Source of the DNA: Clostridia bacterium
GTDB taxonomy: Bacteria > Bacillota > Clostridia > Oscillospirales > CAG-272
DNA length: 52,073 nt
NCBI GenBank assembly: GCA_017540175.1
Contig: JAFYBN010000076.1
Coordinates: 1-52,073, forward strand
Direction: 5' to 3'
Shown one piece after another: positions 1 through 52,073 of the stretch (its first letter is position 1; each line of letters begins with the position of its first letter). The position numbers and the translations under genes were made by a program. The notes beneath the pieces are model-generated. The model did no database searches. It saw nothing but the letters and a program-made list of their open reading frames with translations, and was not told the DNA's origin.

Positions 1-2146
1 CGGGAGAGTCGGTGCCGTATAACTCAACTTCCGCAACGTCGCCGTGGTTGTCGGTGTTGTAGTAGAAGTAGTACTGGTAGCCGTCGTTGTTCTCGAAGTC
101 GGTGATGACGTAGGAATCGGGAGCCGTGCCCTCGACGTCGGACTTCCAGAGCGTCACAGCGGTGTCAACGTTGTCTTCGTTGTTGCCTCTGATCTCGGCG
201 CCCTTGAAGCGGCCGTTCCAGTCGGCATCCACATAGCGGGAGAGGATCGCGACTTTTTCAAGCACGACCTTCCTGCCCATATCCATGCCGCAGTAGCCGT
301 CGCCCTGTCCGAGCGGATCGAAGAACGTGGCGGGGTTGCCGTCAAACGCGGCGGCAGCGCCGGCAGCGGCGTTTCCGCCCCAGCCGGTCTCGTTGCCGAT
401 CACGGTGCCGACGAGCGCGTTTCCGGATTCGCCGGAAGCCGGGTAAGTGTAGGTGGGTTCAGCGGGAGCGGGTTCTTCAACGGCCGCGCCCGTCACTTCC
501 GCGACGACGTTCTGATATTCCTTCAGAACTTCGCCGTCGGTGAGAGCGACCTGATAAAGCTTCGCGCCGACGACGCGGAATTCGCAGCCCGCGCCGAGGG
601 ATTCGGAGGGATACGCCGGGTTCAGACCGATGCCGAGCACCTCGGGAAGCGCGCTGCCAAGGTTGAATTCACCTTCGCCGTAGAGGCCGTAGGAGGTAAG
701 CTCGCCGTTCATGTAAACGTTCAGGGTGTTGGTCGCCTTATCGTAGGTGCCGACGAGATGCAGGAGCTTGCCAGCCTCGTAGAACGCCGGACCCTTTTCA
801 GCGCTGTTGAACGCGGCGCCCGCGTACTTGCCCCAGCCGTATTCGGCGGCGGAGTTGTCGGTCGTGCCGATCTGGAACTGGAGCTGCTTTATGTCGGTAC
901 CGCCGTTGCGGTAATACAGGGAGGAGCCGCCGCCGTTGCAGCAGGTGATGATGCCGGAGGTGCCTTCCGTAAGCCCTTCGAGCTCGATGGTGATTTCATA
1001 GGTACAGCCGTTCAGGAGCCATCCGCCGAGGCCTTCGCCGTCCGTGAACGGGAGGTTGATGAGGATGCCTTCCTGATCCGCGTCGCCGACGAATGCCGTG
1101 ACGTCGTAAGCCGTTCCGTCCACCGTGACGGTGGTGGCGACGACGTCGCCAGCCTGAATGCTCGTGTCGAGGTTGCCCTGCTTGTCATAGACGCCGCCGT
1201 CCTTGAAGCCGAGGTCAAACCACGGCGCGGGAACGGAAGCCGCCGCTTCGACAGGACCTCTCGTGCGGTATTCGATCACTTCCTCGGCGATTTCCGCCGG
1301 AGCATCGACCACGGTGACCTCGGGCTTGATGCCGGTGATCGTGCTGATCACGTTCTGGTATTCTTCCGCGACTTCGGCGGAGGTCAGAGCGACCTTGTAG
1401 AGCTTCGCGCCGACGACGCGGAACTCGCAGCCGATGCCGAGAGATTCGGAGGGATACGCCGGGTTCAGACCGATGCCGAGCACGTCTTCATAGCCGTTGC
1501 CGAGCTTGAATTCGCCGTCTCCGTAGTAGCCGGAGGTGCCGAGCTCGCCGTTGAGGTAGACGTTCAGCATTTTCGTTTCGGGAACGTAGGTCCCGACGCA
1601 GTGCAGAACGCTGCCCGTCGTGAAGTACACGGGACCGTCGGCCGCGTCGGACGCGCCCGCGCCCGCGTAGCTGCCCCAGTGGTTGGTCGCCGCGGCGTTG
1701 TCGGTCGTGCCGATCTGGAACTGGAGCTGCTTCTTGTCGCCGCCGTTGCGGTAATACAGGGACGAGCCGCCGCCGTTGCAGCAGGTGAAGAAGCCGGACG
1801 TTCCGCTCGTGAGACCTTCCAGCTCGACGGTGAGCTCGAACGTGCAGCCGCCGAGCAGCCATGCGCCGTATTCTTCCTCATCGTTGAACGGGAGGTTGAC
1901 GAGGATGCCTTCCTGGTCGTCGTCGCCGACGAAGGCGGTTACGGGATACGCGGTTCCGTCATAGGTGACGGTGGTTTCGACGACGTCGCCGATCTGGATC
2001 TCGCAGTCCAGATTGCCCTGCACGTCGTATACGTCGCCGTCCTTGTAGCCGAGTTCAAACCACGGCGTCGGGACGTCTGCCGCCGCGGGGATCACAAGAA
2101 GCGCGAGAAGCGCTGCCGCGGCAAGAACAATAAAGAGTTTCTTCAT
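1..2146 (-). CDS. Secreted protein with two LamG-like domains and a discoidin-like domain (C-terminus off the left edge)
   Basis: Open frame from an ATG at 2146 leftward to the window edge, 715 codons with no stop; the protein continues outside. The first ~22 residues (MKKLFIVLAAAALLALLVIP) are a signal peptide. Two concanavalin/LamG-like modules of ~280 residues follow. They are clear duplicates, with the same DNA stretches recurring exactly 840 bases apart (for example near 911 and 1751); each carries a TCCNGGGSSLYYRNGG core and an LNVYLNGEL or LNVYMNGEL strand. Around residue 570 (ETGWGGNAAAG, then FDGNPATFFDP) a discoidin/F5-8C-like carbohydrate-binding fold begins. The likely role is binding glycan outside the cell; no catalytic domain is visible in the part seen. 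An ideal promoter lies just upstream and resembles those of the next two leftward units. Fold class is fairly sure, ligand unknown. Confidence 0.85.
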   Translation of the reverse strand, partial: MKKLFIVLAAAALLALLVIPAAADVPTPWFELGYKDGDVYDVQGNLDCEIQIGDVVETTVTYDGTAYPVTAFVGDDDQEGILVNLPFNDEEEYGAWLLGGCTFELTVELEGLTSGTSGFFTCCNGGGSSLYYRNGGDKKQLQFQIGTTDNAAATNHWGSYAGAGASDAADGPVYFTTGSVLHCVGTYVPETKMLNVYLNGELGTSGYYGDGEFKLGNGYEDVLGIGLNPAYPSESLGIGCEFRVVGAKLYKVALTSAEVAEEYQNVISTITGIKPEVTVVDAPAEIAEEVIEYRTRGPVEAAASVPAPWFDLGFKDGGVYDKQGNLDTSIQAGDVVATTVTVDGTAYDVTAFVGDADQEGILINLPFTDGEGLGGWLLNGCTYEITIELEGLTEGTSGIITCCNGGGSSLYYRNGGTDIKQLQFQIGTTDNSAAEYGWGKYAGAAFNSAEKGPAFYEAGKLLHLVGTYDKATNTLNVYMNGELTSYGLYGEGEFNLGSALPEVLGIGLNPAYPSESLGAGCEFRVVGAKLYQVALTDGEVLKEYQNVVAEVTGAAVEEPAPAEPTYTYPASGESGNALVGTVIGNETGWGGNAAAGAAAAFDGNPATFFDPLGQGDGYCGMDMGRKVVLEKVAILSRYVDADWNGRFKGAEIRGNNEDNVDTAVTLWKSDVEGTAPDSYVITDFENNDGYQYYFYYNTDNHGDVAEVELYGTDSP

Positions 2147-2206
2147 GTTTCTCCTCCGTTCGGATATGCCGGCTGATCACCGGATGATATGGACTTGCTA
2201 CTTACC

Positions 2207-2235
2207 ATTATATATGGTTGTGCATAAAAAGTCAA
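2207..2235 (-). promoter_or_regulatory. Sigma-A promoter of the left-edge LamG gene
   Basis: On the minus strand TTGACT (2230-2235), a 17-base spacer and TATAAT (2207-2212). An AAGCGC lies a few bases upstream of the -35, as at the two other leftward promoters at 7765 and 12130. The leader to the ATG is about 60 bases. Confidence 0.85.
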
Positions 2236-2314
2236 GTGCGGCGCTTAAAATTTCACACAGGTTTTTCCGTTTTATCCGGGCGGATGCGTCGGCGGCGGCT
2301 GCGCGCCGACAAAG

Positions 2315-2340
2315 AAAAACCGCCGTCCAGGGCGGTTTTT
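2315..2340 (-). terminator. Intrinsic terminator after the LamG-metallophosphoesterase gene
   Basis: AAAAACCGCC, six-base loop, GGCGGTTTTT: a perfect 10-base inverted repeat with T-runs in both directions, between the gene ending at 2394 and the promoter of the next leftward gene. Confidence 0.85.
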
Positions 2341-2393
2341 CCGTGGTCACTTGTTTCGGACCGGGGTCTCCGGGGGATCCCCCGTGGGATCGG

Positions 2394-5300
2394 TCAGCGC
2401 TTCTTCGAGACGATCAGGGCAGTGCCCAGAACGGCGACCAGCATGAGAGCGCCGCCTCCGATGAAGGAGCCGCAGCCGGATTTCTTCGCCGGCTCGGTTT
2501 CGGCGGGCGTCTTCGCGGGTTCGTTGTTCGCGGGCTCGGTCTGCGCAGGCTCGGTCTCCGCCGGTTCGGTATCAGCCGGTTCGGTCTCGACCGGTTCGGG
2601 CTCGGTGACCGCCGCCGGCGTCGCGGGGATGGTGAACTTGAACTGGTTTTCGGTGCGGTAGAACGCGTCGCGGGCGGTGGCGTAGTATTCGACTTCGACC
2701 GAATTCCCGTCCTCGGAGAAGTAGAACACGGCAACCAGTCCGTGCGGGCCGCCGCTCGCGTCGAGGCCCTGCGGGTCGATGAGTACCTGGGTCACAGTAT
2801 TGCCGGCGTCGCCCTTCGCCTGACGCATGACGATGTTGCCGCACGGGTCGTGGCCGCTGACCACGAACGCGATGTTCGCGTGCTTCGAGATCAGCTTGTT
2901 CCACATGTCGTCGCCGTTGTTGGTGCCGCCGGACTTGGAAGGCGGCACGACGTCGTTCGCGTCAAGCGTGGTGCCGTCGCGGAAGAAGTAGCAGTGCGTC
3001 GTGATGATCACGCGGTGATCGGGATGCGCGTCGATGATTTCGCCGGCCCAGTTCAGGATATCGTCGTCCGCGCCGTAATCGAGCGTGATCAGCAGGTAGT
3101 CGACGGAGCCCGCCTTGAAGGTGCGCCAAGTGTTCAGGATGGAATCCTGATAGAAGCCCTCGAACTGGCTCTTGTAGGCGTCCGTGGCGACGTTCTTCTC
3201 GTACTTGCCCACGGAGTCGTGATTGCCGCGGACCGCGGAATAGGGGATGACGCCGTCAAGCTTCGAGAACTCCGCCATCGCGGCGCTCCATTCCTTGTCG
3301 GTGTCGCTGTTGGTGATGTCGCCGAGGCCGAAGACGTATTGGATCTTCTTCGAATCCTTGTTTCCGAGGATCCAGTCGTAGAGCACGGGAAGCTTGTCGG
3401 GATAATACTCGGTCAAAATCTGGGTGTCGCCGACGAACGCGAAGGAGTAGGAATAATCGCCGACGGGTTCCTTCTCGGTGAGGAAGATCGGTTCGGTGTA
3501 AAGGGTGTAGTTGTTGCCGGAAAGGTCTGCGATGTTCTCGCCCTCCGCCACGTTGTCGAAATTGTAGAGAGCGGTCAGCTTCTTGCCGACGGCGTTCGCG
3601 CCGTCTTTGTACAGCACGGCGATGTCGTCCGCGGTCAGAACGTCCTGGAACAGGGCGATCTCACGGATCCTGCCCTTGAAGTACTGCCCGTTGCCCGAGC
3701 GGAGGTCGCCGCCCGCGACGACGTTGAGCTCGGACGCGAAGGTGTCGAACTCTCCGAACGCCTGCTCTCCGACGAATTCGCCGTTGACGTAGCAGGTCAC
3801 CGCCTCGTTCTCGGCGACGGTGAAGGCCAGATGCGCCCAGTCGCCGGTACGGATGTCGGCGTTTGTGAACTTCAAATCGACCGTGGTGTTGCTCAGGTCG
3901 GTATGATAGAATCTCGGAACGCCTCCCGTATGGATCTCGATGTTGACGCAGGGGACGCTGCCCTGGTAGTTGCCGAGAATGACGCCGCCGCGTTCAACCT
4001 GGCTCTTTGGCAGATAGACCCATGCGGAATAGGTGTAGGGGGTCTTGCCGAAGCCGTCTTCGTCGGTCATATAGATGGTCGCGGAATCGAAGCTCATGCC
4101 GCCTTCGATTTCGGGCTCGCTGTTCGCGATCGCGTCGGGATCGTAGATGTCCGGTTCGCCGATCAGGTCATATCCGTTGCCGGAGAGGTCGGCGTTCGGA
4201 TTCGAACCCGTCGTGAAGTCGTAGCTTGCGATCAGACCGGTCCCCGTGCCGCTCGCGACCTGTTCCGCAGTCAGAACGTCGGTGTACAGGTTGATCTTGT
4301 AGATCACGCCCTTGAAGAACTGCTCGTTGCCGCCGCGGTAGTCGCCGCCGATCATCTGCGCCTGTTCGGGGATGACCTCATCGGGAAGATCGGCCGCGCA
4401 GTCCATCTTGCCGGCCTCCACTCCGTCGACGTAGCAGGTGATGGTCTTCGCCACGGGATCCTGAACAAGGGTCACGAGGACCGGCACATCGGAGCGGACG
4501 TCGATCCCATCGAAGATGTGGTTATAAACGGTCTTCGCCGGATCCTGATAATAGAGACGGGGATGTCCGCCGGTCTGCAGTTCGAAGCTGATGCAGCAGT
4601 CGCCGCCCGCGTAGTTGCCGACGATCACGCCGGGACGGTTCGCGTATGAGGGATCCAGCTTCAGAAGCGCCTCAAAGGTCCTCAGCGTCTTGTCGAACGG
4701 TTTCGCCATCTGGATCGGCTTGTTGGGGTTGGAAACGAGGCCTTCCATATGGACGGCTTCCACGACCGTGAAGTCGATCGAAGCGATGATGTCGTAGCCG
4801 TCGTTTGCGAGGAGAAGGATCTTGTAGTTGCCGACGCTGAGCGCCGGGGCAAGCTCAATGTCTTTTCCGGGATAATCCTTCGCGTAGCGCCAGTCAATGG
4901 AGCTTTCCACGCCCGGCGTGTCGCTCTCATGATAGATGCCGACCCAGTCGAGGCCTTCTCCTCCCTTAACCGCGGCGATGATGTGCTCGCCTTCCTCGTA
5001 TTTATCCTTGGACAGGAAAAGCGTCTTTCCGCCTCCCGTCGCCGAGAGTTCAAATACGGTGGGCGGCTCGGCGTTGGGGTCTGAGATACTCATGTCGCCC
5101 ACAAGGTCATAACCGCCGCCGGAGAGATCGGCGCCCCGGTTCGAGGCGGCGGTGAAGTCATAGCTCGTGAGGAGTCCGGTGCCGGTCGCGGAAGCGACCT
5201 GATCCGCACTCAGCGCGTCGGAATACATTCTGACCTTATAGATCACGCCCTTGAAGAACTGGGCGTTACCGTCGCGGAAATCGCCGCCGATCATCTGCTC

Positions 5301-7361
5301 CTGCGCGGGGACGATCTCGTCCGGGAATCCTTCGGCGCAGTCCATCTTGCCGACTTCCTTGCCGTCGAGGTAGCAGGTGATGGTCTTCGAGGCGGGATCC
5401 TGAACGAGCGTCAGGCGGACAGGCGCTTCGGAACGCATGTCGACCTCGCTGAAGACGTGGTTGTAGACGGTTCCCGCTTCATCGGAATAGTAGAGGCGCG
5501 GATGACCGCCTGCCGCGAGCTCAAAGCTGATGGCGGCGGGCGAGCCGGCATAGTTGCCGACGATCACGCCGGGACGCTCCCCGTACGCGGGATCCAGCTG
5601 CACGATCACGTCAAAGGTCCTCGGCATCGCTTCCAGTGCCTTTGCGGTCTTGACCGGCTTGCCGGCTTCCGAAATCAGTCCCGTCGCGCCGGCTCCCACG
5701 GGTTCCATGGCGGCGGGCACATCGTCTTCGATCTCGCCTCCCTCGACAAACAGGTCGAAGCCGTTGCCGGAAAGGTCCTTGATGTTTTTGCCCGGCTTTG
5801 CATTCGTGAGATCGTAGTAGGCGACGATCTTTCCGCCGACCGCGTTCACGCCGTCCTTGTAAAGCGCGGCGACTTCGTCGGCCGTCAGGACGTTTTCGAA
5901 CAGGGCGACCTCGCGGATCCTTCCCTTGAAGTACTGCGCGTTGCCGCTGCGGAGGTCGCCGCCGACCGCTACGTTGATCTCGGTGGCGAAGGTTTCAAAT
6001 TCGCCGAACGCCCGCTCTCCGACAGCCTCGCCGTTGACATAGCAGGTCACGACGTCATTGTCGGAAACCGTGAAGGCGACGTGCGTCCAGCCGCCGCGAA
6101 CGTCGGCTTCCGTGAACTTCATGTCCGTAACGGTACCGCTGAAATCGATGTGATAGAATCTGGGAACGCCTCCCGCGTGGACCTCGATGCTGACGCAGGG
6201 AGAGGAATCCGTCTGAAAGTTTCCTATGATGACGCCTCCGCGGTCGGAGTGGGTTTTGGGCAGGTAGACCCACGCGGAGTAGGTATAGGGCGTCTTTGAG
6301 AAGCCGTCCTCAGTGGTCCAGTACTGGGTCAGAGCATCGAAGGTCAGACCGTCCGTGATATCGGCTTCCTTCACCCAGTCGGGGTCGTAGATTTCCATCT
6401 CGCCGACAAGGTCATAGCCGCTGCCGCTGAGATCCTTGTTCTGATCCGCTTCCGCGGTAAAGTCGTAACTCGCGAGGAGCCCCGTTCCGGTTCCGGAAGC
6501 GACCTGCTGTGCAGTCAGCGCGTCGGAATACAGCCTGACCTCGTAGATCAGGCCCTTGAAGAACTGCGCGTTGCCGTCGCGGAAGTCGCCGCCGATCATC
6601 TGCTCCTGCGGCGGGATGATCTCATCCGGGAAGCCCTCGGCGCATTCCATCTTGCCGACTTCCTTGCCATCGAGGTAGCAGGTGATGGTTTTCGTGCCCG
6701 GATCCTGAACGAGCGTCAACAGGACCGGATCCTTGGAGCGCACGTCAACCTCGGTGAAGACGTGGTTGTAAACATTGCCCGCGTCGTCCGAGTAATAGAG
6801 ACGCGGCTGCCCGCCGGCGCTGAGCTCGAAGCTGATGGCGGCGTTCGAGCCGGCGTAGTTCCCGACGATCACGCCGGGGCGGTTCTCATAATCGGGAGCG
6901 AGCTTGAGGAGGACTTCGAAGGTCCTCGGCATTTTATCAAACGCCTTCGCCGTCTTGACAGGCTTGTTCGGGTTGGAAACAAGGGCTGTCATCGGGGCGA
7001 CGTCCACGACCGTGAAGTCCACGGATGTGATGATATCGTAGCCGTCGTTTGCGAGGAGAATGGCCTTGTAGTTTCCTGCGGGAATCAGCACGCCGAACGC
7101 AAACGCCTCGCCGTTGTGATCCTTTACGTAATACCAGTCGATGGAGCCGGCATCGCCGGGCTTGTCGCCGTCATGGTACAGGCCGACCCAGTCGAGACCT
7201 TCTCCGGTCGCGGTCACGACGATGGGCTCGCCCACCTTATACTCGCTCTGTGACAGGGCGATCGTCTTTCCGTCGGCGGAATCCGCCGCGGAGACGGCAC
7301 ACAGACCGGACAGCACGGCGACCGTCAACGCAAGGAGCAGTACGGATATGATCTTTTTCAT
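2394..7361 (-). CDS. Secreted multi-LamG metallophosphoesterase with C-terminal membrane anchor
   Basis: 1655 residues. The ATG at 7361 is chosen because AAGGAAGG lies just upstream and a signal peptide (residues 1-24) follows. Rough order of modules: A1 (28-118, GLDWVGLYHDGD), LamG1 (124-310), LamG2 (335-540), LamG3 (558-740), A2 (769-865, GLDWVGIYHESD), LamG4 (872-1060), LamG5 (1085-1290), calcineurin-type phosphoesterase (1304-1560), Glu/Pro/Thr repeat linker (1580-1627), then GCGS, a ~20-residue hydrophobic helix and KKR at the end. Phosphoesterase motifs seen: FVGDTQ, GLGDITNSD, RGNHD (near 1380), ITTHCYFF and SGHD (near 1501), so the metal-binding set is complete. The family cleaves phosphomono- or diesters; the LamG modules probably dock it on glycan. 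Substrate unknown. It is transcribed divergently from the RpiR regulator through a motif-rich region shared with the solute-binding operon. Confidence 0.9.
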   Translation of the reverse strand: MKKIISVLLLALTVAVLSGLCAVSAADSADGKTIALSQSEYKVGEPIVVTATGEGLDWVGLYHDGDKPGDAGSIDWYYVKDHNGEAFAFGVLIPAGNYKAILLANDGYDIITSVDFTVVDVAPMTALVSNPNKPVKTAKAFDKMPRTFEVLLKLAPDYENRPGVIVGNYAGSNAAISFELSAGGQPRLYYSDDAGNVYNHVFTEVDVRSKDPVLLTLVQDPGTKTITCYLDGKEVGKMECAEGFPDEIIPPQEQMIGGDFRDGNAQFFKGLIYEVRLYSDALTAQQVASGTGTGLLASYDFTAEADQNKDLSGSGYDLVGEMEIYDPDWVKEADITDGLTFDALTQYWTTEDGFSKTPYTYSAWVYLPKTHSDRGGVIIGNFQTDSSPCVSIEVHAGGVPRFYHIDFSGTVTDMKFTEADVRGGWTHVAFTVSDNDVVTCYVNGEAVGERAFGEFETFATEINVAVGGDLRSGNAQYFKGRIREVALFENVLTADEVAALYKDGVNAVGGKIVAYYDLTNAKPGKNIKDLSGNGFDLFVEGGEIEDDVPAAMEPVGAGATGLISEAGKPVKTAKALEAMPRTFDVIVQLDPAYGERPGVIVGNYAGSPAAISFELAAGGHPRLYYSDEAGTVYNHVFSEVDMRSEAPVRLTLVQDPASKTITCYLDGKEVGKMDCAEGFPDEIVPAQEQMIGGDFRDGNAQFFKGVIYKVRMYSDALSADQVASATGTGLLTSYDFTAASNRGADLSGGGYDLVGDMSISDPNAEPPTVFELSATGGGKTLFLSKDKYEEGEHIIAAVKGGEGLDWVGIYHESDTPGVESSIDWRYAKDYPGKDIELAPALSVGNYKILLLANDGYDIIASIDFTVVEAVHMEGLVSNPNKPIQMAKPFDKTLRTFEALLKLDPSYANRPGVIVGNYAGGDCCISFELQTGGHPRLYYQDPAKTVYNHIFDGIDVRSDVPVLVTLVQDPVAKTITCYVDGVEAGKMDCAADLPDEVIPEQAQMIGGDYRGGNEQFFKGVIYKINLYTDVLTAEQVASGTGTGLIASYDFTTGSNPNADLSGNGYDLIGEPDIYDPDAIANSEPEIEGGMSFDSATIYMTDEDGFGKTPYTYSAWVYLPKSQVERGGVILGNYQGSVPCVNIEIHTGGVPRFYHTDLSNTTVDLKFTNADIRTGDWAHLAFTVAENEAVTCYVNGEFVGEQAFGEFDTFASELNVVAGGDLRSGNGQYFKGRIREIALFQDVLTADDIAVLYKDGANAVGKKLTALYNFDNVAEGENIADLSGNNYTLYTEPIFLTEKEPVGDYSYSFAFVGDTQILTEYYPDKLPVLYDWILGNKDSKKIQYVFGLGDITNSDTDKEWSAAMAEFSKLDGVIPYSAVRGNHDSVGKYEKNVATDAYKSQFEGFYQDSILNTWRTFKAGSVDYLLITLDYGADDDILNWAGEIIDAHPDHRVIITTHCYFFRDGTTLDANDVVPPSKSGGTNNGDDMWNKLISKHANIAFVVSGHDPCGNIVMRQAKGDAGNTVTQVLIDPQGLDASGGPHGLVAVFYFSEDGNSVEVEYYATARDAFYRTENQFKFTIPATPAAVTEPEPVETEPADTEPAETEPAQTEPANNEPAKTPAETEPAKKSGCGSFIGGGALMLVAVLGTALIVSKKR

Positions 7362-7736
7362 GACAATCCTTCCTTTCGTAAGCTTTGTGGTTCGGATATG
7401 ATTGGCTTTTGTTCCTGTTCTGCGGTTTGTCCGCGCCGGCGGCGTTTGCTGCCGCGGCGTCGGACGGGGGTCGGGGCGAAAGCGCGGCACACCCGCTGCT
7501 TTCGCGTGTTTGCTTACGAACGTATGCTTGGGTCACGGGCTTCCTGTTCTGCCGAATAAGTCCTCCTTTCGTAGAGAGGCTCGAACCTCCCGCGTCTTCC
7601 GAGGTCCGAGACGGGCCCCGACGGGTTCGGGGTAAAGCCGACGCCGTCTCCGCGGCACCGAGGAAAGCGGTGCTGCGCCGACGGGGGCAAAAAGGCTGCA
7701 TACGGTTCCGTCTTTGCGGCCGGGAATGTGCCGATA

Positions 7737-7750
7737 CGTCAATAATACGG
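7737..7750 (-). promoter_or_regulatory. Conserved early-leader element, copy A
   Basis: CGTCAATAATACGG (plus strand), ~15 bases downstream of the leftward -10. The same sequence with one change (CGTCAATAATATGG) lies at 12094-12107 in the solute-binding operon leader, and CTCTTTC stands between element and promoter in both. It could be an operator or an RNA-level element. Confidence 0.55.
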
Positions 7751-7764
7751 GGTTCTCTTTCTTG

Positions 7765-7793
7765 ATTATAGATCAAATTGAGCAAAAAGTCAA
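7765..7793 (-). promoter_or_regulatory. Promoter of the LamG-metallophosphoesterase gene
   Basis: Minus-strand TTGACT (7788-7793), 17-base spacer, TATAAT (7765-7770). It is preceded by AAGCGC and then the shared 41-base element. Confidence 0.85.
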
Positions 7794-7806
7794 GCACAGC
7801 GCTTCT

Positions 7807-7847
7807 TTTGTGAAAAAATAAAGCAACGCTCATTTCCCTGCATCAAA
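7807..7847. promoter_or_regulatory. 41-base shared upstream element, copy A
   Basis: Starts TTTGTGAAAAAATAAAGC and ends CTGCATCAAA. It matches 12172-12212 at 40 of 41 positions. Its left end stands 13 bases from the -35 hexamer of the leftward promoter, as in copy B. Flanking DNA is much less conserved, which points to a protein-binding site. The RpiR protein encoded 140 bases away is the obvious candidate ligand (inference). Confidence 0.7.
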
Positions 7848-7883
7848 TCCGCGAAAAGGCTGCGGGAACGCCGTTTCCCGCTT

Positions 7884-7898
7884 GATTTTCGAAAAAAA
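7884..7898. promoter_or_regulatory. Second candidate operator, RpiR promoter side
   Basis: GATTTTCGAAAAAAA begins 29 bases before the TTGACA of the rightward promoter. GATTTGTGAAAAAAA sits at exactly the same distance before the MFS promoter, and a near copy forms the left end of the 41-base element. Confidence 0.5.
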
Positions 7899-7912
7899 CC
7901 GAACGCACCGCA

Positions 7913-7941
7913 TTGACAACGGCGCGGCGTTTCGATATAAT
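7913..7941 (+). promoter_or_regulatory. Promoter of the RpiR regulator gene
   Basis: TTGACA (7913-7918), 17-base spacer, TATAAT (7936-7941). It lies inside an upstream extension of the reading frame, which fixes the true start at the later ATG (7984). Confidence 0.85.
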
Positions 7942-7983
7942 AAGAACGCACAACCGAAATCCTATCGAGGCAGGAAAGAGAGT

Positions 7984-8838
7984 ATGCGGAACAACATCGG
8001 ATTCGTCAACGCCCTGTTCAAAATCCGGGACGAAATGGACGGCATGACCTATACGCAGAAGCAGATCGCGTCCGGCATCCTCGCGGATCCCTCCGCGGTC
8101 ATCCGTTCGTCCCTGCGGCGCACGGCGGACAGGCTCGGGGTGTCCGAGGGAAGCATCATCAAATTCGCGAATATTCTCGGCTTCAGCGGATACAGCGCGC
8201 TCCGTCTCAACATCGCGCAGTGTCTGAGTCCGCACGAGATCGATTCCCCGCGGGAATCGAGCGGGGAGCACTCCGTTTTGACCGAGACGATGGAGAAAAT
8301 CATCCGGTCGATGGAGGTGACGTGCGATCTCGGAAACGACGCGGCGATCGAGACGGCGTCCCGTCTTCTGCGGGAAGCGAAGCGCGTGGAGGTTTACGGC
8401 GTCATCTCCTCGGCCGTCGTCGCGGTGGACAGCGCGTTCCGGCTCATGAAGCTCGGTTTTTCCGTGAAGGCGGAGACGGACCCGATCACCTGTCCGCTTT
8501 CCGCGACCCTTCTCGGTCCCGGGGACGCGGTCCTCGTGCTTTCCGCCACCGGCAGGACGCACGACGTCGTCCGCGCGGTACAGATCGCGAAGGACCGGGG
8601 AGCGTCCGTCATCAGCGTGACGGGAAACGCCGCGAGTCCGATCGCGAAGCTCTCCGACGCGACGCTTCTGACCGGGGATTCCGGCGCGAGCGTCACGAAC
8701 TTCTCTCACAACATCCGCTTCGTACAGATCTTCCTCGTGGAAGCGCTCTGCCGGCACATCGCCCTGTCCGACAAAGAGCGGCAGACGGAGCGTCAGGCGG
8801 AGATCGACCGCATCTGGGCGGAGTATTACAACACCTGA
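7984..8838 (+). CDS. RpiR/MurR-family transcriptional regulator with SIS domain
   Basis: 284 residues from the ATG at 7984 (AGGAAAG upstream). The N-terminal RpiR winged helix (about residues 1-80) shows MTYTQKQIASGILADP and the recognition region TADRLGVSEGSIIKFANILG; the SIS sugar-isomerase fold (about 115-245) shows VYGVISSAVVAVDSAFRL, VLSATGRTHDVVRAV and VISVTGNAASPIAKLSD. The length is normal. RpiR proteins sense phosphosugars through the SIS domain and repress or activate catabolic genes. Here it is divergent from a secreted phosphoesterase and close to solute-binding and OPA transporter genes that share its promoter motifs, so it probably controls them (inference). Family call is secure. 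Confidence 0.93.
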   Translation: MRNNIGFVNALFKIRDEMDGMTYTQKQIASGILADPSAVIRSSLRRTADRLGVSEGSIIKFANILGFSGYSALRLNIAQCLSPHEIDSPRESSGEHSVLTETMEKIIRSMEVTCDLGNDAAIETASRLLREAKRVEVYGVISSAVVAVDSAFRLMKLGFSVKAETDPITCPLSATLLGPGDAVLVLSATGRTHDVVRAVQIAKDRGASVISVTGNAASPIAKLSDATLLTGDSGASVTNFSHNIRFVQIFLVEALCRHIALSDKERQTERQAEIDRIWAEYYNT

Positions 8839-8848
8839 ATCCCCGAGA

Positions 8849-8894
8849 AGCGGGGCTGCTTAACTCCCAGGCAGCGGAGCAGCCCCGCTTTTTT
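8849..8894 (+). terminator. Intrinsic terminator of the RpiR gene
   Basis: AGCGGGGCTGCT pairs with AGCAGCCCCGCT (12 bases), followed by six T on the plus strand. The converging solute-binding operon ends 12 bases further on and may use the same hairpin. Confidence 0.85.
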
Positions 8895-8905
8895 CATGTC
8901 CGGGA

Positions 8906-10405
8906 TCAGTTGTCTTCCCGGACGGCTTCGAGCAGGTTTGAGAGCATCCGCTCGTAGATCTTTTCACTTCTCTTATAGGTGGAAACAAAGTCCTTGCTCT
9001 TGTCGATGAGGATCATGGAGCGAAGGGAGAGCATCATGTTTCCGAGGCTGTAATTGTAGAAGTACCCGAAGTCCGTCGTCATCGAATCGTGGATCAGGTC
9101 GATGATCTGCGAAGCGGCATCCGACGAATCGCGGCGGTATTTCGTTTTCAGGATCACGTCGTAATAATCCGGCATCACTTCGTAATAGTAACAGTACCCC
9201 ATCTTTTCGAGCACCGCCGACGAGGATGCGATGTGCCCGCTGATCGCCGGGATGCAGAGGATATTCGCGTCGTCGTGCGTGAGCGAGCCGTAGCTTTCGA
9301 CGGTATCGTCGAGCTTCGGCAGGGGCAGGATCGTGAAGTTCGTCTCCACGTTCCGATACAGATCCAGACGGGAGAAGTTCTCGTTGAGGAACAGCACCCG
9401 GCTGCCCTCGAGCATGTCGACGGGTTCGAAAATCTGATATCCGAAGGAGCCGTTGTTGTTCCAAAGCAGGTCGTAGAGAAGTTCCACGAACCGGATCGTA
9501 TCCGGCGTGTTGAAGTCGAGATACGGGACGCCTTCCTCATCGCGGGAGCAGCCCCGCACGCCGCAGTCGATCATGAAATGGTCGACGGTGATGGTCGCAG
9601 AGGTGGCGTAGCCGTACGTATCGCGTTCGTCGCGTTCGCCGTTTCCGCCCACGTCTACATACACGCCCCCAACGATTTCGGACAGCCTGTCAAACGTCCA
9701 GTCCCCGTTCAAAACGAGCTCGTAAATATCCGAGACGTCCCGTCCGATATCGGTGAGCAGATCCGTGTTGAGGATCATCATGGACGAGCGGCGGAACACG
9801 TCCGGGGACGCGTCGCCCGCGAGGAAATAGGTGTGTCCGCTGTCCGCCATGGCCTCGCCGATGTAGTTCCGGTACCACCACGGCTTTTCATAATCGAAAT
9901 AATACCCTTCCCTCCCGTTCAGGTTGGCGAGCATGTGCTGGAGCGTGAGCGGCGCGACCTTCCACTGCGTCCCGTAGACGATCTCGTAGATATCGTCCCC
10001 CGCGCGGTAAGCGTTCGTCACCTTATCCGCTTCGATGCCGTCGTTTTCAATGTGTCGAAACACGCAGTCGAGGTCCTCCATGACCTTTTGGTTGGAGTTG
10101 AAGACCGCGTCGTTCAGCAGTTCGCCCGAAAGCTCTTCGACATCGACGGTGAAGGTCTGCACGTCGCGAAAATGCAGAAAGCGCACGGATTCCCCGCTCA
10201 TTTTCAGATCCCCCGGCACTGAGCAGACCAGTTTTTCTTCCGTCTCCGGAGCGTCGTCCGCGGGCTCCGTGCCCACTCCCTGCGTGGGCTCCGTCTCTTC
10301 GGGATCGGCGTTCGCGGACGACTCGCCGCACCCCGCAAGCGGGAGCATGAGCATCAGGAGCGCGAGAAGGAAAGCACTCAGTCTCTTTGGTTTTGTAAGT
10401 GTCAT
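8906..10405 (-). CDS. Extracellular solute-binding lipoprotein (ABC type), paralogue 1
   Basis: 499 residues. The ATG at 10405 has a strong GGAGGGAGG just upstream and is followed by a lipoprotein signal, LMLPLAGC (Cys26). An acidic/Thr-rich linker leads to a family-1-like substrate-binding fold with motifs such as LLNDAVFNSNQKVMEDLDC, FLAGDASPDVFRRSSMM and LTHDDANILCIPA. A loop with an EF-hand/dockerin-like pattern (VGGNGERDERDTYGY) may bind calcium. It is second in a two-gene operon, 51 bases after its paralogue, and is very similar to it over its whole length. No ABC permease or ATPase gene is near. Ligand unknown, probably a glycan piece; the terminal residues are Glu-Asp-Asn. Confidence 0.88.
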   Translation of the reverse strand: MTLTKPKRLSAFLLALLMLMLPLAGCGESSANADPEETEPTQGVGTEPADDAPETEEKLVCSVPGDLKMSGESVRFLHFRDVQTFTVDVEELSGELLNDAVFNSNQKVMEDLDCVFRHIENDGIEADKVTNAYRAGDDIYEIVYGTQWKVAPLTLQHMLANLNGREGYYFDYEKPWWYRNYIGEAMADSGHTYFLAGDASPDVFRRSSMMILNTDLLTDIGRDVSDIYELVLNGDWTFDRLSEIVGGVYVDVGGNGERDERDTYGYATSATITVDHFMIDCGVRGCSRDEEGVPYLDFNTPDTIRFVELLYDLLWNNNGSFGYQIFEPVDMLEGSRVLFLNENFSRLDLYRNVETNFTILPLPKLDDTVESYGSLTHDDANILCIPAISGHIASSSAVLEKMGYCYYYEVMPDYYDVILKTKYRRDSSDAASQIIDLIHDSMTTDFGYFYNYSLGNMMLSLRSMILIDKSKDFVSTYKRSEKIYERMLSNLLEAVREDN

Positions 10406-10456
10406 ACGTACCTCCCTCCGTTTTTCTACTCCGTTTTTTCTCCGTTTCCGCACGGC

Positions 10457-11962
10457 TCACTCATCCTCCTGCATGGTTTCGAGCAGGTTTTCGAGCATCT
10501 TCTTGTAGATTTTTTCGTTCCTCTTGTACAGGGACGTGAAGGCGGTGCTCTTTTGCGTGCAGATCAGATCGCGCAGGGAGAGCATCATATTGCCCATGCC
10601 GTAGTTGTAAAAATACCCGAAATCCGTCGTCAGCGAATCGTGGATCAGATCCATGACCTGCGAGGCGGCGTCGGAGGAATCGCGGCGGTATTTCGTTTTG
10701 AGGATGACGTTGTAATAATCGGGCATCACGTCGTAATAGTAATAATAACCGAGCTTTTCGAGCACCGCCGAGGACGTCTCTATCCGGCTGCTGATCGCGG
10801 GGATGCAGATGATGTTCGCGTCGTCGTGCGTAAGCGAGCCGTAGTGCTCGATGAAATCGTTGAGCTTGGGCAGGGGCAGGACCGTGAAATTGGTCTCCGT
10901 ATTGCGGAGCTGATCGAGCCTCGAGAACTGTTCGCTGAGGAAGAGCACCCGGTTGTTTTCGAGCATTTCGAAGGTCGGGATCGCCTCGACGTACCCGTAC
11001 GAGCCGGTGTTGTACCAGAGGAGATTGACGAAGAATTCCACGAACTCGACCGTGTTCGGGGTGTTGAAGTCGACGTACGGCACGCCGTCCTCGTCGCGCG
11101 AGCAGCCCTTCACGCCCGAGTCGATCATAAAATGATCCACGTCGATGCCCGTATGGGAGGCGAAGCCGTACGTATCCTTGACGTCGCGCACACCGTCGCC
11201 GTTGCTGTCCACATAAACGCCGCGGACGATCTCCGCCCATCGGTCAAGCGTCCACCTTCCGTCGAGGACGAGCTCGTAAATATCGCCCACTTCCCGTCCG
11301 ATATCGGTCAGCAGATCGGTGTTGAGGATCAGCATGGACGAACGGCGGAACACGTCGGGCGACGCGTCTCCGGCGAGAAAATAGGTGTGCTCGTTGTCCG
11401 CCATCGCCTCCCGGATGTAGTGCCCGTACCACCACGGCTTGTCATAATCGATGTAAGTCCCCTCGCGCCGGTTGAGATTGGCGAAGATGTGCTGGACGAC
11501 GACCGGCGCTACGGTCCACTGCGTTCCGTAAACGATCTCGTAAACGTCGTCCCCCGCCTGGCGCGCGTTCGTCAGCGTCGCGGGGTTTTTGCCGCCGTTT
11601 TCGATATGCACGAAAACGCAGTCGAGGTCTTCCATGACTCTCTGGTTGCTGTTGACGACCGCATCGTTGAGCAGCTCGCCGGTAAGTTCTTCAATGTTGA
11701 TGGTAAACGTTTCCGTGGCAAAGAAATGTAGAAAGCGCACGGATTCCCCGTTCAGCTTCAGACTTTCCGGGACGCTGCATTCGAGCAGTTTCTCCCCTTC
11801 CTCATCTTCGCCCTCTTCCTCCGGGGACGTCTCGGGGGATCCGGTGTCCGCCGCCGCGTCCGCCGGGTTCTCATCAGCTTTCTCGCCGCACCCCGCGGAG
11901 AAGAAACAGGACACGGCTGTCAGGATGCAAAGGATGAGCGCGATCAATCTTTTTGTTTTCAT
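10457..11962 (-). CDS. Extracellular solute-binding lipoprotein (ABC type), paralogue 2
   Basis: 501 residues. The ATG at 11962 follows GAAAGGAAA; the lipobox is FFSAGC (Cys25). It aligns end to end with the downstream paralogue: LLNDAVVNSNQRVMEDLDC, FLAGDASPDVFRRSSML, SNGDGVRDVKDTYGF and MPDYYNVILKTKYRRDSSD. It is the promoter-proximal gene of the pair and is transcribed from 12130, divergently from an OPA-type MFS transporter. The family normally hands sugars to an ABC importer, yet none is encoded here, so it may use a permease elsewhere or serve as a surface binding protein. The duplication looks fairly recent because long stretches are identical in both. Confidence 0.88.
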   Translation of the reverse strand: MKTKRLIALILCILTAVSCFFSAGCGEKADENPADAAADTGSPETSPEEEGEDEEGEKLLECSVPESLKLNGESVRFLHFFATETFTINIEELTGELLNDAVVNSNQRVMEDLDCVFVHIENGGKNPATLTNARQAGDDVYEIVYGTQWTVAPVVVQHIFANLNRREGTYIDYDKPWWYGHYIREAMADNEHTYFLAGDASPDVFRRSSMLILNTDLLTDIGREVGDIYELVLDGRWTLDRWAEIVRGVYVDSNGDGVRDVKDTYGFASHTGIDVDHFMIDSGVKGCSRDEDGVPYVDFNTPNTVEFVEFFVNLLWYNTGSYGYVEAIPTFEMLENNRVLFLSEQFSRLDQLRNTETNFTVLPLPKLNDFIEHYGSLTHDDANIICIPAISSRIETSSAVLEKLGYYYYYDVMPDYYNVILKTKYRRDSSDAASQVMDLIHDSLTTDFGYFYNYGMGNMMLSLRDLICTQKSTAFTSLYKRNEKIYKKMLENLLETMQEDE

Positions 11963-12093
11963 GGAGTTTTCCTTTCCCCTGTCTCTGATGCAGGATATTC
12001 CGCCGGTTTGACGCATGCGCGTTTCCGCCCCGTTCGTCCGAGGACTTCCGGGGTCTTTTTCGGATCGCGCTTTCGTTTCGGAATGGGCTATCC

Positions 12094-12107
12094 CGTCAAT
12101 AATATGG
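12094..12107 (-). promoter_or_regulatory. Conserved early-leader element, copy B
   Basis: CGTCAATAATATGG, 23 bases downstream of the leftward -10. It matches 7737-7750 with one substitution. Confidence 0.55.
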
Positions 12108-12129
12108 ATTTTCCTCTTTCACATTTAAC

Positions 12130-12158
12130 ATTATATATTGATTTGACCAAATAGTCAA
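12130..12158 (-). promoter_or_regulatory. Promoter of the solute-binding protein operon
   Basis: Minus-strand TTGACT (12153-12158), 17-base spacer, TATAAT (12130-12135), with AAGCG just upstream. Confidence 0.85.
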
Positions 12159-12171
12159 GTTTGACGCTTGA

Positions 12172-12212
12172 TTTGTGAAAAAATAAAGCAACGCTCATTT
12201 TCCTGCATCAAA
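12172..12212. promoter_or_regulatory. 41-base shared upstream element, copy B
   Basis: Matches 7807-7847 at 40 of 41 bases; the one change is T for C in the CATTTTCCTG part. Position relative to the leftward -35 is the same as in copy A. In this copy GAAAA and TTTTC form a loose inverted repeat across ~16 bases. Confidence 0.7.
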
Positions 12213-12260
12213 ACGCCGACTCGGCCGGGAGCGCCCCGCCGACCGCGGAGCTTTCGCGCC

Positions 12261-12276
12261 GATTTGTGAAAAAAAC
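12261..12276. promoter_or_regulatory. Second candidate operator, MFS promoter side
   Basis: GATTTGTGAAAAAAAC begins 29 bases before the TTGACA of the MFS promoter. It directly repeats the left end of the 41-base element (12170-12183). Confidence 0.55.
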
Positions 12277-12289
12277 TGCGCGAAACACA

Positions 12290-12318
12290 TTGACAAGGAG
12301 GTCGTGCTGAACTATAAT
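12290..12318 (+). promoter_or_regulatory. Promoter of the MFS transporter gene
   Basis: TTGACA (12290-12295), 17-base spacer, TATAAT (12313-12318). Confidence 0.85.
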
Positions 12319-12392
12319 GAGCGGAGAAATACGGAGCCGCGGAGCGCACAACGCGTGAGATCGCGCCCGGCGGCGGATAGGAAGCGTCTCAT

Positions 12393-13613
12393 ATGGAATC
12401 ATCAGCCCGACGTTCGCGCATGTTCGTTTTTCTTTGCTGTCTCGTCTATTTCACGAGCTATCTCACGCGGATCAATTACGGGGCGGTCCTTGTGGAGATC
12501 ATCCGGGACCTCGATATTACGAAAGAGGCCGGGAGCATCGCCGTCACGGGGAGCTTTATCACCTACGGCGTCGGACAGCTCATCAGCGGACTGCTCGGGG
12601 ACAAGATGTCTCCGCGTCTCCTGATCGCCCTCGGGCTGTGCTCGACGGCGGCGGTCAACCTCTCGATGGTTTTTCTGCCGGATATCCGCATCATGACCGT
12701 GGTCTGGTGCTTCAACGGCTTCTTCCAGGCGATGCTCTGGCCTCCGCTTGTAAAAATGATGGCGGAAAACCTCAAGGGGACGGCGTACACCCTGAGCGCC
12801 GTTTTGGTCTCCGCTTCGGCGTCCGTTTCCACGATCTTCGTCTATCTCATCTCTCCGCTCCTCATCACGCGGCTGAGTTGGCGGGCGGTGTTCGTTCTCG
12901 CGGGCTCCGTCGGCTTTGCCGCCGCCCTGTTCTGGTACCACGGCACGGCGGGCATGTCCGAGGGAGAGGCCGGGGGTGCGGGCGGCGTGCAGAAAAAGCA
13001 CGTGAGTATCGGCGACATATCCCACTCCGGCATCGCCCTCGTCATGATCGTCATCATCCTGCAGGGGATCCTGCGCGACGGGATCACGACGTGGATGCCG
13101 ACGTACATCAAGGAGGTCTTCGACCTCGGCTCCTCCGTCTCGATCCTGACGACGGTGGTGCTCCCGATCTTCAGCATCGCGAGCGTGACCCTCGCCTCCC
13201 GGTTTCTCATCCGACTGCGCGACGAGATGCTGACGGCGACGATTCTGTTCGGGATCGCGCTCGGCGCTTCCCTTCTGATGCCGGTGTTCTTCTCCGGGAG
13301 CATGATCGTATGCGCGCTCCTGATGGCGCTCATCACGGGGTGCATGCACGGCGTGAACCTCATGCTGATCAGCAGGCTCCCCATCCATTTCAAGAGATTC
13401 GGGCATATCGCGATGATCTCCGGCCTGCTCAACGCCTGCACCTACATCGGCAGCGCGCTCTCGACCTACGGCTTCGCGGTCTATTCCGAGCGGTACGGCT
13501 GGGGGTTCATCATCTGGCTCTGGGTCGCCATCTGCGTGCTCGGGACCGGGCTCGCCGCGCTCAACCTCCGCCGCTGGAAGCGGTTCACCGCGGGGGACGG
13601 CGAGAACGGCTGA
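12393..13613 (+). CDS. Major facilitator transporter, organophosphate:phosphate antiporter (OPA)-like
   Basis: 406 residues, about twelve membrane segments, so a normal MFS length. The start is the ATG at 12393 with AGGAAG upstream. N-terminal features recall GlpT/UhpT relatives: TSYLTRINYG in helix 1, the GQLISGLLGDKMSPR loop between helices 2 and 3, and NGFFQAMLWPPLVKMMAEN in helix 4 (OPA members have a similar FQ..GWPP stretch). Such carriers exchange phosphorylated sugars, glycerol-3-phosphate or phosphoglycerate for phosphate. The gene is divergent from two solute-binding lipoproteins, and its promoter region mirrors that of the RpiR/phosphoesterase pair. Import of a phosphorylated compound is an inference; a generic MFS sugar-acid carrier is the alternative. 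No terminator is evident behind it. Confidence 0.82.
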   Translation: MESSARRSRMFVFLCCLVYFTSYLTRINYGAVLVEIIRDLDITKEAGSIAVTGSFITYGVGQLISGLLGDKMSPRLLIALGLCSTAAVNLSMVFLPDIRIMTVVWCFNGFFQAMLWPPLVKMMAENLKGTAYTLSAVLVSASASVSTIFVYLISPLLITRLSWRAVFVLAGSVGFAAALFWYHGTAGMSEGEAGGAGGVQKKHVSIGDISHSGIALVMIVIILQGILRDGITTWMPTYIKEVFDLGSSVSILTTVVLPIFSIASVTLASRFLIRLRDEMLTATILFGIALGASLLMPVFFSGSMIVCALLMALITGCMHGVNLMLISRLPIHFKRFGHIAMISGLLNACTYIGSALSTYGFAVYSERYGWGFIIWLWVAICVLGTGLAALNLRRWKRFTAGDGENG

Positions 13614-13656
13614 CGCGATCTTCCTCGTTTTTCCTGCCGATTCCAAAGGCTCGTTC

Positions 13657-13685
13657 TTGACAAAAAGAGCGGTTCCCTGTATAAT
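13657..13685 (+). promoter_or_regulatory. Promoter of the SLH protein gene
   Basis: TTGACA (13657-13662), 17-base spacer, TATAAT (13680-13685). Confidence 0.85.
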
Positions 13686-13758
13686 AGTATAAGACGCTAC
13701 AAGACGCGGGTATTTCTCCCGCCGTCCGTCCATCTTCTGAAACCACGGGAGTGCGAAC

Positions 13759-14847
13759 ATGAGAAAAATCAAAAGACTTATCAGTTTTCTTCTGTGCCTG
13801 ACGCTCACGGCGGCTCTCGCCTTGTCCGCCTCAGCGGCGCAGTACACGGATGAAGACGAGATCGGCGAGCTCTACGCTCCCGCCGTCTCCGAAATGTCCC
13901 GGCTCGGCGTGCTGAACGGATTTCCGGACGGCTCCTTCCAGCCGAAGGAAAGGCTGACCCGCGCGCAGGGCGCGAAAATCATCGTTTATCTCATTCTCGG
14001 CGCCAACGCGAAGACCCTTCCCTGCGAGGACGCTCCGTTCACGGACGTCCCGGCGGATCACTGGGCGTTGTCCTACATCGACTGGTGCGTGAAGCGCGAA
14101 ATCATCATCGGCTATGGGGACGGCACTTTCGGTCCCGACCATCCTTTGACCGGGACCCAGTTCTCGAAAATGCTCCTCTGCGCCATGGGACTTGCGCGCG
14201 AGGGCAATTACATCGGTCTCGGGGACGCCTGGATCGACGCCGTTTTTGAAGACGGAGAGGCCGTCGGTCTCTTCGCGGGCGACCCGAAGACGGCGGAAAA
14301 CGAGCCGATCGAACGCCGTCAGGCGGCTCTGCTCGCTTACAACTGCCTGCTCGCCGCGGAAGCGGCTTCCGCGCAGCCCGAACAGCCCCCGAAGACGACC
14401 GATCCGGTCAATCCTCAGGGAACAGGACAGCAGGGACAGCAGCAGGGACAGCAGACCCATATTACGCAGCCGGAGCAGCCGGAAAGCCCGCCGTTCGTTC
14501 CTGACAAGCCCATCTCTCAGGGCGGCTCGAGCGATCCGCGCGACCCGCACAATCCTTGGAAGCCCGACGACACCGAAACGCCGGAGGTCCCCGTGACTCC
14601 GGAGAATCCGGAGAATCCGCAGAATCCCGAGAATCCGCAGAACCCGGAAAATCCGCAGAACCCCGAGAATCCGCAGAACCCGGAGAACCCGCAGAATCCC
14701 GAGAATCCGCAGAATCCCGAGAATCCGCAGAACCCGGAAAATCCGACGAACCCGGAAAATCCGACGAATCCCGGCGGGTCGGGCCAGACCGAAAAACCCG
14801 GTCCCTCCCACGGCGGCGACATCGTTCTGCCCGAGATCCCGATTTGA
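13759..14847 (+). CDS. S-layer-homology (SLH) surface protein with Asn-Pro-Glu repeat tail
   Basis: 362 residues from the ATG at 13759, with a signal peptide of ~28 residues ending ALSASA. Three SLH-type modules follow: one with LGVLNGFPDGSFQPKERLTR, one with FTDVPADHWALSYIDW and GYGDGTFGPDHPLTGTQF, and a more degenerate third (residues ~155-200). SLH triplets bind pyruvylated cell-wall polymer, so this is held non-covalently at the wall. After a Gln/Pro linker comes a stretch of about ten NPENPQ/NPENPT hexapeptides (14598-14772) and a short Gly/Pro tail. There is no catalytic domain; it may be a spacer or wall-decorating protein. Repeat number probably varies between strains (inference). Confidence 0.9.
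   Translation: MRKIKRLISFLLCLTLTAALALSASAAQYTDEDEIGELYAPAVSEMSRLGVLNGFPDGSFQPKERLTRAQGAKIIVYLILGANAKTLPCEDAPFTDVPADHWALSYIDWCVKREIIIGYGDGTFGPDHPLTGTQFSKMLLCAMGLAREGNYIGLGDAWIDAVFEDGEAVGLFAGDPKTAENEPIERRQAALLAYNCLLAAEAASAQPEQPPKTTDPVNPQGTGQQGQQQGQQTHITQPEQPESPPFVPDKPISQGGSSDPRDPHNPWKPDDTETPEVPVTPENPENPQNPENPQNPENPQNPENPQNPENPQNPENPQNPENPQNPENPTNPENPTNPGGSGQTEKPGPSHGGDIVLPEIPI
14598..14772 (+). repeat. 18-base coding repeats (NPENPQ)
   Basis: About ten in-frame units of the form AAYCCSGARAAYCCGCAG, differing mostly at third codon positions; the last two read NPENPT. Confidence 0.9.
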
Positions 14848-14875
14848 CCTTCTGATCTGATTGATCCGAACCCAC

Positions 14876-14917
14876 AGCCGCGGTTCCTCCGCCATGCCCG
14901 GAGAGCCGCGGCTTTTT
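14876..14917 (+). terminator. Terminator of the SLH protein gene
   Basis: AGCCGCGG pairs with CCGCGGCT, followed by five T. Confidence 0.8.
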
Positions 14918-14960
14918 GCCGCGTTTACCTGCCCCGCTCCGTTCGGACCCGAACAGACGC

Positions 14961-15004
14961 AAAAAAGCCCCGGAGCGCCGAGAGATTTCTCGGTCGGCTC
15001 CGGG
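14961..15004 (-). terminator. Terminator of the small zinc-ribbon gene
   Basis: A long hairpin: outer CCCGGAGC/GCTCCGGG and inner GCCGAGA/TCTCGGT. Six T follow on the minus strand. Confidence 0.85.
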
Positions 15005-15025
15005 ATCTTTTCACTTTACGAGCTT

Positions 15026-15226
15026 TCAAACGGATATCACCTTGCAGTAACCGCTGAGGCCCAGCCTTTTCACGATATGGCGCGTGTTCCCGCAGCGGGG
15101 GCAGACGTCCGAAGCCTTGAAATAGCGGCAATTCTTTCTGCGAAGATTGACATGATACTGCTCGTTGATGCAGCGGCGGCAGATCGGCGAGCCGTACTCT
15201 TTTTTGATGCGTGAAATCGTCAGCAT
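15026..15226 (-). CDS. Small zinc-ribbon protein (hypothetical)
   Basis: 66 residues, basic. The ATG at 15226 has AGGAGAG nine bases upstream and its own promoter and terminator, which argues for a real gene despite the size. It has two CxxC pairs, CRRC (16-19) and CPRC (42-45), plus Cys33 and Cys61; the first and second pairs could hold one zinc. There is no signal peptide or membrane segment, so it is cytoplasmic and perhaps binds nucleic acid or a protein partner. I do not recognise the family. The neighbours (SLH protein, thrH) give no hint of role. Confidence 0.72.
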   Translation of the reverse strand: MLTISRIKKEYGSPICRRCINEQYHVNLRRKNCRYFKASDVCPRCGNTRHIVKRLGLSGYCKVISV

Positions 15227-15309
15227 ATTCGTAACTCTCCTGCTGTATCCGCGCGGATCGCGCGGTGAAGGACCGCTGTCGGAAGGCGCGGGGCACCCGT
15301 CCCTGCTTC

Positions 15310-15339
15310 AGTATAGCACGAATATGCGGGAGAAGTCAA
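15310..15339 (-). promoter_or_regulatory. Promoter of the zinc-ribbon gene
   Basis: Minus-strand TTGACT (15334-15339), 18-base spacer, extended -10 TGCTATACT. Confidence 0.75.
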
Positions 15340-15384
15340 TATGATTGAGCAAAATATCAGGCGGCGCGGTTTACTTTTTTTCGC

Positions 15385-15424
15385 AAAAAAGCGCCCCGGC
15401 TTCCGTTTCCGAAGTCCGGGGCGG
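15385..15424 (-). terminator. Terminator of thrH
   Basis: CGCCCCGG and CCGGGGCG with an inner CTTCC/GAAG pairing; six T follow on the minus strand. Confidence 0.8.
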
Positions 15425-15538
15425 GTTCAATTTCTGAGAAAAAGGTCGTTCCGCTTCGACGGCGCTCCCGTTCCGGACTTTCCGGGTTTCCCGGGCTTTC
15501 GCGAACACTCCATGTGCGGAAGCGGCACCGGGAGAGGT

Positions 15539-16141
15539 TCACTTCATCGCGCTACGGAAGGCGGCGAGAAGATCGCCGTATTCTTCGTAGGCGGGCAGGT
15601 CCGGGTTCGCCAGGCGGATGGACTCGGTCGTGCGGAACAGGAAACCGCTCTTCCCCGCGCGGATCATCCCGAGATCGTTGAAGCTGTCGCCCGCCGCGAT
15701 GGTGTCAAAGCCGACGGACTGGAGGGCGCGCACCGTGCTCAGCTTGGTTTCGGCACAGCGCAGCTTGTAGCCGGTGATTTCCCCGCCCTCTCCGACGACG
15801 AGCTCGTTGCAGAAGATCGTGGGGTTCCCGAGCTTTTTCATGATCGGAGCGGCGAACTGGGTGAAGGTGTCGCTCAAAATCAAAACCTGCGTCTCATCCC
15901 TGAGAGCGTCGAGGAATTCCCGCGCGCCCGGCATCGGATCGATCTGCGCGGAAACCCGCTGAATCTCGTTCAGCCCCAGCCCGTGCTCCTTCAGAATGCG
16001 GATGCGCTGACGCATGAGCAGGTCGTAATCGGGCTCGTCGCGGGTCGTCCGCCGCAGTTCGGGGATGCCGCTCGCCTCCGCGAACGCGATCCAGATTTCG
16101 GGCACCAAAACGCCTTCGAGGTCAAGACAAATCAGATTCAT
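15539..16141 (-). CDS. thrH: Bifunctional phosphoserine phosphatase / homoserine phosphotransferase (ThrH-like HAD)
   Basis: 200 residues, the usual ThrH length. HAD motif I is LDLEGVLVPEIW, with Asp7 the likely nucleophile and Glu9 in place of the usual second Asp, as in ThrH. Motif II is LILSDTFTQF (Ser90); motif IV is GDSFNDLGMI (151-160). ThrH removes phosphate from phosphoserine and can pass it to homoserine, linking serine and threonine synthesis in the cytoplasm. The start is the ATG at 16141 with only a weak GTGAGAA ahead. It is a single-gene unit with its own promoter and terminator; no amino-acid synthesis genes are next to it. The specificity call rests on the LDLEG signature. Confidence 0.88.
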   Translation of the reverse strand: MNLICLDLEGVLVPEIWIAFAEASGIPELRRTTRDEPDYDLLMRQRIRILKEHGLGLNEIQRVSAQIDPMPGAREFLDALRDETQVLILSDTFTQFAAPIMKKLGNPTIFCNELVVGEGGEITGYKLRCAETKLSTVRALQSVGFDTIAAGDSFNDLGMIRAGKSGFLFRTTESIRLANPDLPAYEEYGDLLAAFRSAMK

Positions 16142-16180
16142 GGCTTTATTCTCACTTTTTCTTTTAATGGGTTATTATTT

Positions 16181-16209
16181 ATTATAGCATAAAGACGGGC
16201 AAAATGCAA
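16181..16209 (-). promoter_or_regulatory. Promoter of thrH
   Basis: Minus-strand TTGCAT (16204-16209), 17-base spacer, extended -10 TATGCTATAAT. Confidence 0.8.
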
Positions 16210-16300
16210 GCCCCTCGGGAAAAAACGCGCGAAAAGGGGCGGAGGGAGCGGAGGGGATATCGGAACAGCCTTCGAATCCGGACCCTCCCCCTGACGGGCG

Positions 16301-17329
16301 TCATTTCGGATTTCCGATATCCACGACGACGCGGTATCCCGCGTCGGAGACTGTTTTTTCGAGCAGGGCAAGCGCCTGCGCCGCCTCTTCGCCGGCTGTG
16401 ATCTTGTTGTCGTAGAGAAGGTATTTTTTCCGCACGTCCGACGGGGAGAGGTTCGGCATAATGACGTTCGCCCCGGCCCGCAGTCCCATTTCCCGCCCGT
16501 GCGGGTGGATCGTGCCGAGTGCGGTCGTCGCCGGGATGAGCGCGCGGGGGAACATCAGCCGCAGGATCGCGAGCAGTCGGAGCGTGAGGGGGAGGCTTCC
16601 GTTCGGCATATCGGCGAACGGGGTGTCCTTATGGCGCAGGAAGGGACCGATCCCGATCATCTGGGGTTCGAGCTCCTCGAGAAAGCGCAGATCCGCGACG
16701 AGGTCGTCCGTCGTCTGGAACGGCGAGCCGACCATCATCCCCGCGCCGACCGCGTAGCCGATGGCTTTCAGATCGTACAGACAGCGCTTGCGGTTGTCAA
16801 GGCTCAGCTCCGCCGGGTGCAGCTTCGCGTAGTGCGCGGGATTTGCCGTCTCGTGGCGCAGGAGATACCGGTTCGCGCCCGCGTCGAAATACGCCTGATA
16901 GCTCGCGCGGGATTTCTCGCCTAAGGACAGGGTGATCGCGCAGTCGGGGTACGTCTCCCGGATCGCCGAGACGATTTCGCAGATCCTTTCGTCCGTGAAA
17001 TACGGGTCTTCCCCGCCCTGCAGAACGAAGGTGCGGAAGCCGAGCGCGTATCCCTCCGCGCAGCAGGAGAGGATCTCCTCCTTGCTCAGACGGTAGCGCG
17101 AGGCGTTTTTGTTGCCGCGGCGGATGCCGCAGTAATAGCAGTCGTTTTTGCAGAAATTCGTGCATTCGATCAGCCCGCGGATATAAACGGCATCCCCGTA
17201 CACGGCGCGGCGCACCCGATCCGCTTCGGAGAAAAGGTCGGCGTCATACCGATCGACCTCAAGCAGCGCGGCAAACTCCGCGTCCGTGAACGTGCGGTTT
17301 TCGGCGAGGGTTTTTACAAGGTCTTCCAT
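16301..17329 (-). CDS. hydE: [FeFe]-hydrogenase maturase HydE (radical SAM)
   Basis: 342 residues. The radical-SAM CX3CX2C motif is CTNFCKNDCYYCGIR (Cys60, Cys64, Cys67), followed by VLQGGEDP and, later, AGMMVGSPFQTTDDLV and IGIGPFLRHKDTP, all typical of HydE and matching its normal length. HydE works with HydF and HydG to build the diiron subcluster of [FeFe] hydrogenase in the cytoplasm, so the organism very likely ferments with hydrogen release or uptake. Neither the hydrogenase nor HydF/HydG is in the window. The gene starts 63 bases after the GNAT gene; between them lies a terminator and I see no separate promoter. Confidence 0.93.
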   Translation of the reverse strand: MEDLVKTLAENRTFTDAEFAALLEVDRYDADLFSEADRVRRAVYGDAVYIRGLIECTNFCKNDCYYCGIRRGNKNASRYRLSKEEILSCCAEGYALGFRTFVLQGGEDPYFTDERICEIVSAIRETYPDCAITLSLGEKSRASYQAYFDAGANRYLLRHETANPAHYAKLHPAELSLDNRKRCLYDLKAIGYAVGAGMMVGSPFQTTDDLVADLRFLEELEPQMIGIGPFLRHKDTPFADMPNGSLPLTLRLLAILRLMFPRALIPATTALGTIHPHGREMGLRAGANVIMPNLSPSDVRKKYLLYDNKITAGEEAAQALALLEKTVSDAGYRVVVDIGNPK

Positions 17330-17342
17330 TTCATGCTCCGTG

Positions 17343-17378
17343 AAAAAACCGATGATCCCGGGAATCGGAAATCATCGG
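17343..17378 (-). terminator. Terminator between the GNAT gene and hydE
   Basis: CCGATGAT / ATCATCGG with a 14-base loop, followed by six T on the minus strand, ending 14 bases before the hydE ATG. Confidence 0.8.
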
Positions 17379-17392
17379 GAATGACGTGCGTC

Positions 17393-17902
17393 TCAGCGCA
17401 GCTTCTTTGAAAGGTACAGAATCAGATCGTCGTCGTTTGAGAGCGGCGCGTAAGGCTCGGCGGGCTTATCGAGAAACCACACGCCCGTGCCGTCGGGGAC
17501 GTACCCGCGCAGGGCGTACAGCCGCTGCGCCGCCCCGTACCCCGCGTGCAGTCCGACGCCGAGGCAGACCGTGTCGGACAGCCGCGCGGCATACTGCTCC
17601 GCTTCGTCAAGCAGGCGGGACGCGACTCCGCGCCGCCTGAATTTCTCGAGCACCGCGAGGTCGACGATCTCGGGGATCCCTTTTCCTTCGAACGCCCCCG
17701 CGTTCGGGCGCGGATAGACGAAAACATAGCCCGCGCCCTCTCCGTCGACCTCGGCGACGAAGGACGCGCACAGCCCCGCCGCCTCGTCTTCGAGGCGGGA
17801 GAGCAGCTTGTCCGGCGACGCGTGCCAGCCCTTTTTCCGCTCCTCTTCCGAAAAATACGCGGCGTCCCCGCGCCGGAGGGATCGGACGGCGACGGCGTTC
17901 AT
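17393..17902 (-). CDS. GNAT-family N-acetyltransferase
   Basis: 169 residues from the ATG at 17902, which overlaps the stop of the upstream gene as ATGA, so translation is probably coupled. The acetyl-CoA-binding motif A is FRRRGVASRLLDEA (residues 88-101); preceding strands include SFVAEVDGEGAGYVFVYPR and PEIVDLAVLEKF, and the tail has AAQRLYALRGYVPDGTG as in many GNATs. The family moves acetyl groups to amines of small molecules or proteins; substrate cannot be told. It is last in the MATE-msrA-unknown-GNAT unit, which ends at the terminator 17343-17378. Confidence 0.85.
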   Translation of the reverse strand: MNAVAVRSLRRGDAAYFSEEERKKGWHASPDKLLSRLEDEAAGLCASFVAEVDGEGAGYVFVYPRPNAGAFEGKGIPEIVDLAVLEKFRRRGVASRLLDEAEQYAARLSDTVCLGVGLHAGYGAAQRLYALRGYVPDGTGVWFLDKPAEPYAPLSNDDDLILYLSKKLR

Positions 17903-18240
17903 CCTCTTCTCGCCTCTCTCAGCGGCTTGTCCCAATAGACCTCGGCGCCGATGCTTGAGGCAAGCTCGTCGATGATCGCCTGAAAGATCTTCAGATAGGC
18001 TTCCTCGCGCTTTTTCGAGCGCCTGCCTTTCGCGTGATGCAGAACCTTCGAGACGACCGCGTCGTAGGAGATAACGAAATCCTCCGGATCCCGGTACGGG
18101 AAGAAGGTTGCGGCCGCTTCGTAGGTGATGTTCCCCTCCTCCGAGGTCGCGGTGAGGGTCACTTTTACGCCCCTGCGCTCCACGCCGTTCACCTCGGCGT
18201 GCGCGGCGAAATACTGTTCGTACACATCGATCACTTTCAT
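17899..18240 (-). CDS. Conserved-looking 113-residue protein of unknown function
   Basis: 113 residues. The start is the ATG at 18240, only 2 bases after the msrA stop, and its own stop overlaps the next start (ATGA), so it is bound into the operon on both sides. There is no signal peptide, membrane helix or cysteine cluster. The sequence is an alternating strand-rich N-terminus (VKVTLTATSEEGNITYEAA, FFPYRDPEDFVIS) followed by a very basic segment (AKGRRSKKREE) and a C-terminal helix, giving an alpha+beta fold. I do not recognise the family. Position between methionine sulfoxide reductase and an acetyltransferase might suggest a stress or protein-repair link, but that is only context. Confidence 0.75.
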   Translation of the reverse strand: MKVIDVYEQYFAAHAEVNGVERRGVKVTLTATSEEGNITYEAAATFFPYRDPEDFVISYDAVVSKVLHHAKGRRSKKREEAYLKIFQAIIDELASSIGAEVYWDKPLREARRG

Positions 18241-18242
18241 GG

Positions 18243-18734
18243 TCAGACCTCCTTCAGGTTGAGCATATTCGCCGGGATGTGGCAGTAGCCGCCCGGATTT
18301 TTGTCCAGATATTTCTGATGATATTCCTCCGCAGGATAAAACCCTTTCAGCGGAAGGATTTCGACGGCGATGGGCTGCCCGAGCTTTTCTTCGAGCTTTT
18401 TCGCCTCCGCGCGGATCGCGGGCAGAAGGCTTTCGTCCTCGTAATAGATCCCCGTGCGGTACTGTTTTCCCTCGTCGTGCCCCTGTTTGTTGACAGCCAG
18501 CGGGTCGATAACGTCGAAATAGCGACTGAGGAGCGCTTCGGTCGGGATCACGCCCTCGTCGTATTCGATCTTCACGGTCTCCGCGTGACCGGAGCCGTGC
18601 TTGACCTCTTCGTAGGTCGGGTTTTCGGTGCTTCCGTTGGCGTAGCCCACAACGGTGGAGACGACGCCGCCGAACTGTTCGAAATACTTCTCGGTACCCC
18701 AGAAGCATCCGCCCGCGAGATAAATCGTTTTCAT
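18243..18734 (-). CDS. msrA: Peptide methionine sulfoxide reductase A
   Basis: 163 residues, the usual length. The catalytic GGCFWG motif places the reactive cysteine at Cys10; later motifs include VVGYANG, YEEVKHGSGHAETV and FYPAEEYHQKYL, and Cys151 (GGYCHI) may be the resolving cysteine. MsrA reduces the S epimer of methionine sulfoxide in proteins, with thioredoxin as the usual reductant, in the cytoplasm. The start at 18734 has GGAGG just upstream. The gene lies 25 bases behind the MATE gene and 2 bases before the next. Confidence 0.95.
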   Translation of the reverse strand: MKTIYLAGGCFWGTEKYFEQFGGVVSTVVGYANGSTENPTYEEVKHGSGHAETVKIEYDEGVIPTEALLSRYFDVIDPLAVNKQGHDEGKQYRTGIYYEDESLLPAIRAEAKKLEEKLGQPIAVEILPLKGFYPAEEYHQKYLDKNPGGYCHIPANMLNLKEV

Positions 18735-18759
18735 AAAAATCCTCCGTTTGTTTTTTCGC

Positions 18760-20121
18760 TTAATCCGTGCGTTCGCGGGTGAGGTCCTTCACCCATTTGT
18801 ATCGCTTATAGTGCGCCATGACCCAGGGGATCTTGACGATCTCGTCGAGGCAGGTGCAGGAGAAAACGACGAGCACGGGCCAGTGAAACACGAACGCGCC
18901 GAGCAGGGACAGCGGGACGGCGACGCCCCACATCACGACGGACAGGCTGTACATATCGAATGCCGTATCCCCGCCCGCCGCGAAGATGCCGTTGATGACG
19001 ATGGTATTCACCGCGCGCGCGGCGATGTAGACGGACATGATGACGAGCATCCACACGAGGTAGGAGCGCGCCTCGTCCGTGAGCTTCATGAACCGCGTGA
19101 CAAAGGGCGTCACGGCGAGAACGAGCGCCGTGGTGATGCCGCCGGACACGAAGGACAGCACGGCGAGCCGATCCCCGTATTCGCGCCCGAGGTCGAGTTT
19201 TCCTTTTCCGAGCTCATTCCCGACGAGGATGCCTCCCGCCGCGGAAATGCCGTTGCACAGACAGCACATCAGGTCGCGCACGACGGCGGAAATCGAATTC
19301 GCGGCAGCGGCTTCCCTGCCGAGGTGCCCCATGATCGAGGTATAGACGGTCAGCCCGATGCCCCAGAGCAGCCACGCGCCGAGGATGGGCAATGCGCATT
19401 TCAGAAAATCGCGGAACAGAGCCCGCTTATGGGAGAGCAGCGCCTTCAGCCTGGGGCGCAGAAACGTCTTCTGATACGAGGACACAAGGGACCAGACGAG
19501 CTCGATCACGCGGGCGGCGACCGTGGCGCACGCGGCTCCCTTCGCGCCGAGCGCCGGGAAGCCGAAGAGCCCGAAGATGAAAACGGCGTTCAGGAGAATG
19601 TTGATGACGACCGCGCCCGAGCTGATCCACGCGCTGCGCGAGGCGTGATCGATGATCTTCATCGAGGCGAGACAGCACTGCGAAATGCCCGCGATGAGAT
19701 AGGACCACGCGGCGATTTTCAGATACCCCGCTCCGATCTCCCTGAGAAGGGGATCGTTCGTGAACAGGCACATCAAAAGATGCGGGATGAAGGTGCACGC
19801 GAGGAAAAAGACGACGCCGATGATGCCCGCGATCCTCAGACTCATGGCGAAGAGATCGTCGAGGGTGCGCTCGTCCCCCTTGCCCCGGTACTGCGCGCCA
19901 AGGATGACGAGGGTGCCCGTGACGGCGGCAAAGAAGCTGTTCTGGACGAACTGGATCAGCGCCGCGAGCGAAACCGCTGTCATGGAGTCCTGATCCAACC
20001 TGCCGAGCATGATGGCATCCCCCGCCGCCACCGCGGCGAGCATCATGCTCTGGAACGCGATGGGCAGGGTCAGCTTGATCAGGTTTTTCAGAAAGACCGG
20101 GTCTCTCGCAGTTCGTTTCAT
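18760..20121 (-). CDS. MATE-family multidrug/sodium or proton antiporter
   Basis: 453 residues from the ATG at 20121 (a TTG two codons earlier is possible; no strong ribosome site is seen for either). Twelve hydrophobic segments form two repeats of six, typical of MATE/NorM: IAFQSMMLAAVAAGDAIMLG near the N-terminus, VTGTLVILGAQYRGKGD, ISAVVRDLMCCLCNGIS and GGILVGNELGKG in the second half. MATE pumps export cationic compounds or metabolites in exchange for Na+ or H+; the substrate is not predictable. It is the first gene of the leftward operon that also carries msrA. Confidence 0.9.
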   Translation of the reverse strand: MKRTARDPVFLKNLIKLTLPIAFQSMMLAAVAAGDAIMLGRLDQDSMTAVSLAALIQFVQNSFFAAVTGTLVILGAQYRGKGDERTLDDLFAMSLRIAGIIGVVFFLACTFIPHLLMCLFTNDPLLREIGAGYLKIAAWSYLIAGISQCCLASMKIIDHASRSAWISSGAVVINILLNAVFIFGLFGFPALGAKGAACATVAARVIELVWSLVSSYQKTFLRPRLKALLSHKRALFRDFLKCALPILGAWLLWGIGLTVYTSIMGHLGREAAAANSISAVVRDLMCCLCNGISAAGGILVGNELGKGKLDLGREYGDRLAVLSFVSGGITTALVLAVTPFVTRFMKLTDEARSYLVWMLVIMSVYIAARAVNTIVINGIFAAGGDTAFDMYSLSVVMWGVAVPLSLLGAFVFHWPVLVVFSCTCLDEIVKIPWVMAHYKRYKWVKDLTRERTD

Positions 20122-20304
20122 AAGCAATTCGAAAAATCAGAGTTCCGTCTCAAACGAGGTGCGCGGGGCGGACCCGCGCGGGCGGACGATGGACCGGGGC
20201 AGCCTGACGGCGGGAAAAACCATGCGGATCCCGGGGAGCGCGCCGATGATCCGACAGCGTCCCGGGCGGGACCGATCCGCCGATGCCCCAATTAAACCGT
20301 TATA

Positions 20305-20333
20305 AGCATACCACGCGAAAACGCTTCCTTCAA
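20305..20333 (-). promoter_or_regulatory. Probable promoter of the MATE-msrA operon
   Basis: Minus-strand TTGAAG (20328-20333), 17-base spacer, TATGCT (20305-20310). Weaker than the others in the window. Confidence 0.5.
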
Positions 20334-20479
20334 GGACTTCGGGAGAGATTTCACAGAAATTTTACTTCGGATCGTCCCTCCCGTGAAGGGCTTTCCGGCG
20401 CGGGCCGGCGCGTTCTCAAACGCCGACCCGCCCGGCGTTTTATCGTATTTCGTATTTCGCGCAATTTCTCCGGCATGTC

Positions 20480-20508
20480 TTGCACTTTTTGACATCTTAT
20501 GCTATACT
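20480..20508 (+). promoter_or_regulatory. Promoter of the MBOAT-SGNH operon
   Basis: TTGCAC (20480-20485), 17-base spacer, extended -10 ATGCTATACT (-10 at 20503-20508). It rules out the upstream extension of the reading frame. Confidence 0.75.
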
Positions 20509-20553
20509 GATACAGATAAGATCCCTCCGATCCCCTTTTCAGCGAGGTTTGTC

Positions 20554-22005
20554 ATGCTCTTCAATTCGATCGAATTTCTTTTGTTCTTTCCCTGCGTCGT
20601 TCTAATTTATTTTATCCTGCCGCACAAGCTGGGACGCCTTTCCCCGCGGCGGGATTTTCTGCTGATCGCCTCCTGCTTTTTCTACATGTCCTTCATTCCG
20701 AAGTACATGCTGATCCTCATCTTCACCACGGTCGTGGACTACACCGGGGCGCGGCTGATCGAGAAATGGCGCGAGCGGCCGAAGGCGAAGACCGCCGTGT
20801 TCGTCATCGGTCTCGCCTGCAACGTCGGTCTGCTTGTATACTTCAAGTACCTCGGCGTCATCGGCGACACGATCAATTTCTTCGGGCACATGATTTCCTT
20901 AAAGACTATCGTGTTCCCCGAGGTCGTGCTGCCCATCGGCATTTCCTTCCACACCTTCCAGTCCATGGGGTACTTCATCGACACCTACCGGGGCAAGGAA
21001 AAGGCGGAAAAGAATTTCCTCGACTTCGCGCTCTTTCTCATGTTCTTCCCCCAGCTCGTCGCGGGGCCGATCGAGCGCTCTTCCAACCTGATCCCCCAGC
21101 TCAAGGCAAAGCATACGCTGAAAGCGGAAAACATCTCGGCGGGCGGGCGTAAGATGCTCTGGGGCATGTTCAAAAAGGTGGTCGTGGCGGACAACCTCGC
21201 CCTGTTCGCCGACGCGGTGTTCGACGCCCCGGACAAGTACGCGGGGCTGGGCGTGCTGATCGGGGTGCTGTGCTTCACGGTGCAGATCTACTGCGACTTC
21301 TCCGGCTATTCCGACATCGCCGTGGGCTGCGCGAAGATCCTCGACATCGACCTCATGAAAAACTTCGACACGCCGTATTTCTCAAGATCCGTTCCCGAGT
21401 TCTGGCGCAGATGGCACATTTCCCTTTCCACGTGGTTCCGCGACTATGTGTACATCCCGCTCGGGGGCAACCGGGTAAAAAAGCCCCGCTGGATGTTCAA
21501 CCAGCTTGTGACCTTCACGGTCTCCGGCGTCTGGCACGGCGCGGGCTATACCTACGTGATCTGGGGATTTCTCAACGGCGTGTACATCTGCCTGTCCCGG
21601 CTGCTGAAGCCGATCCGCGACAAGGTCTCCGAGGCGCTGAGGCTTGAGAAGATCCCGTTCTTGCCGAACCTCTTCCGAACGGCTGTGACCTTCACCATGA
21701 TCTCATTCTCGTGGATCTTCTTCCGCGCGAACACCGTTTCCGATTCGTTCCTGCTCTGCGGCAGGCTCTTCTCTTCCACCGCGATGGATTTCTCGGCGAT
21801 CCCCGTTCTCCGCGTCTGGGTCGCGCTCGGGGCGGCCGCGCTGCTCTTTGCCGCGGAGCTGATCCATAATTTCGGCAAGCCGATCACCGCCTTCGCGGTG
21901 CGGATGCCCCACCTCGTGCGGATCGTCTGCTACGCGCTGCTCGTATCGTCGATCATCCTGTTCGGCGCGTACGACAACAAGGCGTTCATTTACTTCCAGT
22001 TCTGA
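20554..22005 (+). CDS. MBOAT-family membrane-bound O-acyltransferase (AlgI/DltB type)
   Basis: 483 residues with about ten membrane segments. The start is the ATG at 20554, where MLFNSIEFLLFFPC is the usual opening of AlgI-like proteins. Signatures: AGPIERSSNLIPQL, then FWRRWHISLSTWFRDYVYIPLGG (His288) and SGVWHGAGYTYVIWG (His328, the conserved catalytic histidine). MBOATs of this group move acetyl groups across the membrane to exopolysaccharide or wall polymer. The next gene, 16 bases on, codes for the expected SGNH-fold extracytoplasmic partner. A dltB role is less likely because dltA, dltC and dltD are absent. Confidence 0.93.
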   Translation: MLFNSIEFLLFFPCVVLIYFILPHKLGRLSPRRDFLLIASCFFYMSFIPKYMLILIFTTVVDYTGARLIEKWRERPKAKTAVFVIGLACNVGLLVYFKYLGVIGDTINFFGHMISLKTIVFPEVVLPIGISFHTFQSMGYFIDTYRGKEKAEKNFLDFALFLMFFPQLVAGPIERSSNLIPQLKAKHTLKAENISAGGRKMLWGMFKKVVVADNLALFADAVFDAPDKYAGLGVLIGVLCFTVQIYCDFSGYSDIAVGCAKILDIDLMKNFDTPYFSRSVPEFWRRWHISLSTWFRDYVYIPLGGNRVKKPRWMFNQLVTFTVSGVWHGAGYTYVIWGFLNGVYICLSRLLKPIRDKVSEALRLEKIPFLPNLFRTAVTFTMISFSWIFFRANTVSDSFLLCGRLFSSTAMDFSAIPVLRVWVALGAAALLFAAELIHNFGKPITAFAVRMPHLVRIVCYALLVSSIILFGAYDNKAFIYFQF

Positions 22006-22021
22006 GAGGGGGGACGGATTT

Positions 22022-23428
22022 ATGACAGCCAACACAAAAGGAATCGTCAAATATCTCCTCTCCGGGCTCCTCATCGCCGCGCTGAGCTTCGCCATCGTCG
22101 CGGGCGCGAACAAACTGATGAAGGATTTCATCGCGGACGAGACCCGCGAGATCGCCGCCGCCGCGGAGCTTGCCGAACGGATGCGGCTGAGAGCGGAGCA
22201 GACGGAAAACGAACAGGAACGCCTGCACCTCGAAATGGAGACCCTCGCGCTCAAAGCCGAGAAAATGGAGGCCTTCTATCAGAAATACAAAAAGCGCGAC
22301 AGCTATCACTATTACGGGCAGTACTACGAAATCTTCGAGAACGTCTACGAGCCCGACGTGATCTTCATCGGGACCTCCCACTGCGCCCACGGCGTCAATC
22401 CCCTCTACATCGAGGAGGAAAATCCGGAATACTCCTTCTTCAATTTCGCGCTGAACGGTTCCGTTCCCTCCTTCTACAAGGATTGGTACGAAATCTTCGA
22501 GAACGAGGCGGAGCATCCTCTGCCGAAGGTCATTATCTGGTGCGTGGACTGGTTCATGTGCGACACCGGCTGGCTGTGGCGGCGGATCACCTTTGACTCC
22601 CCCGCGGACATGCCGCTGGGCATCATGCGCGCCATCCGAAAGGAGGAGAACAAGCTGATCTCCTCCGTCGAAGCCTCGCCCGCGCCGGAGGACGAAGGTG
22701 CCCCCGAACAGACGGCGCAGACCGCCGCGGCGGAGGCGGATGAGGGAGAAAAAACCGTTCTCGAGCTTCTGCGCGCGTCGGTGAAGGAGCACGGTCTCTT
22801 CGCGCTCGACGAACATCTGACGGTCTTTCTCTTGAACAACCCGATCTTCTCTTCCCGCGACCGCATCCCGGAAATGATCCGCTATTACATGAACGGGAGG
22901 CACGCCGAGGTGGAGAAGCCCGTTTACGTCGAGCCGACCTTCGAGGGACGGATGCTCTCCGAAGACGATCTCGTTCTGCCGGTTTACAAGCACGAATTCC
23001 TGCGCGACCCCCTCGGGAATCTGACGAGCGATTACTACAAGGGCTATATCCCGTGGGAAGCGGATTACGCCGGCTCGAACGAAACCGTCGGCTGCATCCA
23101 CAACCGGGACGAATGGAATACCTTCCTCGAGCTGCTCGATCACTTTGAAGAAGAGGGCATCAAGCTGATCTTCGTGCAGTGCCCGGAATACAGCGGCGCG
23201 AACTGCTACCTGCGCCCGAAATACAACGAGCAGCTCGCGAAGGTCGCCGAAAAGCGCGGCATCCCCTTCCTCAACTACAACGAAGAGCTGGCATCCGATC
23301 TGAACAGCGATCCTTCGAACTACTCCGACTGGGGGCACATGTCAAAGAAAGGCAGCACGGCGTTTTCGAAGATCCTTGCGAAGGACCTGAAACCGGTACT
23401 CGCGGAGGTGACGGCGGGGGAGGAATGA
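22022..23428 (+). CDS. Membrane-anchored SGNH-fold protein, partner of the MBOAT acyltransferase (AlgJ/AlgX-like)
   Basis: 468 residues. An N-terminal membrane helix (about 10-30) is followed by a charged, probably coiled-coil stretch rich in Glu/Ala/Arg (35-85), then the SGNH/GDSL-like fold on the outer face. DVIFIGTSHCAHG gives Ser119 and SDWGHMSKKG gives Asp436 and His439, a plausible catalytic triad. An acidic low-complexity insert near residues 215-245 (Pro/Glu/Ala-rich) looks like a surface loop. AlgJ/AlgX-type proteins pass the acetyl group delivered by the MBOAT on to the polysaccharide. It starts 16 bases after the acyltransferase; GGGGGG precedes the ATG. Confidence 0.87.
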   Translation: MTANTKGIVKYLLSGLLIAALSFAIVAGANKLMKDFIADETREIAAAAELAERMRLRAEQTENEQERLHLEMETLALKAEKMEAFYQKYKKRDSYHYYGQYYEIFENVYEPDVIFIGTSHCAHGVNPLYIEEENPEYSFFNFALNGSVPSFYKDWYEIFENEAEHPLPKVIIWCVDWFMCDTGWLWRRITFDSPADMPLGIMRAIRKEENKLISSVEASPAPEDEGAPEQTAQTAAAEADEGEKTVLELLRASVKEHGLFALDEHLTVFLLNNPIFSSRDRIPEMIRYYMNGRHAEVEKPVYVEPTFEGRMLSEDDLVLPVYKHEFLRDPLGNLTSDYYKGYIPWEADYAGSNETVGCIHNRDEWNTFLELLDHFEEEGIKLIFVQCPEYSGANCYLRPKYNEQLAKVAEKRGIPFLNYNEELASDLNSDPSNYSDWGHMSKKGSTAFSKILAKDLKPVLAEVTAGEE

Positions 23429-23470
23429 ACCGCGAGCCGCCTTTCGAATAAAGAAAGACCACGTCAATCA

Positions 23471-23510
23471 GAACAGCAGCCCGGAGATCGATCCCTCCGG
23501 GCTGCTGTTC
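23471..23510 (+). terminator. Strong hairpin behind the SGNH gene, probable terminator
   Basis: A 16-base perfect inverted repeat (GAACAGCAGCCCGGAG / CTCCGGGCTGCTGTTC) with an 8-base loop. The usual T-run is missing, so termination efficiency is uncertain. Confidence 0.6.
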
Positions 23511-23648
23511 TGCGCTCATGAGGTGTTTCAGGGAAGACGGATCCCCCGCGCTACGGGCGTGCGGCACCTGTCGGGGATCGTTTCAAGATGCTTTGAGGAC
23601 CGCACGATCGCGCGGTTTCAATTTCGCACTCATCCCGCCCGTTTTACC

Positions 23649-23677
23649 TTGCCATGCGGCGGAAACCGTGTTATAAT
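23649..23677 (+). promoter_or_regulatory. Promoter of the UroD-fold gene
   Basis: TTGCCA (23649-23654), 17-base spacer, TATAAT (23672-23677). A second TATAAT lies 9 bases downstream. Confidence 0.75.
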
Positions 23678-23792
23678 AAGTTATAATCAATCAAATCATC
23701 CTCCAGCCGCCGCGCGGACGGGCGATCCCGTCCCCTGTGGGAAACCGCCTTGTTCGCGGCACGGGACGCGGATCGATCTATGGGAGTGCATC

Positions 23793-24788
23793 ATGACAAA
23801 ACGTGAACGGGTAAAAGCCGCGATCGGCCATACGACGCCGGACAAGACGCCGACCTTCTTCCATTTCGCACCCGACGGACTGCAGAAATACGGGGAGCCC
23901 CTCTGGGAACGCTATGGGCGCGCCGACATGCGAAAGCTGCTCGACGAGGGGAAGCTCGAATACCGCAACGCGCTGTATTACAGCATGGGGAACCACGTCT
24001 GCCTGCTCGAAAACTTCCCGTGGTGGGACTGGAAGGACCTTCCCGCCGCGTACAAGCGCGAGGAGACGCCGGGCTTCATCCCGCAGACCTTCGATTACGG
24101 AAGTTACGAAGTTTTCGCCGAATCCGTGCGCAATCTCGGAGAATACACCGACGCGTACGTCCTCGCCGAGGTCTGGACGAGCGATTTCGAGAAGGCGTAT
24201 TTTTCGCGCGGACTCGAAAACTTCCTCGCGGACATGGCGGGGGAACCCGAATTCGCCGCGGAGCTGCTCGATTTCATCAACGAAAAGAATCTCTCGATCC
24301 TCGGGGAGATCGTCAAGACGCCCGGGCTGGACGGCGTGCTTCTCGGAAACGACTGGGGCTCCCAGCGCGATCTTCTGATGTCGCCGCGGACCTGGAGGAC
24401 GATGCTGAAGCCCGGCGCGAAAAAAGAATACGATCTGATCCGCGGCGCGGGGCTCGACGTGTGGGTCCACTCCTGCGGGGATATCCGAAAGATCATGCCC
24501 GACCTCATCGAGCTGGGCGCAGACGTGCTCAACCCCGTTCAGCCGGAGTGCATGGACATTTACGAGCTGAAAAGGCTCTACGGGGAGCGGATGACCTTCT
24601 GGGGCGGGATCAGTACGCAGAAGACCCTTCCCTACGGTACGCCCGAGGAGGTTCGAGAAGAAACGAGACGGGTGAGTGCCGCGCTGGGAGAAAACGGAGG
24701 GTACCTCATCGCCGCGGCGCAGGGCATTCAGGCGGACGTTCCCTTCGAAAACGTCTGCGCGCTCGTCGACACCGCGAACGAGCTGTAA
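23793..24788 (+). CDS. Uroporphyrinogen decarboxylase-fold protein, probable methyltransferase
   Basis: 331 residues from the ATG at 23793 (GGGAG upstream). The N-terminus MTKRERVKAAIGHTTPDKTP is typical of the UroD/MtaA superfamily. It has WVHSCGDIRKIMPDLIELG with a His-x-Cys pair (His226, Cys228), the zinc site of the methyltransferase branch, and ADVLNPVQPE, also characteristic of that branch. True heme UroD enzymes lack this HxCG motif, so heme synthesis is unlikely. The branch moves methyl groups to or from corrinoid proteins or thiols; substrate unknown, and no corrinoid protein gene is adjacent. Transcribed alone from its own promoter. Confidence 0.85.
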   Translation: MTKRERVKAAIGHTTPDKTPTFFHFAPDGLQKYGEPLWERYGRADMRKLLDEGKLEYRNALYYSMGNHVCLLENFPWWDWKDLPAAYKREETPGFIPQTFDYGSYEVFAESVRNLGEYTDAYVLAEVWTSDFEKAYFSRGLENFLADMAGEPEFAAELLDFINEKNLSILGEIVKTPGLDGVLLGNDWGSQRDLLMSPRTWRTMLKPGAKKEYDLIRGAGLDVWVHSCGDIRKIMPDLIELGADVLNPVQPECMDIYELKRLYGERMTFWGGISTQKTLPYGTPEEVREETRRVSAALGENGGYLIAAAQGIQADVPFENVCALVDTANEL

Positions 24789-24860
24789 AGCCCGTCGTAT
24801 CCCGACGCGGCTGACAGGTTCCGGTCCCGTCCCGCGCCGAAAAAAATCCGTGCGGCGCCT

Positions 24861-24889
24861 TGTATTCTTTCGGTGTGTTTGGTATAATT
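24861..24889 (+). promoter_or_regulatory. Promoter of the zinc-ribbon/Pro-Gln-repeat operon
   Basis: TTGTAT (24861-24866), 17-base spacer, TATAAT (24884-24889). Confidence 0.75.
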
Positions 24890-24938
24890 GAATCATCCGA
24901 GAATATTCAAATCATAAAATAATCAAGGAGGCGATCCG

Positions 24939-26864
24939 ATGTTCTGTCGCAATTGCGGAAGCCGGCTCAACGACGGTGCGTTGTTCTGCCAAAACTGCGG
25001 AACACGCGTCGGAGTCCCACACGCTTCTCAGCCCGCGGCCAATCCGTCCGAGGGCGCGGCCCTCTCACAGCCGGAGCCGCAGTCGAATCCCGCACCGGTA
25101 CCGCAGTCCGCTCCCGCGCCGGTGCAGGTTCCCGCACTCGAGCCGAAGCCTCAGCAGCCAATCGCGAATTACAGACCGTGGCAGGCGGTTCCGCAGGCTG
25201 CGGCGGTTCCGGGTGCCGTGCCTCAGCAGACGGCTCCGCAGAACACGGCGGTTCCGGGCTTCATTCCTCAGCAGACTGTCCCGCAGACGACACCTGTTCC
25301 GGAACCGCAGCCTGATTCCAAGCCGGAGCAGACGCCCGTGCCGGAGCCGAAGCCTCAGCAGCCGATCGCGAATTTCAGACCGTGGCAGGCGGTCCCGCCG
25401 ACTACAGTGGTTCCCGGTGTCGCGGCTCAGCAGGCGGCCCCGCAGAACACGGCGGTTCCGAACTTCACACCTCAGCAAACGGTTCCGCAAACTACGCCGG
25501 TTGCTGAACCGAAACCTGATTCAAAGCCGGTACAGACCCCCACGCAGGAGCCGAAGGCTCAGCAGCCAATCGCGAATTACAGACCGTGGCAGGCGGTTCC
25601 GCAGGCTGCGGCGGTTCCGGGTGCCATGCCGCAGCAGGTAGTTCCGCAGACGACGCCGGTGCCGGAGCCGCAGCCGAATCCCGCACCGGTACCGCAGTCC
25701 GCTCCCACGCCGGTGCAGACTCCCACACCAAAGCCGGAGCTCCAGCAGCCGATCGCGAATTACAGACCGTGGCAGGCGGTTCCGCCGACTACAGCGGTTC
25801 CCGGTGTCGCGGCTCAGCAGGCGGTCCCGCAGAATACGGCGGTTCCGGGTGTTGTGCCTAATCAGGCGATCCCGCAGAATACGGCGGTTCCGGGTGTTGT
25901 GCCTAATCAGGCGATCCCGCAGAATACGGCGGTTCCGAGCTTCACACCTCAGCAGGTGGTTCCGCAGAACGCGGCGGTTCCGGGCATGATGCCCCGGCAG
26001 ACGACTCCGCTGCCGCAGATCTTCCGTTTTGCCGCGCTGGGGTTCGCGGGCGAGGCGGTCCTCGGAACCTCGCAGGCCGGTCCTGACGCGGCGGGCGTCC
26101 TGCGGACCGGTCCCGGCGCCGTGATCGGAGACGCTGTGAAGCGCCTGTTCTCCTCGTTCGCCTCCCTGTTCCGCGATCCGAAGCGGCTGATCGTCCCCAT
26201 CGCGCTAGCGCTGGTCTGGCTCGTGCTCGGCATTCTGAGGGCGGCGAGCCCGGAGACCGCGCGCGCGTTCCCGCTCCGCTCCCTGTCGTTTTTGACGTAC
26301 GCGGACGGCGGGCTCGGCGGGGGCTTCTTCGGGGCGCTCGGCGGCATTCTCGGCAAATCCGTTCTCGCGGGCGGGCTCGTATCCCTCGTCGGGATGATCG
26401 CCTCCGCGGCGAAACGGAAAAGCGGCGGACCGGGCGCGCCGGGCCGCTCCTTCGGTCAGACCCTGCTCGGGGCGTTCGGCACGGACGGCGACACCGTCTG
26501 GGCTTACCTCACCGGAGCGGGTGCGGCGATGTTCCTCTATCTGTTCCTCTCCGGCGGCAGTCCGCGCGCCGCGTTTTTCGCGGGGATCGCCGCGTGCTTC
26601 CTCTCGGCGAGAGCCGCTTTGACGAACGGATTTCTGAAAAAGCTCTTCGCCTCGTTCTCCGCGCGGAGCACAGGCGCGGCAGGACCCCGTGCGGCGGGAT
26701 TTCTCAGAGGGCTCTCCGTCGGCTTTGCCGCGGCCGCAGGGCTCGGACTGATCAATCTGAATCTGGTGCTCGTCATTCTCGGCGGCGTGCTCTTCGTCGG
26801 CGGCGCGGTCATGATGATTCTGCAGGCCGCGGGCGTTCTCAAAACGGGAAAGGGGGTACTGTGA
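24939..26864 (+). CDS. Zinc-ribbon, Pro/Gln-repeat, multi-pass membrane protein of unknown function
   Basis: 641 residues; AAGGAGG stands before the ATG at 24939. Three parts are visible. (1) An N-terminal zinc ribbon, CRNC at 3-6 and CQNC at 17-20, of the short type found at the N-terminus of many bacterial membrane proteins. (2) Residues ~30-360, almost only Pro, Gln, Val, Ala and Thr, built from four copies of a ~68-residue unit carrying QQPIAN(Y/F)RPWQAVP, with smaller 15-residue repeats at the end. (3) Five or six membrane helices (about 415-632), among them RLIVPIALALVWLVLGILRA and LVLVILGGVLFVGGAVMMIL. The ribbon and repeats precede the helices with no signal peptide, so they probably face the cytoplasm. 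It ends 1 base before the next gene. I do not recognise the family as a whole. Confidence 0.85.
   Translation: MFCRNCGSRLNDGALFCQNCGTRVGVPHASQPAANPSEGAALSQPEPQSNPAPVPQSAPAPVQVPALEPKPQQPIANYRPWQAVPQAAAVPGAVPQQTAPQNTAVPGFIPQQTVPQTTPVPEPQPDSKPEQTPVPEPKPQQPIANFRPWQAVPPTTVVPGVAAQQAAPQNTAVPNFTPQQTVPQTTPVAEPKPDSKPVQTPTQEPKAQQPIANYRPWQAVPQAAAVPGAMPQQVVPQTTPVPEPQPNPAPVPQSAPTPVQTPTPKPELQQPIANYRPWQAVPPTTAVPGVAAQQAVPQNTAVPGVVPNQAIPQNTAVPGVVPNQAIPQNTAVPSFTPQQVVPQNAAVPGMMPRQTTPLPQIFRFAALGFAGEAVLGTSQAGPDAAGVLRTGPGAVIGDAVKRLFSSFASLFRDPKRLIVPIALALVWLVLGILRAASPETARAFPLRSLSFLTYADGGLGGGFFGALGGILGKSVLAGGLVSLVGMIASAAKRKSGGPGAPGRSFGQTLLGAFGTDGDTVWAYLTGAGAAMFLYLFLSGGSPRAAFFAGIAACFLSARAALTNGFLKKLFASFSARSTGAAGPRAAGFLRGLSVGFAAAAGLGLINLNLVLVILGGVLFVGGAVMMILQAAGVLKTGKGVL
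25152..25990 (+). repeat. Coding repeats, four ~204-base units
   Basis: The DNA for QQPIAN(Y/F)RPWQAVP begins at 25152, 25356, 25560 and 25743, giving spacings of 204, 204 and 183 bases. Inside the last unit 25848-25892 and 25893-25937 are perfect 45-base tandem copies (GVVPNQAIPQNTAVP). Confidence 0.9.
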
Positions 26865-26865
26865 C

Positions 26866-29800
26866 ATGAAAAAACGGTTGTTCGCGGGCATCCTGCTCGC
26901 CCTGCTGCTGTTCCCCGCCCTCTTTGCGGCCGTCTTCGCCGACGGAGAAATCGAATTGCCGCGAGGGTATGTCGATCCGTGGTCCTTCTATACGAGGGAA
27001 GCCACGGAGGACAATTTCTACGTTGTGACCGGCTATGACAAGGTGCAGAGCTCCTATGTCCGGATGTACGACGTCTCGAACGAAACCTTCGGCGCGATCC
27101 AGTACCATTATGCCTCATGGGTCCGCGAGGGCATCAGCGAGTTTGCGTGGCACGGCTTCGACGGCTTTATGGAATGGGAACGCGGCAAAGAGAACGGCAC
27201 CTTCACCATCACCGGAAGCCAGCAGCTTGACGGAGACGGGAAAACTGCGGAGGGTGACGCGATCATCGACGATTCCAATCATCATTACACGATCGACTAC
27301 AGCTTTTACCTCGAGATCTCAAACATTCACTACGGCGAGGGAGACTGGGCGGAACGGACCTGGACTTATCTCGACGTCAAGGGCTGGGAAAAGGCGACGT
27401 GGACCGTCACCGACAAGGAAACCGGCGAGACCGAGCATTACAGCGCGCACCGGGACATCGACCAGCCGAACAAGGCCGGAAAGCTGATCCAGAACGCGAG
27501 CTACGAGTATAATTCGTCCGGTCTCAAGGATTACCGCGAGGGAGACACCTATCTTCAGTTCTTCGTGGATGCCGGCGACCGCGAGAGCAACCCCTTCAGC
27601 GAGTATATCGGCGTACTGAATACCATCACCTTCGGCGTAGAGGTCGTGGGCATCAAGCCGATTAAGGGCATCGAGGTCGAAGGCGTCACGCAGGTCGCGT
27701 CGGACGAGGCCGGCGAGGATGAAGGCGTCTCCGTTCCCGCGGCGATCGTCGTCGGCATAGTCGGCGTCGGAACGGCTCTCGGAGCGGCGGCCGCCGCGGC
27801 GGGTCAGAACGGCGGCGACGGCGGCAACCGGGAAGACAAAAAGAAAAAAGGCTATAAGATGTACGTCCAGAAGGACTTCGGCGACGCGATCCGGCGCGGG
27901 GGCGATCCCGTGAAGATCCGCGCGCGCATGGCGGAGGTCCTGCCGGGCGGCGCACAGCAGGATCGGCCCGATCTCACGGCGCGGATCTCCGTCTCCGGCG
28001 ACGGCATGACCGTACACGGCGCAGCCCTCGCCGGACGGTACTGCGAAGCGACCGTCAGCGTACCAGCGGACAACGAAAAGGATTCGGCGACGATCACCTT
28101 CCTCTTCGACGGGGAGGGCGGTCAGTTCACGAACAGCGTCGTCTTCCGGCTCGTGGATGGCCCCTCGCTTGCGTTCGTGGAAGAAACGGAGCCGGGCTCG
28201 GGCGCTTTCCGCCTCCTGCGCGACACGACGTCCTTCGACATGATCCCCGGCGACGGCTTCACCTACACGGCGCTCTTCATGATCGTCGACGCGCCGAAGC
28301 CCCCCGAGCTTGCCGACATCGAAGCGGACCGGCTCGCGGACTTCGATATCAGCTTCGAGAAAACGGACCGGCAGGCAGTCTATAAGCTGATCGTGAAGAA
28401 CAATACGCGCGATGAAGAAAACAACGACATTTTCGCCCGGCCGAAGGAAAAGAATTTCGAGATCCGCGTCCGGGTCGAGGGCGAAAAGGAGCCCGTCACG
28501 GGATACGCTGGAATCCTGCTCTGGCCCGAGGGCATCACCGTCGATTCCCGCGACAGGGGGAAGAAGAACGGCGTCGATTACGTCCGCGTACAGGCATACG
28601 AAAAGGAATACGTCGGCGACCTCGACAAGAAGTGGCAGGTCTCCGAGATGAAATTCACTCTCACACTCAAGGGCGAGGACAAGGCGCTCGTCGATCCCGA
28701 AGGAATGCAGTTTACGTTCGAGAAGCTGAAGGGCGCGGACGGGCTCGGCTCGCGGGCGGACAAGGAGCAGTCCCTCGCCGAGAAATACGAGTACGAGGAA
28801 GCGTACGGCATGATGAACGACAAGTTCACCTACGTTTTCGAGCCGCGCGCGAATCTGTGCGAGCCGGACGACGGCACGTTCTTCATGGTCCTGCTTCCCG
28901 TCCGGGCGGAGTACAACGGCGAGGCTGCCGAGGCGGAGGTCCCGCTCAGGCTGCGCGGCAAGGACCCCGATCCGTTCGAAGGCTGGGAGGAGGAGTACAA
29001 AAAGCTCCGCGAGCGCATCGAGAAATTCTCCCTGCCGGACAACAAGGATTACTGGCTGAAAAAGCTTGAAGAGGTCGCGCTCGAGCCGCGCTCTTCCACC
29101 GTCGAGCTGCGCCTGACGAGCAAATACATCATCCGCCAGTACATGCGCTACTGGACGATCGAGTCGATGAAGTACCGCGACGAGGCGGCGAACTACGACG
29201 TCATCATCTCCTGGCTCGAATGGGCGAAGTTCTTCGGTGACTGCGCGTTCTCCCTGCTCGTCTCCATGTACGCGGGACCGGTCGCGGAGGCGATCATCTC
29301 CCCGGCGAAGGATTTCTTCGCGGGCGCAGTCGGCGAGGTCATCGCGGCGGTCAACTACGGCGAAAAGATCGACATGAGCATTTTCGACCGCTTCGAGTTC
29401 TCGAAGAACCTCGCGGCGGCGGGCGACAACCTCGTGTCGAGCCACATCGACCTCACGAACTGGAAGAAGGCGGCGGCGACGCTGGGCGCGTACTTCGTCT
29501 ACGCCGCGTTCAAGAACTACATCGCGAAGCTGAACGAGGGCGAGAACGATCTCTACGGCGCGCTCGTTGCAGCCTTCAGCGACATGACGGTGCAGGCGGT
29601 CAAGAACGGGTGCGCGAAGCTCTTCGAGCTGTGGGCCAAGAACAGCAAGACCTTCCAGGAAAAGATCGCCCCGAAGATCACGGAGTATTTCCGCGAAACC
29701 AAATTCGCAAACCTCGAGATGGACTACAACAACTGGCAGCAGCTGTACGGCGATCTCGCGCTCAAGGGCGCGGAGGAGGTCGAGCTCAAGTTGGTCGACG

Positions 29801-30105
29801 TGCTCTCGAAGTACATCGGCGAGCTCGTGGGCATGGGCTGCTCCTACATCGAGGAAAAGACGCTCGAGCAGGTGCACACGACGTCCGAATTCGGCTTCCA
29901 GGACGGACACATCACGTTCTCCTTCACGATGCAGGCGTTCAAGTCCCGGACCTATCTCGTGCGGCTTGACGTCACAAACATCCTCCTGAACCTCTCCTGC
30001 CCGTTCTTCGGCTGGATCTACGACTTCCTCTTCGGCTCGATCCCGTTCTCCGCAGGTCCGATCGATCCTCCGAAGGATCCGCCCCTCCCGCCGCCGAAGG
30101 ATTGA
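26866..30105 (+). CDS. Large secreted protein of unknown function, partner of the zinc-ribbon membrane protein
   Basis: 1079 residues; the ATG comes 1 base after the upstream stop, with AAAGGGGG as ribosome site inside the upstream gene, so expression is coupled. It has a signal peptide (cleavage near FAAVFA, residue 25). A strand-rich N-terminal domain (30-280) is followed by a hydrophobic Ala/Gly/Val stretch (288-312, AAIVVGIVGVGTALG) and a Gly/Lys link (GGDGGNREDKKKKG). Then come at least two immunoglobulin-like regions (~320-710, opening KMYVQKDFGDAIRRGGDP) and a mostly helical C-terminal third with aromatic and Lys/Glu-rich helices. It ends in DPPKDPPLPPPKD. The middle stretch could be a membrane anchor, leaving one half on each side, or a fusion-peptide-like segment. 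No enzyme motif was seen; function unknown. Confidence 0.85.
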   Translation: MKKRLFAGILLALLLFPALFAAVFADGEIELPRGYVDPWSFYTREATEDNFYVVTGYDKVQSSYVRMYDVSNETFGAIQYHYASWVREGISEFAWHGFDGFMEWERGKENGTFTITGSQQLDGDGKTAEGDAIIDDSNHHYTIDYSFYLEISNIHYGEGDWAERTWTYLDVKGWEKATWTVTDKETGETEHYSAHRDIDQPNKAGKLIQNASYEYNSSGLKDYREGDTYLQFFVDAGDRESNPFSEYIGVLNTITFGVEVVGIKPIKGIEVEGVTQVASDEAGEDEGVSVPAAIVVGIVGVGTALGAAAAAAGQNGGDGGNREDKKKKGYKMYVQKDFGDAIRRGGDPVKIRARMAEVLPGGAQQDRPDLTARISVSGDGMTVHGAALAGRYCEATVSVPADNEKDSATITFLFDGEGGQFTNSVVFRLVDGPSLAFVEETEPGSGAFRLLRDTTSFDMIPGDGFTYTALFMIVDAPKPPELADIEADRLADFDISFEKTDRQAVYKLIVKNNTRDEENNDIFARPKEKNFEIRVRVEGEKEPVTGYAGILLWPEGITVDSRDRGKKNGVDYVRVQAYEKEYVGDLDKKWQVSEMKFTLTLKGEDKALVDPEGMQFTFEKLKGADGLGSRADKEQSLAEKYEYEEAYGMMNDKFTYVFEPRANLCEPDDGTFFMVLLPVRAEYNGEAAEAEVPLRLRGKDPDPFEGWEEEYKKLRERIEKFSLPDNKDYWLKKLEEVALEPRSSTVELRLTSKYIIRQYMRYWTIESMKYRDEAANYDVIISWLEWAKFFGDCAFSLLVSMYAGPVAEAIISPAKDFFAGAVGEVIAAVNYGEKIDMSIFDRFEFSKNLAAAGDNLVSSHIDLTNWKKAAATLGAYFVYAAFKNYIAKLNEGENDLYGALVAAFSDMTVQAVKNGCAKLFELWAKNSKTFQEKIAPKITEYFRETKFANLEMDYNNWQQLYGDLALKGAEEVELKLVDVLSKYIGELVGMGCSYIEEKTLEQVHTTSEFGFQDGHITFSFTMQAFKSRTYLVRLDVTNILLNLSCPFFGWIYDFLFGSIPFSAGPIDPPKDPPLPPPKD

Positions 30106-30147
30106 CGGCAAAAAGCCCGTGCTCTGATCGAAGAGCCCAAACAGCGG

Positions 30148-30199
30148 AAAACCGTCCCCGCCCGGAAACGCTCCGGGCACGGGACGGTTTTGGTTTTAT
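30148..30199 (+). terminator. Terminator of the secreted-protein operon
   Basis: AAAACCGTCCC / GGGACGGTTTT with an inner CCCGG/CCGGG pair, then GGTTTTATT. It can also serve the converging phosphatase gene on the other strand. Confidence 0.85.
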
Positions 30200-30215
30200 T
30201 TGCGGATCAAGCTGT

Positions 30216-31670
30216 TCAGTGTCCCCGGTACTCCACGCACAGCATGGTGAGATCGTCGAACTGCTCCGCGTCCTTCACGAATCCGTCCACACGGCTGCGC
30301 ACGGTTTTGTTCAGCTCGTCCGGGGACGCGTCGGGCGAGGCGTTCAGCGCGTCGAGCATCCGCTCCGTGCCGAAGAGATTCCCGTCGGCATCCGTCGCCT
30401 CCGGAACGCCGTCCGTGTACAAGAAGAGCTTTGAGCCCGGCTCGAGCTGCCATTCATGCTCGCGGTACCGGGTCCCCTCCATGCCGCCGATGACGAAATC
30501 GTGCTTCTCCTTCACCAACTCGAAGCTCCCGTCGGGATGCTTCAGCGCGGGATACTCGTGCCCGGCGTTGGCGGTCCTCAGCTTGCCGGTGGACAGCTCG
30601 AGGATCCCGATCCAGACCGTCACAAACATTTCCTCGCGGTTGTTCGCGCAGACGGCGGCATTGGTGTCAGTCAAAATCTGCGCGGGAGATTTTCCCGCCA
30701 TGGCGTTGTTCGCCAGGATGATCTTGGACGCCATCATGAACAGCGCCGCGGGGACGCCCTTACCGGACACGTCCGCCACGATCATGCAGAGATGGTCGTC
30801 GTCCACGAGGAAGAAATCGTAGAAGTCCCCGCCCACTTCCCTTGCGGGATCCATGCTCGCGTAGATATCGAATTCCGGCCGCTCGGGGAACGCGGGGAAA
30901 ATATTCGGAAGCATGTCGGACTGAATGCCCGACGCCATCGAAAGCTCGGTCTCGATCCGGGAGTTCTCCCTCTGCTGTTTTTCATACTGCTCGTTCTGTT
31001 TCTTCACGATGACGGAAAACATATAGACCGCCGCGCCGACGGTGGCGAAGATGATGAACTGAACGCCGTAGAACAGGCTCTGGATCAAGATCGCGGTGAT
31101 CGGCGCGATCATGTAGATCCAGAACGCCCCTCTCACACGGCGGTCGATGTTCGCCGCGTAACGGATGAGCAGCACCACGTCGACTCCAAGCATCAAAAAG
31201 GGCGCGAGATTCGAGAACAGATAGCCCGGCGCGCGGTGATACGCGTTGCCCGCGTCGAAGGTGTAGATCAGATCGGTAAAGCCGCCCGCGCAAATCAGCG
31301 CGGCGTGCAGGATCAAAAGGGCTGTCAGGATGGTGGAAAAGACCTTCTCGGCTTTTGCTGTCTTCGCGACGGCCAGCACGAGCCGGGACATCAGGTACGC
31401 CATGAAGCCCGCCGCCATCATTTCGATAAACGTGACGACGTACAGCGCCGCCCGGATGCCGCCGCCGGGCTGTCCGTCCATGATCTGACGGGCGAGGTGG
31501 GCGGAGATGTAGAGAAGGATCAACAGAAAGAAAAGCTGAAAATACCCTCTGACTTCCTTCCGCAAATGGCGGGACGCGGTGATCTGCAGGATGCACAGCA
31601 CGCAGACGCCTATGCCTGCCGCGGTGAACAGGATGTTGACAAGGTCAACGGCCGATATGCTGAAGATCAT
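30216..31670 (-). CDS. Membrane-bound PP2C-type serine phosphatase (RsbU/SpoIIE-like)
   Basis: 484 residues. The ATG at 31670 has GGAGGAG upstream. The N-terminal half (to ~230) holds about seven membrane helices that resemble no sensor domain I can name. A charged helical linker (NEQYEKQQRENSRIETEL) leads to the PPM phosphatase domain (~245-484) with SMASGIQSDMLPNIFPAFPE, VGGDFYDFFLVDDD (metal-binding Asp near 282), IVADVSGKGVPAALFM and LYTDGVPEATD. Such proteins dephosphorylate anti-sigma-factor antagonists in partner-switching pathways, turning a membrane signal into sigma-factor release. No anti-sigma or antagonist gene is adjacent. It lies 73 bases behind the GH43 gene on the same strand and may be co-transcribed. 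Confidence 0.92.
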   Translation of the reverse strand: MIFSISAVDLVNILFTAAGIGVCVLCILQITASRHLRKEVRGYFQLFFLLILLYISAHLARQIMDGQPGGGIRAALYVVTFIEMMAAGFMAYLMSRLVLAVAKTAKAEKVFSTILTALLILHAALICAGGFTDLIYTFDAGNAYHRAPGYLFSNLAPFLMLGVDVVLLIRYAANIDRRVRGAFWIYMIAPITAILIQSLFYGVQFIIFATVGAAVYMFSVIVKKQNEQYEKQQRENSRIETELSMASGIQSDMLPNIFPAFPERPEFDIYASMDPAREVGGDFYDFFLVDDDHLCMIVADVSGKGVPAALFMMASKIILANNAMAGKSPAQILTDTNAAVCANNREEMFVTVWIGILELSTGKLRTANAGHEYPALKHPDGSFELVKEKHDFVIGGMEGTRYREHEWQLEPGSKLFLYTDGVPEATDADGNLFGTERMLDALNASPDASPDELNKTVRSRVDGFVKDAEQFDDLTMLCVEYRGH

Positions 31671-31743
31671 GATCTCCTCCGCAGAAACGATTTCAGAATG
31701 AATATTGAAGAGCGCGCCGCGCCGGAACGGAGCGGCTGTACGC

Positions 31744-32610
31744 TCACTCCCTGACCGCCAGCCGGTCGCCCCCGTCCGCGATCTCAACGAAGAAGGGGTG
31801 CTCCGATCCGGACGCGTTCGGGGAATGGAAGGTGAGATAAAGCTTTTCGCCGCCGATCGAGCGGAAGATCATACCGTGCCCGCCGTCCTTCGTGTAAAGC
31901 GGCGGGAGGTGTTCGAGCTGTGTCCCGAGCTTGCCGTCCCGGAATCTCGCGGCGAGCTCGACGTAACGCCCTTCGATGAACGAGGACCAGATCATGAAGA
32001 GCTGCCCCGCCCGCGCGCGGTACAGGAAGGGCCCGTCCGTGACGTAGTTCCTCCCGCCGCCGAAGGGGATCGCCTGTGCCGTTCCGGATTCCGAGGCGCT
32101 GAACAGCACCGTCGGTTCGCTCACGGCGCGCCTCAGATCCCCGCTCAGCTCGACGAAGCAGATCGTGCCGTCTGAAATCTGGGTGTGCTCATGGCAGAAA
32201 ACGAGGAACGGCTTCCCTTCCGGGCTGACGTACAGCGTCCCGTCGAGGCATTCCCAGCCGTCGGGGGTCAGCGCCCGTTCGCCGTGCGGCTCAAAGGGAC
32301 CGAGCGGGTCGTCCGAGCGCAGGACATAGGTGGCGTGCCGTCCGTCCTCCCTTGTGAACGTCGCGAACATATAGTACGCTCCGCCGTAAACGTGGACTTC
32401 GGGCGCCCAGTTGACGCCCCGGTTCATGCCGAACCGCGCGGAATCGAAGCAGGGGATCGGATCGCTCCATTCCGCAAGATCGGTCGAGGTATAGACGTCA
32501 AAACCGCCCGTCCGGCAGCCGAAATCCGCGGCGCGGGTCCCGTAGAGGTAATACGTGCCGTCCCGAACCAAAACGAACGGGTCGCGGATGTTGATTTCAG
32601 CGCATGTCAT
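31744..32610 (-). CDS. Glycoside hydrolase family 43-like protein
   Basis: 288 residues, a single five-bladed beta-propeller domain with no signal peptide, so it probably acts in the cytoplasm on imported oligosaccharide. It has the GH43 opening INIRDPFVLV with the catalytic-base Asp10, WECLDGTLYV with Asp123 as likely pKa-tuning residue, YVTDGPFLYR (~189-198) at the position of the general acid, and GGHGMIF (His245). GH43 enzymes hydrolyse arabinosides and xylosides. At the acid position this protein has Asp192 in TDGP where many members have Glu in EGP; I recall relatives with the same change, so this need not mean loss of activity. The start at 32610 has AAAGGAA upstream. Confidence 0.9.
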   Translation of the reverse strand: MTCAEINIRDPFVLVRDGTYYLYGTRAADFGCRTGGFDVYTSTDLAEWSDPIPCFDSARFGMNRGVNWAPEVHVYGGAYYMFATFTREDGRHATYVLRSDDPLGPFEPHGERALTPDGWECLDGTLYVSPEGKPFLVFCHEHTQISDGTICFVELSGDLRRAVSEPTVLFSASESGTAQAIPFGGGRNYVTDGPFLYRARAGQLFMIWSSFIEGRYVELAARFRDGKLGTQLEHLPPLYTKDGGHGMIFRSIGGEKLYLTFHSPNASGSEHPFFVEIADGGDRLAVRE

Positions 32611-32719
32611 GGCTTTTCCTTTCGTCGTTTCGCTCCCCTTCCCGCGGCGGGGACTGCGGTTTTTTTCTCTTCGGGGACGGGTCGGTTCCGCGGCGATCCG
32701 TTCCGTCCGGCATATATAA

Positions 32720-32756
32720 CTCCTCCCCCGTTATCTCGCGGAGAGCGGGGGAGGAG
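32720..32756 (-). terminator. Hairpin behind the third solute-binding protein gene
   Basis: CTCCTCCCCCG / CGGGGGAGGAG, an 11-base stem with a 15-base loop. The minus-strand tail has only scattered T, so it is a weak or structural terminator. Confidence 0.6.
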
Positions 32757-32794
32757 TCTGACGCGATGCTTTGAAAGACAGGCGGCGGGCTCGT

Positions 32795-34294
32795 TCACTC
32801 CGTATCTTCCGTGAACAGCTTGACCACCTTTTCATAATACTTTTTCACCATCTTTTCCCGCTTCGTATAGAAGGAGGTCATGTCCGGATGGGAGGCGTCG
32901 GCAAGCATATCCTGGAACCAGAAGGACGCGCCGCTCCAGTTGTCGTACACGTAGCCGAGGTCGAACACGCGGGCGTTCACGCAGAGGTCCATCATTTCCG
33001 CGTCCTCGGGGGAGGAGGCATACCGCGTCTTCAGGCAGACGTTGAAGTAAGCGGGCATGACGCGCTTGTAGCTCTCGGCGCAGAGGACCTCGGTCATGAT
33101 GCCGATGAATTCAAGATCGGGCTCGGTGATCAGAACGGACATCGCCTCGTGGTTGCCGTCCACCATCGTCCTGTATTTCTCCTGATTCTCGTCGTACTTC
33201 GGATACGGGATCACGCCGTAGTCGTGATCAAAGTCGGCAAGGTAGATGATCGTGCCGTCCAGATAGGAATTGCAGAGGAGGCAGCCGTATTCGGAGAAGA
33301 GCTGGACGCCCGCTCTGTGCTCGCCCTTCTTGAAAATGCCCGCCGTCTGGTTGAGCAGCTCCCAGCACTTGTTGTAGGAATCCACAAGGTGCTCGGAATA
33401 GTAGTGGAATTCGAGCTCGCCGGAGTCGCCGCGGGAGAAGATCTGATTCCCCGTCGCCCAGTAATAGGTGTTCAGATTGGAATAGAGGTCCGTGCCCATG
33501 CCGTAATAGTCGCCCGCGTTCTCCGTGCCGTCGCCGTTTTTGTCCGTATAGACCTGATCGCAGATGCTCCGAAGCGCGTCCACGGTCCAGCGGCCTTCCT
33601 TCACGAGCGTGTAGAAGCTGTCAAGCTGGTAATTCGCCGCCTCCACCTTGTCGTACAGCATGACGTAGGAGCGCCCCACGGTGGACAGCGCAAAGTCGCC
33701 CATCGCTATGAAGCACTTATCCGCGATGGTCAGATCCTCGATGTTTGAGTCGGACCACCAGTTCCGCGTGAAATCGACGTGCGGGATATCGTACCAGTTG
33801 AGGTAATACCCCTTCATCGCGCCGCCTGCGCTGGACACGACGTGGTACTGGATCAGGTCGTAGGAGTCGCTGTCGCCCGCCTTGATCGCCTTCGCGATGA
33901 GCCCCGCCACGGTGCCGTAGTCCGCGCCGCTGTCGTAAACGGTCTTTGCGTTGAAGCGCTCTTCCACGGTAAGGTTTCTCTGATAGACGGCGTCGTTCAC
34001 GCCTTCGCCGTTCATTTCATCCACGGCGATGTAGATGCCGAAGCCCTCCTGCGCGGAACCGAGGACGATGAAGTCGCGTCCTCCGAAATCCGCTTCGGGC
34101 AGATCGTCCTTCTCATCCAGACGGGAAGCGAGGTCGTCCTCTTCAGACGCTCCTTCGGCGTTTTCCGCAAGTCCGGCGGCGGGATTTTCTCCGGACGCAG
34201 AAGTCGTTTCGGCGTTCTCGGTGGATTCGCTGCAGCCGACCGCGGTGAAGAGGAGCAGCAGAGCCAAAACGAGCGCAAAGATTCTCTTTTTCAT
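32795..34294 (-). CDS. Extracellular solute-binding lipoprotein, orphan
   Basis: 499 residues. The ATG at 34294 has GGAGGAA upstream, followed by a lipoprotein signal with FTAVGC (Cys21) and an acidic Ser/Glu linker to ~80. The substrate-binding fold has GEGVNDAVYQRNLTVEERFN, the typical N-terminal lobe motif, a calcium-loop-like KNGDGTENAGDYYGM, and SVLITEPDLEFIGIMTEVL near the hinge. It is related to the pair at 8906-11962 but clearly diverged. Again no permease or ATPase is adjacent. The divergent neighbour is a Gfo/Idh/MocA oxidoreductase, suggesting a sugar or cyclitol ligand (context only). Confidence 0.88.
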   Translation of the reverse strand: MKKRIFALVLALLLLFTAVGCSESTENAETTSASGENPAAGLAENAEGASEEDDLASRLDEKDDLPEADFGGRDFIVLGSAQEGFGIYIAVDEMNGEGVNDAVYQRNLTVEERFNAKTVYDSGADYGTVAGLIAKAIKAGDSDSYDLIQYHVVSSAGGAMKGYYLNWYDIPHVDFTRNWWSDSNIEDLTIADKCFIAMGDFALSTVGRSYVMLYDKVEAANYQLDSFYTLVKEGRWTVDALRSICDQVYTDKNGDGTENAGDYYGMGTDLYSNLNTYYWATGNQIFSRGDSGELEFHYYSEHLVDSYNKCWELLNQTAGIFKKGEHRAGVQLFSEYGCLLCNSYLDGTIIYLADFDHDYGVIPYPKYDENQEKYRTMVDGNHEAMSVLITEPDLEFIGIMTEVLCAESYKRVMPAYFNVCLKTRYASSPEDAEMMDLCVNARVFDLGYVYDNWSGASFWFQDMLADASHPDMTSFYTKREKMVKKYYEKVVKLFTEDTE

Positions 34295-34426
34295 GATGCG
34301 TTCCTCCATTTTGCGTTGTTTCGCAGAACTGTGCGTGAGCTTGCCGCCGCGGGCGCGCCCGTGTTTGCGGGAGTGAATCCAGCCAGTCAAATACAGGGGG
34401 CGCGGCACGACGATCCGATCGGTTTC

Positions 34427-34455
34427 ATTTTAGCATACGGATTTCTTTCTGTCAA
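34427..34455 (-). promoter_or_regulatory. Promoter of the orphan solute-binding gene
   Basis: Minus-strand TTGACA (34450-34455), 17-base spacer, extended -10 TATGCTAAAAT. Confidence 0.8.
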
Positions 34456-34553
34456 GTCCGGCGCCTGTTTTTTATCCGTCTCAAAAGGATCAAAAGACTC
34501 GCCGCGCGGGTGCGGATTCCGGAGCGCAGGACCGCCGTTTGCGCGTTTATCTG

Positions 34554-34582
34554 TTGACAGGGCGGGAATGATCCTGTATAAT
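34554..34582 (+). promoter_or_regulatory. Promoter of the first Gfo/Idh/MocA gene
   Basis: TTGACA (34554-34559), 17-base spacer, TATAAT (34577-34582). Confidence 0.85.
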
Positions 34583-34590
34583 ACTGTCAA
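34554..34590. promoter_or_regulatory. Inverted repeat embracing a promoter, candidate operator
   Basis: TTGACAG at 34554-34560 and its exact reverse complement CTGTCAA at 34584-34590. The left arm is also the -35; the right arm lies just behind the -10. Confidence 0.45.
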
Positions 34591-34646
34591 CGAGCGCGGC
34601 TTCGGAGAGCCGGGCTCCGAACAAATCAAAAACGGAGGGCTGATCC

Positions 34647-35891
34647 ATGGCAAAGCTGAAAATCGGGGTCTTCGGCGCGCACCGGGGCATGACGATGATC
34701 CGCGAGCTTTTACACAATCCGGACGCCGAGGTCACGGCGATCTGCGACAAATACCGCCCCATTCTCGAAAAGGCGGGCAAGGCTGCCGAGGACGCGGGGC
34801 TGAAGGTCGCGCTCTTTGAGAATTTCGACGACTTCTTCCAGTGCGATATGGACGCCGTTGTGCTCGCAAACTACGCGCACGAGCACGCGAAATACGCCGT
34901 TCCGATCCTTGAGAGCGGGCGGCACGTCATGAGCGAGGTTCTGACCTGCGCCAATCTCGCGCAGGCGGTTTCGCTCATCGAGGCGGTTGAGAAAAGCGGA
35001 CTCGTGTACCAGTACGCGGAGAATTACTGCTTCTTCAACACGACGGCGGAAATGCGTCGGCTGTACCGGCAGGGCGACATCGGGGAGCTGATGTACGCGG
35101 AGGGCGAGTACGTCCACGACTGCGCGTCCATCTGGCCGCAGATCACCTACGGCGAGCGGGATCACTGGCGCAACCGCAAATTCTCGACCTATTACTGCAC
35201 CCATTCCCTCGGTCCTCTCCTGCACGCGACCGGGCTCAGACCGATCAAGGTCGTCGGCCTCGAGGGGCAGCAGGCACAGTACATGAAAAAGCTCGGAGCG
35301 CGGTCCGGTTCGATCGCGATCGAGATGGTGACGCTCGAAAACGGCGCGGTCGCGAAGAGCATTCACGGCGGGCTGAAGCGCGAGCCGTCGTCGATCAATT
35401 ACGAAATGTACGGCACGCGCGGATCGATGGAGACGGACCGCTGGGACGGACAGCTCCACGTCTGGCGCGAGACGGGCGGCAACGGCGTCGGCAAGCATGA
35501 AAAATACGCCCCGGCGTTCCGGCTCGAGGGCGCTGAGGGCACCGGTCACGGCGGGAGCGATTACTTCACGACGCATTATTTCATCCGCTCCCTGCTCGGC
35601 GACGAGAGTGCGAAGGCGGAGGCGGTGGACGTGTACGAGGCGGTCGATATGTGCATCTGCGGCATCCTCGCGTACCGTTCGATCGTCGACGGCGGCAGAA
35701 CGGTCGAGGTGCCCGATCTGCGCAAGCCGGAGGAGCGGGACAGGTTCCGCAATGACACCTTCTGCTCCTTCGCCGAGGACGCGGGCGGCATGTACGTCTC
35801 TTCCACGGCGGCGCAGTGGAACGCGTCCGAGATCGGGGATGAGGTTTACGACGAGGTCCGCCGGAAATGGCTGGCGGGCGAGCCGGGCTGA
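34647..35891 (+). CDS. Gfo/Idh/MocA-family oxidoreductase, variant lacking the EKP motif
   Basis: 414 residues; the ATG at 34647 has GGAGG upstream. The N-terminal Rossmann domain starts KIGVFGAHRG. After strand 5, where most members have Glu-Lys-Pro, this protein reads HVMSEVLTCANL (residues 93-104), so the usual catalytic/cofactor-contact lysine is absent. The rest fits the family: YAENYCFFNTT, a Tyr/His-rich region (CTHSLGPLLHATG) and HGGSDYFTTHYFIRSLLG. The family performs NAD(P)-dependent oxidation of sugars, cyclitols or glycosides; the variant may use another mechanism, as in NAD-dependent glycosidases (inference). It is transcribed alone and ends at a clear terminator. Confidence 0.88.
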   Translation: MAKLKIGVFGAHRGMTMIRELLHNPDAEVTAICDKYRPILEKAGKAAEDAGLKVALFENFDDFFQCDMDAVVLANYAHEHAKYAVPILESGRHVMSEVLTCANLAQAVSLIEAVEKSGLVYQYAENYCFFNTTAEMRRLYRQGDIGELMYAEGEYVHDCASIWPQITYGERDHWRNRKFSTYYCTHSLGPLLHATGLRPIKVVGLEGQQAQYMKKLGARSGSIAIEMVTLENGAVAKSIHGGLKREPSSINYEMYGTRGSMETDRWDGQLHVWRETGGNGVGKHEKYAPAFRLEGAEGTGHGGSDYFTTHYFIRSLLGDESAKAEAVDVYEAVDMCICGILAYRSIVDGGRTVEVPDLRKPEERDRFRNDTFCSFAEDAGGMYVSSTAAQWNASEIGDEVYDEVRRKWLAGEPG

Positions 35892-36201
35892 TAAGCCGGG
35901 CTGACGGGCAGACCCGGAAAATCTCTTTGACGGGCAGGACGGATAAAAAGATGCTCGCCCATGTGTGCAGAGCGCGCCGTCATCCGCTTGACCGCGCTTT
36001 CATCCGCGTGCGGGAACGGGACCGCGCTTTTATCGCACTTGATCTTGCCGCTCCATGCCGGGCGAAAACACAGCTGCCGCATCGCCTCCCGAAATCAGGG
36101 AGGGATGCGGCAGTTTCCGTTTCAGCAGAGCTTTCCGAGGCTTTTCAGAGGGGAAAAGTCCGGTTCAAAACGCGGAGGAACCCGATGCGGAAGGGCCCCG
36201 C
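35892..36201. other. 310-base intergenic region between converging genes
   Basis: Contains short direct repeats (GACGGGCAG at 35903 and 35929, ACCGCGCTTT at 35991 and 36021) and the terminator 36074-36120. No gene seen. Confidence 0.55.
36074..36120 (+). terminator. Terminator of the first Gfo/Idh/MocA gene
   Basis: CTGCCGCATC / GATGCGGCAG outside and CTCCC / GGGAG inside, then TTTCCGTTT. Confidence 0.75.
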
Positions 36202-37323
36202 TCACAGCTTCAGGTTCGGGATCTCGAGCGCCTTTGAGGTCGACATTGCTTCGATCTCCTCGGCGGTGACTTCCCTTCCCAGCTTCGCTGAGAAGTAGAT
36301 TCCCTCCTGCACCCGCTGGGTTTCCAGCGCGATCTTTGCCGTCGGCAAAAGGTCGCATCTGCCGAGCAACGCGTGGATCCAGTGCTGCTGGGAATTGTCG
36401 TAATGCGCGCTGTCCGCGTAGACCGTGTGCGCGAGATAATCCATCTCTCCGAGATCGACCGTCGTGTCCGTCTCGAGCCCGTATTTGCGGGAGTGGATGA
36501 CGAGCGGGCTGAGCGAAATGCCCGCCTCCGAGCCCATCATGATCGAGGACGGGAAGGGTTTGCCGTGCACCGCCCACGATTCGAGGATGTCCATCGACAG
36601 CCCGCCGCGGTAGGTCGCAAGCCCCATGCCGATCTCCTCGACGTTGTAGCCGCTCTCGCGCCGCCGTCCCTCGTCCATGGCGATCTCGGCGTAGGTGTGC
36701 CCCGTGACCCGCTCGAGTTCGGGGAGTCCGGCGAGCCAGAGCAGCTGGGAAATGTGGTAAACGCCCATGTCGAAGAGCGCGCCGCCGCCCGAGGTCTTCG
36801 TGTTGACGAATTCCTTGCGCGCGTAGCCGTCCACGAACGGTCTGCCGCGCCGCCGGAAGCCGTAGGAGCGCATGTGATACAGCCGTCCGAGGTCGCCCGC
36901 GTCGATGAAGCGCTTGGCGGCCTTTGTCTCGTTCGAATAGAGGAATGCGAGCTGGATGTGCAGTTTTTTGCCCGTCTCCTCCATGACGCGGTACATTTCC
37001 CGCGCGTCAAAGAAGGAGCCCGCCATGGGCTTTTCGCAGTAGCAGTCCTTCCCCGCGCGCATGACGGCGATGGAGACCGGCGCGTGCATATTGTTGTGCA
37101 GGCACACGTCCACCGCGTCGATGTCGTCCTCAAGGAGCATTTTCCCGATGTGGGTGAACCGCCGCGCGATGCCGTAGCGGTCGCCGATTTCGTTCAGCCG
37201 GTTTTCGTCGATGTCACAGATCGCGGCGATCTCCGCCTCAGGGATGTTTTTGTAGGTCTGGATGTGGGATTCCCCGATGATGCCCACGCCGACGAGTGCG
37301 ACGCGGATCTTATCCTTTGCCAT
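36202..37323 (-). CDS. Gfo/Idh/MocA-family oxidoreductase (classic EKP type)
   Basis: 373 residues. The ATG at 37323 follows GTGAGGAAA, 8 bases after the end of the upstream gene. The Rossmann motif is ALVGVGIIGESH; the conserved Glu-Lys-Pro is at 97-99 (CYCEKPMAG), and GGGALFDMGVYHISQLLWLAG carries the Asp/His pair of the second domain. The family oxidises or isomerises sugars, inositol-like cyclitols or glycosides with NAD(P). It is co-transcribed behind a TIM-barrel sugar isomerase-like gene, a common pairing in cyclitol and unusual-sugar breakdown. The exact substrate cannot be read from the sequence. Confidence 0.92.
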   Translation of the reverse strand: MAKDKIRVALVGVGIIGESHIQTYKNIPEAEIAAICDIDENRLNEIGDRYGIARRFTHIGKMLLEDDIDAVDVCLHNNMHAPVSIAVMRAGKDCYCEKPMAGSFFDAREMYRVMEETGKKLHIQLAFLYSNETKAAKRFIDAGDLGRLYHMRSYGFRRRGRPFVDGYARKEFVNTKTSGGGALFDMGVYHISQLLWLAGLPELERVTGHTYAEIAMDEGRRRESGYNVEEIGMGLATYRGGLSMDILESWAVHGKPFPSSIMMGSEAGISLSPLVIHSRKYGLETDTTVDLGEMDYLAHTVYADSAHYDNSQQHWIHALLGRCDLLPTAKIALETQRVQEGIYFSAKLGREVTAEEIEAMSTSKALEIPNLKL

Positions 37324-37331
37324 GTTTTTCC

Positions 37332-38153
37332 TCACTTTCCGTAAACGCCCTCGAAGAAGGACGGCTTCGCGTATTCCTCATAACCCTCCATGTCGAGCTC
37401 CGCGATGAGCCCGCGCACGGTGGCGAGCTGCCAGTCCACGCGCTCGGGTTCGAGCACGCCGGAATGGTGCTCCACGGAGTACGCGCCTTCGTACCCCGCG
37501 TTGGCGAGCCGCCGGATCACATCCTTCGCGTAGGGCATGGAATTCGCGTGGATGTGGGTGTGCATGGCGTAGGAAATGCACAGCGCTTCCCCGCGCTCCG
37601 GCTCGTCGTAGAAATTCCTGAGATGGTAGAGATGTCCGTAAGCGGGAGAATCCACGGCGTTCTTCACCGCCTCGAGGTATTCGGGCACGCGGTCCCAGCC
37701 CCAGTGATTCTCCGGTCCGATCTTCATGCCCCAATCGGAGCAGATCGCCGCGTATTCCCGGTAGGTCTTCACGATGTACTCAAACGCCTCGGGGGGCATG
37801 GTATGCCCGTCCGTGCCGCCGAAGTCGATCCGAACGGTTTTTGCGCCGAGGGTATGGGCGGCGCGCAGCATTTTGAGCATTTGTTCCCTGTGAGCGGCGC
37901 GGCGGTCGGGATCGTTCTCCCAGACGTGGGGGCCGTCCACGCAGAGATTCGCGAGGGTCAGTTCATTTCGGTCAAGCGCACGGCGCACCTTGCCGATGAA
38001 GTCGTCGTCGATGGCGGGCAAAAAGCCCGTCCAGATATCCGCGGTCCGCACATGATAGCGGAAGCGGAGCAGGTCGAGATACCGGAACACGTCGCATTCG
38101 CCGCTGCCGAGCATCCCGTGGAAGGAATAGGAAGCAACAGAAACCTTGAGCAT
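37332..38153 (-). CDS. Sugar phosphate isomerase/epimerase-like TIM-barrel protein
   Basis: 273 residues from the ATG at 38153, with AAAGGAG upstream. It belongs to the xylose isomerase-like / AP-endonuclease-2 fold. It starts MLKVSVASYSFHGML and shows KTVRIDFGGTDGH, KIGPENHWGWD, MHTHIHANSMPYA and YEGAYSVEHHSG, which supply the Glu/His/Glu residues that usually bind one divalent metal. Family members isomerise or epimerise sugars, or dehydrate inosose (IolE-like). Here it heads a two-gene operon with an EKP-type oxidoreductase 8 bases behind, consistent with sugar or cyclitol catabolism. Confidence 0.9.
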   Translation of the reverse strand: MLKVSVASYSFHGMLGSGECDVFRYLDLLRFRYHVRTADIWTGFLPAIDDDFIGKVRRALDRNELTLANLCVDGPHVWENDPDRRAAHREQMLKMLRAAHTLGAKTVRIDFGGTDGHTMPPEAFEYIVKTYREYAAICSDWGMKIGPENHWGWDRVPEYLEAVKNAVDSPAYGHLYHLRNFYDEPERGEALCISYAMHTHIHANSMPYAKDVIRRLANAGYEGAYSVEHHSGVLEPERVDWQLATVRGLIAELDMEGYEEYAKPSFFEGVYGK

Positions 38154-38209
38154 GGGGATCTCCTTTCGTTGTGAAACTGTTCGTGAGCCAGCAGGGTCTC
38201 TCTGTTTTG

Positions 38210-38238
38210 ATTATACGGGAAAAAGACGCGCGTGTCAA
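38210..38238 (-). promoter_or_regulatory. Promoter of the isomerase-oxidoreductase operon
   Basis: Minus-strand TTGACA (38233-38238), 17-base spacer, TATAAT (38210-38215). Confidence 0.85.
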
Positions 38239-38299
38239 GGGATTTGGCGAAAACGGCGCGCGGATCGCGCTTCCCCCCGCACGGCGCGGCAAAATCCTG

Positions 38300-38328
38300 T
38301 TGAAATCCGCGGGGCGATATGATATAAT
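38300..38328 (+). promoter_or_regulatory. Promoter of the 1044-residue lipoprotein gene
   Basis: TTGAAA (38300-38305), 17-base spacer, TATAAT (38323-38328). It is back to back with the promoter at 38210. Confidence 0.8.
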
Positions 38329-38402
38329 GACGGAGGAGGACGGAGATCCCGTCCCGCATCCAGTACAAGGCGCGGCCGCGCCCGCCGGACAGGAGGTCCT
38401 TC

Positions 38403-41400
38403 ATGAAGAAAAAAAGCATCGCCGCTCTGCTCGCCGCCCTGCTTCTGCTCACGTCCGCGGCGGGGTGCGGCGGCAAAACGACGACCGACACAGGCTCAGC
38501 CCCTTCGGCGGGCACGGAAACGGCGGACGTACCGGCGAACGGCGAAACCGAAGCGGTCCCGGCCGCCCATGAAACCGAGGAATCCCCGTCGGGCATTGAA
38601 ACCGAGGAGCTCCCGTCGGGCGGCGGACAGGGGGAAGAAAAGGAGGAAGCCATGAATCAGACGCCTGAAAAAACAGAGCACGCGGAAGGGGTTTCCGTGC
38701 CCGTGCTGCCCGGATCGATGGACGAAAACTGGGTGGCGACCGTTGAGGCCGCTTCCGCGCTCTCGGACGGCGTACAGGGGAAATTCACGGACGCAAAGCG
38801 CAGGAAATTCCTCGTGTCGAATCAGAACATGTCCCTGCTCTACGATCTCACGTCGGAGGGCGCAAAGGGCGTCGAAGGGATTTACAGCGCGGACGGCGCG
38901 CCCTATTTCTCGAACACCATGGACGCCTCGGTCTCCCTCCCCGACGGCACGCGGTATTCAGCCGCGTACTCTTCGAAGAAGGGGCGCATGAACAGCCACC
39001 GGCTCGGGTACTATTATTACGACTTCCGCTTCTGCGATCAGGTTTTCGTGAACACGGACGCGCTGACGGGCGGCACGGAGCCGGAGCAGTCCTACGACAT
39101 TCTCAAAAACGCGCGGGGCTGGAGCGTCAACGACACCTCGAGCGTGAAAAAAAACGACGGGGGCATTTCCTACAAGCTCACGAGCGCCTATGACCCGTAC
39201 ATCTACACAAACGTGAAGTTCAGCGCGTCGGAATTCGACGCGGTCCGCATGACGATCCGCACCGAGCATGCGGAGTTCGGTGAGTTTTTTGTCGTCGCGG
39301 GCTCGCACAACGGATACTCCGCCGAACAGCGGACCTCCTTCGCGGTGACGGCGGGCGAATGGACGACCGTGGTCGTGCCGCTGAACGCCATACCGGATTA
39401 CGCGGGAACGGTGAGCGGCTTCCGCGTGGACTGCGGCGCCCAGGCCGGTGAGACCGTGGAGATCGGCGAACTGCAGGCGATCAAAAGCGGCGCCGCCTCA
39501 TCCTCCGTTCCGTTCGCGCTGGAGAGGATCTTCCACACCTATTCCGACAAGGTCCACGAGGTGCTCCGCATCGTCGCGACAAACGATTTTGCAGGCGGGG
39601 GCCGGTTCGAAACAGAAACGGCGATCCCCGCGGACACGGTCGAAGCGGTCCTTCTGAAAAACGCGTCCGGGGAGTCTTCGACGCCGGAGGGCTTCGACTT
39701 CTCGACGGCTGAGTTCGCCGCCTTCGACATCAAAGGCGTCGGCGTGTACGGGATCATCCTGCCCGCCGCGGAGAACAACGGCGACATCCGGGTGGAGCTG
39801 AGGGACGGAACTTATATCGTGACCCGCGGCGTCTCGCTCGGGGACAAAATCGCGCGGGGGGACGACGTCCTCTTCGGTCAGCGGCTTTACACCTCGACGG
39901 AACACGGCTTCGACGGCATCCGCCGCGAGGCGTACATCGAACGAAATCCCCTTCCCTTCGCGCGGGTGTACAAGGCGTCCGACGGCGCGCGGTACGCAGG
40001 CTACGATCCCCTCGCCGGGTATTACCGCTTCACGGTCAACGCGTCCGATTTCAACCGGGCGTATTACAGGGAGCCGGACAAGCAGTACGCGATCCACATG
40101 GAAATCGGCGGGGACGGCGAAGTCGACCGCACGATCTACCTGCGGACCGCGGAGAGCGGCGGTCAGCTCGAATGCGCCGCCGTGCTCGACGGAAACGATC
40201 TCCTCATGCCCCTGCCGCTCGAAGTATGCAAGAACTTCTGCGGAGAGATCGAGGAGCCGCTCTACGATCCCGCCGACACGGCCTACGGCGAGGTCTATTT
40301 CCCCGTCACGATCGGCAAAAACGAGACGAAGCGCCTGACGGTGCTCCACCTCTATCAGAACTGGGGCAAATACCCTCTGAAGCAGCTCTCGTCCATCGCG
40401 TTCCACATCCCCTACTATCATCTGTCCGTGGGCGTGACGGAAACCAACTGCATCGCGCCGTATTTCGTATATGGGAAGGACGGCTGGACCCTGCCCGATT
40501 TCCGCGCCAATTCCGCGCCGCTTTGGTCGGGCCAGCCCCAGCACACGAGCGCGGGACGGCTGTATTTCCTCCGGTACACGGACGCGGACGGCAACGCCTC
40601 AAAATCGGAGTCCCAGTCCGCGGAGATCGTCTCCGCCGGTCCGGTCTACGCGGACATCGCGATGGAATATCTCTCCGACGACGGAAAGATCAGGGCGTCG
40701 TACCGCCACGCCGAAGCCGCCCAGACGGACGAGAACCGGACGTATTACAGCATCGTGCTCGACGTGCAGGGCGACGTGAAGATCGCGGATTTCCGCCGGG
40801 ACTTCTCGTTCTTCACCTTTGACGGGCGGAGCGTGTATTACCGCAAGCTCGGCTATCTCGACGAAAGCGGTCAGCCAACGTTGAAAAACGTCTCGAAGGG
40901 CGAATCCGTGATCGTTCTCGGGCGGGAGAACCCGTATTACGACTACTGGAAAGGAAACGCGGAGGACAGCGTGAACTTCGCGCTGATCGTGCTCCGGTCC
41001 GATCTTGTGATCGGCGGCGAGCCCTGTGAGGCACCCTTCGTTCTGTACGACCGCTCGGACGGCACGCTCAACACAGGCTCCCTGTCGCTCGATCTCGGCG
41101 AGGTCACGCTCAAAAAGGGCGACCGGCTGGCGCTCGACATTATCCTTTTGCCGTGGGGATACTCGACGAGCGAGGACGATTCGAACGTGCTCGGCGTACG
41201 GGAGGACTCCGGCCTCGATCCTCTCCGGCTGACCGTGCTCGAGGGGGAGGACGTCGGTGACCGCTTCATCCCGTCCGTCCGCGCGAAGGACGGACGAGCC
41301 TCCTTCCGGCTCAGCGGGGGCAAAAGCACCGCCGCCGTCCGGGTCTACGGCTTCGACTCGTACATCCCGCCGAAGGTCACGGTCAAGGTCGACGGGCGGG

Positions 41401-41537
41401 ACAGCGGATTCCGGTTCGCGGGGCCGAACGGATACGACGGGTATCAGGTCTACCGCGACGCGGACGGGACCTATTCGTTCGCGTTCAACGTGAATTTGGA
41501 CGAAGGGAACGAAATCGAGATCACGGTCGGACGGTAA
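38403..41537 (+). CDS. Large surface lipoprotein of unknown function
   Basis: 1044 residues; AGGAGG precedes the ATG at 38403. The lipobox is TSAAGC (Cys22), then a long acidic Thr/Glu/Ser/Pro linker (about 25-100) that would hold the protein away from the membrane. The remainder is strand-rich. A beta-sandwich region (~225-365) opens GWSVNDTSSVKKNDGG and holds VSGFRVDCGAQAGETVEIG, a pattern seen in carbohydrate-binding and surface beta-sandwich proteins. Later parts (about 370-1040) have many Tyr/Asp-rich strands without a motif I can place. No catalytic signature is certain. It is divergent from the isomerase/oxidoreductase operon, so it may bind or process the same carbohydrate (context). 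Confidence 0.85.
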   Translation: MKKKSIAALLAALLLLTSAAGCGGKTTTDTGSAPSAGTETADVPANGETEAVPAAHETEESPSGIETEELPSGGGQGEEKEEAMNQTPEKTEHAEGVSVPVLPGSMDENWVATVEAASALSDGVQGKFTDAKRRKFLVSNQNMSLLYDLTSEGAKGVEGIYSADGAPYFSNTMDASVSLPDGTRYSAAYSSKKGRMNSHRLGYYYYDFRFCDQVFVNTDALTGGTEPEQSYDILKNARGWSVNDTSSVKKNDGGISYKLTSAYDPYIYTNVKFSASEFDAVRMTIRTEHAEFGEFFVVAGSHNGYSAEQRTSFAVTAGEWTTVVVPLNAIPDYAGTVSGFRVDCGAQAGETVEIGELQAIKSGAASSSVPFALERIFHTYSDKVHEVLRIVATNDFAGGGRFETETAIPADTVEAVLLKNASGESSTPEGFDFSTAEFAAFDIKGVGVYGIILPAAENNGDIRVELRDGTYIVTRGVSLGDKIARGDDVLFGQRLYTSTEHGFDGIRREAYIERNPLPFARVYKASDGARYAGYDPLAGYYRFTVNASDFNRAYYREPDKQYAIHMEIGGDGEVDRTIYLRTAESGGQLECAAVLDGNDLLMPLPLEVCKNFCGEIEEPLYDPADTAYGEVYFPVTIGKNETKRLTVLHLYQNWGKYPLKQLSSIAFHIPYYHLSVGVTETNCIAPYFVYGKDGWTLPDFRANSAPLWSGQPQHTSAGRLYFLRYTDADGNASKSESQSAEIVSAGPVYADIAMEYLSDDGKIRASYRHAEAAQTDENRTYYSIVLDVQGDVKIADFRRDFSFFTFDGRSVYYRKLGYLDESGQPTLKNVSKGESVIVLGRENPYYDYWKGNAEDSVNFALIVLRSDLVIGGEPCEAPFVLYDRSDGTLNTGSLSLDLGEVTLKKGDRLALDIILLPWGYSTSEDDSNVLGVREDSGLDPLRLTVLEGEDVGDRFIPSVRAKDGRASFRLSGGKSTAAVRVYGFDSYIPPKVTVKVDGRDSGFRFAGPNGYDGYQVYRDADGTYSFAFNVNLDEGNEIEITVGR

Positions 41538-41583
41538 GCGATCCGCACTCCCTGTAGGGGCGGATGCCGCCCAACGCAAAAAG

Positions 41584-41617
41584 AAAAAACTCCGGGATGC
41601 GATGCTCGGAGTTTTTT
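41584..41617. terminator. Bidirectional terminator between the lipoprotein and DUF4342 genes
   Basis: AAAAAACTCCG / CGGAGTTTTTT with a 12-base loop; T-runs on both strands. Confidence 0.88.
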
Positions 41618-41690
41618 GTTTCGGTTCAGACGCAGGCGTGAGGCGTTTCCTTTTTCCGGTTATCCATAGACTCGGCCCGCCGTGCCCGGC

Positions 41691-41948
41691 TCACTGTTTT
41701 TTCCCGTAAACGACCGTGATCTCGCCGTTTTCCTTCTCGACTTCGACGGTGCAGTCCGCGCCGACCGTCGCGACGGCGGCGATGATCAGCGCCCACGGAG
41801 CCGCGATCAGACCGATCACGCCCCCAGCGACGCCCGCGGTCATGGGAATATTCAAAATGATATTCTCCCCCCGGCGAATACGGATACGGGTGACGTTTCT
41901 CTGTTTGACAAGCGCTTTGATTTTCTGAACGATTTCGTTCGTGTCCAT
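41691..41948 (-). CDS. DUF4342 family protein
   Basis: 85 residues from the ATG at 41948. An in-frame GTG three codons upstream is less likely because AGAGG would touch it. Sequence features: a helical N-terminus (TNEIVQKIKALVKQ), then VTRIRIRRGENIILNIPMT, a hydrophobic Gly/Ala/Ile segment long enough for one or two membrane passes, and a short strand-rich acidic end (CTVEVEKENGEITVV). This matches the DUF4342 pattern as I know it; the biological role of that family is unknown to me. It has its own promoter and shares the terminator 41584-41617. Confidence 0.88.
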   Translation of the reverse strand: MDTNEIVQKIKALVKQRNVTRIRIRRGENIILNIPMTAGVAGGVIGLIAAPWALIIAAVATVGADCTVEVEKENGEITVVYGKKQ

Positions 41949-41984
41949 GCCGTTCACCTCTAAAAATGAATTTCATACGCGTCC

Positions 41985-42013
41985 ATTATAGCATATTCGC
42001 TCCGCCGCGTCAA
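41985..42013 (-). promoter_or_regulatory. Promoter of the DUF4342 gene
   Basis: Minus-strand TTGACG (42008-42013), 17-base spacer, extended -10 TATGCTATAAT. Confidence 0.8.
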
Positions 42014-42143
42014 TGAAACACGGACGGAAATTCTCTGCCGTTTTTTTAGTTTTTTCTCTCGGAGCTTCCGGTCCCTCGCGCGGCGCGCTCCTCCAGAGAT
42101 TCCCTTGTGCGGCATGGGGGAACGGTTTATTTTTCCGATCCCC

Positions 42144-42172
42144 TTGCGCTGAGCGGCGGGACATGATATAAT
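42144..42172 (+). promoter_or_regulatory. Promoter of the small lipoprotein gene
   Basis: TTGCGC (42144-42149), 17-base spacer, TATAAT (42167-42172). Confidence 0.7.
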
Positions 42173-42174
42173 AA

Positions 42175-42250
42175 GACGAAAGCGAAAAGACGAAAGCGAA
42201 AGCTCGTGCTGCGGCACCCGTGCGGCGGCACCCGTGCGGCGGCATGCCGC
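42175..42250 (+). repeat. Two families of 14-base tandem repeats in the leader
   Basis: GACGAAAGCGAAA(A/G) at 42175-42188 and 42189-42202, then CGGCACCCGTGCGG at 42212-42225 and 42226-42239 with a partial third copy running into GGCATGCC. Confidence 0.85.
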
Positions 42251-42307
42251 GCCGCGATCAAATCGGAGCGGAAAAGACGGGCTGACGGAAAAGAAGGAGG
42301 ATGAACT

Positions 42308-42781
42308 GTGAGAAGGTTTTTGATCTTGTCTTTGGCGGCGCTTCTGCTCGTGGGCTGCAATCCCGGGGGAGAACCGGAGAACATCCCTTACGAGCCGGAC
42401 ACCCCCGCGCCCGATCCCCACGTCGGCGTGTTCGTGTCGGAGCACGGAAGCATGGAGTTCTTCGGGGATGGGGAGCGCCTCACATACGACTTCGACGAGG
42501 TTCTGGCAGAACTGACCGGTCTGCCCGCGGGAAAACAGGAAGGGGTTTACGTCTTTCTGAGCGGCAATCTCCCGCCCCACGGAAGCATGCCGGTGCGGTA
42601 CGACACGGCGCACGAAATGCAGATCACCGTCGGAGAGACAACCGTTGTGATCGACATGGGTGTGGCCGCGGAGGACGGCAAAACCGCGTCGGCGGGCGTG
42701 GGCACCGTGACGCCGGAGCGCATTCCGATGCTGTTCCACGGTGAGAATTTCTTTACGGTAACGTTTTTGAAGGAAAGCTGA
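42308..42781 (+). CDS. Small lipoprotein of unknown function
   Basis: 157 residues. The start is taken as the GTG at 42308, 7 bases after AAGGAGG, because it opens a lipoprotein signal, LLLVGC (Cys17). An ATG at 42301 begins another frame and is not used. After a Pro/Asp-rich linker (20-38) there is a strand-rich globular part with VGVFVSEHGSMEFFGDGER, FLSGNLPPHGSMPVRYD and TAHEMQITVGETTVVIDMG. No known domain is recognised; it is probably a surface-anchored beta protein. It is transcribed alone, with a terminator behind it. Confidence 0.82.
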   Translation: MRRFLILSLAALLLVGCNPGGEPENIPYEPDTPAPDPHVGVFVSEHGSMEFFGDGERLTYDFDEVLAELTGLPAGKQEGVYVFLSGNLPPHGSMPVRYDTAHEMQITVGETTVVIDMGVAAEDGKTASAGVGTVTPERIPMLFHGENFFTVTFLKES

Positions 42782-42793
42782 CGCGCAGATAAC

Positions 42794-42835
42794 AAAATCC
42801 CCGCGAGCCTTTTTGACGGGCATGCGGGGATTTTT
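42794..42835 (+). terminator. Terminator of the small lipoprotein gene
   Basis: AAAATCCCCGC / GCGGGGATTTTT with a 19-base loop. Confidence 0.85.
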
Positions 42836-42911
42836 GCGTGATTTCAAATCAGAACCTGCGTGCGCATACGCCTTGATCGGATCGGACGCCCTCGGGCGGC
42901 GGTCTTGTCCG

Positions 42912-44912
42912 TCATCCCTGCGCCGCGGCCGCGGGTTTGTTTTCCGGCTGATACGTGCTGACCATCGCGGCGACTCTCTCCCGGATATCCTTCTTGTTGC
43001 CGTACGCCGCGGTCATCAGTCCGTCAAGCTGCGAAAGGAACTCGTCCGTATCGAACGGGATCGGGCAGCCGATGTGGATGAGATCGTTATCGGTCTTTCT
43101 GAGCCCTTCCTCCGCCATGAGCTTTTCCTCAAAGAGCTTTTCTCCCGGCCTCAGCCCGGAGTACACGATCTTGATGTCCTCGTCCGGCTTGAAGCCGCTC
43201 AGCTTGATCAGATTTCTTGCGAGGGTGTCGATTTTCACCGGGCTCCCCATGTCGAGCACGAAGATCTCTCCGCCGTGCGCGTATGTACCCGCGAGCATCA
43301 CCAGGGAAACCGCTTCGGGGATCGTCATGAAGTAGCGGATGATATCGGGATGCGTGACCGTGACGGGACCGCCTTCCTCGATCTGCTTCTTGAAGATCGG
43401 AATGACGGAGCCGTTGCTCCCGAGCACATTGCCGAAGCGCACCGCCACGAAATCTGTTTTCGCATGACGGAAGACTTCGCCCGATCCGTCCTTGTCGGCG
43501 TTTTCGGTGCCGTCGTGGGTGAACAGCTGCGGGATCTCGTGCGCCTTCCCCGCTTTGATTTTCGCGTCGAAGGACTGGATGATCATTTCGCACAGACGCT
43601 TCGACGCGCCCATGATATTCGTGGGGTTCACGGCCTTGTCCGTGGAAATCAGAACGAACCGCTCGCACCCGTGCGCCATCGCCGCGTAAGCGGTTTTGTA
43701 GGTCCCGATCGCGTTGTTCTTGATCGCTTCGTTCGGGCTGTCCTCCATCAGCGGCACATGCTTGTGCGCGGCGGCGTGATACACGATCTGCGGTCTGTAT
43801 TCGCCAAACACCTCGAACATGCGCCGGCTGTCGCGGACGGAACCGATCAGAACGACGAGATCCAGCTTCGGATATTTATGTCTCAGCTCGAGCTGGATCG
43901 CATAGGCGTTGTTCTCGTAAATATCGAAAATGATGAGCTGCTTCGGCTCGTGCGCCGCGACCTGACGGCACAGCTCCGATCCGATCGACCCGCCTCCGCC
44001 GGTCACCATCACGACCTTGCCGTTGATGGCATTGAAAACCTCCGTCATGTCCGCCTGGATCGGCTCGCGACCGAGCAGGTCCTCGACCGACACGTCCTTC
44101 ATGGCGCTGACGGTGACCTGTCCGAGCACCAGCTGATACAGTGCGGGAAGGATCTTGATCTCGCAGCCCGTCTCGTTGCAGATATTGAGGATGTCCTTTT
44201 TGTCCTCCGCCTTTGCCGTGGGAATGGCGAAATAGATCTTGCCGACCTCGTATTCCTTCACGGCGCTCATAATGTCGTCGCGTCCGCCCACGATCGGAAC
44301 GCCCTCGATGTATTTTCCCCATTTGGTGGGATCGTCGTCGATGAAGCAGACCGCTTTATCGTGCAGCGCCGGCGCGTTTCTCATGTCGCGCAGGATCATC
44401 TGACCGGACTGACCCGCGCCCACGATCATGACCTTTTTCCCCGTCCCGTCCACGGGCTTGAAAATCGACCGGATAAACAGCAGAAGGCGATAGGAAAAGC
44501 GGATAATGATCAGGAAGATCAGCTGGAAAACCAGCCCACCGAAGTAATAGGAGATGGGCATGCGCCCTGAAATCAGGGAAATCAGAACGATATGCAGGAC
44601 GGACGCCGTCACGGAACCGAGAAACGTCCGGATCAGTTCGCTGTAGCTGGCGTATCTCCAGACGCTGCGGTACATCCTGAAAAACCAGAACAGGACGATC
44701 GCTCCGACGGCATACGGGATGATGAAGCGCTTGAACGGATCCCAGTAAAGCGTGCTCACCATGCGATCCGTATTGCAGTCGAACCGCACCCACAGAGCCA
44801 GAAAATACGAAAAGAGGATCGCCAAAAAATCGCATATCATGAGGCAGATCGCCACGAGATGCCAGTGCTCGATTTTCAGCTTGCCCGCTTTACGGCGGCG
44901 CTTGTCGTCCAT
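42912..44912 (-). CDS. Membrane nucleotide-sugar 4,6-dehydratase (CapD/PglF/WbpM type)
   Basis: 666 residues from the ATG at 44912 (GGGGG nine bases upstream); an ATG six codons earlier is possible. Four membrane helices (about 20-150) precede a CoA-binding-like Rossmann region (VMIVGAGQSGQMIL, ~160-280) and the catalytic extended-SDR domain: VMVTGGGGSIGSELC (~298-312), VYHAAAHKHVPLMED, and STDKAVNPTNIMGASKR, where Met replaces the usual Tyr of YxxxK, as in PglF/WbpM. These enzymes convert UDP-GlcNAc to the 4-keto-6-deoxy sugar used for capsule, exopolysaccharide or glycoprotein sugars. No glycosyltransferase is adjacent. Its leader is long (~230 bases). Confidence 0.93.
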   Translation of the reverse strand: MDDKRRRKAGKLKIEHWHLVAICLMICDFLAILFSYFLALWVRFDCNTDRMVSTLYWDPFKRFIIPYAVGAIVLFWFFRMYRSVWRYASYSELIRTFLGSVTASVLHIVLISLISGRMPISYYFGGLVFQLIFLIIIRFSYRLLLFIRSIFKPVDGTGKKVMIVGAGQSGQMILRDMRNAPALHDKAVCFIDDDPTKWGKYIEGVPIVGGRDDIMSAVKEYEVGKIYFAIPTAKAEDKKDILNICNETGCEIKILPALYQLVLGQVTVSAMKDVSVEDLLGREPIQADMTEVFNAINGKVVMVTGGGGSIGSELCRQVAAHEPKQLIIFDIYENNAYAIQLELRHKYPKLDLVVLIGSVRDSRRMFEVFGEYRPQIVYHAAAHKHVPLMEDSPNEAIKNNAIGTYKTAYAAMAHGCERFVLISTDKAVNPTNIMGASKRLCEMIIQSFDAKIKAGKAHEIPQLFTHDGTENADKDGSGEVFRHAKTDFVAVRFGNVLGSNGSVIPIFKKQIEEGGPVTVTHPDIIRYFMTIPEAVSLVMLAGTYAHGGEIFVLDMGSPVKIDTLARNLIKLSGFKPDEDIKIVYSGLRPGEKLFEEKLMAEEGLRKTDNDLIHIGCPIPFDTDEFLSQLDGLMTAAYGNKKDIRERVAAMVSTYQPENKPAAAAQG

Positions 44913-45148
44913 AGTCACAATCCCCCACATTATCCCGCGAACGGCGCGGACCGCGTTTTGTCCTGCGGTCCTTCCTCCGGACGGTTCGTTCGGTTTTCTC
45001 AGCCGTTCGTGTCAGTCGTCCGATCCGTCGGCGCGCAAAACATGAACCATAGAATACCATCTATCCGCACACGAAAAACGATTCTACGTCTTACCGCGCG
45101 CTTCGGGACGCGCGACGCGGAATCGCCGTGAAAAGACTACTATGTTGT

Positions 45149-45177
45149 ATTATAGCATAGACGGACAGCGGTGTCAA
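45149..45177 (-). promoter_or_regulatory. Promoter of the nucleotide-sugar dehydratase gene
   Basis: Minus-strand TTGACA (45172-45177), 17-base spacer, extended -10 TATGCTATAAT. Confidence 0.85.
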
Positions 45178-45302
45178 GTGGTGAACTGATCCGATTTCAG
45201 CGAGTCCGGTACAAATCCCGATTGTCCGGCCCATCCTACACGGATACGGATGAAGAATCCGCTCGGGGAACCGTTCTTTCCTGCATTTTTTACATCAGGC
45301 TC

Positions 45303-45330
45303 TTGCAATCTCATTCAAATTGCGTATAAT
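45303..45330 (+). promoter_or_regulatory. Promoter of the giant GLUG protein gene
   Basis: TTGCAA (45303-45308), 16-base spacer, TATAAT (45325-45330). Confidence 0.75.
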
Positions 45331-45426
45331 ATAAAGTAGATTATTGTTCACCCATCCGGGCGCGCCGACCGTGCCCGCGCGGGAAATCCCGGGACGAAAA
45401 CCTGAAAAAGCGAAGGAGACTTTACC

Positions 45427-48400
45427 ATGCACAAACAGCGGCATATCTGTCTCGTTCTGATCTGCTTCCTTGCCCTGCTCCTGTTCGCGGTCATTCCCGC
45501 GTACGCGGACGCGCCGTGGAGCGGCAACGGAACAGCAGGCAATCCGTACCGCATCGGCAGTGAAGCGGACCTGCGCGCTCTGGCGGATGAGGTCAACAGC
45601 GGAAACTCATATGCGAAAACCTATTTCATGCTCACCGAAGACTTTTCCGCGGGGAGCGGCGGCTGGACGCCGATCGGTTCATCGAAGAGCCTTCCTTTCG
45701 ACGGCGTCTTTGACGGCGAAGATCACACGATCACGCTGGATTCCGAGAACGACGCGTCTTATCAAGGGCTCTTCGGCGTTCTGACGGGCACGGTGAGGAA
45801 TCTGACGGTAAACGTCCATGTGACCGGCGGCGATTATGTCGGCGGCATCGCGGCGTACTGCTGCGGCACGATCGCGGATTGCTCCGTCCAAGGCTCCGTG
45901 ACGGGCAGCAGCTACGTCGGCGGCATCGTCGGTTATCTCGGCCCCGGCAGCTCGATCACCGAATGCGAATCCGGAGCCGCCGTCACCGGCGAGGGCACCG
46001 CGATCGGCGGCGTGGTCGGCGCCGCGAACAACATTCCGGAGCATTCGAGCCGCTTTGATGCTCAGGCCGCCGCGGTCGGCAGCGGGAGCGGAACGCTCCC
46101 GGTCAGCAGCGGCTCGGGCGCGTCGAGCGGCACGAACGGAACGATCTCCGACTGTGACTTTACCAAGGACGGCGTGCTTGTCGGCACGGCTCCCGCAAGC
46201 TCCGACGATCCGGAGTACAACGAGACGACCGGCGTGATGACGATCCCCTACTATGACAACGCCTACGGCGGCATCGTCGGCTGGAGCAACGGATTTGAGG
46301 TCACAGGCTGCAGAAACCTCGGTTCGGTGACGGGCGGCGATTTCACCGCCGGTATTGTCGGCGACAGCACCAACGGCGGCACGATCAAAAACTCCTATAA
46401 CGGGGGCACGGTCACGGGCAGCGGCAGACTCACGGGCGGCATCGCGGGCCGGATCAACCAAGGGCTGATCGAGAACTGCGCCAACCATGAAACCGTGAAC
46501 GGCGGCGATTTCACCGGCGGCATCGTCGGCTTCGCGGACAAGGAGAGCCGCGTCAACGGCTCCTACACTTCGTCGACGGGCGAGGTGACCGGCTCCGAAT
46601 ACGTCGGCGGCGTCATGGGCATCGCGAACTGCGCCGTAAACGGTCTCAGGAATATGGGCAAGGTCAGCGGTCTGAGATACACGGGCGGCATCGTCGGCTA
46701 CACGACGAAGGACGTCGTGGGCTGTGAGACTACCTCCGGGGCGTCTGTATCCGCCGTCAGCTCGGGCGGCAGCGCAGCCTACGGGTTGGGCGGCATCGTC
46801 GGTTACGCTTCCGCCGGCATTTCGAACTGCAAAAATCTGGGCGCCGTAAAGGGCGCAGCTTATACGGGCGGCGTCGCGGGCTATGTGAAACGGGACGCCG
46901 CGGGCTGCTCGAATACCGGCAGCGTCGAAGGCTCCGATCGCGTCGGCGGCGTCGCCGGCTATGTCGCCGGAACGGCCGAAAACTGCACGAACGACGGAGC
47001 GGTCCGCGGAACGAACTACGTGGGCGGCGTCGTCGGACTGACGGAAGGCAGCCTGAACAAGTGCAGCAACGCGGGCGAGGTGAACGGCTCTCTCGCCTTC
47101 GTCGGCGGCGTCGCCGGCATGGCGGGCGGGGCGGTCTCCTGCACGAACACGGGCAAGGTCTTTTGCCCGAGCGTCTCCGGCGGCGGTATCGCGGGCGCGG
47201 CGGACGGCGCGGTCTCAAGCTGCATCAACACAGGCTCCGTCACCGCCGCGGGCGGTCTGGCGGGCGGCATCGCGGGCGCGGCGAGCGAAAACGCTCCGAT
47301 CGACGGCTGTCTGAACATCGGCGCGGTATCGGGCGGCTCTCTGACCGGCGGCATCGCCGGGATAGCAAACCGGGAAATCACGGACTGTACGAACAAAGGA
47401 ACGATCGTCGGCTCCGACGGCTTTACGGGCGGTATCGCGGGCGCGAACGCCGCCCGTGTCACGGACTGCTCGAACAGCGGCGCGGTATCGGGCGTCTGGC
47501 GCACCGGCGGCATCGTCGGAAGCTGCTATGAGGACGCCTCCGTATCGGGCTGCGACAACACGGGCACGGTCACCGGCACGGGAGAGAAGACCGGCGGCAT
47601 CGCAGGCGCGACCGGCGGAAATACGGACGACGAAGGGGACGACGGCTCCGCCCTGATCAGCGGGTGCGTCAACAGCGGCAAGGTCGCGGGCAAGGACCTG
47701 ACGGGCGGCGTCGTCGGTTATCTGACCGGCGAATCGTACGGCTGCTCCAATTCCGGAGAGGTCACGGGCGCGAGGTTTACGGGCGGCATCGCGGGGCACG
47801 CGAAGAACGGGCTCTCGTCCATGGTCAACGAAGGCGCGGTCCGGGGCGGGAACTTCTCCGGCGGCATTGCCGGAAACTCCGAGGGCCCCGTTGAGGGCTG
47901 CGTCAACAAGAACGCGGTCACCGGCACGGGCGAGAATACCGGCGGCATCGCGGGCGCCTCGACCGGCGACGTCTCGAACTGCGTCAACTCCGGCGCCGTC
48001 TCGGGCGTGAAGTACGTCGGCGGCATCACGGGCATCAACGCGAATTGCAGCGTTACGGACTGCGTGAACAGAGCGTCCGTATCCGGCACCTCCTCCTACG
48101 TCGGTGGCATAACCGGCTTCAGCAACGGCGGAACGCTCTCCGCCTGCGTCAATGAGAACAAAAACACGACGGTGAGCTCCTCGGCGGAAGGCGAGACGTA
48201 CGTCGGCGGCATCGTCGGCTACAACAACGGCCCGATCCTCTCCTGCCGCAACGAAGCGTCCGTCAGCGGCGCGTCAGCGTCGGCAGGCGTCGCAGGCTAC
48301 TGTCTGCGCGGCGCCGTCACATCGTGCACCAACAACGGCAGCGTAACGGGCAAGAGTTATACGGGCGGCATCATAGGCACCGCTTACATGGACAACAATC

Positions 48401-51400
48401 CGGTCGCCATCACCTACTGCGAGAACAACGGGACGATCAACGGCGGCACAAACTCCCATGTCGGCGGCATCGCGGGCAAGCTCTCCGCGCGCGGAAGCTT
48501 TATCGATCAATCCAAGAATACCGGCTCGGTGACGGGCGGCACAAGTACCGGCGGCATTGCGGGAGACACATACGAAGGCGCAAAAATCTCTAACTCGACC
48601 AACTACGGCTCCGTCGCCATGACCGGAGAGAGTAAGGAAGACGTGGGAGGGATCGTCGGCTATACAAACGCCAACCTCTATAACTGTATCAACAACGGCT
48701 CCGTCACAGCTCCCGGGAGCGCCGAGGATGTCGCGGGCATCGTCGGTTTCTTCGCCGGAAAAGAAATCACAAAATGCGCGAATAACGGATCCGTAGCCGG
48801 CGGCTGGCAGCTCATCGGCGGCATCACCGGCTACGCGAGGGGGGTCACGATCTCCGAGTGCAAAAACACGAACAACGTCGGCAGCGGCACGGACAGAGGA
48901 ATCTATGTCGGCGGGATCGTGGGAGACAGCAGAGCGGGGACCGTCATGATGTGCGAAAACTCCGGCTCGGTGCAGGGGATCGCTTGGGTCGGCGGCGTCG
49001 TCGGGTTCAAGGACAACTCCGGCGCCATTTCGCAGTGCCGCAACCTCGGGTCCGTCTACGGCGGCAAGATCCCCGACGAAGGCAATGTCAAGGACTTCAG
49101 CTATACCGGCGGGATCGTCGGTCTCTCAGAGGGCGGCACGACCGATCAGTGCGCCAACCGAGGAACGGTTTCCGCCGCCGGCAAATGCGTCGGCGGCGTC
49201 GCGGGCATGGCGAGCAGCGAAGATAAGGTATCCAACAGCTACAACGTCGCGGCTGTGCGCGGCATGTCCAACGTCGGCGGCGTCGTCGGCTGGCTCCGGA
49301 ACAGCATCATGGAGAAGTGCTACAATTATTCGTCCCCGAATTCGCAGCCGACGGCAAATGACAATTCCTGGGGCAAGCTGGCGGGAAGCCATAACGGAGG
49401 AGCTCTCATCAACAACGCGTACACAGACAGTTGGGGCGACGCGATCGGATGGAACAAATCCACAACCACCGTGAGCAGACAGTTTGAATATTTCCTGAAC
49501 AGTTCGCTGGCGGACAAGGATAAGATCATCGAGTACTGTGATTGGGATTTCACCAACATTTGGACCATCGGTCAGTTCTCAGCCGATAAAAAGGCGCCCT
49601 GCCTGCGGTTTGAAGGCGCTTATCGGCCCGGCGCTGTTTCCGAACCCTCGGGAACGGGCACGGACGGCAGCGGCGTGACGCCCGCGCTCACGGCCGAGGA
49701 GGATTACTACATCCGCAACGCCGACGATCTCCGGGCGTTCCGCAACGCCGTCAACAACGGGAACACCTTTGCCGGGAGAACGGTCTATCTCTGCGCAGAC
49801 ATCGATCTGGACGGTGAAAACTGGACGCCCATCGGCAACAACACTGCGTTCGCAGGGACCTTCAAGGGACAGAGCCATATCGTCAGCGGGATCGCCGTGA
49901 ACTCCGGCGTCAGCGCGGATCCGCAGGGCTTCTTCGGTGTTGTCGCAAAAGAGGGCACGGTCGAGGATCTTGCCGTGTGCGGATCGATTGCCTCAGAAAG
50001 CAGCTTCACCGGCGGCATCGTCGGTCTTCTCAACGGAAAGCTGCAGCGCTGCTCCTTCTCGGGTGAGATCGACGTGCCGCGGGGAGTGGGTGTCGGCGGT
50101 CTCGCCGGTCAGGTCTCGAATACCGGGTCGATCACGGACTGCCGTCACAGCGGACCGGTCAACGGCGGTTTGCTCGTCGGAGGCGTCGCCGGCGTCAGCT
50201 CAGGCAGTATTCGTACCTCCTGCCACGCGGACGGCGCGATCACCACAGCCATTCATGAAGGCGACGGCGGTTTCAACGGCGTCACGGGCGGCGTGGCCGG
50301 AGGGGTCAGCGGCAAAGGTGTGGAGGTGATCGCCTGCTACAGCCTCGATGAGGACGCGGCGAATGCCATCGGGGGCAGAGAAAACAACCCCACCATCCGG
50401 GACGTGGAGGTCCTCACACCCCTCCAGATGCGCGACATGAACCGTTACACCGACGACTGGGACTGGTACAGCGTCTGGGGCATAGGGTCGGACGCGCCCG
50501 AGCTCAGGCAGTTCTGCAGCTATGTGAATCTGATGCCGAACGGAGTCTCCGGGTTCGCGTCCGCCTGGATCCCGAGAAGCGGCGGTCATCTGCCCGTCTG
50601 CCCCTTCAAGCGGAACGGTTATGTCTTCACGGGATGGAATACCAAGGCGGACGGAAGCGGCACCCGGTACGCGGACGGCGCGGCGGTGAACGGGGAACTG
50701 CCCCTTTACCTCTACGCCCAGTGGACGAAGGGCACGCGCTACGACGGCTATATTATCGAAAGCAGCTCCTACCTGAATTGCCTGTTCGACAACGGCGCGA
50801 CCGACGGGACGGTCAACCTGAACACGACGATCAACTTCTTCACGAAGGACTATGTACGGCCCTCCGGGTTCGCGCTGACCGCCTCCGCTGCGGGATCCGT
50901 GACGTGGAAGCTCGAAGCGAAGGGATACGAGGCGGACGAATGGACCGTCATCGCACGGGGGGATGTGAGCGGCTTCACCGCAGGGCAGAAGACGGTCTTC
51001 TTCCCCGTCGACGACGCGGGCGAGTATTGTTATTACCGCTTCAGCCCAACGGTGTCTATGATCAGCCGGCGGCCGCTGATGTCCGAGATGTACCTGATCG
51101 TGAACGACCCGTCAAAGGACGTGCGTCCTCCCATGATCTCCTTTGATTCCCACGACGGCAGCGGTACGATGACGCCCCAGACCGGGACGAACCGCAGCTG
51201 GGTCAACCTCAAAGAGAACGAATTCAGCCGCTCCGGCTATAGATTCTACCGCTGGAGCACCCTGCCCGAGGACGGCGGCACGCAATACACCGACAGGCAG
51301 AGATTCCGTATCACAGAAGACGTCACCCTGTACGCGCAGTGGCGTGAACTGACGTATGAGATCCGCTTCGTGGACGAGGGCGGCGAGCCTCTCTACACGG

Positions 51401-52073
51401 AAAACATGAAAGCCGGAAAGTTCCCGGTTTACAAGGGCGTCCCCCCGGTGAAGGATCCCGAAAACGGACACACCTTCGCTTTCTCGGGCTGGTCGCCGGA
51501 GGTCGCTCCCGTGAACGGGGAGGCAACCTACCGGGCGCAGTACGAGGAAAAGGCCGTCACCTATACGGTCACGTGGTACGACGGCAACGGCGACGAGCTG
51601 TATCACGAAGACGTCGAATACGGCAAGACGCCCGCGTACTCCGGCGACACCCCGACGAAGGACAAAACGGCGAAGTTCAGCTTTACGTTCAACGATACGT
51701 GGAGTCCCGAAATCACCGCCGTCGCCGGTCCCGCGCAGTACACCGCGCAGTTTGACGAGACCGTGAACAAGTACAAGATCACATGGCTTGACGGCGACGG
51801 GAAAGAGCTGTATCACGAAGAGGTCGAATACGACGCGACGCCCGCGTACTCCGGCGACACCCCGACGAAGACGGGCAGCGCCGAAATCACCTACGTCTTC
51901 AACAATACGTGGAGCCCGGAGATCTCTCCCGTGACAGGGGAGGCGGAATACACCGCGCAGTTCGGCACGACGACCAACAGCTATACCGTCACGTGGTACG
52001 ACGGCAACGGCGACGAGCTGTATCACGAAGACGTCGAATACGGCAAGACGCCCGCTTACACCGGCGACACCCC
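45427..52073 (+). CDS. Giant secreted GLUG / InlB-B-repeat surface protein (C-terminus off the right edge)
   Basis: Open from the ATG at 45427 (AAGGAG upstream) to the edge, 2215 codons without a stop. Signal peptide about 1-27 (ends PAYA). Residues ~30-140 form a cap containing NPYRIGSEADLRALADEV and GGWTPIGSSKSLPFDGVFDG. About 39 GLUG-type repeats of ~26 residues (138-1290) follow, each with a core like (Y/F)(V/T)GGI(V/A)G followed by a Cys/Asn-rich turn; this predicts a long beta-helix. A second cap (~1424, ENWTPIGNNTAFAGTF) starts a shorter block with four GLUG repeats (~1525-1620). Two InlB/Listeria-Bacteroides repeats (~1724, ~1934, ending YAQW) follow, then 70-residue repeats opening YTVTWYDGNGDELYHEDVEY. 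It is probably an adhesin or wall-surface stalk; the anchor must lie beyond the window. Confidence 0.92.
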   Translation, partial: MHKQRHICLVLICFLALLLFAVIPAYADAPWSGNGTAGNPYRIGSEADLRALADEVNSGNSYAKTYFMLTEDFSAGSGGWTPIGSSKSLPFDGVFDGEDHTITLDSENDASYQGLFGVLTGTVRNLTVNVHVTGGDYVGGIAAYCCGTIADCSVQGSVTGSSYVGGIVGYLGPGSSITECESGAAVTGEGTAIGGVVGAANNIPEHSSRFDAQAAAVGSGSGTLPVSSGSGASSGTNGTISDCDFTKDGVLVGTAPASSDDPEYNETTGVMTIPYYDNAYGGIVGWSNGFEVTGCRNLGSVTGGDFTAGIVGDSTNGGTIKNSYNGGTVTGSGRLTGGIAGRINQGLIENCANHETVNGGDFTGGIVGFADKESRVNGSYTSSTGEVTGSEYVGGVMGIANCAVNGLRNMGKVSGLRYTGGIVGYTTKDVVGCETTSGASVSAVSSGGSAAYGLGGIVGYASAGISNCKNLGAVKGAAYTGGVAGYVKRDAAGCSNTGSVEGSDRVGGVAGYVAGTAENCTNDGAVRGTNYVGGVVGLTEGSLNKCSNAGEVNGSLAFVGGVAGMAGGAVSCTNTGKVFCPSVSGGGIAGAADGAVSSCINTGSVTAAGGLAGGIAGAASENAPIDGCLNIGAVSGGSLTGGIAGIANREITDCTNKGTIVGSDGFTGGIAGANAARVTDCSNSGAVSGVWRTGGIVGSCYEDASVSGCDNTGTVTGTGEKTGGIAGATGGNTDDEGDDGSALISGCVNSGKVAGKDLTGGVVGYLTGESYGCSNSGEVTGARFTGGIAGHAKNGLSSMVNEGAVRGGNFSGGIAGNSEGPVEGCVNKNAVTGTGENTGGIAGASTGDVSNCVNSGAVSGVKYVGGITGINANCSVTDCVNRASVSGTSSYVGGITGFSNGGTLSACVNENKNTTVSSSAEGETYVGGIVGYNNGPILSCRNEASVSGASASAGVAGYCLRGAVTSCTNNGSVTGKSYTGGIIGTAYMDNNPVAITYCENNGTINGGTNSHVGGIAGKLSARGSFIDQSKNTGSVTGGTSTGGIAGDTYEGAKISNSTNYGSVAMTGESKEDVGGIVGYTNANLYNCINNGSVTAPGSAEDVAGIVGFFAGKEITKCANNGSVAGGWQLIGGITGYARGVTISECKNTNNVGSGTDRGIYVGGIVGDSRAGTVMMCENSGSVQGIAWVGGVVGFKDNSGAISQCRNLGSVYGGKIPDEGNVKDFSYTGGIVGLSEGGTTDQCANRGTVSAAGKCVGGVAGMASSEDKVSNSYNVAAVRGMSNVGGVVGWLRNSIMEKCYNYSSPNSQPTANDNSWGKLAGSHNGGALINNAYTDSWGDAIGWNKSTTTVSRQFEYFLNSSLADKDKIIEYCDWDFTNIWTIGQFSADKKAPCLRFEGAYRPGAVSEPSGTGTDGSGVTPALTAEEDYYIRNADDLRAFRNAVNNGNTFAGRTVYLCADIDLDGENWTPIGNNTAFAGTFKGQSHIVSGIAVNSGVSADPQGFFGVVAKEGTVEDLAVCGSIASESSFTGGIVGLLNGKLQRCSFSGEIDVPRGVGVGGLAGQVSNTGSITDCRHSGPVNGGLLVGGVAGVSSGSIRTSCHADGAITTAIHEGDGGFNGVTGGVAGGVSGKGVEVIACYSLDEDAANAIGGRENNPTIRDVEVLTPLQMRDMNRYTDDWDWYSVWGIGSDAPELRQFCSYVNLMPNGVSGFASAWIPRSGGHLPVCPFKRNGYVFTGWNTKADGSGTRYADGAAVNGELPLYLYAQWTKGTRYDGYIIESSSYLNCLFDNGATDGTVNLNTTINFFTKDYVRPSGFALTASAAGSVTWKLEAKGYEADEWTVIARGDVSGFTAGQKTVFFPVDDAGEYCYYRFSPTVSMISRRPLMSEMYLIVNDPSKDVRPPMISFDSHDGSGTMTPQTGTNRSWVNLKENEFSRSGYRFYRWSTLPEDGGTQYTDRQRFRITEDVTLYAQWRELTYEIRFVDEGGEPLYTENMKAGKFPVYKGVPPVKDPENGHTFAFSGWSPEVAPVNGEATYRAQYEEKAVTYTVTWYDGNGDELYHEDVEYGKTPAYSGDTPTKDKTAKFSFTFNDTWSPEITAVAGPAQYTAQFDETVNKYKITWLDGDGKELYHEEVEYDATPAYSGDTPTKTGSAEITYVFNNTWSPEISPVTGEAEYTAQFGTTTNSYTVTWYDGNGDELYHEDVEYGKTPAYTGDT
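45838..49300 (+). repeat. GLUG coding repeats, about 39 units
   Basis: Units of ~75-100 bases, each with a GGCGGCATCGYCGGC-like core. Copies vary in sequence and length, so they are old repeats rather than fresh tandem copies. Confidence 0.85.
51560..52073 (+). repeat. 210-base tandem coding repeats at the right edge
   Basis: Three copies start near 51565, 51775 and 51985, spaced exactly 210 bases (70 residues). Copies 1 and 3 are identical over 68 bases (51568-51635 and 51988-52055) while copy 2 differs at many positions. Confidence 0.9.

What the first reader, a model, noticed from the sequence alone, without database searches (positions are those of the whole stretch)
7807..12212. Identical 41-base element in two divergent promoter regions
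Positions 7807-7847 and 12172-12212 match at 40 of 41 bases, while flanking DNA is far less alike. One lies between the LamG-phosphoesterase and RpiR genes, the other between the solute-binding operon and an OPA-like transporter. Conservation of a non-coding block far beyond its surroundings suggests a regulator site tying four transcription units into one regulon. RpiR-family operators are normally near their own gene, as here.
Basis: partly seen in the sequence, partly recalled or inferred. Interest (0 to 1): 0.8.

Follow-up and report, generated by a model that had tools for sequence, protein, structure and literature searches.

The report
Duplicated control region with shared operator
A bacterium carries two copies of one two-way gene switch, and a 41-base stretch kept almost identical in both probably lets one regulator protein control four neighbouring gene groups at once; this is a well-preserved but fairly ordinary kind of local control.

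Summary
7807-7847 and 12172-12212 match at 40 of 41 bases; with up to three mismatches neither the 27-nt core nor either half occurs elsewhere in the 3.9 Mb assembly. The block is the core of a longer homology: the whole divergent control region is duplicated (67% over 245 columns). Each copy has a leftward TTGACT-17-TATAAT and a rightward TTGACA-17-TATAAT promoter; the block lies 13 nt upstream of the leftward -35 in both. A related second module sits upstream of the rightward -35.

In the two nearest RpiR orthologs one control region separates an RpiR-OPA operon from divergent genes: LamG, hydrolase and binding-protein genes in G203, binding-protein and hydrolase genes in G052. In the window similar genes are split over two copies. 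This favours one regulon. RpiR as binder is plausible, not shown: half-sites like those of relatives' RpiR promoters bound the block's first 28 bp (97 of 5039 permuted matrices do as well), but one helical turn too far apart, and the block was not found in relatives' loci. No sign of a mobile repeat or known RNA. New member of a known kind.

The parts
7807..7847 (.). 41-nt block, copy 1; 13 nt upstream of the leftward -35 (about -50 to -90 of the LamG-phosphoesterase promoter, start site inferred)
12172..12212 (.). 41-nt block, copy 2; 13 nt upstream of the leftward -35 of the solute-binding-protein genes
7723..7944 (.). duplicated divergent control region, copy 1 (IG1)
   Evidence: 165 of 245 columns identical, E 1e-27
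12080..12321 (.). duplicated divergent control region, copy 2 (IG2)
7765..7793 (-). leftward promoter TTGACT-17-TATAAT
12130..12158 (-). leftward promoter TTGACT-17-TATAAT
7913..7941 (+). rightward promoter TTGACA-17-TATAAT (RpiR)
12290..12318 (+). rightward promoter TTGACA-17-TATAAT (OPA-like transporter)
7800..7829 (.). distal module, copy 1 (start of the block and the bases before it), related to the proximal module
7879..7906 (.). proximal module, copy 1, CGCTTGATTTTCGAAAAAA..AACGC, next to the rightward -35
   Evidence: 0 of 2000 single-base shuffles reach the IG2-distal/IG1-proximal score
12159..12194 (.). distal module, copy 2
12252..12274 (.). proximal module, copy 2 (holds GATTTGTGAAAAAA exactly, as the distal one does)
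7807..7834 (.). putative stretched operator TTTGTGA-N14-GCTCATT
12172..12199 (.). putative stretched operator TTTGTGA-N14-GCTCATT
12263..12291 (.). putative stretched operator TTTGTGA-N15-ACACATT reaching the rightward -35
2394..7361 (-). LamG repeats + calcineurin-like phosphoesterase, with a signal-peptide-like start (MKKIISVL)
7984..8838 (+). RpiR-family regulator (HTH_6 + SIS)
8906..10405 (-). solute-binding-like lipoprotein 2 (68% identical to protein 1); no Pfam match of its own
10457..11962 (-). solute-binding-like lipoprotein 1; named from weak similarity to proteins with a sub-threshold SBP_bac_1 match
12393..13613 (+). MFS transporter; OPA-type models match best but below curated cut-offs

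Best explanation
The two regions are paralogous copies of one divergent control region that in relatives separates a secreted LamG/hydrolase/binding-protein gene group (G203) or binding-protein and hydrolase genes (G052) from an rpiR-OPA operon. In this lineage rpiR and the transporter gene are apart: a binding-protein pair with its own copy of the control region lies between them. The 41-bp block is the upstream operator of the leftward promoters, kept nearly identical because one regulator, most likely the adjacent RpiR protein, must read both copies. RpiR would bind the half-sites TTTGTGA and GCTCATT, plus the related module beside each rightward -35. A sugar-phosphate ligand of its SIS domain would switch the bound form. 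Because the block lies upstream of -35 and not over the promoter, it could act by activation, or by looping to the proximal module. Shown here: duplication, excess conservation, promoter anatomy, gene linkage in two relatives, module repetition. Inferred: that a protein binds, that it is RpiR, the ligand, the sign of control, and the direction of the rearrangement.
For: Duplication and excess conservation. Two copies only in the genome. Same 13-nt spacing to a consensus leftward -35 in both. RpiR-OPA adjacency with divergent LamG, hydrolase and SBP-like genes in G203 and divergent SBP-like and hydrolase genes in G052. G203 and G052 share their own footprint (CTCAATAAAAT-N18-CTCAAT), by eye at the same place relative to the divergent -35, found once in each genome and not in the window's. 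Relatives' RpiR promoters carry TTGWG-N5-CTCAA sites: with leave-one-out scoring the top two lie 29-33 bp apart in 19 of 30 upstream regions, and lag 31 gives the best mean pair score of the lags 14-59. In the 52-kb window, left-right half-site pairs of 7 bits or more at offset 21 or 22 occur only at 7807, its homologue 12172, and 12263. 97 of 5039 column-permuted half-site matrices reach the block's score; 75 of 5039 place as many of the top 118 half-sites in the two regions (12, against a mean of 3.9). At the exact position 12172, 4 of 2000 permuted 17-mer matrices rank as high.
Against: The 41-mer was not found in 84 loci of other genomes (511,480 bases, overlaps included; best 26 of 41). 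No intact canonical palindrome: the half-sites are 11 bp further apart than in relatives, a spacing recognised after the fact. 182 of 2000 permuted 17-mer matrices rank as high somewhere in 12164-12200. 660 of 5039 permuted half-site matrices put as many of the top six half-sites into the block. Other 41-nt windows of the same regions score as well (19 of 163, 70 of 187). Flexible full-site scores in IG1 and IG2 do not exceed shuffles (24 and 82 of 300). Two further offset 21/22 pairs occur in 144,545 bases of other own-genome loci, chosen in part for similar motifs, so about 0.7 would be expected in 52 kb. IG1 has 4 half-sites of 7 bits, no more than the best of 43 AT-matched windows. Among the six closest RpiR relatives (L026-L031) only G203 shows the 29-33 bp spacing; G052 gives 16 and the others no convincing site. 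The A-tract may be a general promoter element.
Confidence: 0.55

Rival explanations
1. The block is a true shared operator, but for another regulator, and RpiR acts elsewhere in these regions, for example at 7761-7794 over the leftward -10 and -35.
For: The best canonical RpiR-like palindromes in IG1 are ATTGAGCAAAAAGTCAAG (7777) and CTTGATTATAGATCAAA (7761), outside the block. The block has much conserved sequence that the half-site model does not explain (GCAAC, TTYCCTGCATCAAA).
Against: No third copy of either half of the block in the genome, which a global factor would be expected to have. The 7761 site is not kept in IG2.
Confidence: 0.2
2. The block is mainly an UP element / A-tract that raises the strength of the leftward promoters, conserved through promoter strength, with no specific regulator.
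For: GATTTTTGAAAAAA or a close variant precedes consensus-like promoters elsewhere in this genome, two of them in front of tRNA genes (tRNA-Trp in L071, tRNA-Glu in L092).
Against: Conservation runs through 41 bp including the mixed stretch GCAACGCTCATTTYCCTGC, whose 24-nt surroundings have no other copy. The A-tract starts 19 nt from the -35 (7813 against 7793), not directly next to it.
Confidence: 0.15
3. The identity reflects recent local gene conversion or a young duplication, not selection.
For: Paralogous regions 4.4 kb apart in direct orientation; the neighbouring binding-protein genes are themselves a tandem pair, 68% identical in protein.
Against: Outside the block identity has dropped to 114 of 180 columns, while promoter hexamers and the block are kept; a conversion tract ending exactly so is possible but special.
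Confidence: 0.05
4. Dispersed mobile repeat, phage element or structured RNA.
For: None found.
Against: Two copies only, no Rfam match in the window at gathering threshold, no exact 28-mer match in the viral collection.
Confidence: 0.02

Closest known systems
NanR of Streptococcus pneumoniae (RpiR family; PMC12713135, preprint, passages read)
   Same: RpiR/SIS regulator; near-palindromic sites shared by several promoters of one sugar-uptake cluster; proposed activation through a further half-site beside the UP element; a tetramer could bridge sites
   Different: Its site is TCTGAAACTACTTTCAAA-like, 18 bp; here the half-sites are TTTGTGA and GCTCATT, further apart; target genes differ; nothing here was tested biochemically
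NanR of Clostridium perfringens (PMC4509764, passages read)
   Same: RpiR family; short A-rich conserved elements shared by several promoters of one regulon, NanR proposed as one possible binder
   Different: GAAAAATATTTTC elements lie in the regions of transcription starts; the block here lies upstream of -35
RpiR-OPA divergent control regions of G203 and G052
   Same: Regulator 45-47% and transporter 54-61% identical, same divergent layout, a conserved footprint next to the divergent -35
   Different: One control region, not two; different footprint sequence; rpiR and OPA genes adjacent

Membership tests
RpiR/MurR-family transcription regulator (the protein) | N-terminal HTH_6 and C-terminal SIS domain | tested here: met
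   HTH_6 E 2.7e-16, SIS E 7.6e-16, both above gathering score
RpiR-family operator (the block) | Match to the TTGWG-N5-CTCAA-type site of related RpiR promoters | tested here: inconclusive
   Half-sites present, spacing 11 bp too long; controls mixed: 97 and 660 of 5039, 4 and 182 of 2000, 24 and 82 of 300
RpiR-family operator (the block) | Bound by the purified protein | not testable with these tools
   needs EMSA or DNase I footprint
RpiR-family operator (the block) | Same sequence conserved beside orthologous genes in other species | tested here: not met
   best 26 of 41 in 84 loci of other genomes, 25 or less in G203 and G052; only layout and position are alike
Duplicated divergent promoter region | Homology along the whole region with both promoters in both copies | tested here: met
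Dispersed mobile repeat | Many copies at unrelated loci | tested here: not met
Known structured RNA | Rfam match | tested here: not met
   0 matches in the window at gathering threshold
OPA-family antiporter (the transporter) | Curated cut-off of an OPA-type model | tested here: not met
   PgtP, UhpC, GlpT and other models match, all far below cut-off; MFS_1 is met. It resembles OPA transporters; substrate unknown

The most novel reading that the evidence does not exclude
RpiR regulators of this bacterial family read paired operators about three helical turns apart (29-33 bp in 19 of 30 upstream regions), and in this lineage the operator evolved into a stretched form whose two half-sites are one additional turn apart, repeated in three or four modules that let one tetramer link two divergent control regions 4.4 kb apart.
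Probability: 0.2. Interest if true: 0.5.

Novelty: new member of a known kind. Interest (0 to 1): 0.35.

Why it matters
It gives a concrete, testable operator for an RpiR regulator that may control uptake of a phosphorylated compound, and suggests how a one-switch gene group can be split yet stay under one regulator by copying the switch. If the paired-site spacing seen in relatives' promoters holds up, it fits the tetramers reported for RpiR proteins (PMC12713135, passages) and would help annotate such regulons.

Tried and rejected
Mobile repeat, phage origin and RNA were tested and found no support. A genome-wide regulon marked by GATTTGTGAAAAAA was tested: 66 matches with up to 2 mismatches against 15 for the pattern read backwards. 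The only exact matches are the two in IG2; some weaker ones lie next to consensus-like promoters (30 of the 66 looked at), two before tRNA genes, so I do not call it a regulon. One weaker site (C96:22124, L072/L126) lies upstream of a consensus promoter in front of a secreted-looking protein; by eye its partner half-site is missing, so it is only noted.

Searches for closer orthologs (each count includes the window's own genome): RpiR in 2 of 25 genus genomes (E 1e-20), 23 of 395 family genomes (E 1e-30), 3 of 394 order genomes (E 1e-42), 1 of 1 genome in the genus of G052. Family and order are even draws from larger groups, so closer orthologs may exist unsearched. The 41-mer was scanned only in the loci held, not in those whole genomes. 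The 251-base query of the OPA control region matched 2 of 196 family genomes: the own genome and one 30-nt stretch in G078, not followed. The genome-contig scan gave one Spiroplasma relative, not used.

The first matrix had four wrong picks that overlap the -10 (L032, L041, L042, L043) and was replaced. The sites were picked by eye from the same upstream regions; leave-one-out scoring was used, which read the last 200 nt of each region (300 for L036, 102 for L031). Caveat: one site of each pair in many relatives overlaps the -10 in the form TGTGATATAAT, which may be an extended -10 (recalled, not tested) and not an operator; the pairs of L035, L038, L036 (its first and third hits) and G203 do not. 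L050 counts among the 19 although its scores are poor.
Full report
Observation. The 41-nt block is present at 7807-7847 and 12172-12212 with one difference. In the 3.9 Mb assembly the 27-nt core, the left 20 nt and the right 24 nt, each with up to three mismatches, match only at these two places. There is no exact 28-mer match in the viral collection and no Rfam match in the window.

Anatomy. The two intergenic regions align along 245 columns at 67%. Each has a leftward promoter TTGACT-17-TATAAT (7793 to 7765; 12158 to 12130) and a rightward promoter TTGACA-17-TATAAT (7913-7941; 12290-12318). The block begins 13 nt from the leftward -35 in both, so it lies at about -50 to -90 of the inferred leftward starts and further upstream of the rightward ones. 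Inside the block 40 of 41 columns agree, outside 114 of 180; column shuffles reach a 40-of-41 stretch in 2 of 20,000. The significant alignment runs from a little beyond the leftward -10 to the rightward -10; genes and the rest of the leaders lie outside it.

Second module. The start of the block and the bases before it (CGCTTGATTTGTGAAAAAA...AACGC) recur beside the rightward -35, at 7879-7906 and 12252-12274. Single-base shuffles of the distal segment reach the alignment score in 12, 6, 0 and 0 of 2000 for the comparisons IG1-IG1, IG1-IG2, IG2-IG1 and IG2-IG2. Similar motifs also precede other strong promoters in the genome, two of them of tRNA genes, so a general promoter (UP element) contribution is possible.

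Gene context. Window: LamG-phosphoesterase (leftward), RpiR with HTH_6 and SIS (rightward), two solute-binding-like lipoproteins (leftward), and an MFS transporter nearest to OPA-type models but below their cut-offs (rightward). The lipoproteins have no Pfam match of their own; the name rests on 24-27% identity to relatives, two of which have sub-threshold SBP_bac_1 matches (E 0.005-0.006). In G203 (same genus; RpiR 46%, transporter 61%) a single region separates LamG, two metallo-beta-lactamase-fold proteins and an SBP-like protein on the left from RpiR-OPA on the right; another SBP-like gene lies beyond OPA. In G052 (another genus; 47%, 54%; contig of 5,720 bases) it separates an SBP-like gene followed by a truncated relative of the G203 hydrolase from RpiR-OPA, with SBP-like pieces beyond OPA. 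Of 12 RpiR loci fetched, 4 have an OPA-like gene directly after RpiR (two of them weak, 25-27%) and 2 have the SBP relatives. Of 10 OPA loci fetched (116 genomes had a match), 4 have an SBP relative in the stretch and 1 a weak RpiR match. The linkage is strong in the two closest orthologs and looser beyond them.

What could bind. In 30 upstream regions of RpiR relatives (window excluded) I saw a TTGWG-N5-CTCAA palindrome. With leave-one-out matrices the two best sites lie 29-33 bp apart in 19 of 30 regions, 31 bp in 10; lag 31 has the best mean pair score of lags 14-59. Against: of the six relatives nearest to the window's RpiR (L026-L031) only G203 shows this spacing, and part of the signal may be an extended -10. 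In G203 right half-sites lie 29 bp apart at both its leftward and its rightward promoter (L054 7787/7816 and 7927/7956). A half-site matrix from relatives places TTTGTGA (7807) first and GCTCATT (7828) third in IG1; in IG2 ACACATT (12285), TTTGTGA (12263, 12172) and GCTCATT (12193) are second, fourth, fifth and sixth. Left-right pairs of 7 bits or more at offset 21 or 22 occur in the 52 kb only at 7807, 12172 and 12263, the first two being homologous. In relatives the offset is 10, so here it is one helical turn longer.

Controls. For the reading: 97 of 5039 column-permuted matrices reach the block's score; 75 of 5039 reach the enrichment in both regions (12 of the top 118 half-sites, mean 3.9); 4 of 2000 permuted 17-mer matrices rank 12172 as high. 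Against: 182 of 2000 do so somewhere in 12164-12200; 660 of 5039 put as many of the top six half-sites in the block; 19 of 163 and 70 of 187 other 41-nt windows of the regions score as well; full-site scores are reached by 24 and 82 of 300 shuffles; two more offset 21/22 pairs appear in 144,545 bases of other own-genome loci; IG1 has 4 half-sites and IG2 8, against at most 4 in 43 AT-matched windows. The 41-mer is not in 84 loci of other genomes (best 26 of 41). I rate RpiR as binder as likely but unproven.

Mechanism. Most likely the block is an upstream operator kept identical so that one regulator reads both copies. The upstream position allows activation, as proposed for S. pneumoniae NanR (PMC12713135, passages), or repression by looping to the proximal module. 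Ligand and sign are inference only. C. perfringens NanR offers another case of shared A-rich elements in an RpiR-type regulon (PMC4509764, passages). One full-text search for RpiR family with organophosphate, transporter and regulon returned no paper; two searches gave listings only, from which these two papers were chosen. I make no wider claim about the literature.

Verdict. Real, local and functional-looking. The reading as a shared operator tying four units is partly supported. New member of a known kind.

Noticed in passing
L026, L032-L046, L048, L137, L138 upstream of RpiR genes: Many RpiR promoters of this bacterial family and order carry two TTGWG-N5-CTCAA-like palindromes about 31 bp apart, often one over the -10 and one before the start codon.
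   Followed up: partly
L054 7788-7822 (+) and L055 3496-3530 (-): CTCAATAAAAT-N18-CTCAAT is conserved between two genera near the divergent -35, and occurs once in each genome.
   Followed up: partly
7738-7751 and 12095-12108: CGTCAATAATAYGG is kept just downstream of the leftward -10 in both copies; by eye a similar GCCAATAATAT lies at the -10 of G203's divergent promoter.
   Followed up: no
L126 (G000:C96), near C96:22124: GATTTGTGAAAAACAAAGCAA upstream of a consensus promoter of a secreted-looking protein; possible third partial site.
   Followed up: partly
L054 14968-16125: A PI-PLC-X domain protein lies near the G203 RpiR-OPA cluster, which would fit a phosphorylated substrate.
   Followed up: no
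13759-14847: S-layer-homology protein with a tandem NPENPQ-type repeat.
   Followed up: no
45427-52071: Very long open frame of degenerate DNA repeats (GGCGGCATCGTCGG type) that runs off the end of the contig.
   Followed up: no
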